Source of the DNA: Alphaproteobacteria bacterium
GTDB lineage: Bacteria; Pseudomonadota; Alphaproteobacteria; Rs-D84
Direction: 5' to 3'
Length of the DNA: 32,186 nt
Assembly: GCA_017427715.1 (NCBI GenBank)
Contig: JAFRSF010000018.1
Span: forward strand, 1-32,186
Numbering within the stretch: position 1 is the stretch's first letter; each line of letters opens with the position of its first letter. A program made the position numbers and the translations under genes. The notes beneath the pieces were generated by a model. It was not told the origin of the DNA. It made no database searches and worked only from the letters and a program-made list of their open reading frames with translations. Positions 1 to 32,186 of this stretch are shown piece after piece.

Positions 1-1
1 C

Positions 2-1537
2 ACACAACTAAGGCGTTGCTTAGTATTTTTGTTTTCCGCGGTATTGTTCATATCATCGGCATTTAGCGCGACACTTCCCAGTGAATATACGGAATTGGAA
101 TATATTGAATTACACGGTTGGACATATTTTAATACTAATGTCTATTTATCGAAAGATATGGATATTGAGTTTGAGTTTATGCCTATTCAATTAAATGTAG
201 GTGGAGGCGGAAATATTATGGGCGCAAGGTCAGTTAATAATCCAGGAACGGGATCTACATTTTTTTATAATATAAATCATCCAACTAACGGAACTAATAC
301 ATTGATTGATTTCTTTGGTTCTGATGCGACTGGGGCCAATGGTAGATGGCATGTTAAAAACAATGGTTCAGATTATGTTATGCAAAATAACAAAAAATAT
401 AAACTATCTATAACCAATAAAGTTGGGGTTCTTACTGCAGACGGAACAGTAATCGATACACATACATATCCAGCAAGTGGGACAGGTCCGATTACGGTAC
501 CTTTGTATATCCATGCATCTGATAATGCAGGTAATTTAGCATGGTCAAATGATCGGATAAGATTCTATCATTATTCTGCAACAGGGGTTGCAGATATAGT
601 ACCAGCAAGGAGAAATTCTGATAATGTGCTTGGTTTGTATAACAAAGTAAACGGTGAATTCTTAGAAAAATTGGGTTGTGACGATGGATACAAGGTATTG
701 GAATATTTAACATCAACTGGCACCCAATACATAGAAGATACAAGTTTTCAAACAATAGATACTGGTGCGATTGAAATAAAAACCAAAGATTTAGGGTACA
801 ATATTCGTTTTGTTGGGTTTGGAAATCGTGCTGATAGTAATGGTAATACTATCGCATTGGCAACAAATTGGACTTCCATGTCGTCATATAGTGATATTCC
901 TGTTTTTTATGGTTATTGGGACGATAGGTACAATAATGTAAATTACACACCTATTACTGTTTTTAGATATGAATTTACGCAAAGTTCACAAAAATTATAT
1001 ATAAACGGAACGTTAAATAAAAATCTCACTCAGACAAGGGGCAGTGCTTCAGGCAATTTTAGATTGTTTAAAGTATCTACAACTAATAATTCTACTACTG
1101 GTTCAAGTACAATCTATTATGCCAAAGTATTTGATGGTGATAATAATTTGTTAAGATATTATATACCTGTACGACGTGATGATGGTGTTTTGGGAATGTA
1201 CGATACTGTGACAGGAACATTCTTTACAAATCAGGGTACCGGCACATTCACAACGGATTCAGTTATAACAGATAAATGTATTTCAGATTATGTCGGTTTT
1301 ACATGTGATGGTAATAATAAAAAAATAAATATGTTAGGAAGTCAAGTTTGTTTGTCAGCAAGCAGACCGACTGGTTCGTATTTGGTGACACGATATAATG
1401 GCAACAAATATTATATTAATTTATCAGAAGAAACCCCGAATAATCCAAAACCAATAACAAGTGAATCAAATAACGTATTAAGAATAATTACAAATACTGC
1501 TACATATAATGCCCACGATGCATCCGTGTCGGAATAG
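2..1537 (+). CDS. Secreted protein with two LamG/concanavalin-like repeats (5' end missing)
   Basis: The reading frame is open from the first bases, so the gene is cut by the window edge. The codons before the first possible TTG start (29) read TQLRRCLVFLFSAVLF, which completes a signal peptide: two arginines, a hydrophobic core and a cleavage site near AFSA. The mature part holds two related repeats. The first begins YTELEYIELHG and ends near a SDNVLGLYN segment. The second begins KVLEYLTSTGTQYIEDT and ends RYYIPVRRDDGVLGMYD with NQGTGTF. The same pattern appears at the C terminus of the VirB6-like protein at 22854-24866. I associate this layout with LamG/concanavalin-like sandwich domains in gut bacterial and phage proteins. 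A tail with two cysteines and YNAHDASV follows. The likely role is a surface or secreted binding protein; the ligand is unknown. Its stop lies 2 nt from the stop of the convergent gene. Confidence 0.8.
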   Translation, partial: TQLRRCLVFLFSAVLFISSAFSATLPSEYTELEYIELHGWTYFNTNVYLSKDMDIEFEFMPIQLNVGGGGNIMGARSVNNPGTGSTFFYNINHPTNGTNTLIDFFGSDATGANGRWHVKNNGSDYVMQNNKKYKLSITNKVGVLTADGTVIDTHTYPASGTGPITVPLYIHASDNAGNLAWSNDRIRFYHYSATGVADIVPARRNSDNVLGLYNKVNGEFLEKLGCDDGYKVLEYLTSTGTQYIEDTSFQTIDTGAIEIKTKDLGYNIRFVGFGNRADSNGNTIALATNWTSMSSYSDIPVFYGYWDDRYNNVNYTPITVFRYEFTQSSQKLYINGTLNKNLTQTRGSASGNFRLFKVSTTNNSTTGSSTIYYAKVFDGDNNLLRYYIPVRRDDGVLGMYDTVTGTFFTNQGTGTFTTDSVITDKCISDYVGFTCDGNNKKINMLGSQVCLSASRPTGSYLVTRYNGNKYYINLSEETPNNPKPITSESNNVLRIITNTATYNAHDASVSE

Positions 1538-1539
1538 TA

Positions 1540-2193
1540 TTATTTTGTGGTTTGATTAAATGTGGACAGCATCATATAACTGATATCAGAGCGGCGACCA
1601 GAAGGGTGACGCCGCATAACAATCTTTTCAATTTGTTCTTTGTACCGATAATCGCAAAAATCACAACAGTTTTGGTTTGCGATAGATTGAATCGCTTTAT
1701 TTAATGAATCCAGTATTCTGTGCTTTTTATCAAGGCATACAATATTATAAGTTAAAGTTTTAGCGCCAGAAATATCAATAAATTTCGGTAATTCTCCAGT
1801 TTCTATAAAATTGTCATAAAAACCAGTTTTCTTTAAGTTTTCTATAAACGCACTTATGTTCCATGTTAGATTTACAATTTCATTGCGTAAAAAATCTTTT
1901 GTTTGATATGCCATTTTTTGTTTATAAGTATTATCAAAATGTACAATGTCGTTTTTGTTATCATATATAAACGGCGAAATATCCCCATATGCTGGGTTAT
2001 AAGACATTTCGTACCACAAAGCGTTACATATAATATCATTTGTTAAATCACCAATATACAACCGTTGTGGTTTAGAATTACGCAAAACTTCTTGTTGAAC
2101 AGCATTCAGAACAGTTTCCGACCAATTACCAAAATACATGCGCTGGGGATTATATTTAATTATTTCTTGAATTTGTTTTTGATTTAATTGCAT
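1540..2193 (-). CDS. Unknown protein with an internal N-terminal repeat
   Basis: This 217-residue protein has no signal peptide or membrane segment, so it is probably cytoplasmic. I chose the ATG at 2193 because AAAGG lies about 6 nt upstream; the longer frame to 2244 has no such site. Residues 16-32 (PQRMYFGNWSETVLNAV) and 42-58 (PQRLYIGDLTNDIICNA) look like two copies of a 26-residue repeat. Near the C terminus is CCDFCDYR, a possible metal or disulfide motif, followed by a basic stretch, RRHPSGRR. I do not recognise a family. It converges on the LamG-like gene with a 2-nt gap and is divergent from the small secreted protein at 2324. Function unknown. Confidence 0.7.
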   Translation of the reverse strand: MQLNQKQIQEIIKYNPQRMYFGNWSETVLNAVQQEVLRNSKPQRLYIGDLTNDIICNALWYEMSYNPAYGDISPFIYDNKNDIVHFDNTYKQKMAYQTKDFLRNEIVNLTWNISAFIENLKKTGFYDNFIETGELPKFIDISGAKTLTYNIVCLDKKHRILDSLNKAIQSIANQNCCDFCDYRYKEQIEKIVMRRHPSGRRSDISYMMLSTFNQTTK

Positions 2194-2259
2194 AAAAAAC
2201 CTTTGTTCTGTATTTATAGTAAGGCCTGGTAATGATTTTGTCAATCTTTATGTTTTTCC

Positions 2260-2287
2260 TTGCAAGTAAGAAAATATGTTCTAGAAT
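2260..2287 (+). promoter_or_regulatory. Promoter for the small secreted protein gene
   Basis: A -35 box TTGCAA (2260-2265) and a -10 box TAGAAT (2282-2287) are separated by 16 bp. The start codon follows at 2324 with AAAGG at 2311-2315. Seen by eye; not tested. Confidence 0.5.
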
Positions 2288-2323
2288 CAAACAGAAGAGA
2301 GAGTAAACAAAAAGGTAAGCGAT

Positions 2324-2701
2324 ATGATGAAAAAAATTGTTTTTATGTCTATGTTTATAGCGTTGGCATCTGTGTCTGCATTTGCATCGGATAATTATTA
2401 CAAAACATCAATAAACACATGTGATGAAAGTGAAATGCGTGCTGCATTGGACAAAGCGACATCTGAAAAACGTGCTGTTATCACAATAGTAGAATGTGAA
2501 AATGGTGTTGTTACAACACGTGTAATGAAAAATGAAGAAAAACCAGGTTGCTGTTGTAATACATGTGGCGCACCAAAAGAAGAAGTTGTTAAACGCGAAT
2601 ACTTTGTTCGTGAAACAGTTCAGAAATATAAACCAGTTGTTAAATATGTCCCGGATGGCACATATACCCGCGTAAAGCCGGTCTGCAATCATGGTTGTTA
2701 A
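2324..2701 (+). CDS. Small secreted cysteine-rich protein
   Basis: This 125-residue protein starts with a clear signal peptide: MMKK, a hydrophobic core, and cleavage after ASVSAFA. The mature protein is about 100 residues. It contains a cysteine cluster, CCCNTCG, further cysteines (STINTC-like start, VECEN) and a C-terminal CNHGC. The middle is charged and ends in a basic, tyrosine- and valine-rich stretch (VQKYKPVVKYVPDG). The cysteines suggest disulfide bonds or metal binding in the periplasm or outside. AAAGG lies 8 nt before the ATG, and a second ATG follows immediately at 2327. The gene stands alone between its own promoter and a strong terminator. I do not recognise the family. Confidence 0.75.
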   Translation: MMKKIVFMSMFIALASVSAFASDNYYKTSINTCDESEMRAALDKATSEKRAVITIVECENGVVTTRVMKNEEKPGCCCNTCGAPKEEVVKREYFVRETVQKYKPVVKYVPDGTYTRVKPVCNHGC

Positions 2702-2703
2702 AT

Positions 2704-2728
2704 AAAAATCGCCTCTGTGGCGATTTTT
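2704..2728 (+). terminator. Intrinsic terminator after the small secreted protein
   Basis: A perfect 10-bp stem, AAAAATCGCC / GGCGATTTTT, with the 5-nt loop TCTGT, begins 2 nt after the stop codon. The T-run forms part of the descending arm. Confidence 0.85.
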
Positions 2729-2816
2729 ATATCTAATATTTGATTGTTTTTAAATAATTCTTGAACTTGTATCTATGGCAAGATATAATCATTGCTTAAT
2801 AAGTGAAAGGTTGGAA

Positions 2817-3941
2817 ATGTACGATTTATTCGGCGCGGATATTGATTTAACAAATAGTTTTTTTCAGGAACAATTAATCACGTATTTAGGAAATAAACGT
2901 AGTTTATTGGAATTTATAAACCGTGGCATACAATTCGTTAAAAATAAATTAAATAAAAACAAAATCGTTTCAATGGATGGATTTGCTGGCAGTGGTGTTG
3001 TATCTAGATTGCTAAAAATGCATAGCGGCGAATTGTGGACAAATGATCTAGAAAGTTATTCATATATTGTAAATAAATGTTATTTAACAAACAAGCAATC
3101 AATAGATATGTATCACATAAAAAATGCTATGGATTATCTGAATAATTTAACACCAGACGAACTACAAGGTGGTTTTATAGCACGTAATTATGCTCCAAAA
3201 GATGATAATAATATTCAACCAAAAGAACGTGTTTTTTATACAAACAGAAACGCACGTTTCTTGGATACCGCCAAAAAATACATATACACAAATATAAAAG
3301 AATCTGACCAGTGTTTTTTATTGGCACCTTTGATTGTAGAAGCTTCTATACATACAAATACGTCTGGGGTGTTTAAAGGATTTCATAAAAAAGACGGCAT
3401 AGGACATTTTGGTGGCAGCGGAGAAAATGCACTAAGCAGAATTAAAGCAAATATTAAATTGAATGAACCAATCTTGATAGATACAGATTGTGATGTTCAC
3501 GTATATCAACAAGATATAAATACTTTGGTAAAACAAGATAAAGTATTTGATATTGTATATTATGACCCCCCATATAATCAACATCCGTACGGTTCAAATT
3601 ATTTTATGTTGAATATTTTGGCAACAAAACACGAAACTGTTAATATACAAAATGGTGTAAGCGGGATTGTGGAACATTGGAACAGGTCGGCATATAATAA
3701 AAAATTACAAGCAATAGATGCTATGGATGATTTAATTAAAAGCACAAAATCTAAATACATCCTGATTTCTTATAACAATGAAGGTATTATACCGTTTGAT
3801 ATATTCAAAAATATTTTGGAAAAATATGGAAAGGTAACTTTGCTAGAACAAGATTATAACACCTATAGGGGATGTAGAAATCTTAATTCTAGAAATATAA
3901 AAGTAAAAGAATTGTTGTGGATTCTGGAAAAAAAGGACTAG
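2817..3941 (+). CDS. D12-class (alpha) adenine-N6 DNA methyltransferase of a type II R-M system
   Basis: It should transfer a methyl group from S-adenosylmethionine to an adenine in the site cut by the adjacent endonuclease, so protecting host DNA. Visible motifs, in the order of the alpha (Dam/EcoRV-like) class, are motif X YLGNKRSLL (about residues 23-31), the cofactor loop DGFAGSG (54-60), a target-recognition region of about 190 residues, and the catalytic DPPY (250-253). I chose the ATG at 2817 (374 aa) because GAAAGG lies 6 nt upstream. The alternative ATG at 2775, 14 codons earlier, has no ribosome binding site. The endonuclease gene starts 4 nt after the stop. The AT-rich, lysine/asparagine-rich composition resembles other AT-rich genes here, so transfer cannot be shown from composition. 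Confidence 0.88.
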   Translation: MYDLFGADIDLTNSFFQEQLITYLGNKRSLLEFINRGIQFVKNKLNKNKIVSMDGFAGSGVVSRLLKMHSGELWTNDLESYSYIVNKCYLTNKQSIDMYHIKNAMDYLNNLTPDELQGGFIARNYAPKDDNNIQPKERVFYTNRNARFLDTAKKYIYTNIKESDQCFLLAPLIVEASIHTNTSGVFKGFHKKDGIGHFGGSGENALSRIKANIKLNEPILIDTDCDVHVYQQDINTLVKQDKVFDIVYYDPPYNQHPYGSNYFMLNILATKHETVNIQNGVSGIVEHWNRSAYNKKLQAIDAMDDLIKSTKSKYILISYNNEGIIPFDIFKNILEKYGKVTLLEQDYNTYRGCRNLNSRNIKVKELLWILEKKD

Positions 3942-3945
3942 TGTC

Positions 3946-4644
3946 ATGAGTGATAAAAAATTATTAAGAAAAACACGTGCAAATACCGTTATTAATTCTA
4001 TATCAAAAGGTCAAGAAAAGGAAGTGATTAGTGCTTTGAAGATAGTCGCAGATAAAATAGCACAAAAATTCCCGAATATTAAATTAGAACATCAAAGTAC
4101 AATGTCTTTGAAATATGTTGTTGAACATTTAAAAAGCCAATTTCCTGATATAGATTTTTATTATAAATTTGATAGTTCTTTCATGAGTCCAGACGGTGGC
4201 TTTTTATGCATTGTAAACAAAACCGGTGAAAAATATCCAATTTTAATACCAGAAGTTAAAAACCAAGGAACAAACGATTTGCGTATTAACGAAGGTTTAA
4301 AGAAACAACCAAAAGGCAATGCCATAGAAAGATTGGGTAAAAATGTTATTGGGTTAAGGACGTATTTTCTAACAGAAAACATTTTTCCATTTGTGTGTTT
4401 TGGGTATGGTTGTGATTTTGATGATACTTCATCTATTCTGGACAGGGTTATAACCATTGCTATGTTTGGCAAATTAAATAAAACCTATCTGCATAATGAA
4501 CAACAATTTAACAGGGGCAGTTTTTATTTTAGAAGAAATAAATGGTCAATAGAAGAAATGGTTAACATAATGTATGATATAGCAGAAAAAAGTATTTTTT
4601 ATTATTTTTCAAAATATGGTGAAAGTATTTTTAATATAAAATAA
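3946..4644 (+). CDS. EcoRI-family type II restriction endonuclease
   Basis: This 232-residue protein resembles EcoRI/RsrI. The PD-(D/E)xK site is PDGG (residues 82-85, catalytic Asp83) followed by PEVKNQG (Glu103, Lys105), matching EcoRI Asp91, Glu111 and Lys113. The stretch GNAIER (124-129) matches the EcoRI segment whose Glu144 and Arg145 contact the bases of GAATTC. Further similarity follows, in a HFPYV/IFPFV-type strand and an SSILDR helix. EcoRI's second helix arginine (Arg203) does not appear to be kept. It is shorter than EcoRI (277 aa). AAAGGA lies 8 nt upstream of the start and the gene is coupled to the methyltransferase. Specificity for GAATTC or another AATT-core site is inferred. 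GAATTC occurs in the window (for example 656, 7187 and 25627), so the methylase would have to protect it. Confidence 0.88.
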   Translation: MSDKKLLRKTRANTVINSISKGQEKEVISALKIVADKIAQKFPNIKLEHQSTMSLKYVVEHLKSQFPDIDFYYKFDSSFMSPDGGFLCIVNKTGEKYPILIPEVKNQGTNDLRINEGLKKQPKGNAIERLGKNVIGLRTYFLTENIFPFVCFGYGCDFDDTSSILDRVITIAMFGKLNKTYLHNEQQFNRGSFYFRRNKWSIEEMVNIMYDIAEKSIFYYFSKYGESIFNIK

Positions 4645-4651
4645 CAACAAC

Positions 4652-4678
4652 AAAACCCCGTTATAATGACGGGGTTTT
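4652..4678 (+). terminator. Terminator after the R-M operon
   Basis: A perfect 10-bp stem AAAACCCCGT / ACGGGGTTTT with loop TATAATG is followed by one more T. It closes the methylase-endonuclease unit. Confidence 0.85.
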
Positions 4679-4690
4679 TGCAACGCCCCA

Positions 4691-4763
4691 AACATGGTAG
4701 TGGAACATTGCTGGCCTACAACCCAATCCGCCGTCGCAATAAATGCTTTGGGATTGCCATGTT
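4691..4763. repeat. Nested palindromic intergenic element
   Basis: Outer arms AACATGG (4691-4697) and CCATGTT (4757-4763) enclose inner arms CAATCC (4724-4729) and GGATTG (4751-4756), with the right-hand arms directly adjacent. The layout resembles the multi-hairpin element at 11928-12050, which also uses a GGCAATCC-type arm. It lies in the gap between the R-M operon and the deacylase gene. A short frame (4694-4813) inside shows no coding signal. It may be a repeat family or a structured RNA; a single copy cannot settle this. Confidence 0.4.
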
Positions 4764-4825
4764 ATAGACATCCCTATTATTTATTAAAATGTATAAAATT
4801 GCTATGGGTATGATTTCTTAAATAA

Positions 4826-5380
4826 CTAAAACTTGTACCCGAAAGACAGACCGGCGAAATTGAATCCTTCATTTCTAGGGGTAAAGTTGCCATTCGAAAA
4901 ATGTACAGTAAACAATTCAACGTACCAATTATCAGATATATTTTTTCCGATAAAAAACTTTTCTTCAAATACCAATCGACTTTCCACCCAATAATCACGG
5001 GAATTTCGCATAAAAGGCCCAATTCCAATTCCGATATACCAACCATCATATTGCAACAGGGCGCTGTCAACAGAAATACCGATACCCGTGAAAGATAATC
5101 CTTGGCTGGATTTATAGGCGAAGTTTTGTCCAATATTCAGATTTAATCGACTGTCCAAACGAAAAAACTTAATAGGTTGCGCATATTGCAACATTACAAA
5201 GGTTTGCGGATTAAAATCCCAAAGGCCAGGTTGAACCAATTTCAACAGCGAACCAGAACCAACACTTTGTGCTGCGTACAATGTTAAAGAATTAATTTTG
5301 TCACCAAACATAACATTGCTGTCCGCGATGGCAGAATTAACAGCAATTAAACACATCAAAGGCAATAAATATTTTTTCAT
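4826..5380 (-). CDS. PagL-like lipid A 3-O-deacylase (acyloxyacyl hydrolase), outer-membrane barrel
   Basis: Members of this family remove a 3-O-linked acyl chain from lipid A in the outer membrane, which alters recognition by host immunity. The 184-residue protein begins MKKYLLPLMCLIAVNSAIA, a signal peptide, which fixes the start at 5380; the longer frame to 5545 would run through the divergent promoter. Alternating hydrophobic strands fit an eight-stranded barrel. Near the C terminus is HFSNGNF (His160, Ser162, Asn163) followed by NEGFN (Glu171), resembling the PagL His-Ser-Glu triad region, and the chain ends in GYKF with a terminal Phe as in outer-membrane barrels. The Ser-to-Glu spacing is shorter than I recall for Pseudomonas PagL, so activity is inferred. 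No strong Shine-Dalgarno sequence is visible. It is divergent from the cysteine-rich gene at 5571. Confidence 0.72.
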   Translation of the reverse strand: MKKYLLPLMCLIAVNSAIADSNVMFGDKINSLTLYAAQSVGSGSLLKLVQPGLWDFNPQTFVMLQYAQPIKFFRLDSRLNLNIGQNFAYKSSQGLSFTGIGISVDSALLQYDGWYIGIGIGPFMRNSRDYWVESRLVFEEKFFIGKNISDNWYVELFTVHFSNGNFTPRNEGFNFAGLSFGYKF

Positions 5381-5459
5381 AACATCAATAATAAAGCCAA
5401 AAAAATATTTATACAATAAAAATAAACAAGATTTTATACTTGAACCTTGATTTTTGTTG

Positions 5460-5488
5460 TTTACACACTGCGCCAAAAATGTTATAAT
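5460..5488 (+). promoter_or_regulatory. Strong promoter for the large exported protein at 5571
   Basis: TTTACA (5460-5465), a 17-bp spacer, and a consensus TATAAT (5483-5488). The predicted leader is about 75 nt and contains a CCCCG/CGGGG hairpin (5522-5537) before the AAGGAG at 5558-5563. Confidence 0.75.
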
Positions 5489-5570
5489 TTTTCTAAGTGA
5501 AGGTGTATTGTATGTTGTATGCCCCGTAAATCCGGGGTTCTGCACGTACAGTATAAAAAGGAGAATTTCT

Positions 5571-8426
5571 ATGACAGTTCGTATAAACGCAAATTCATGT
5601 AAAAATGCGCTGGGGACGGTATTTTTACTAGCGACTGCATTTTTTGTTTGTTCAACCTTTATATCAATGCGTTCTGTTTTTGCAGATCCAGTTGCGCCTG
5701 TAAATACAGGTGTGACATCTGGACGGCAAAGTCCGCGTTCTACATCTCGTGCAACAGCGAACCGTACGGTATCGCGTTCGACTGTGTCTCGTGGAACGGT
5801 TTCACCAACCAGAACAGCAGTATCACGTGGAACAGTTGCGTCACGAACAATATCTTCGCGTTCTATAACTCCTGCTCGTCCGACTGGCGCAACGCGCAGT
5901 GTTGCATCGCGTAACAGGACAACAAATCAAACTGGTAATCGCGCAGTTCGTGCCAGAACTTCAACGGTTCAATCACGTGTTAGTGCAACCGGTAATGTTA
6001 TGTCATCCAGTCGTGCCAGTGTGAACACGACATATTCTTATTTAAACAGTACATTAAACACAGGTAATTATTCCAACATAATTGATTCTTCAACTGGGTT
6101 GATTTCTGCGGATGCATACGCCAATTGTATGGATTCATATTATGCATGTATGGATGAAATCTGTACAGCGCGCAGTGCAGCCAAGGGTCGTTGTTCATGT
6201 GCGGGTCGTGCCACTAATTTCTTGGCAGCAGAAGAAGCGCTTGAACGTGCAAACGAAGAATTGATTCAATTGTCGGGTCAGCTGTCATTGTTAATTGCGA
6301 CCAAGGGCAAAGGTGATGAATTGGCGGCTGCATTTTCTTTGACAGAAGCAGAACAGGTTATGAACTGTGTTTCGTGGCGTGAAACATATGCAAAACACAA
6401 AAAAGGTGAAACAACTGCTAGTGGCGGTTCTTTGATGGAACAGTGGTACAAAGAACACCCCACATATACAGCTGCAAGCAGTAATGAATTGGTAACTACA
6501 TATGAAAGCATGCCTTATTATTGTTCAAAAAATAATAATAATTTCGGCTTTGATATTACACAAATTGATGGTTCTTCATCTGATATTTTGGCGCAATTAA
6601 AAGCATGGGCGGATGCCAAAGATTTAGCCAAAGAATATGTAAAAGATGACAACAATTTGATAACTACATATAACAGTTCGATTTCTTATATTGTGAATAA
6701 TTTAAAGGGAATAACATTGGAAAATACGGAAAATGCGACCCTGGATGCCTTGGCAAAGAAATGGGGTTATCAATTGTATGAATATGCACATAATAATGTT
6801 TGTGGTCGCGTATTGGATTCTTGTTTTAATGGTATTTACGAAGCATGTGGTACCCCGCCAACAGTCAAAGAATCGGATGGGAAAACAACACATACAAAAT
6901 GTATGAATGGTGCAACCACATCATGTCCGTTCAATTATAACAGTTACATTTCTGTGAATATGGATAAAAATTCAGGAAAATATGGTGATGTGCAATTGAA
7001 TGAACGTGGTTCATCATCTACGGCTAATGCAACATCATCTGCGGCATGTTTTGGTTATACGACCACAACAACATCGTCTGGTATTCGTGCGACTGCATCG
7101 ACATCAACAAATGACCCATATTATTCATTGCGTGGCCCGGTTGCGGATGCGCGTCGTTCAATCATGCAGAAATATTTGTTGGATGCGAATTCCGCATGCG
7201 ATACATACGGTGATAATTTGAAAAATACAGCACAGAATATCAATTATCAAAAAGTTGCCGCACAACAGGCATTACAACAAAAACGTCTTGAATTTAGACA
7301 GCAAGAAGACACAACTGTTTTGGCTGATGCCAAAGCCGCAATTGATAATTTCAATGAATGTATTTCTGAAATTTGGGATTGTTATGACCAGTATGACGGT
7401 GAAGACGACAAATGGACAACCGCACGTATAAAATCGTATTGCGCGCAAACAGCCCAGGTTCCACATTGCTATGAACCGATGATTTGTTCGCCATTGCAAT
7501 CTCAATTGACTGCGGTTATTGATAAACCAGACGACAATAAATGTACATTTTCTGCCGATTACAGGGAAAACAATTGTCGTAATGTTGTGACGATATCTGA
7601 AATATTGTATGGTACATCAATATCTAATCCGGTTGATATAACAAACTTGTGGGACGGTATAACATTGAACAATATAAACTCTGCTGCGGTTCGCGAAGGA
7701 TGCTTGCGCAAAGCAATGAATTGCACTATGAGTACTGCTGATGCGGCTAATGGAGAGGGATATTGTTTGCGTAATTGGAAAAAGGGCTATGACAAAGAAG
7801 ATGTTAATATTACATGTCCAGAAAATTCCACACAGGGGTACGGCGAACATGCGATAAGTCAAATTCGAACAAAAAATGGTTGGGTAACAAACTACTGCAG
7901 ATGTAGGGATGGTTATACAGTGATTTACAAAGATAACAAATATCAATGTGATATCACTTGTGACGACGAAAAATATCGTACTGATTCGGGAAGTTGTGAA
8001 CCATGCACATCTGGCAAACATCCTAATATCATTAGTGATGCATATGAAGCATATGATTGTGTCTCGAACACTACATCTTGTACACTGCCAAATGCATCAA
8101 GTGCGACAAGAACATGGAATAGCACAACATCTAGTTGGGGTGAATGCATTGTTGGCACTTGTAATGCCGATTATCACGAAGACGAAGAAAGTAATTCGTG
8201 TGTAAGCAATACGAGAGCTTGTAATAGTGGCGAACTTGCAGCAACAGGAGAAACTTATGCCACAGCCGGAACAATAAGTTGGGATACTGTTACTGGGAAT
8301 TGGGGTACTGTTTGCAAGATAACCGCTTGTCAATCACCTGCATACGAAGCCAACGAAGCAGGTACTGCTTGTCAGTGCGCAGGTGAATATCATTATGATG
8401 CTGGTGCGTGTGTACCGAATGATTAA
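5571..8426 (+). CDS. Large exported cysteine-rich protein with Arg/Ser/Thr-rich N-terminal region (paralogue of 12272-14617)
   Basis: I chose the ATG at 5571 (951 aa) because AAGGAG lies 7 nt upstream; the frame runs further upstream but across the promoter. A long signal sequence ends near SVFA. Residues ~45-145 form a low-complexity basic tract with repeated SRGTVS-like units. Next is a cysteine module, CMDSYYACMDEIC then RCSC, followed by a helical stretch (AAEEALERANEELIQL). The middle has more spaced cysteine pairs and helices. The C-terminal quarter has short cysteine-rich, EGF-like or growth-factor-receptor-like segments (CRCRDGYTV, CEPCTSGKHP, CQCAGEYHYDAG). The cysteine module and the CPENST...C.C..GYTV region recur in 12272-14617. 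I do not know the family. It is probably a periplasmic or surface protein held by disulfides. A terminator follows directly. Confidence 0.85.
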   Translation: MTVRINANSCKNALGTVFLLATAFFVCSTFISMRSVFADPVAPVNTGVTSGRQSPRSTSRATANRTVSRSTVSRGTVSPTRTAVSRGTVASRTISSRSITPARPTGATRSVASRNRTTNQTGNRAVRARTSTVQSRVSATGNVMSSSRASVNTTYSYLNSTLNTGNYSNIIDSSTGLISADAYANCMDSYYACMDEICTARSAAKGRCSCAGRATNFLAAEEALERANEELIQLSGQLSLLIATKGKGDELAAAFSLTEAEQVMNCVSWRETYAKHKKGETTASGGSLMEQWYKEHPTYTAASSNELVTTYESMPYYCSKNNNNFGFDITQIDGSSSDILAQLKAWADAKDLAKEYVKDDNNLITTYNSSISYIVNNLKGITLENTENATLDALAKKWGYQLYEYAHNNVCGRVLDSCFNGIYEACGTPPTVKESDGKTTHTKCMNGATTSCPFNYNSYISVNMDKNSGKYGDVQLNERGSSSTANATSSAACFGYTTTTTSSGIRATASTSTNDPYYSLRGPVADARRSIMQKYLLDANSACDTYGDNLKNTAQNINYQKVAAQQALQQKRLEFRQQEDTTVLADAKAAIDNFNECISEIWDCYDQYDGEDDKWTTARIKSYCAQTAQVPHCYEPMICSPLQSQLTAVIDKPDDNKCTFSADYRENNCRNVVTISEILYGTSISNPVDITNLWDGITLNNINSAAVREGCLRKAMNCTMSTADAANGEGYCLRNWKKGYDKEDVNITCPENSTQGYGEHAISQIRTKNGWVTNYCRCRDGYTVIYKDNKYQCDITCDDEKYRTDSGSCEPCTSGKHPNIISDAYEAYDCVSNTTSCTLPNASSATRTWNSTTSSWGECIVGTCNADYHEDEESNSCVSNTRACNSGELAATGETYATAGTISWDTVTGNWGTVCKITACQSPAYEANEAGTACQCAGEYHYDAGACVPND

Positions 8427-8429
8427 ACC

Positions 8430-8453
8430 AAATCCCCAAGAAATTGGGGATTT
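8430..8453 (+). terminator. Terminator after the exported protein at 5571
   Basis: A perfect 10-bp stem AAATCCCCAA / TTGGGGATTT capped by a GAAA tetraloop, with T's continuing to 8456. Confidence 0.9.
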
Positions 8454-8461
8454 TTTAATTG

Positions 8462-8587
8462 TTATTCATCATCTTCTGATTCGCTTTCTGCGTCATCATC
8501 AGTGGCTGGGGCTGTAGTGCTCGCGCCATTTTTGCCAGAGTTAATTCTCCCCTTGGGGGGAGTACCGGCTAAGCCGGGGAGGGAGGT
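8462..8587 (-). pseudogene. Possible gene remnant: 41-codon open frame ending in an acidic tail
   Basis: On the minus strand the frame ends DDDAESESEDDE and then a stop, like the acidic C terminus of a real protein. Upstream it runs through the palindromic repeat (8541-8590), reading PGLAGTPPKGRIN, and meets an in-frame stop with no start codon. The simplest reading is a decayed gene whose 5' part was lost or replaced by the repeat. The parent protein is not recognisable. Confidence 0.3.
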
Positions 8588-8590
8588 TTA
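8541..8590. repeat. GC-rich palindromic intergenic repeat, copy 1
   Basis: CTCCCC (8547-8552) pairs with the GGGG...AG of the following run, and CCGGC / GCCGG (8565-8569, 8573-8577) forms a second hairpin. The 20-nt core starting TTAATTCTCCCC recurs in reverse orientation in the element at 10979-11042. The base composition is far more GC-rich than the surroundings. Confidence 0.65.
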
Positions 8591-8625
8591 GCATAACAAA
8601 ATCAATAAAAAATATTTTTTGCTGC

Positions 8626-8654
8626 TTTACACAAACTTTTTTTTATGATAAAAT
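8626..8654 (+). promoter_or_regulatory. Promoter for the coiled-coil exported protein
   Basis: TTTACA (8626-8631), a 17-bp spacer, and TAAAAT (8649-8654) preceded by TGa, an extended -10. The ATG at 8673 follows with AGAGAG just upstream. Confidence 0.7.
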
Positions 8655-8672
8655 TAACCCGTAAGAGAGAGC

Positions 8673-10952
8673 ATGAAAAACATATCACTTATTTTTTCAG
8701 CATTTTTATGTTCAGTGTCATTGTTGGCATTTGATGCGTGTGGCGCTGTGGCTACAACAGCGGGGTCTGATTTAACCGGCTATAACCCCAGCAATGCTTA
8801 TAACAATCAATGGGCAACGGCAACAAATGCACGTTATGATGGTTCTGTCACTGCCAAAGCGGACTTTGGTAATTGTAATGCACTGATAATGCGTTGCGCG
8901 CAACCAAAATGTGCAAACGGTGGTTGTAGTGATATGAATATTGCGGCGAATATTGTTGCGGGCTGCGTAAAATCAAATTCGAAATGTAAACAATACGGTG
9001 ATGATTTAATCCAATTTATGTCTGCACAGTTGGTTGCGGATTCAACTGCCAAGGTTAATGCATCAAACGCAGAACAAATTGCTGCTGCCCAGGCCGCAGC
9101 AGAGCAGGCACAAATGGCTGCACAACAGGCCGCCGCCGCTCAACAACAGCAAATGGCGCAAATGCAAAGCGATATGCAACAGCAAATGATGCAGATGCAA
9201 CAGCAAATGGCGGAACAAAATGCCCAATCGGCTCAGCAAATTGCAGATGCGTTGGCGCAAAGTCAGCAACAACAGGCGGCTGCGATTTCAGAAATGCAAT
9301 CTGCTGCGCAAAATGCGGCACGTGCAGAAATTGCTGGTGGCGCGGTGGTCACAACACCGCGTGTAGAGGCAGCAATCGAACGTGGTGTATCCGAAGAAGT
9401 ATTGGCGCGCGAACAAATTACTGGTCAAATTGTGACAGAACTTGAAAATGCGCAAACCCAATTACAAGCGGCCAAAGCAACCATGGAAGAAGCATTCAGA
9501 TACGCAAAATGTGATGATCGTGGGAACAATTGTGGTGGTCCAAAACGCGTGAAAAAATGGCGTGAATTGGCATCTGGATTTATGACACCGTATTATGGTG
9601 TGGTGGACAGTATTTATGATGCACTGATTACTGCCCAATCAGTTGGCGTAGATATGTCAGATATCTATATGATGTTGAATAATTCTTGTAATTCATGGGG
9701 TGAATACCTTTGCCCACCAGGGGAAAGAATTGTATATGATGTTGATGCCAAAGGACAAAAAGGTCAACCACAGGTATGTGATTATGATGAAAGTTATGAA
9801 TATCGCGAGTGTGTAAAAGATTGTCGAACTGACGATTTTGTGCAAGATGTTAATGGCTGTGTCAGTGGTTGTAGAAAAAAACATAAGGCAACATCCAATT
9901 GTCAACAATGCACTTTATTAAAAATATTAAATAACAAAGATGATGTTTATGCGGGATGGATTGATACTGAAAATGAATCATCCAGCAATCAAAAGGTTAT
10001 TGCCTGTGCGTCCCAGGCATTGTCAGATTCAACATTGTTTTCACGTAAAATGCGCGCAAAAAATGGTGCAGGATTGGTTGATATTGAAAAACTGGACCGT
10101 TGGATAAATCAAAAAGAGCCAGTTTCTTTGGATGCAGAAAAAGCAGTTGGTTATTGTTGGACCAGTGATACAGGTTTATCGGACGTTTTACAGCCAGCTC
10201 TGATAAGTAAAACAGTAGAGAAAAACAAGAATGCTTCTTTGTGTGTTCAAGATTTAAAATTAGATGTTCGTGCTGCCTATACACCAGATACATCAGAAGA
10301 TTGTGCATATATTAGACCTGTGTATGCTATCTGTGATACACATGTGTACAACATTAACGAGACATCAAATAATATCGATTCTACAAAACGTCAAAAAATG
10401 AACGAAGTAATTGCTGCCAAAATAACTGTTATTTCGCAACAGATGTATAAACAATATGAATATTTAAATGCCACATTACGCAGATTAAAAACTCAATTAT
10501 CTAAATCTGTCTTGACTGCACAATTACAGATGGCTGGCGCACAAAGCGATGGTTCTTCTGGTAATGCCAGTGGTTCTTCGTACCGCGATAACGACAAAGC
10601 AGTTGTTTTGGCTGGTGCTGAGAATTGTTCAAATAAAACAAATCAAGAAAGCGCATATTCTTGTTTGCAAAATAATATCAGTTTGATTATTACTAATGCT
10701 GATTCTAATAGTCAACAAGCATGTAAACAATTACGTTCGGCTATGAATGATGCGGTAACATGGAAAGTTTTGACTTCGTTTGATGCTTTAAAATCTGTGG
10801 ATGGCGACAGTTGTAAAACATTGAAAACTACATGTAACAAGAAATTGGTTAAACCTTGTGCGCAGGCATTAAACGTAGAAGTCAGTATTAAACGTGATAA
10901 TCGTCAACAGAATAATCAAAATATGCGTGTAATAACATTGGGTTCAAATTAA
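8673..10952 (+). CDS. Exported cysteine-rich protein with Gln/Ala/Met-rich coiled coil
   Basis: This 759-residue protein has an N-terminal signal sequence, MKNISLIFSAFLCSVSLLAF, with cleavage probably near ACGA. A lipobox is not convincing, because the residue at -3 would be Phe. A cysteine cluster follows (CNALIMRCAQPKCANGGC). Residues ~125-220 are a long Gln/Ala/Met-rich coiled coil (repeats like QMAQMQSDMQQQMMQMQQQM). Further cysteine pairs come in the middle (CVKDCR, CVSGCRKKH, CQQC) and a helical C-terminal half with dispersed cysteines follows. It is not obviously homologous to the 5571/12272 pair, but shares their export, cysteine content and position. It has its own promoter. The role is unknown; an elongated, disulfide-stabilised envelope component is plausible. 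Confidence 0.82.
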   Translation: MKNISLIFSAFLCSVSLLAFDACGAVATTAGSDLTGYNPSNAYNNQWATATNARYDGSVTAKADFGNCNALIMRCAQPKCANGGCSDMNIAANIVAGCVKSNSKCKQYGDDLIQFMSAQLVADSTAKVNASNAEQIAAAQAAAEQAQMAAQQAAAAQQQQMAQMQSDMQQQMMQMQQQMAEQNAQSAQQIADALAQSQQQQAAAISEMQSAAQNAARAEIAGGAVVTTPRVEAAIERGVSEEVLAREQITGQIVTELENAQTQLQAAKATMEEAFRYAKCDDRGNNCGGPKRVKKWRELASGFMTPYYGVVDSIYDALITAQSVGVDMSDIYMMLNNSCNSWGEYLCPPGERIVYDVDAKGQKGQPQVCDYDESYEYRECVKDCRTDDFVQDVNGCVSGCRKKHKATSNCQQCTLLKILNNKDDVYAGWIDTENESSSNQKVIACASQALSDSTLFSRKMRAKNGAGLVDIEKLDRWINQKEPVSLDAEKAVGYCWTSDTGLSDVLQPALISKTVEKNKNASLCVQDLKLDVRAAYTPDTSEDCAYIRPVYAICDTHVYNINETSNNIDSTKRQKMNEVIAAKITVISQQMYKQYEYLNATLRRLKTQLSKSVLTAQLQMAGAQSDGSSGNASGSSYRDNDKAVVLAGAENCSNKTNQESAYSCLQNNISLIITNADSNSQQACKQLRSAMNDAVTWKVLTSFDALKSVDGDSCKTLKTTCNKKLVKPCAQALNVEVSIKRDNRQQNNQNMRVITLGSN

Positions 10953-10978
10953 TAATCCATTAATTTCCTACAATGCAG

Positions 10979-11042
10979 TAATTCTCCCCCCCCAAGGGGA
11001 GAATTAATATGGTGGGTTGTGCCGGTATACCCCCAAGTGGGG
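10979..11042. repeat. GC-rich palindromic intergenic repeat, copy 2 (inverted)
   Basis: A perfect 11-bp stem, TAATTCTCCCC (10979-10989) / GGGGAGAATTA (10996-11006), is followed by CCGGTATAC and a small CCCC AAGT GGGG hairpin (11031-11042). Its reverse complement carries the same TTAATTCTCCCC core as the element at 8541. It lies after the stop of the exported-protein gene and might also act as that gene's terminator, although it lacks a clean T-run. Confidence 0.65.
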
Positions 11043-11082
11043 AATTGTTGTGATTGGCTATATCAGTACCAAAAAATACTTC

Positions 11083-11100
11083 TGCATAAAATTTTATGCA
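11083..11100. promoter_or_regulatory. Perfect 18-bp palindrome upstream of the rplU promoter (candidate operator)
   Basis: TGCATAAAATTTTATGCA is a perfect inverted repeat ending 6 bp before the -35 box of rplU. The position suits an activator or repressor dimer. It is too AT-rich and has no T-run after it that would mark a terminator. Confidence 0.45.
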
Positions 11101-11106
11101 AAATAC

Positions 11107-11134
11107 TTGACTTTTGGTATTTTAACCGTATAAT
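11107..11134 (+). promoter_or_regulatory. rplU-rpmA promoter
   Basis: TTGACT (11107-11112), a 16-bp spacer, and a consensus TATAAT (11129-11134). The leader to the rplU ATG is about 65 nt. Confidence 0.8.
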
Positions 11135-11204
11135 TTGCATAAATATTTCGTCAAAAGCGAAATTTTAAGTACAAGAACAACAATAAAAAAACAAGAGAAA
11201 GAAT

Positions 11205-11504
11205 ATGTCTATGTCTGCAATCTTTCAAACTGGTGGAAAACAATACCGCGTGGTTGAGGGCGATATTATCAAAGTTGAAAAACTGAATGCCACTGGTTCG
11301 GTCGATTTTGACCAGGTTTTAATGGTTGGCGACAAAATTGGAACACCGTTTATCGAAGGTGCCAAAGTTGTTGCTGAAGTTATTGAACAAAAACGTGATG
11401 ACAAAGTTTTGGTGTTCAAGAAAAAACGTCGTCAAAACTATCGTAGAACTGCCGGTCATCGTCAGTTTATCACTGTTTTGAAAATCAAATCAATCAAGGC
11501 CTAA
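11205..11504 (+). CDS. rplU: 50S ribosomal protein L21
   Basis: This 99-residue protein has the L21 signature from the start: [18 protein letters not shown], a central strand-rich region with VLMVGD and [11 protein letters not shown], and the C-terminal [16 protein letters not shown] rRNA-binding segment. L21 binds 23S rRNA in the large subunit. Two ATG codons (11205 and 11211) are both possible; most family members begin near the second. A purine-rich AGAGAAAG lies just upstream. It is followed after 30 bp by rpmA, the usual gene pair. Confidence 0.97.
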
Positions 11505-11534
11505 CACGGACCCGTATAACGAAGGAGTTTAATT

Positions 11535-11798
11535 ATGGCACATAAGAAAGCTGGTTCTGCAACCTCTAACGGACGTGATTCAGCCGGACGCAGATTGGGT
11601 GTGAAAAAAAGTGGCGGCAGCCGCGTCATACCTGGAAATATCATCATTCGCCAACGTGGAACTACGGTCCACCCTGGCTTGAATGTTGGTATGGGCAAAG
11701 ATCATACTTTGTTCGCTAAAATCGCTGGAATTGTTTCCTTTAAACGTGGAAATGGCGACAGAAAAACTGTTTCTGTTATTCCAGACGAATCTAAATAA
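11535..11798 (+). CDS. rpmA: 50S ribosomal protein L27
   Basis: This 87-residue protein starts [20 protein letters not shown], the standard L27 N terminus that reaches the peptidyl-transferase centre, and continues with GVKKSGG and [13 protein letters not shown]. No N-terminal prosequence of the Firmicutes type is present. AAGGAG at 11522-11527 sits 7 nt before the ATG. It is co-transcribed with rplU and closed by the terminator at 11836. Confidence 0.98.
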
Positions 11799-11835
11799 AT
11801 CATCTATTTCCTTTTGGTGATTTTTTGTTATGTTT

Positions 11836-11861
11836 ACCGCTGATTTTATCGGCGGTTTTTT
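11836..11861 (+). terminator. Terminator after rplU-rpmA
   Basis: A 9-bp stem ACCGCTGAT / ATCGGCGGT (one T-G wobble), loop TTT, then a T-run. Confidence 0.85.
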
Positions 11862-11911
11862 GTTAGATTGATTCTTTTTATCAATGGTTGTGTATTCGTT
11901 CTGGGGTGGCA

Positions 11912-12050
11912 ACAGCCCGTTGGGCTGTGTCATTGCGAGCATACGATAGTATGCGTGGCAATCCAGGTTTATAATATGTGTTCAGCTTTGCTGAACTACT
12001 TTTTTATTTACCTGGATACTCACGCGGACTGACGTCCGCTCAGTATGACA
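11912..12050. repeat. Multi-hairpin cruciform repeat element
   Basis: A short hairpin, ACAGCCC-GTT-GGGCTGT (11912-11928), adjoins an element with outer arms TGTCAT (11928-11933) and ATGACA (12045-12050). Inside are arm 1, ATTGC..GCATAC-GATA-GTATGC..GCAAT (11932-11962), then a central stem ATCCAGGT (11961-11968) / ACCTGGAT (12010-12017) holding hairpin GTTCAGC-TTT-GCTGAAC (11980-11996). Arm 3 is ATACT..GCGGAC-TGAC-GTCCGC..AGTAT (12016-12046). It resembles the dispersed TGTCATTGCGAGC-type intergenic repeats seen in many bacteria. No coding capacity. Confidence 0.75.
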
Positions 12051-12137
12051 ACATTCTGGAATATGGTTCATTAATTTGTTCCTGTCGCCAATTGTTTTCC
12101 CACCCACGGCGGGGAAACAATTATGATTCTAGAATGT
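12051..12137. repeat. Second nested palindrome abutting the cruciform element
   Basis: Outer arms ACATTCT (12051-12057) and AGAATGT (12131-12137) enclose AATTGTTTTCCC (12090-12101) and GGGGAAACAATT (12111-12122). It starts at the base after the previous element, so the two may be one compound repeat. From 12138 to 12249 I see nothing else before the next promoter. Confidence 0.6.
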
Positions 12138-12249
12138 ATTCATTTTCGCATAAAGCAGGACTGGCAATGTTATGAATATGAAATCAAAATGGCTGTAATA
12201 AATCGTATTGAAAAATTACTTTAATATTCTTTTTTTTACCCTTTTTTTA

Positions 12250-12258
12250 TGATATAAT
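12250..12258 (+). promoter_or_regulatory. Extended -10 promoter of the exported protein at 12272
   Basis: TGaTATAAT; no good -35 box is seen at 16-18 bp, only a T-run. The -10 ends 13 nt before the ATG, so the leader would be very short, with GAAAGAA next to the start. Confidence 0.6.
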
Positions 12259-12271
12259 ATTCACGAAAGAA

Positions 12272-14617
12272 ATGAAACGGTTTGCTTTGTATTTTTTCTT
12301 GGCTGTTTTTCGTACCGCTGCTGTTATGGCGGCCGGGGATGTTGCTATATCGCGTGCAATTCCTGTAAAAAATGATACAGAAAACACGGTTACAGAACGC
12401 AAAGAAAACACAAATATAAATCGTGCGGCGCGGCGTGTGAACGTTGTCAATAATGCCGAAGATAAAACAGTTACAGCGCGTAATACGGCGCGAACAAATG
12501 TAAAATCAAATGATGCTGTATCCAGAACAAAATCAAATGTGACATCTCGTTCGCTAAATAATACGAAATCCGTTTCATCGCGTCCAACAGTGGAAGATGG
12601 CGCAAACACAGTTGGTCGTAATGCGCGCGTAAATGCAGCCAGTATTAACAGCAGTGCGGCTGTCAGACGCGCTGGTTTGACACTGCGGGCATCCACAGCA
12701 GAGGTTGGTGGTCGTGCGATGATAATAGGTACAAATAAACAAACTGGTTCTAATATAGACGAACAAATTCGCAATGTTCAATCCAGGGCTGCGTTTGTGT
12801 TGGGAGGCAAGCAAAAACAGACACTTGTTACGTCAGAATCTTTGGCAAATGCAAAAGATATTTTAGAAAGAACAGCAGATTTGAATAATACTTGTCAGCA
12901 GCAGTATAACGAATGTATGGATCAATTTTGTGCAGTGGTTGATGCAAACCAAAAACGATGCAGTTGTTCTGCTAATTTATCAAGATATGTCAAAGCACAA
13001 AAAGCGGTCGAAGATGCAAACATTGAATTAAACGATGTTGCGCAAAGAATCCGGTATGTTGGATTATCTGCAGATGAAATTCGTGCGATTATGTCCGCGA
13101 CAGAGGCAGAAGATGCCATGACCAGAACTAAGGACACAACAGAAAATCGTTCTTTGTTGGATAAAATTGCAAATATGATTGAAGACCCGACAGCCAGCAC
13201 CAGTGCCACAGACACCAGCGGTATTTTAGATTTGGATTTTGATTTTTCTTCTGATTCAAATGAAATATTTGGTCTGAATTTAAGTATTGGTGGGTCGTCT
13301 AATGATATTTCAAAGAAACGTGGTGCAGATTTATATCGTGAAGCGACCAAACGTTGTAAATCAGTACTGTCAAATTGCAAAGACGCAGGTGGAACAGAAT
13401 CGCAAATAACTGGTAATTATGATTTGGCAATTGACAAAGATTGTATTGCATACGAACAAGGTCTTGATAAATTAAATAAAACATTGGTTTCTAATGTACG
13501 CAGTGCAAATATCATGTTGCAAAAAGCACGTCTTGCTGTGTTACAAAACAAAAATCAATATAATGCAAGTGGATGTGTCGGTGCGCTTGAAAAGTGTATG
13601 TTGGACGATATGGTTTGTGGCGATGGTTATTTGAAATGTGTTGACCCAACTAAAAAATATATCGATGAAAACGGAACAGTTGTCGTAGGACAACAAATTA
13701 CATCTATATTTGGTCATATGATAAATTATAACAATACAGCCATAGATTCTAATTTTATCAGAACGGCGGTTTCTTCGGGCAAGGTTTGTCAAGAATTGGA
13801 TGATGGTTCATGTATTGTAAATTATTTGATGAAAAAAATAGGTACAGGTCAAAGCACCAAAGATGGTGGTTTATGTCGTGCTGTATTGGATAAATGTCAA
13901 TATTATACGTATACGACAAATAATGCGTCATCTGTGTACAATCCATATAATGATGTTGTTGTGAATTATATTCAGCGTGCAATGGTAAACATCAAAGCAG
14001 CACAATCACGCATAGTGTCTGATTACGCAGCAAATTGTTTGGCTGATATGTCTGAATGTTACAATCAACAATTAACCCAGATAAACACTATGACAACATC
14101 TGCAAATATCGAAAATGTTAGAAAGGTTATGACTGGCGCATGTCGTAATGTTGCGTTAACTTGCGGTTATGCAGTGTTTGCATATAACCAAGATGTTGCA
14201 AGTGAAGCAGAAGAATGTGCAACCTGTACCAGTTCTTGTCCAAGCGATTGTACATCTGCTGGTGATGATGAAGAAAAGAAAGAAATTAATCGCAGAAATG
14301 TATATATAAACAGAATATCAGAAGTATTCTATCAATCATTGCTGTGTCCGGAAAATTCAACGTATAATCCTGAGCTACACGAAGCAAATGTGAACAGAAC
14401 TATAAATGGTTATGTAAATGCAAAATGTCAATGCAATGCTGGTTATACTGTATGGGACGGCGCATGTATGCTGACATGTCCAGATACCGAATATCGTAAC
14501 AATTACGGTATATGTTCAAAGTGTTCAAGTGGTTATACAGCAAGTGGTGGTAACAGTGAAGGTTATGAACAACATACAGAAAACGATGATTGTGAACAAC
14601 AAGTTGCTGAATCATAA
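12272..14617 (+). CDS. Exported cysteine-rich protein, paralogue of 5571-8426
   Basis: This 781-residue protein starts MKRFALYFFLAVFRTAAVMAA, a signal sequence. Residues ~20-150 form a basic Arg/Asn/Thr/Ser-rich low-complexity tract. Then comes the module shared with 5571-8426: CQQQYNECMDQFC, KRCSC, a helix with AVEDANIEL, and a TEAEDAM stretch matching TEAEQVM. Central modules have paired cysteines (CVGALEKCMLDDMVCGDGYLKC, CLADMSEC). The C-terminal CPENST, CQCNAGYTV and CSKCSSGYTASGG match the paralogue. The protein is probably periplasmic or on the surface; no enzyme motif is visible. Its promoter is an extended -10 with almost no leader, and a bidirectional terminator separates it from dnaQ. 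Confidence 0.85.
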   Translation: MKRFALYFFLAVFRTAAVMAAGDVAISRAIPVKNDTENTVTERKENTNINRAARRVNVVNNAEDKTVTARNTARTNVKSNDAVSRTKSNVTSRSLNNTKSVSSRPTVEDGANTVGRNARVNAASINSSAAVRRAGLTLRASTAEVGGRAMIIGTNKQTGSNIDEQIRNVQSRAAFVLGGKQKQTLVTSESLANAKDILERTADLNNTCQQQYNECMDQFCAVVDANQKRCSCSANLSRYVKAQKAVEDANIELNDVAQRIRYVGLSADEIRAIMSATEAEDAMTRTKDTTENRSLLDKIANMIEDPTASTSATDTSGILDLDFDFSSDSNEIFGLNLSIGGSSNDISKKRGADLYREATKRCKSVLSNCKDAGGTESQITGNYDLAIDKDCIAYEQGLDKLNKTLVSNVRSANIMLQKARLAVLQNKNQYNASGCVGALEKCMLDDMVCGDGYLKCVDPTKKYIDENGTVVVGQQITSIFGHMINYNNTAIDSNFIRTAVSSGKVCQELDDGSCIVNYLMKKIGTGQSTKDGGLCRAVLDKCQYYTYTTNNASSVYNPYNDVVVNYIQRAMVNIKAAQSRIVSDYAANCLADMSECYNQQLTQINTMTTSANIENVRKVMTGACRNVALTCGYAVFAYNQDVASEAEECATCTSSCPSDCTSAGDDEEKKEINRRNVYINRISEVFYQSLLCPENSTYNPELHEANVNRTINGYVNAKCQCNAGYTVWDGACMLTCPDTEYRNNYGICSKCSSGYTASGGNSEGYEQHTENDDCEQQVAES

Positions 14618-14622
14618 TAAAC

Positions 14623-14650
14623 AAAAAACGGATAGTTACATCCGTTTTTT
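14623..14650. terminator. Bidirectional terminator between the exported protein and dnaQ
   Basis: A perfect 11-bp stem AAAAAACGGAT / ATCCGTTTTTT with loop AGTTAC has A and T runs on both sides, so it can serve both converging genes. Confidence 0.85.
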
Positions 14651-15340
14651 TTATTTCTGTTCTGGGTTTAACAATTTATCCATAAAAACGTTGTGTATAT
14701 TCAGTTCTTCTTCTGGAATTGGAAAACTGCGTTTGGGAAAATCGCCACCAATTTTTGGATGTTTTAAAAACGCAGCATGTTGTTCATCCATAAATTCGTT
14801 TATATCTTGCGCTGGGGCTGTGTTTTCAAGTTCCAAATATACGTGTGCCAATATTTCTGCGTCAATCAATGCACCATGTGCATCTGTGCGTGCGGTTAAC
14901 GATACGCCAAACCATTTTGCCAACGCATCCAGTGTGTATGCCTTTGGCCCAAAAACACGATTTCTAGCGATTACAATGGAATCCAACATCTGGGTTCTGG
15001 GTATTGTGCGCAGATGCAATTTTTCCAATTCGTAATTTATAAACGGAAAGTCAAAATCCAGCCCGTTATGTGCAACAATCTGTGAATCACCGATGAATTC
15101 GAGAAACTTTGGCGCAATTACAGACATTGTTGGTTTGTCTTCCAAAAACGCATTAGATATTTTATGAACCATGTACGTTTCAGGTGGAATAATTTTACCT
15201 TCTGGGTTTATATATTCGTGGAAAGTATTTTCGGTCAATTTGCCATCTATTAATTCAACAGCCCCAATTTCAATACATCTGTCGCCACGCATGTATTCAA
15301 ATCCTGTTGTTTCAATATCAAAGCAAATTATTCTGGTCAT
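14651..15340 (-). CDS. dnaQ: DNA polymerase III epsilon subunit, 3'-5' proofreading exonuclease
   Basis: This 229-residue DEDDh exonuclease shows ExoI FDIETTG (Asp8, Glu10), ExoII VAHNGLDFDFPFI and ExoIII ARTDAHGALIDAE with the His-Asp pair. It removes misincorporated nucleotides at the replication fork in the polymerase III core. The length and the tail after the exonuclease domain (~residues 175-229) fit the bacterial epsilon subunit, whose tail binds the alpha subunit. I chose the ATG at 15340 (MTRIICFD), which has GGA about 8 nt upstream; the ATG at 15352 lacks a ribosome binding site. It is divergent from the helicase gene. Confidence 0.92.
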   Translation of the reverse strand: MTRIICFDIETTGFEYMRGDRCIEIGAVELIDGKLTENTFHEYINPEGKIIPPETYMVHKISNAFLEDKPTMSVIAPKFLEFIGDSQIVAHNGLDFDFPFINYELEKLHLRTIPRTQMLDSIVIARNRVFGPKAYTLDALAKWFGVSLTARTDAHGALIDAEILAHVYLELENTAPAQDINEFMDEQHAAFLKHPKIGGDFPKRSFPIPEEELNIHNVFMDKLLNPEQK

Positions 15341-15420
15341 GATTTTTTCCATAATTTATCAAACAAAGTGATTGTATAGAAATATTTTATAAATTACAAT
15401 ACAGAAAATTGGAAAACAAT

Positions 15421-17490
15421 ATGCATTATATGGACAATCTTAACCCAGAACAAAAATTAGCGGTCACAACAACATCTGGCCCGGTTTTGGTGTTGTCTGG
15501 TGCTGGTACGGGAAAAACACGCGTGTTGGTATCCAGAATAGTGCATATTTTGATGGAAAATCTGGCAAAACCATGGCAAATATTGGCATTAACCTTTACA
15601 AACAAAGCAGCAAATGAAATGCGGTTTAGAATCGCACAATACGGTGAAACTGCTGGTTTTTGTGCTGATTTATGGATGGGAACATTTCATTCAATTTGCT
15701 TGCGCATTTTACGTGCAAATTATGCGGCCGCTGGATTACAAAGCAATTTTTTAATTTATGGCGAAGACGACCAAAAGGCAGTGCTGAAACGTGTAATAAC
15801 TAATTCAGGATTAGATACCAAAGAATATAACCCATCTGATTGGGTTGAAAAAATATCAGGAATTAAAGACAAAGGAATATTTGAATTTGAAAAAATGTCT
15901 TTGGGTGCAATCAGTCAAAAAATATTATCTGCATATAACGCAGAAATGACGCGTCTGAACGCGATTGATTTCGGGGATATAATCTTGTTCGTATTGAAAT
16001 TATTTGCGTCACATGACGATATTTTACGTAAATATCAGCATCAGTTTCAATATATCTTGGTTGACGAATTTCAAGATACTAATGCAGCACAAATGATGTT
16101 TTTAAAAATGTTAACCAAAGATAATATTGAACCAAATATTTGTTGCGTTGGTGATGATGATCAATCTATATATTCTTGGCGTGGTGCAGAAATCAGAAAT
16201 ATTTTAGATTTTGAAAAAAATTATCCTGGTACAAAAATTATTAGATTGGAAACTAATTATCGCAGCAGTGGCAATATTTTAGGTGCAGCAAATTCTTTGA
16301 TAAAAAATAACTTAGGGCGTCTTGGCAAAGATTTAAAGTGCGCGCCGAATACAAATATGGGTGAACCAGTTTATGTTTTAACATTACCAAATGAATGGGA
16401 CGAAGCGCGCTTTGTTGCAGATGCTATAATCAGAAACAATAATAATAATTTTTCTGATTTTGCGGTATTGATTCGTGCTGGTTCTTTGTCCAGGGTTTTT
16501 GAAGAAGAGTTTACATCGCGCGGATTGCCGTATAAATTGGTGGGGGCAACCAAATTCTATGACAGGGCGGAAATTCGTGACGTTATTGCATATGTCAGAT
16601 TATTAGTGTATCCGTTTGACGATATATCTTTTGAACGAATTATATCTAAACCCAGCAGAAAAATTGGGCCTGCGGCAATTATTAAATTACGTGAAAATGG
16701 TCGTAATTTAATGGATGGTTTGAAAAATGCTAAATTATCTGCAGTGCAAAGGGAAAACGCAGATGATTTTTTGAATGCGTTTGATTTTGATTGGCAAAAT
16801 ACTTCGCCCAAAGATGCTGTGCAACAATTGCTTGAAAAATCTGGGTATATGAATATGTGGCGCCAATCCAAAGAAACTGATGCAAACGAAAGAATTGAAC
16901 ATATTCATGAATTGATAAATGGTGTGATTGCGAAATACGATAATTTAATTGCGTTTCTGGAACACGCAGCATTAATGATGACAGATGATAATGACAACGA
17001 ATCAGAAAATAAAAACACAATCAGTATTATGACAATTCATGCTGCCAAAGGGCTAGAGTTTAATACTGTATTTTTACCTGCATGGGAAGAAGGTATTTTC
17101 CCGAACGATAAAACAACCAAAGAAGGTGACCTAGAAGAAGAACGCAGGTTGGCGTATGTTGCAATTACACGCGCAAAAATTCGTGTTATTATAACAAATG
17201 CGATGATGCGTTCTGTATTTGGTCAACGTCAATACCAAAACAAATCAAGATTTATTGATGAAATAGATACACGCTTTTTAAATATTCAGGGACATAATTA
17301 TTCACAATCGCATAATACAACGTATCACAAAACACAAACAACCAGGTCTGAATCCGTGGTTGGTAAAATGGTTTCACACAAAGAGATGGGGATGGGTGTG
17401 GTTATATCGGATAATGGAAATATTTTAACAGTTGCATTTAAAACCAAAGGCATAAAAAACGTATCTCGTGATTTTTTAAGATTCATCTAG
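15421..17490 (+). CDS. uvrD: ATP-dependent DNA helicase UvrD/PcrA (superfamily 1)
   Basis: A 3'-5' helicase of DNA repair and replication restart. All SF1 motifs can be read: Q-region LNPEQKLAV, Walker A GAGTGKT, Ia TFTNKAANEM, Ib GTFHSICLRIL, II LVDEFQDTN, III GDDDQSIYSWRGA, IV LETNYRSSGNI, V TIHAAKGLEF and VI EEERRLAYVAITRAK. The C-terminal ~50 residues (VVGKMVSHKEMGMGVV...) form the Tudor-like domain of PcrA/UvrD that binds RNA polymerase in relatives. The ATG at 15421 (689 aa) is preferred to a TTG at 15409; another ATG lies at 15430. The stop is only 2 nt from the stop of the convergent VirB6-like gene. Confidence 0.95.
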   Translation: MHYMDNLNPEQKLAVTTTSGPVLVLSGAGTGKTRVLVSRIVHILMENLAKPWQILALTFTNKAANEMRFRIAQYGETAGFCADLWMGTFHSICLRILRANYAAAGLQSNFLIYGEDDQKAVLKRVITNSGLDTKEYNPSDWVEKISGIKDKGIFEFEKMSLGAISQKILSAYNAEMTRLNAIDFGDIILFVLKLFASHDDILRKYQHQFQYILVDEFQDTNAAQMMFLKMLTKDNIEPNICCVGDDDQSIYSWRGAEIRNILDFEKNYPGTKIIRLETNYRSSGNILGAANSLIKNNLGRLGKDLKCAPNTNMGEPVYVLTLPNEWDEARFVADAIIRNNNNNFSDFAVLIRAGSLSRVFEEEFTSRGLPYKLVGATKFYDRAEIRDVIAYVRLLVYPFDDISFERIISKPSRKIGPAAIIKLRENGRNLMDGLKNAKLSAVQRENADDFLNAFDFDWQNTSPKDAVQQLLEKSGYMNMWRQSKETDANERIEHIHELINGVIAKYDNLIAFLEHAALMMTDDNDNESENKNTISIMTIHAAKGLEFNTVFLPAWEEGIFPNDKTTKEGDLEEERRLAYVAITRAKIRVIITNAMMRSVFGQRQYQNKSRFIDEIDTRFLNIQGHNYSQSHNTTYHKTQTTRSESVVGKMVSHKEMGMGVVISDNGNILTVAFKTKGIKNVSRDFLRFI

Positions 17491-17492
17491 TT

Positions 17493-18776
17493 TTATTTTG
17501 CAACCTTTTTCTTTACAATTTCTGTTGCTAAATTTCTTACATTTGTCCATAAAGTTTTTGCATCAGCATTTAATTGTTTGCCAAATGAATTATCGATTTT
17601 GCCACCAATATCTGTTGCCATTTTATCTGATTGATTTGCCAGATAAAACACAAAGCAACCGGATAATATAATTGTCACAGCAGACCCTGTTGTATATTCA
17701 TTGGCACCATTTAATGAAATAACATTAGATAACAACGCAGCACAAATTGCTATGACAATAGATAAACATACAAAATATATCACAGCATTTATAAATACAG
17801 TTAACACAGCAGATGTTTTTTGCGTATTAACAAATAAAGAAACAAAACCATTATATATTCGGCCTGGTATGTTTTCACCATCAGGTGCTTTGCTCAAAGA
17901 TTCTGCTACTGCGGTAAACGGTAACAATAACAAAGTTAAAAATAAATCTACAATAACCCCCAAAGTCATAAACGCGAATTTGAATATACATGCGATAAAC
18001 ATGACAATTGATATTATACCAACAATGACCATAGTTGGACTGCTTTTTAATCCAGCAGTCACCCATTGAAATCCGGTTGCCACAGCATGATAAAAGAACA
18101 TTGATATACGTGTAGGTAAACACATAATGTTTGCAGCGGTATCTGCATCAAATAATAATTTTTCTGTATCTAAATTATTGCTAACATAATTATGAATTGC
18201 AGCACAAGTATCAGGAATATTTATTTTGTATGTGTTCGCTACGGCATTCAAAATAAAATCAGATAAATATGTTCCTAATGCCAATATTGGCGATACCACA
18301 GCAGAAAATATTTTTGCTGGACCGTAATTTAAAATAAAAATCCATACTGCGATAGTAATTCCTTGTTTAAATATATCATAGAATACTTTTTTATAATCGG
18401 TTGATTCTTTAATCATTTTATATGCGGATAAACCAATCCATATGGTATACATAGTCAGCAAAAATATAATTATAAAGCGCACCAAAGAAACTTGTAAAAT
18501 ATAATCTACACCAGATAATGCTTTCATAAAAGCCAACCCAATTTTTGCTTCTATTGGAATAAAGTTTTTCGCATCAATATTCAGTTTTGGTTCAAACTTT
18601 TTGAAATCGGATGAGATATTTGAATTAAATTGTTCAATATTTGTTGGATTTAACCAATTACCATAATCACCGACTTCGCCGGTTGGAATATTGGTTGCAG
18701 CGACAGAAACACTGCATATTAAAAATATGCTGCTGATACATATCAGTAATCTAGAAAATATTTTACCAATACGCAT
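17493..18776 (-). CDS. VirB6/TrbL-like polytopic membrane protein (last gene of the four-gene minus operon)
   Basis: This 427-residue protein begins with a signal-like segment (MRIGKIFSRLLICISSIFLICSVSVA) and a soluble stretch, then about six hydrophobic segments. The order VRFIIIFLLTMYTIWIG, GITIAVWIFIL, the VVSPILALG motif, then long hydrophobic pairs ending in GSAVTIILSGCFVFYL fits VirB6/TrbL channel proteins of type IV secretion. The x-P-h-h-x-h-G motif (VSPILALG) recurs in all five VirB6-like proteins here. A short cytoplasmic-type tail with KTLWTNVRN closes it. The gene starts 15 nt after the stop of the gene before it, and AAGGAG overlaps that stop. VirB6 forms part of the inner-membrane channel in known systems. 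The partner genes are not in this window. Confidence 0.75.
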   Translation of the reverse strand: MRIGKIFSRLLICISSIFLICSVSVAATNIPTGEVGDYGNWLNPTNIEQFNSNISSDFKKFEPKLNIDAKNFIPIEAKIGLAFMKALSGVDYILQVSLVRFIIIFLLTMYTIWIGLSAYKMIKESTDYKKVFYDIFKQGITIAVWIFILNYGPAKIFSAVVSPILALGTYLSDFILNAVANTYKINIPDTCAAIHNYVSNNLDTEKLLFDADTAANIMCLPTRISMFFYHAVATGFQWVTAGLKSSPTMVIVGIISIVMFIACIFKFAFMTLGVIVDLFLTLLLLPFTAVAESLSKAPDGENIPGRIYNGFVSLFVNTQKTSAVLTVFINAVIYFVCLSIVIAICAALLSNVISLNGANEYTTGSAVTIILSGCFVFYLANQSDKMATDIGGKIDNSFGKQLNADAKTLWTNVRNLATEIVKKKVAK

Positions 18777-18791
18777 ATTTTATTTTACTCC

Positions 18792-20237
18792 TTATTTTGA
18801 TTTACCTTTGACCGATTTGTATGCGTTATATATTTTTTCTGGCGCTTCATAAACAGCTTTACCAAAGCTTTTAACCCATGTTCCAAAATCAAATGTTTCT
18901 TTGCTACTGCCGCCAATTTTCGCATCTATCTTTGGTGATACAATCCAGAAATACAAGAACGCAATACCAATCATAAACATCAAGAAATAAAATCCATCAT
19001 CCATAAAATCAAAAGCATGTGGATATTTTTTTGTTACAACTGCACGTTGTGTATTAAAACAAGTTAGAAATTTATCTTTGTTCATTTTGCCGTCAACCAA
19101 TGAAACCTGTTCGCATTGTGAAAATACGTTCATCACAGACATTGTTTCTGAATCTGGATTTTGAATTGTGATTTTGCCAAACAAAGGTGGCATAAAACTT
19201 GTAAAGCCATCAGTTGGACCTGGGTAAAATGAATCTGCTGCAAAATATACCACTGCATAAATGATACTGATTTTCAAACTAATTTTAATTATACTGACAG
19301 CAGATTGAACCAGTTTATTTATTGCATTATTCATTACATCTTTCGCCAATTTCCATACTTCTTGAAATGCAGATGCGGCTAATAAAATCGGCATAAATAC
19401 AATAATGAAAATTAATTTGAAAATAACATTTAATACCTGAAAGACCAAATCAAATCCAATTATTAAAAATGCCAGCACCAAAGTTAAACCAGCTAGCCAC
19501 GTAAACAATCCGCCACCCAATCCCAACCAAGAATAATTCATTAATGCAAAACCGCCACCAGCACCAGCCAGCATAACAGTATTCAAATTACCCATTACGC
19601 ACATAAATGGTCTTAACACAGGTGTTAAAACATTGTCATCATTTTTTTCTAAATCAATTTCACAATGTGCATTGCTGACAACATCGGTTGTTGCCATAGA
19701 TAACATAGACCCCAAATACATCACAGGTGTCACAGTTATATTTGTGACTGTTCTTAATGCACCGGTCCCCGCCCAATTCAAAGCGCCAATCAATGTTCCT
19801 ATAATCAAAACCCTGATACCTGTTTTCCATACTTTGTCAAACCATTTAGAAAAATCTAGTTTTGGGTCAGTTCCAGACAAATCTTTGATATCTTTGGAAG
19901 ATGCCTGTTCATGAAAATATTTCACAGTGTGCAATATTATAAATATTCCAAATCCAACAGCCATCAATATCCATAAATTATGAACAATGCCATTCCAAAA
20001 CATTTCTGTGGCACGTCCAATAACATCAAACAATTCTGCAATGTATTTACATAAAAAACATCCATTAGCAGATGCAATATCGCCATTTTGGACACCAATT
20101 TGCTGCATAAAATTATTCATACTGGTATAAGATAACGCAGTGCCACCGATAGAAGAACTTAAATACCAAATACCAACACCCAATGCGGCTGCACAGGTTA
20201 AAAACTTAATTAGTAAAGATATTAATATCGTCTGCAT
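18792..20237 (-). CDS. VirB6/TrbL-like polytopic membrane protein
   Basis: This 481-residue protein has an N-terminal hydrophobic segment (LISLLIKFLTCAAALGVGIWYL), then GCFLCKYIAELFDVIG, a CxxC region like the CWTC of two sister proteins. Further segments are LWILMAVGFGIFIILHTV, VLIIGTLIGALNWAG, TVTPVMYLG (the shared P-h-h-x-h-G motif), a Gly/Ala-rich stretch, and VFKLIFIIVFMPILLAAS with following helices. The last segment (FLMFMIGIAFLYFWIV) precedes a basic tail. Its ATG shares one base with the stop of the upstream gene (TAATG), indicating translational coupling. Role inferred: a channel subunit of a type IV secretion-like complex. Confidence 0.78.
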   Translation of the reverse strand: MQTILISLLIKFLTCAAALGVGIWYLSSSIGGTALSYTSMNNFMQQIGVQNGDIASANGCFLCKYIAELFDVIGRATEMFWNGIVHNLWILMAVGFGIFIILHTVKYFHEQASSKDIKDLSGTDPKLDFSKWFDKVWKTGIRVLIIGTLIGALNWAGTGALRTVTNITVTPVMYLGSMLSMATTDVVSNAHCEIDLEKNDDNVLTPVLRPFMCVMGNLNTVMLAGAGGGFALMNYSWLGLGGGLFTWLAGLTLVLAFLIIGFDLVFQVLNVIFKLIFIIVFMPILLAASAFQEVWKLAKDVMNNAINKLVQSAVSIIKISLKISIIYAVVYFAADSFYPGPTDGFTSFMPPLFGKITIQNPDSETMSVMNVFSQCEQVSLVDGKMNKDKFLTCFNTQRAVVTKKYPHAFDFMDDGFYFLMFMIGIAFLYFWIVSPKIDAKIGGSSKETFDFGTWVKSFGKAVYEAPEKIYNAYKSVKGKSK

Positions 20238-21466
20238 TATTTTTTAGTGTCGTTTTTTTTGTCTTCCTTTTTGGTTTCTTTTTTTGCTTCTTTTGTTTCT
20301 GCTGGTTTTACAGTTTTATTAACAATGTTTTGCACCAACGTTTTTGTTTGACCTGCAACAATATTTGTTAATGCCCATGTGTTTTTACCCATTTCGTCTG
20401 ACAAAGCGGTTTCTTGTTTAACATCAAAAGTGTTCATGATTTCTTTTGTGACATCTGGTATTTTTTTAGCCAGATATTGTACCACGAACACCAATACAAT
20501 CATTCCAAAAAATGTTATCTGAATTGCAGATGGATTGTCCAGATTAAAATCGAAAATCGATTTAACATCATTTTGAAATGAATCAACATTTATTCCGTGT
20601 CCGTTCAAATAACCACGAATGATTAAAATAATAACTGTATAAGTCAATATAGTAGCAGCCACAGAAACAATAGCAGTTATTAATTTTTTAATTTGTCCGC
20701 CACCCAAATTTTTACCAAGATTTTTCATCCATTCAGGTAAATTAGACGCACCTTGGAATATAAAAAATATCAAAGATAACGGGAAAAAGAACGCAAACAT
20801 AGCCATAGCCACAACTATATCCATAAAGCAGAATAAATATTTAATAAAAAATTGTACAAAATAATATGTTAAGAATAAACCAACAAAAAATACCAACAAT
20901 CGTTTTATTAACAATGACAAATTGAATATTGTCGGGATTGAAAAAGCGGAATCTATCACAGCAATACCTAATTTGATGAAAACCTGGAAATGTGCCACAT
21001 TGGTTTGCAACAGTTTTATAATAGTATCCCGTAATTCTGGGTTAAAAAATCCTTTGTCATCCAATTTAATCGGCAAATAATCATCATTAATTTGATAACC
21101 ATCAGGTAACATCGCTTTGGAATATTCTAGTGTAACCATTGCAACGGGTTCAAAAGTAATTTTTGAAATGAAACGTGGTACTGTTAATCCCAACCCTAAC
21201 AAAGATAAAACAAACAACGATTTTATTAACACGGGTTTAACAGATTCTTGAAAGTAAGGGTCTTTCATATCTGATTTCATGTTTTGCCAAAACGCATTTA
21301 TTACATAAACAGCAAACAATATACAGAAAATAATAACACCAAAAATCGTCAATTGTTCATATAACGCAGCAGCAGTGTTTGATATTATTTCAAACAATTT
21401 ATCGAACAATGGACATGTCCAGCATCGTGTTCCATTATCTATTAAAATGTTCGCCAATTCTTTCAT
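20237..21466 (-). CDS. VirB6/TrbL-like membrane protein with CWTC motif
   Basis: I chose the ATG at 21466 (409 aa, MKELANILIDNGTRCWTCP), 7 nt after the upstream stop. The longer frame begins with TTG at 21508 inside the upstream gene. The N terminus has CWTCPLFDKLFEII, very like CWTCQIFSDVM in the protein at 22854. Hydrophobic segments follow (LTIFGVIIFCILFAVYVI, SLFVLSLLGLGLTV), then ITFEPVAMV (shared P motif), paired long segments (LLVFFVGLFLTYYFVQFF, VVAMAMFAFFFPLSLIFFIF) and two more. The C-terminal 40 residues are almost all Lys, Glu, Thr and Asp, a charged tail probably in the cytoplasm. Likely a type IV secretion channel subunit. Confidence 0.78.
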   Translation of the reverse strand: MKELANILIDNGTRCWTCPLFDKLFEIISNTAAALYEQLTIFGVIIFCILFAVYVINAFWQNMKSDMKDPYFQESVKPVLIKSLFVLSLLGLGLTVPRFISKITFEPVAMVTLEYSKAMLPDGYQINDDYLPIKLDDKGFFNPELRDTIIKLLQTNVAHFQVFIKLGIAVIDSAFSIPTIFNLSLLIKRLLVFFVGLFLTYYFVQFFIKYLFCFMDIVVAMAMFAFFFPLSLIFFIFQGASNLPEWMKNLGKNLGGGQIKKLITAIVSVAATILTYTVIILIIRGYLNGHGINVDSFQNDVKSIFDFNLDNPSAIQITFFGMIVLVFVVQYLAKKIPDVTKEIMNTFDVKQETALSDEMGKNTWALTNIVAGQTKTLVQNIVNKTVKPAETKEAKKETKKEDKKNDTKK

Positions 21467-21473
21467 AACAGTG

Positions 21474-22784
21474 TTACTTTTTTGTGTTCGCCTTTTTTGC
21501 TGTGTCAATAATCTTTTTGATTACATCAGGACTTGATTTTGTCTTTTCCCACAAACGTTTACCTGTGGTTGATATATCGTTGTACAAATCTGTTTTTACT
21601 CCAGAATATTTTTCCAGTTGTTCGCGTGTCATTTTGAATACTGCATACATCAAGAAAAATGTTAAAATTGAAGATAACCATAACACAGAATGTTGACCGA
21701 AATGCGATGCTGAATTTGTAATGGTTGGAACATTAGATGACACAATATTACCAGATTCTGTTACAAATGGTGACGCAGACCAATTAAACAAAGCGCGCAC
21801 CAGTGCAATATTTATACATAATATAAACGCACAAGCAATCATGGTTATAATTAATTTTTTTAATGCATCTATAATTTGATTGAACGCAGGCAACACATCA
21901 AACCATTCATCGGATTTTTTCGCAACCCATGCTAGAACCTTAAATGGATACATAATCAAAGCCAAACAAAAATCAAATATACCTTGGATAATTAACAAAG
22001 CCATAAATAAATTAGATGATACAAATGCCGCAATCAATAGGATGCCAGTAATTACATTCAAGATATCTTCGCCACCATGTGGAATTATGGTTATTAAACC
22101 ACTTAAACCACGTTTCAAGAAATCAAAACCGTATGCAATTACACGATTGTTTTCTTTGGATATAGTGTACACAGGTTGAATCAGAAAATCGCAACTGCGT
22201 TTTGATATCCATCCATGTTCTTCTATGGATACAGGACATGCCGGTGCAGAAGATATATCTTTAGCGTTTGGATTAATGGTTTGTAAAATACTGTTCGTGT
22301 AAATTGCACCAAATTCAAGAAATGGGTTTACCAGCCAATTTGTAACATATATTGGTTTAATTTGTAGCAATACAACACCCGCAATTATAGCGCGTAAACA
22401 TGGTTTTAACATGTTTTCAGCAATAGACCAAGCAGTTGTTTTTTTATCCCACAATTCGCCACCATTTGAAAAACCAAATAAACCCAGCCAATCTTTGGGA
22501 AAATACATTTTGACCAAATACAATACCAAATAAAATGCTAAGAATGCATAAATTAAAATATAAATCCAACCAGTTCCATTGCCAACAAAATATTTATAAA
22601 GCGATGTTGCTATATTCATCATTGTTTCTAATACCAACGGTACAAAAGGTGCTAGATTAAAAGAATCTAATAAACTTTGTTCTGCCCAGGCATTTTCAGG
22701 TGTCATTATGCACATCAAAACCAAACCCAATAACAAAGGGGTATGTGAAAATATCCTGTTTAATATGGTCTTCAAAGTGTGCAT
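21474..22784 (-). CDS. VirB6/TrbL-like membrane protein, first gene of the minus-strand operon
   Basis: This 436-residue protein has a signal peptide (cleavage near NAWA) and then hydrophobic segments GWIYILIYAFLAFYLVLYLV, LRAIIAGVVLLQI, WLVNPFLEFG (the shared P-h-h-x-h-G motif), ILLIAAFVSSNLFMALLIIQG with ALIMYPFKVLAWV, LIITMIACAFILCINIALV, and SILTFFLMYAVF. The tail TGKRLWEKTKS resembles the LW-containing tails of its sisters. AGAGAGA precedes the ATG at 22784. Transcription probably starts from the extended -10 at 22813-22821. The first gene of four packed ones. Confidence 0.77.
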   Translation of the reverse strand: MHTLKTILNRIFSHTPLLLGLVLMCIMTPENAWAEQSLLDSFNLAPFVPLVLETMMNIATSLYKYFVGNGTGWIYILIYAFLAFYLVLYLVKMYFPKDWLGLFGFSNGGELWDKKTTAWSIAENMLKPCLRAIIAGVVLLQIKPIYVTNWLVNPFLEFGAIYTNSILQTINPNAKDISSAPACPVSIEEHGWISKRSCDFLIQPVYTISKENNRVIAYGFDFLKRGLSGLITIIPHGGEDILNVITGILLIAAFVSSNLFMALLIIQGIFDFCLALIMYPFKVLAWVAKKSDEWFDVLPAFNQIIDALKKLIITMIACAFILCINIALVRALFNWSASPFVTESGNIVSSNVPTITNSASHFGQHSVLWLSSILTFFLMYAVFKMTREQLEKYSGVKTDLYNDISTTGKRLWEKTKSSPDVIKKIIDTAKKANTKK

Positions 22785-22812
22785 TCTCTCTTTAATATTT
22801 TTTATATATTGA

Positions 22813-22821
22813 ATTATATCA
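22813..22821 (-). promoter_or_regulatory. Extended -10 promoter of the four-gene VirB6-like operon
   Basis: On the minus strand it reads TGaTATAAT, giving a leader of about 20 nt before the ATG at 22784. No -35 box is recognisable, as expected for extended -10 promoters. Confidence 0.6.
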
Positions 22822-22837
22822 CATTTATCATAAATTG

Positions 22838-22846
22838 TGGTATAAT
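22838..22846 (+). promoter_or_regulatory. Extended -10 promoter of the VirB6-LamG fusion gene
   Basis: TGgTATAAT ends 7 nt before the ATG at 22854, so the mRNA would be leaderless or nearly so; no Shine-Dalgarno sequence is present. It lies 16 bp from the divergent promoter, so both units could share control. Confidence 0.6.
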
Positions 22847-22853
22847 TAAAATT

Positions 22854-24866
22854 ATGAAAGTGTTAAAAAAAATTTGGCTATATCTTGTTGCTCTGATGCC
22901 ATTGTCGGCGGGTGCAGTTACCCCATTGGTTATTGGTGGTGCTGCACTGGGTGTCGGTATAGTGGGGGTTTCTGTGTGGCGCAGTGTATCACCAGTCAGT
23001 ATCAGTGATGCTTTAGATTTTTTTACTTCGTGTTGGACGTGCCAGATTTTTTCTGATGTTATGGTTGTAATGTCTAATTTGTTGCCTGGGGTTTACAAAG
23101 CGCTTGGACGAATCGTTATACCAATGTCTGTAACCTTGTTGGTCATTTTAATTGCTTGGCGGTTAACATCTGGATTTTTTAATGCGAAAATGGACAACAG
23201 TAATAAATTATTGGGTAATTTTGGCACCTATCTTGTAAAAATGACAATAATGATAAGTTTGCTTCTAATGCCATTACCAAGATTTTTAACTAGTGTGTTA
23301 ATAGAACCAGCGTTAACATTAGGAACTTCGTTGGATTATATCGTTTCAGATAATAACAATTTTGCAGAATGTATGGTCGCAACAGCATTGGCAGACCCCG
23401 TAGTTGCATCGGCGGATGTCACAGAATATGGGGCATTTTCACCGAAACTGCGTCATCAGTTGGCTTGTGAAGTCGCAAATGTTCATCAAATTACTGGTTT
23501 AGGGATGACTGTGGGTTGGACTATGTTGAATATGGCTTTTAATGCTGATTACATGCACAAGATTTTCAACAGTATACCATTTTTCCCAAATATCCCGCTG
23601 TTTGTTGTTGGTTTGTTGATATTGGTGTTATATTTCTTTGCTTTATTGCCTGTTCCGCTGTATTTTCTAGAAATATTTATAAAATTATCATTAGATTTAA
23701 TAATGTTGCCATTGATGTTAATGGCATGGATGTTTGATGAAGATGGATTTGCCATATTTCCAAAGGGTGGCAAAACGATTCGCCAAATGATAGATGATGT
23801 TATCAAAGCAATAGTAGGAATTGGATTAACAGTTATATTTTTATCGTTTTCAGTAATGTTTTTGAATGCTTTATTTGATAATGTTAATGGGATTAACAGT
23901 TTGCAATATGCAATCGCTAATAACGATTCAAAAATATTCATGGATGGATTGCTTTTACGTGATAGCAATTTAATAACAGTTATTTTAATTGGTCTGTTTT
24001 TGGCTATGTTTATGACCATGATTCCACAATTGGTAGATATGTTATTCAGTATAAAAGTACCAGATGGATATTATAAAACAGTGAAAAATGATTTGGGAAT
24101 ATTATGGAAAGATATGAAACAAATTGTAACGGGTAAAAAAGATAACAAAACAACAAACACCGCTGATTCTGGTGACGGTGGCGGTTCTAGTGGTGGTAGT
24201 GGCGGTGGTTTAGGGTCTTTGTATACACCGAATCAAACAAACAAAAAACAATATACAGAACTTGAATATATTGAATCAACCGGTACACAATACATTGACA
24301 CAGGTATAAACCCAGCAGATGATATTGATGTGCTTATGGATATGCAAATTAAATCTGGCATAACATTAACATCCGGAACAGATGCATTTTTGTTTGGCGC
24401 CAAAGACGGTCAACAAAATAGTGCTTTTGGTGTAGCAATTTTGTACCAAAATGACCCTTTGTCTGTTTATGCAGAATATGGTTCTGTCAATGGCAGCGGA
24501 AATATGGGATATCCAATAACAGGTTCCATAATGCATTTAAGTTTTATTGATGGGGCTGTGATTGTTAATGAACGTGGCAAAAGCAATAATACACATGTAG
24601 TGAGATTGTCTAAACAATCATTTGCCACATCATGGCCAATGTTTTTGTTCGGTATGAATGCTCATGGTATTTTCACTTCTTCTGCCCCAGTTCGACTTTA
24701 TCAGTGCGGTATTCACAGAAATAATAAAACCAGTGATGCTATTCGGTTGTTTATTCCTGTGTTAGACAGCGATAATATACCATGTTTATACGATATTATA
24801 GAAAAAAAGTTTTATTATAATCAAGGAACAGGTCAATTTATTGCTGGACCAAAAAAATATAAATAA
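22854..24866 (+). CDS. VirB6/TrbL-like membrane protein fused to a C-terminal LamG/lectin-like domain
   Basis: Start ATG 22854 gives 670 residues; the frame runs further upstream but across the promoter. Residues ~1-420 are VirB6-like: an N-terminal hydrophobic region, DFFTSCWTCQIFSDVM (CWTC as in the protein at 20237-21466), IVIPMSVTLLVILIAW, VLIEPALTLG (the shared P motif), a long double segment (VVGLLILVLYFFALLPV..LMLPLMLMAWMF) and LITVILIGLFLAMFMTMI. Residues ~434-455 are a Gly/Ser linker. From ~466 to the end lies a domain starting YTELEYIESTGTQYIDTG and ending RLFIPVLDSDNIPCLYD and NQGTGQF, the same kind as the two repeats at the window start. Rickettsial VirB6 proteins also have extended tails. 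Inference: the tail presents a binding domain at the cell surface. Topology is not proved. Confidence 0.83.
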   Translation: MKVLKKIWLYLVALMPLSAGAVTPLVIGGAALGVGIVGVSVWRSVSPVSISDALDFFTSCWTCQIFSDVMVVMSNLLPGVYKALGRIVIPMSVTLLVILIAWRLTSGFFNAKMDNSNKLLGNFGTYLVKMTIMISLLLMPLPRFLTSVLIEPALTLGTSLDYIVSDNNNFAECMVATALADPVVASADVTEYGAFSPKLRHQLACEVANVHQITGLGMTVGWTMLNMAFNADYMHKIFNSIPFFPNIPLFVVGLLILVLYFFALLPVPLYFLEIFIKLSLDLIMLPLMLMAWMFDEDGFAIFPKGGKTIRQMIDDVIKAIVGIGLTVIFLSFSVMFLNALFDNVNGINSLQYAIANNDSKIFMDGLLLRDSNLITVILIGLFLAMFMTMIPQLVDMLFSIKVPDGYYKTVKNDLGILWKDMKQIVTGKKDNKTTNTADSGDGGGSSGGSGGGLGSLYTPNQTNKKQYTELEYIESTGTQYIDTGINPADDIDVLMDMQIKSGITLTSGTDAFLFGAKDGQQNSAFGVAILYQNDPLSVYAEYGSVNGSGNMGYPITGSIMHLSFIDGAVIVNERGKSNNTHVVRLSKQSFATSWPMFLFGMNAHGIFTSSAPVRLYQCGIHRNNKTSDAIRLFIPVLDSDNIPCLYDIIEKKFYYNQGTGQFIAGPKKYK

Positions 24867-24998
24867 TAAACCGAATCAGTTTTTTATCTTTACGGCGTTT
24901 TTTATAGCAAAAAAATCGAGAAAACTGGCATTTTGATAAAAAAATAAAAAATCAAGCGCTTTATTTAACAAAGGTCACTTTTTTATGCATTCCGAATC

Positions 24999-25007
24999 TG
25001 ATATAAT
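24999..25007 (+). promoter_or_regulatory. Extended -10 promoter of the gene at 25016
   Basis: TGaTATAAT ends 8 nt before the ATG at 25016, again suggesting a leaderless message. The rest of the 149-bp gap after 24866 is AT-rich with only weak hairpins. Confidence 0.6.
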
Positions 25008-25015
25008 TCACAGTG

Positions 25016-25525
25016 ATGAGAAAGTTTCCGATTCTTTATTGGCCACATAAAACAAATGGTAATACTGATTACCAGTTGGCTCGCAAGGTTATAAATAATG
25101 CCACTGGCCTAATGCCAGAGGTTATTATTAACGATTTGGATATTTCAAGTATTTTTGATAAAAACGAAGATGCCACTATATATTATCCGGTGTTATGTGA
25201 ATCTACTGGTTGGTGGGGCGAATTGTTGGGTGGAAACGGGGTCATTATTGATAAAATTATCGTTTCTCCAGAGTGTCAATTGATGGTGATTGTTGCTGAA
25301 TCAAAGGCAGATTTGCATGGAAATCATCAATTGTTGGCTGCTGAAATATTACCATCTAGCGGTTTTTTCAAGAAAATGAATTCTTCTATTGCCACTGTTG
25401 CTGATATGTTGGCTACAGATGCTGGTACGATTTTGGCTTTGTTTTCTGGAAAAAATCAAAGTCAGTTTGTAAACATTATCGAATCGACCGGTAATTCTTA
25501 TTTGGGTTGTATTGGTCAATATTAA
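25016..25525 (+). CDS. Unknown cytoplasmic protein
   Basis: This 169-residue protein starts MRKFPILYWPHKTNGNTDYQ; a GTG three bases earlier is also in frame. It has no signal peptide or membrane helix. It contains a stretch of alternating hydrophobics (IIDKIIVSPECQLMVIVAES), then ADLHGNHQLLAAEILP, then a helical part (ATVADMLATDAGTILALF). I do not recognise the family. Its own promoter and the absence of an obvious terminator before rpmE leave open read-through into rpmE. The clean start next to a consensus promoter and normal codon use argue that it is a real gene. Confidence 0.7.
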   Translation: MRKFPILYWPHKTNGNTDYQLARKVINNATGLMPEVIINDLDISSIFDKNEDATIYYPVLCESTGWWGELLGGNGVIIDKIIVSPECQLMVIVAESKADLHGNHQLLAAEILPSSGFFKKMNSSIATVADMLATDAGTILALFSGKNQSQFVNIIESTGNSYLGCIGQY

Positions 25526-25547
25526 CATAAATAAACACAACTTTATC

Positions 25548-25575
25548 TTGATTTTATGAAAAAAGCAGGTATAAT
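25548..25575 (+). promoter_or_regulatory. rpmE promoter
   Basis: TTGATT (25548-25553), a 16-bp spacer, and TATAAT (25570-25575). Confidence 0.7.
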
Positions 25576-25616
25576 CTTCGGGCTATAGTTAATTTTGTAA
25601 ATAAAAGGACACAACG

Positions 25617-25829
25617 ATGAAAAAAGGAATTCATCCAGAATATTATGAAATCAACGTCACTACGACTGACGGGAAAACAGTAAAAATGTATTCTTCTGTA
25701 AACAGAGATTTGGTTTTGTCTATGGACAATTTGAATCATCCAGCATGGACAGGTCAACGCAATAATGACAGTGTAAAAGGTAAACGTGCTGCTGAATTCA
25801 AAAACAAATTTGCAGGATTTAATTTCTAA
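25617..25829 (+). CDS. rpmE: 50S ribosomal protein L31, cysteine-free type
   Basis: This 70-residue protein begins MKKGIHPEYYEINVTTTDG and has the conserved HPAWTGQ near the middle and KFAGFNF at the end. L31 bridges the large and small subunits. The zinc-binding cysteines found in some L31 proteins are absent, as in many alphaproteobacteria. AAAGG lies 8 nt before the ATG. The next gene begins 18 nt after the stop, so the two are probably one operon. Confidence 0.95.
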   Translation: MKKGIHPEYYEINVTTTDGKTVKMYSSVNRDLVLSMDNLNHPAWTGQRNNDSVKGKRAAEFKNKFAGFNF

Positions 25830-25847
25830 ACAATTTGGTAACGGACA

Positions 25848-26558
25848 ATGGATTTGCTGATAAAAGGTTCAACAGAATTAAACAAGATGTTTGCGGCATT
25901 GCAAAATACGGCATCTGGTTTACGTCATGATTTCGGCGAAGTTGAAAATCTTCAGCAATCTTTGCGTGGCGCTCGTGATTTTGTGGCTAAGGCATCTGCC
26001 AGAATAGAAGAAAGCATATTGTCTGATTTGCAGTTGGTTCGTCCGTCAGCAGGTCTTTTGACACCGGATGTATCAAAATCTGGTGATGGGCGTGATGAAT
26101 TTGTTTTGGCTTTGTCGGGTGCATCTAATTTTGTTCGTGGTAATCCGCATTTTGCAATATCTTTGGCTTTGCGGACAAATGGTGAAACAAAAATTGCTTT
26201 GGTTTATTCACCCATAGATGAAAGATTGTACTATGCAGAATCTGGTTTTGGTGCATATGTGTTTTCTGCATATCATTCTGAAAAAATTCATGTATCTAAT
26301 TTACAAGAACCATCAGATTTAACGATTTGTTATAACACAAATGGTATTCGACCAGTGATTGCAGGTAATGCACGTGAAACAGGTTGTCCGGCATTGGATT
26401 TGGCATGGGTTGCGGCTGGCAAAATAGATGCCTTTGTATCTGACCCATTGGATTTTGCGGAAATGGCTGCTGGTGAATTGTTGGTTCGCGAAGCGGGTGG
26501 TAAAATTACTTTTAATGGTGCAGATGTTATTGCAACCAACGGAAAAGTTGAATTATAA
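25848..26558 (+). CDS. Inositol-monophosphatase-like (SuhB family) protein with degenerate active site
   Basis: This 236-residue protein has the IMPase fold signature: GNPHFAISLAL, ALVYSPIDERLYYAESGFGA and AAGELLVREAGGKI. Active enzymes have DPxDGTxNF; here the matching stretch is LALSGASNF (87-95), so both metal-binding aspartates and the Thr are lost. The GEE motif upstream is not visible. The WDxAAG motif reads AEMAAG, with Asp replaced by Glu. It is therefore probably not a working phosphatase. In E. coli, SuhB acts in rRNA antitermination independently of its catalysis (established). The position 18 nt after rpmE makes a similar non-catalytic role a reasonable inference. Confidence 0.78.
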   Translation: MDLLIKGSTELNKMFAALQNTASGLRHDFGEVENLQQSLRGARDFVAKASARIEESILSDLQLVRPSAGLLTPDVSKSGDGRDEFVLALSGASNFVRGNPHFAISLALRTNGETKIALVYSPIDERLYYAESGFGAYVFSAYHSEKIHVSNLQEPSDLTICYNTNGIRPVIAGNARETGCPALDLAWVAAGKIDAFVSDPLDFAEMAAGELLVREAGGKITFNGADVIATNGKVEL

Positions 26559-26563
26559 ATTAC

Positions 26564-26588
26564 AAACCGACAAAATGTCGGTTTTTTT
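26564..26588 (+). terminator. Terminator after rpmE and the IMPase-like gene
   Basis: A perfect 9-bp stem AAACCGACA / TGTCGGTTT with loop AAA, then T's. Confidence 0.88.
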
Positions 26589-26601
26589 GTTTAAACATTA
26601 C

Positions 26602-26630
26602 TTGCAAAGTTAAAATATTTAACATAAAAT
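26602..26630 (+). promoter_or_regulatory. mrcA promoter
   Basis: TTGCAA (26602-26607), a 17-bp spacer, and TAAAAT (26625-26630). The -10 ends 7 nt before the ATG, so the message would be leaderless. Confidence 0.65.
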
Positions 26631-26637
26631 TATTTTT

Positions 26638-28692
26638 ATGAAATTCAAAACAATTTTGCGTAAATGTATAAACTTTATTTTTTGGTGCTGTGTCGCCGCT
26701 ATTGCTGGTTTGGCAATATTGGTTTTGATATATGGACATGATTTACCAGATTATAAAAAATTGGCAACTTATACGCCACCTGTGGCAACGCGTTTGTATG
26801 CGTCAGATGGTTCTTTGTTGATTGAATATGCCGAAGAAAGACGGGTGTTTATAGATTTTGAAGATATGCCGTCACAATTGATAAATTCATTTGTTGCTGC
26901 AGAAGATCAAAATTTCTGGACACATCCTGGAATTGATATTCAAGGTATCATTCGTGCAAGTGTTAATAATGCGATGCATGCGATTGGTTTTAATACTAAA
27001 TTCACAGGTGCATCAACAATAACCCAACAGGTTGCAAAGAATTTCTTTTTAACATCAGATAGAACTATCGCAAGGAAAGTCAAAGAAGCAATTCTTGCGT
27101 TGCGTCTAGAGCGCAGTTTTTCAAAGCAACATATAATGACATTATATTTGAATGAAATATTTTTGGGTGCGCGTGCGTATGGTGTGGGTTCTGCGGCTTT
27201 GATGTATTTTAATAAACCTGTAAAAGATTTGACTTTGTCAGAATGTGCGTTCTTGGCATCTTTGCCAAAGGCACCAAATGACAGAAACCGTGCGGTAGAA
27301 CGCAGAAATTATGTTTTACGCAGAATGGTTGATGATGGTTATATTTCAAAGGCAGAAGCGGATGCAGCAGCAACAGAACCTTTGAATATTAATTCTGGTT
27401 TTACAGAACAGATGGAAATGGATTTTCAATATTTTGCAGAAGACGTTCGGCGTAAATTACTGGAAAATATCGGTCGTGATACCTTGTATAATGGTGGTTT
27501 GTATATCAAAACAACGATTGTTCCGGAATACCAGCGTGTGGCATCTGCTGCGTTGGCCAAAGAATTAGATGCATACAATAAAAATAAATCTGAAAATGAA
27601 CCCAAATTACAGGGGGCTATTATTGCGATGAACCCGCATACTGGGCGAATTTTGGCTATGTCTGGTGGTCGTTCTTTCAAAGACAGTTCTTTTAATCGCG
27701 CAACCCAGGCATATCGTCAAATTGGTTCAACAATAAAACCGTTTGTTTATTTGGCTGCATTAGAACAAGGATACGGCCCAGAAACTTTGATTTTAGATGC
27801 ACCGATTGTTGGTTGGCGTGAAAATAACAAAGAATGGAAACCTGAAAATTATGATAGAAAGTTTTTGGGAAATATACCATTGCGTTTTTCTTTGGAAACA
27901 TCTCGTAATGTACCAACAGTCAGGTTAGTTGAACAAATCGGTGTCCCAACCGCTATTGCATCTGCGCAAAGATTCGGGGTTTATCCAAAAGATTTGGATT
28001 CCAGCAGATTAAATGAATCTTTGGCATTGGGGTCAGGGGAAACCACGTTACAAAAATTGGTTTTGGGGTATTCTGCTTTCGTAAACGGTGGTCGTGTGAT
28101 TGAACCAAAAATGATTGATTATGTAGAAGACAGATATGGTAATTTATTAAATGGTAAACCCAGTGAACAAATTGAATGGGATGTTAATTTATTGCCACCT
28201 GTGCAAGATGTTAAAACAGAACCATTGTCTGATGAACAAAGTTTATATCAAATAGTTTCTATTTTGCAGGGTGCAGTAGAACGCGGAACCGGTAAACAGG
28301 CACGTGTATACGGTCATACAATTGCTGGTAAAACTGGTACAACTAATCAAGTTAAAGATGTGTGGTTCATAGGTTTTTCTAAAAATTTAATCGCGGGTGT
28401 ATATTTGGGTTATGATATACCGAAACCTTTGGGCAAAGGTGCTGGTTCACATATGGCGGCGCGTGTGTTTTCTGATTTTATGACTGCTGCATTAAAAAAT
28501 ACTAGTAATCAACCATTTGCGGTTCCAGACGGTATGACATTCATACGTGTAAACAGAAATAATGGTGTTGCTGCAACACAGGATTCAAATGGTATTATTA
28601 TAAACGAAGTATTCAAACCTGGTCAAAAGCCAAACGTATTACAATCACACGAACAACATAATGATAAACCCGTGATTGGCGATATATTTTAA
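26638..28692 (+). CDS. mrcA: Penicillin-binding protein 1A (glycosyltransferase/transpeptidase)
   Basis: This class A enzyme polymerises lipid II and cross-links peptidoglycan in the periplasm. The 684-residue protein has one N-terminal membrane anchor (~11-32). The GT51 domain shows AAEDQNFWTHPGID (catalytic Glu89), GASTITQQ (124-131) and LERSFSKQHIMTLYLNE. The transpeptidase domain shows GSTIK (Ser364, Lys367), SRN (422-424) and KTGTTN (565-570). It is shorter than the usual ~800 residues. Between the two domains (DAYNKNKSENEPKLQGAIIAMNP) the OB-like insert common in proteobacterial PBP1A seems absent. It precedes mraY-ftsW-murG. Confidence 0.95.
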   Translation: MKFKTILRKCINFIFWCCVAAIAGLAILVLIYGHDLPDYKKLATYTPPVATRLYASDGSLLIEYAEERRVFIDFEDMPSQLINSFVAAEDQNFWTHPGIDIQGIIRASVNNAMHAIGFNTKFTGASTITQQVAKNFFLTSDRTIARKVKEAILALRLERSFSKQHIMTLYLNEIFLGARAYGVGSAALMYFNKPVKDLTLSECAFLASLPKAPNDRNRAVERRNYVLRRMVDDGYISKAEADAAATEPLNINSGFTEQMEMDFQYFAEDVRRKLLENIGRDTLYNGGLYIKTTIVPEYQRVASAALAKELDAYNKNKSENEPKLQGAIIAMNPHTGRILAMSGGRSFKDSSFNRATQAYRQIGSTIKPFVYLAALEQGYGPETLILDAPIVGWRENNKEWKPENYDRKFLGNIPLRFSLETSRNVPTVRLVEQIGVPTAIASAQRFGVYPKDLDSSRLNESLALGSGETTLQKLVLGYSAFVNGGRVIEPKMIDYVEDRYGNLLNGKPSEQIEWDVNLLPPVQDVKTEPLSDEQSLYQIVSILQGAVERGTGKQARVYGHTIAGKTGTTNQVKDVWFIGFSKNLIAGVYLGYDIPKPLGKGAGSHMAARVFSDFMTAALKNTSNQPFAVPDGMTFIRVNRNNGVAATQDSNGIIINEVFKPGQKPNVLQSHEQHNDKPVIGDIF

Positions 28693-28705
28693 TCATTATA
28701 TTCGT

Positions 28706-28733
28706 TTGTCAACGGGCTATTTTGTGATAAAAT
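28706..28733 (+). promoter_or_regulatory. Promoter of the mraY-ftsW-murG operon
   Basis: TTGTCA (28706-28711), a 16-bp spacer, and TAAAAT (28728-28733) preceded by TGa. Confidence 0.65.
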
Positions 28734-28762
28734 ACTTATGAAAGATGGAAAAGGAGTTTTTT

Positions 28763-29866
28763 ATGCTGACAGATTTTCTTATAAGCAATAATATTCAGTT
28801 TTTTACCAGTGGATGGGTTCAATTTGCGACATCTTTTGGGTTGTCGTTTTGTATAATGTTATTATTTGGAAACAGTTTTGTTCGTTTAATGCGTAAATGG
28901 CAAGGTCAAGGTCAGCCAATCAGTGAAAATGTTCCACTGGAACATCGCAAGAAAGTTGGAACGCCGTCTATGGGCGGAATTTTGATAGTTCTTTCTATAT
29001 TGGTTGCATCAATATTCTTTATGCCCATGAATAGTATACCTGCCTGGATTGCTTTGGGGGCTTTGGTTGCGTTTGGTATGATAGGTTTTGCAGATGATTA
29101 TAAAAAAATAAAAAGCCAATCTAAAAAAGCATCAAATGGTTTATCACCATCTTTGCGGTTATTATTAGAAGCAATATGCGTTGTTATTTTGGCATATTTT
29201 GTAAACAAGACAATGCCTGGATATGTTCCCAGTTTATCAATTGTTTTAGGGTCAAGTATTGTGTTGCCTTTGGATGCGGTTGGTCTTGGGTTTTTATATT
29301 ACGTATTTGCATATTTTGTTATTTGCGGTTCTGCTAATGCGACAAATATCACAGATGGGCTGGATGGTATGTTATCCAAATTGTATTTGCCTGTGTTGAT
29401 AGTATTAGTGGTTGCATTATATGGTGCAACCAGAATTGGTTTTATGGATGCAGTGATGTTTTTGCCCCAAGCCAGCGGTTTATATGCGGTTCTGGGTGCT
29501 GCGTTTGGTGCAGTATTGGGTTTTTTGTGGTTCAACGCGAAACCGGCATCTATATTTATGGGTGATGTAGGTTCATTAGCATTGGGGGGATTTATGGGAA
29601 CTGTTGCAATGTTGTTAAAATCTGAAATTATCATGGGGGTTGCAGCAGGAATGATGGTTTTGATTTTGTTGTCTTCGTTTATTCAAACAATGTGTTTTAA
29701 GATTACGCGCAAAATCACAGGAACAGGCAAACGCGTATTTTTACGTGCGCCATTACATCATCACTTTGAAGAATTAGGTTGGCCTGAAACAAAAATCGTA
29801 GACAGATTTTTTGTTATATCGATATTGTTTGCTGGTTTGGCTTTGATTTTGTTAAAATTTGCATAA
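28763..29866 (+). CDS. mraY: Phospho-N-acetylmuramoyl-pentapeptide-transferase
   Basis: MraY joins UDP-MurNAc-pentapeptide to undecaprenyl phosphate, making lipid I at the inner membrane. I chose the ATG at 28763 (367 aa, MLTDFLISNN) because AAGGAG lies 6 nt upstream; the ATG at 28745 would place that site inside the coding region. About ten membrane segments are visible. Family motifs are GTPSMGGIL, FADDYKKIKSQSKK, NATNITDGLDGM, FMGDVGSLALGG and LRAPLHHHFEELGW, with the Asp pairs and His cluster of the active site. It is followed directly by ftsW, without the murD gene often found between them. Confidence 0.95.
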   Translation: MLTDFLISNNIQFFTSGWVQFATSFGLSFCIMLLFGNSFVRLMRKWQGQGQPISENVPLEHRKKVGTPSMGGILIVLSILVASIFFMPMNSIPAWIALGALVAFGMIGFADDYKKIKSQSKKASNGLSPSLRLLLEAICVVILAYFVNKTMPGYVPSLSIVLGSSIVLPLDAVGLGFLYYVFAYFVICGSANATNITDGLDGMLSKLYLPVLIVLVVALYGATRIGFMDAVMFLPQASGLYAVLGAAFGAVLGFLWFNAKPASIFMGDVGSLALGGFMGTVAMLLKSEIIMGVAAGMMVLILLSSFIQTMCFKITRKITGTGKRVFLRAPLHHHFEELGWPETKIVDRFFVISILFAGLALILLKFA

Positions 29867-29879
29867 ATGGGATAGACAT

Positions 29880-31028
29880 ATGTTAAGAATTACACGTGGC
29901 GAAGACAGTAAACTAACAAGTTGGTATTTTGAAATAGACCGCAAATTGTTAACTATAATTTTGCTATTAGTTGGGGTCGGTGCCATAATGATGATAACAG
30001 CAGGTGCAGCCCAGGCCGCACACATGCGACCGCCACAACCATGGTTTTACTTTATTGTCAAAGCGATACCTGCATATCTAGTGGGTTTGTCTGGTTTATT
30101 CATATTCAGCATGTTAAATAAACAACAAATAATCAAATTATCTGTTGTCGGTGCATTGGTTGGAATTATCGGTTTGCTTGTCACAGTTGTTCATCCTGTT
30201 ATGATGAAAGGCAGCGCTAGATGGGCGCATATTGGTGGTTTTGGTTTTATGCCGGCTGATGTGTTAAAACCATCGTTTATAATTTTAACTGCGTGGTTTC
30301 TTGATAAAATGCGTAAAACATTTGGTGAAAATATTTTTTTAAATAAACAGGCATGGCGATTCAAATGGCTCAGTTGGTGGCCTTATGTGATATTATTTGG
30401 TGTTTGCGTATTGATAATATTCAGACATCCAGACATAGGAACCGCATCATTATATGTCGCAGTATTATTTGCAATGTTGTTGGTTGCGGGTTTCCCGTTA
30501 AAATGGTTGCCAGGGGTTGGTGTATTGGTTTGTGTTATGGCAATGGCAGCATTATCAAAATCACATGTTCGCGAACGTGCGATGGATATGTTTACGGTAA
30601 AACCTTTTACCCAGGTATGGTATTCTTTGAATTCTATCAGACATGGTGGATTATTGGGCAGTGGCGAAGAAGCATATGTCAAAGACGTTTTGCCCGAATC
30701 AACAAATGATTTTATATATTCTGCAATCGCAGAAGATTGGGGCGCGTTGGTTGCATGTGGACTGGTTGTTGTTTTATTTGTTTTGTTTAACATGTTAATT
30801 AACCATGCAATACATGCCAAAGACAGATTTGTTGTTTATGCTGTTTCTGGTACAGCGGCTTTGTTTGCAGGCCAAATATGTTTTAATTTAATGACCGCAT
30901 TACATTTAATTATTAATAAAGGTATGACTTTGCCATTTATATCTTATGGTGGTATATCTTTTATATCATTTTGCGTGTTATTCGGTATGGTTTTGGCACT
31001 GATACGCGAAGATATGTGGAATAAATAA
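29880..31028 (+). CDS. ftsW: FtsW, septal peptidoglycan polymerase (SEDS family)
   Basis: This 382-residue protein with about ten membrane segments belongs to the SEDS family, lipid II polymerases that work with class B PBPs. Motifs visible are KGSARW, the acidic loop RHGGLLGSGEEAYVKDVLPE, STNDFIYSAIAEDWG, and MTLPFISYGG near the C terminus. FtsW rather than RodA is inferred from its place between mraY and murG. I chose the ATG at 29880, 13 nt after the mraY stop; a TTG at 29859 overlaps mraY. Its stop overlaps the alternative murG ATG at 31028 by one base. Confidence 0.92.
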   Translation: MLRITRGEDSKLTSWYFEIDRKLLTIILLLVGVGAIMMITAGAAQAAHMRPPQPWFYFIVKAIPAYLVGLSGLFIFSMLNKQQIIKLSVVGALVGIIGLLVTVVHPVMMKGSARWAHIGGFGFMPADVLKPSFIILTAWFLDKMRKTFGENIFLNKQAWRFKWLSWWPYVILFGVCVLIIFRHPDIGTASLYVAVLFAMLLVAGFPLKWLPGVGVLVCVMAMAALSKSHVRERAMDMFTVKPFTQVWYSLNSIRHGGLLGSGEEAYVKDVLPESTNDFIYSAIAEDWGALVACGLVVVLFVLFNMLINHAIHAKDRFVVYAVSGTAALFAGQICFNLMTALHLIINKGMTLPFISYGGISFISFCVLFGMVLALIREDMWNK

Positions 31029-31039
31029 TGGGGGATAAT

Positions 31040-32086
31040 ATGAAAATATGGATTGCAACAGGCGGAACAGGTGGACATGTGTTTCCTGCACTTAGTGTCG
31101 CCACAGAATTGGCAAAACGTGGACATAAAATAACAATATCCACCGATGGTCGTGTTTTAAATATGGTCAAAGAAGGCAAACCGAACAAAAGTAAAACGGT
31201 ATACGTTTGGGCATCTGGTGTCGGTGCAAAATCAAAAATAAAACAAATGATTGCTTTGATGAAAATCGGTTTGTCTGCGTTGGCGTTGACTTTGCGTTTT
31301 GTTTTTAATAGACCAGACCGAATGGTTGCATTTGGTGGTTATGCATCTGTTCCCGCAGTATTTGCAGCACATTTATGGAAAATACCTACATATTTGCATG
31401 AACAAAATGCAGCAATTGGTCGTGCGAACAAGTTTTCTTTGCGTTGGGTTAAAACTTTGATGACCAGTTTTCAATCTGTGGACGGATTACCAAAACAAAC
31501 AAAGGCAAACGTTGTTTATACGGGCCTGCCAGTACGTGCAGATTTCTTGAATGCAGCCAACAGCCCGTTAAAACATGAAAATAAGATTCTGGTCACAGGT
31601 GGTTCGCTGGGAGCGCAGGTTTTGGATGACATAGTACCGATTGCGATTCGCGATATGAAAAACAAAAAAATATTTGTGACACATCAAACTAGACCTGAAA
31701 ATGTTACTAAATTACAGCGATTTTATGCAGAAAATAAAATACATGCAAATGTGTTGTCTTTTGTACGTGATATGGCGGGCGCAATAATTGATGCAGATAT
31801 TGTAATCGGACGCAGTGGGGCCAGTACGGTTGTTGAATTGGAAACAATTGGACGGCCTGCGATATTAGTGCCATTGGCAATCAACCCAGATCAGGCAGCA
31901 AACGCAGAATCTTACGCAAAATTGGGTGGCGGTTTTGTTGTATCCCAAGATAAATTATCTGTAAAATGGTTGTCGTCTGTATTAGATGATTTATTTGATA
32001 ATTCAGCCAAATTGGATAAAATGGCATCAAAATCTTATGTCCCAAATATGGCGGTTGAAAAAATAATTGATACAGTGATGAAATAA
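31040..32086 (+). CDS. murG: UDP-N-acetylglucosamine:lipid I transferase
   Basis: MurG adds GlcNAc to lipid I, giving lipid II, on the inner face of the membrane. The 348-residue GT-B protein shows the N-terminal ATGGTGGHVFPA loop, HEQNAAIGRAN, GGSLGAQ, and the C-terminal SFVRDMAGAIIDADIVIGRSG...STVVELETIGRPAILVPL with PDQAANAE, the UDP-GlcNAc binding region. I chose the ATG at 31040, with GGGGGA 4 nt upstream. The ATG at 31028, overlapping the ftsW stop, is an alternative. No terminator follows, so the operon probably continues. Confidence 0.95.
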   Translation: MKIWIATGGTGGHVFPALSVATELAKRGHKITISTDGRVLNMVKEGKPNKSKTVYVWASGVGAKSKIKQMIALMKIGLSALALTLRFVFNRPDRMVAFGGYASVPAVFAAHLWKIPTYLHEQNAAIGRANKFSLRWVKTLMTSFQSVDGLPKQTKANVVYTGLPVRADFLNAANSPLKHENKILVTGGSLGAQVLDDIVPIAIRDMKNKKIFVTHQTRPENVTKLQRFYAENKIHANVLSFVRDMAGAIIDADIVIGRSGASTVVELETIGRPAILVPLAINPDQAANAESYAKLGGGFVVSQDKLSVKWLSSVLDDLFDNSAKLDKMASKSYVPNMAVEKIIDTVMK

Positions 32087-32147
32087 AAAACTTGTAATAA
32101 AATTGATAAATAATATATAATAAAAAACAAAGAAAGGCACAAAACCC

Positions 32148-32186
32148 GTGAAAGCCGCAGAACTCTACACACACACACACACACAC
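32148..32186 (+). CDS. murC: Possible start of murC (cut by the window end)
   Basis: A GTG with AGAAAGG 10 nt upstream opens a frame reading VKAAELYTH and then Thr-His repeats from the AC run. MurC usually follows murG, and MurC proteins begin with a short lead such as ...EL...IHF before the GIGG nucleotide motif. Only 13 codons are present and the last are doubtful, so this rests on position. Confidence 0.35.
   Translation, partial: MKAAELYTHTHTH
32167..32186. repeat. AC dinucleotide run at the window end
   Basis: Ten AC units end the sequence. The window also opens with CACACA. This looks like a contig end or assembly artefact rather than biology. Confidence 0.6.

Follow-up and report, generated by a model that had tools for sequence, protein, structure and literature searches.

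A VirB6-like protein with a LamG-like C-terminal domain in the genus Candidatus Enterousia

Extended VirB6 proteins of type IV secretion systems (T4SS) consist of a VirB6-like hydrophobic core and a large C-proximal hydrophilic domain (PMC12857230). According to the excerpts of the published descriptions consulted, those of the Rickettsiales (RvhB6a-e; Anaplasma VirB6-1 to -4) are encoded in tandem virB6 arrays (PMC2653234), the vir genes are dispersed, and large hydrophilic extensions flank the VirB6 region. The same excerpts give no recognised fold for these extensions and describe the tails of Anaplasma VirB6-3 and -4 as repeats. TraG of F and SXT-type elements is likewise described as a VirB6-like membrane region joined to a hydrophilic C-terminal domain (PMC7648143), the latter acting in entry exclusion together with TraS. 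TrwI, the VirB6 protein of plasmid R388, ends in a short Arg/Ala/Gly-rich tail and lacks a beta-sandwich.

Here we describe a gene from a window of 32,186 nucleotides (the whole stretch of DNA that was analysed; contig JAFRSF010000018.1, assembly GCA_017427715.1) that encodes a VirB6-like core to which a short linker attaches one LamG-like domain. The source is a 1 Mb metagenome-assembled genome (MAG) of Candidatus Enterousia, a genus of the order Rs-D84 with reduced genomes and a predicted dependence on a partner (PMC12306168). Orthologues are recorded under Enterousia or as gut or rumen Alphaproteobacteria MAGs. A preliminary description, made from the sequence of the window, had likened the protein to the rickettsial extended VirB6 proteins, and this likeness is borne out by the tandem array, the dispersed vir genes and the hydrophilic extension. 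TraG is set beside it by description only. While extended VirB6 proteins are already known, a LamG-type tail on one of them appears to be new: among the hits listed in the literature searches there was no LamG or lectin domain on a VirB6 protein, in agreement with the preliminary description.

Architecture of the fused protein and identity of its core

The frame starts at ATG 22854, which coincides with the starts of the orthologues in the alignment; a GTG at 22779 in the same frame is an alternative start that would add 25 amino acids. Residues 1-430 are polytopic and the remaining 240 residues are hydrophilic, and the full-length AlphaFold model combines a helical core with a disordered linker and an all-beta tail. 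In searches of Pfam and NCBIfam neither core nor tail gave a usable match. Hits to the NCBIfam families YhgE/Pip and TOMM were weak, far under the cut-offs, and were rejected. The features of the locus are collected in Table 1.

Table 1. Features of the analysed window
Feature	Position	Strand	Evidence
Exported protein with two LamG-like domains	2..1537	+	Tail HMM at residues 29-226 and 230-420; hydrophobic N-terminus
Probable VirB6 paralogue, 427 aa	17493..18776	-	hhalign to core profile, E 8e-4, nearly full length
Probable VirB6 paralogue, 481 aa	18792..20237	-	hhalign to core profile, E 9e-4, nearly full length
VirB6-like paralogue, 423 aa, RCWTC motif	20237..21508	-	hhalign to core profile, E 5e-10
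Divergent polytopic neighbour, probable VirB6 paralogue, 436 aa	21474..22784	-	hhalign to core profile, full length, weak, E 1e-3
Fused gene (VirB6-like core, Gly/Ser linker, LamG-like tail), 670 aa	22854..24866	+	Single uninterrupted frame; architecture recurs in five further genus genomes
VirB6-like polytopic core, residues 1-430	22854..24143	+	Orthologues in 149 of 156 genus genomes; AF2 match to 8rtd_L; invariant columns
Gly/Ser-rich disordered linker, residues 426-463	24129..24242	+	pLDDT <50; G/S-rich linkers in other fused proteins
LamG/concanavalin-like beta-sandwich, residues 466-670	24249..24863	+	AF2 pLDDT 92; LamG/LNS/pentraxin matches; domain-family alignment
Downstream genes: 170 aa protein, bL31-like (25617-25829), inositol-monophosphatase-like	25013..26558	+	Synteny marker

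The core begins with a signal-like N-terminus and contains a CWTC motif, hydrophobic helices and an acidic central loop whose residues C173 and C205 are invariant among the orthologues of the genus. The VirB6/TrbL family is recognised by a conserved Trp in the cytoplasmic loop that follows the third membrane segment. W292 is also invariant in the genus and may be equivalent to the essential Trp of Agrobacterium VirB6. Structural comparison of the core model (AF2, residues 55-402) aligned 262 of 268 residues of 8rtd_L with a Z score of 12.7, a value to be read with the caution that, in the tool used, helical matches below about 13 may be common arrangements. The entry 8RTD is the R388 stalk-arches-inner-membrane complex, and from the entry, the chain size and the corresponding papers we take its chain L to be TrwI/VirB6 (PMC9259494, PMC11294453).

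Sequence comparison gave an indirect link. Pfam TrbL (PF04610), which recognises R388 TrwI itself with an E-value of 4.9e-50, did not directly match the target or any of the 46 aligned members, a difference from the Rickettsiales proteins. The core query did, however, match frames in two genomes from another family of the order (G046, E 7e-5; G043, E 3.3e-4; E-values computed per genome), and both of these frames pass the TrbL cut-off. Profile-profile comparison (hhalign) of the core with ten plasmid VirB6 proteins was not significant (E 0.31, controls similar), and PDB sequence searches with the core, and with profiles of core and tail, returned nothing significant. Because the direct TrbL profile test failed, we call the core VirB6-like; it is not a certified member of the VirB6/TrbL family.

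The genomic context is that of a T4SS. VirB3-VirB4, VirB8-VirB9-VirB10 and VirD4 are encoded on separate contigs of the same genome, and four divergent neighbouring genes at 17493-22784 matched the core profile over most of their length, with controls at E 0.2 or more. Target and neighbours thus form a probable five-gene VirB6-like array, comparable to the rickettsial one. For the 423 aa paralogue, matches also lie at the corresponding upstream site, on the other strand, in several genomes of the genus. VirB6-like tandem arrays also occur in another family of the order (L118-L123), where one gene per array carries a Lys/Glu-rich C-terminal tail of several hundred residues. The VirB9 homologue of the source genome (L116:9337-10833, contig C24) shows a weak C-terminal match to the peptidoglycan-binding SPOR domain (E 2.7e-4, barely past the Pfam cut-off), which may be a further case of a T4SS component with an envelope-binding domain. 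Window positions 5454-14617 hold three large, apparently exported Cys-rich proteins.

Modelled on its own, from an alignment of 37 copies of the domain, the tail reached a pTM of 0.88 at the pLDDT given in Table 1. Foldseek and VIA-align placed it with LamG/LNS domains (agrin, neurexin, laminin), pentraxins such as CRP/SAP, PAPP-A and related ConA-like folds at Z scores of 12-16, at a sequence identity of only 5-17%. None of the Pfam LamG-type profiles matched the target tail, whereas one of the 37 aligned copies matched Laminin_G_3 (3.8e-6).

The preliminary description had read the protein as a VirB6-like region, a Gly/Ser linker and a LamG/concanavalin-like tail of a type that appears twice in the protein at the window start. 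All of this is confirmed by the models, by the T4SS context and by an HMM of the fused tails, which finds both domains at the window start (i-E 1.5e-11 and 4.9e-20). The expected profile match of the tail was obtained for a relative and not for the tail itself. A frameshift or misassembly joining two genes is ruled out, since the same architecture occurs with intact open frames in five other genomes, four of them separately published MAGs. Overall, we hold this architecture and both folds with high confidence.

Distribution and origin of the tail

An orthologue of the core is present in 149 of the 156 genus genomes, and linker and tail were found in six of these: the source genome (G000), UBA1218 (G064), UBA1185 (G065), RGIG6783 (G086), RGIG9986 (G100) and G024. 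For this count C-termini were read directly at 74 loci, 80 overlapping loci were screened, and the rest were judged by the length of their open frames, which are too short to hold a tail. All other orthologues whose C-terminus was read end no more than about 15 residues from position 430. Since only six of 149 orthologues carry the tail, the T4SS does not need it. In G022, G062 and G140, each at least 96% complete, no match to a virB6 orthologue was obtained.

The fused genes sit in a conserved gene order. The downstream genes, two of which we take from our own reading of their sequences to be bL31-like and inositol-monophosphatase-like, follow virB6 in the same order in the tailless relatives L190, L184 and L192. 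The tailed proteins lie scattered over the core tree and require three changes there. In the tail tree five tails form one group with a support of 99/97 (97/90 with another row set), and share 38-44% identity with the target tail and conserved Cys residues. The G024 tail falls outside this group and its fusion was probably acquired independently, although an AU p-value of 0.056 leaves some room for a common origin. The grouping of the five tails despite their scatter on the core tree points either to one gain with losses or to transfer of the 3' end of the gene. In pairs with finite dS, the core gave a dN/dS of 0.05-0.15 and the tail one of 0.17-0.45, which is likewise below 1, but dS is saturated.

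The domain is not restricted to VirB6-like proteins. Seven matches were found in the source genome and 17-26 in some other members of the genus, while a search of phage records with a hand-made consensus query found none. Most free-standing copies start with a signal-like hydrophobic stretch, as judged from copies with a readable N-terminus (frames cut by contig or locus ends were left out). Exported proteins bearing the same domain are also the sister group of the five tails. In two tailless relatives such a gene lies about 1.9-2.1 kb downstream of virB6, following the conserved bL31-like and IMPase-like genes (L190:6193-6966, at about 1.9 kb, and L184:4631-5161). The tail domain was probably captured from a gene for an exported LamG protein, and the sister-group position together with the presence of such a gene near virB6 suggests a possible local donor. 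In the source genome, exported LamG-like proteins are found at the contig ends of C11, C17 and C7 (window positions 2-1537, L002 and L003). Their N-termini are near-identical and their C-terminal parts share a conserved motif (YNAHDASV or a close variant), and this multi-copy family seems to break the assembly.

Location and possible role of the tail

Published data on the VirB6 C-terminus are in conflict. It was reported to be cytoplasmic for VirB6 of Agrobacterium (by reporter fusions; PMC6120205), for Brucella and for ComB6 (PMC6120205, PMC7648143). In contrast, only two N-proximal helices of R388 VirB6 lie in the membrane and its bulk forms a periplasmic pentamer (PMC9259494, PMC12857230), and the extended tails of Anaplasma are extracytoplasmic, with the C-termini of VirB6-3 and -4 surface-exposed and accessible to trypsin (PMC7648143).

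We read the protein as a lineage-specific extended VirB6 and favor, at a probability of roughly 0.45, that five of its LamG modules form a ring on the periplasmic side of the channel base. If the VirB6-like core forms a pentamer at the foot of the T4SS stalk, as VirB6 does in R388, five modules would be brought together around the channel. Facing the periplasm, which we judge to be the likeliest single option, they may recognise a glycan or protein of the envelope or a ligand derived from the partner, and such binding would anchor or gate the secretion machine. The periplasmic side is suggested by the periplasmic bulk of R388 VirB6, the export of the other carriers of the domain and the extracytoplasmic tails of Anaplasma. 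A more specific version, in which a fivefold pentraxin-like array at the stalk base senses or holds an envelope-glycan or partner-cell ligand and couples its binding to channel opening, is unlikely in our estimate.

The same considerations speak against a tail that remains in the cytoplasm, which is nevertheless quite possible. In this arrangement the protein would adopt the N-out, C-in topology with five crossings of Agrobacterium VirB6, and the tail would bind other proteins at the foot of the secretion machine, e.g. to dock a substrate or an ATPase. Several features of the protein are at odds with a periplasmic tail and fit a cytoplasmic one. In the orthologues read, the residues past the last hydrophobic helix are Lys-rich and form an amphipathic C-terminal helix; under the positive-inside rule, this charge suggests that the C-terminus is in the cytoplasm. 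Helix 247-293 of the model has a break of a single residue and may pass through the membrane just once, which would give five crossings. The long Lys/Glu-rich C-tails of VirB6-like proteins in the other family of the order point in the same direction. Finally, the tails of the five-tail clade contain 2, 5, 7, 4 and 4 Cys (3 in G024), odd numbers in some, with a mean of 4.4 compared to 0.8 in the other copies, where the comparison counts five related tails as independent and sets them against all non-fused copies, exported or not. This enrichment would fit a reducing compartment, an argument tempered by the fact that the five tails belong to one clade. For the topology of the C-terminus, which the preliminary description had put up for prediction, the charge pattern suggests C-in, while exported relatives and R388 homology suggest C-out.

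The preliminary description had further proposed that a surface-exposed tail turns the secretion channel into an adhesive one, here towards host or partner cells. LamG and pentraxin folds often bind ligands outside cells. Together with the exposed C-termini of Anaplasma VirB6-3 and -4 and the predicted partner dependence of Enterousia, this would agree with an adhesin. The geometry does not: the stalk of R388 alone measures 216 A, and a tail of 240 residues, i.e. one small domain on a flexible linker of roughly 36 residues, is unlikely to reach from the inner membrane across periplasm and outer membrane. We thus consider adhesion at the surface improbable. Even less probable is a tolerated accident of little function. 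The rarity of the fusion, its scatter on the core tree and the faster evolution of the tail would be expected of such an accident, but the tails of the clade have stayed intact and have kept their shared Cys despite their divergence, and the sixth fusion probably arose on its own.

According to a 2025 review, it is not yet known what the complex domains found in extended VirB6 proteins contribute to T4SS structure or function (PMC12857230). The extension described here folds in a recognisable way, is carried by only some members of one genus, and has otherwise tailless orthologues with an identical gene order to set beside it. The question of what such tails do therefore becomes testable, since just one domain and one linker are involved and the tailless orthologues provide a natural control. 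The tail could also report on where the VirB6 C-terminus lies, which is disputed.
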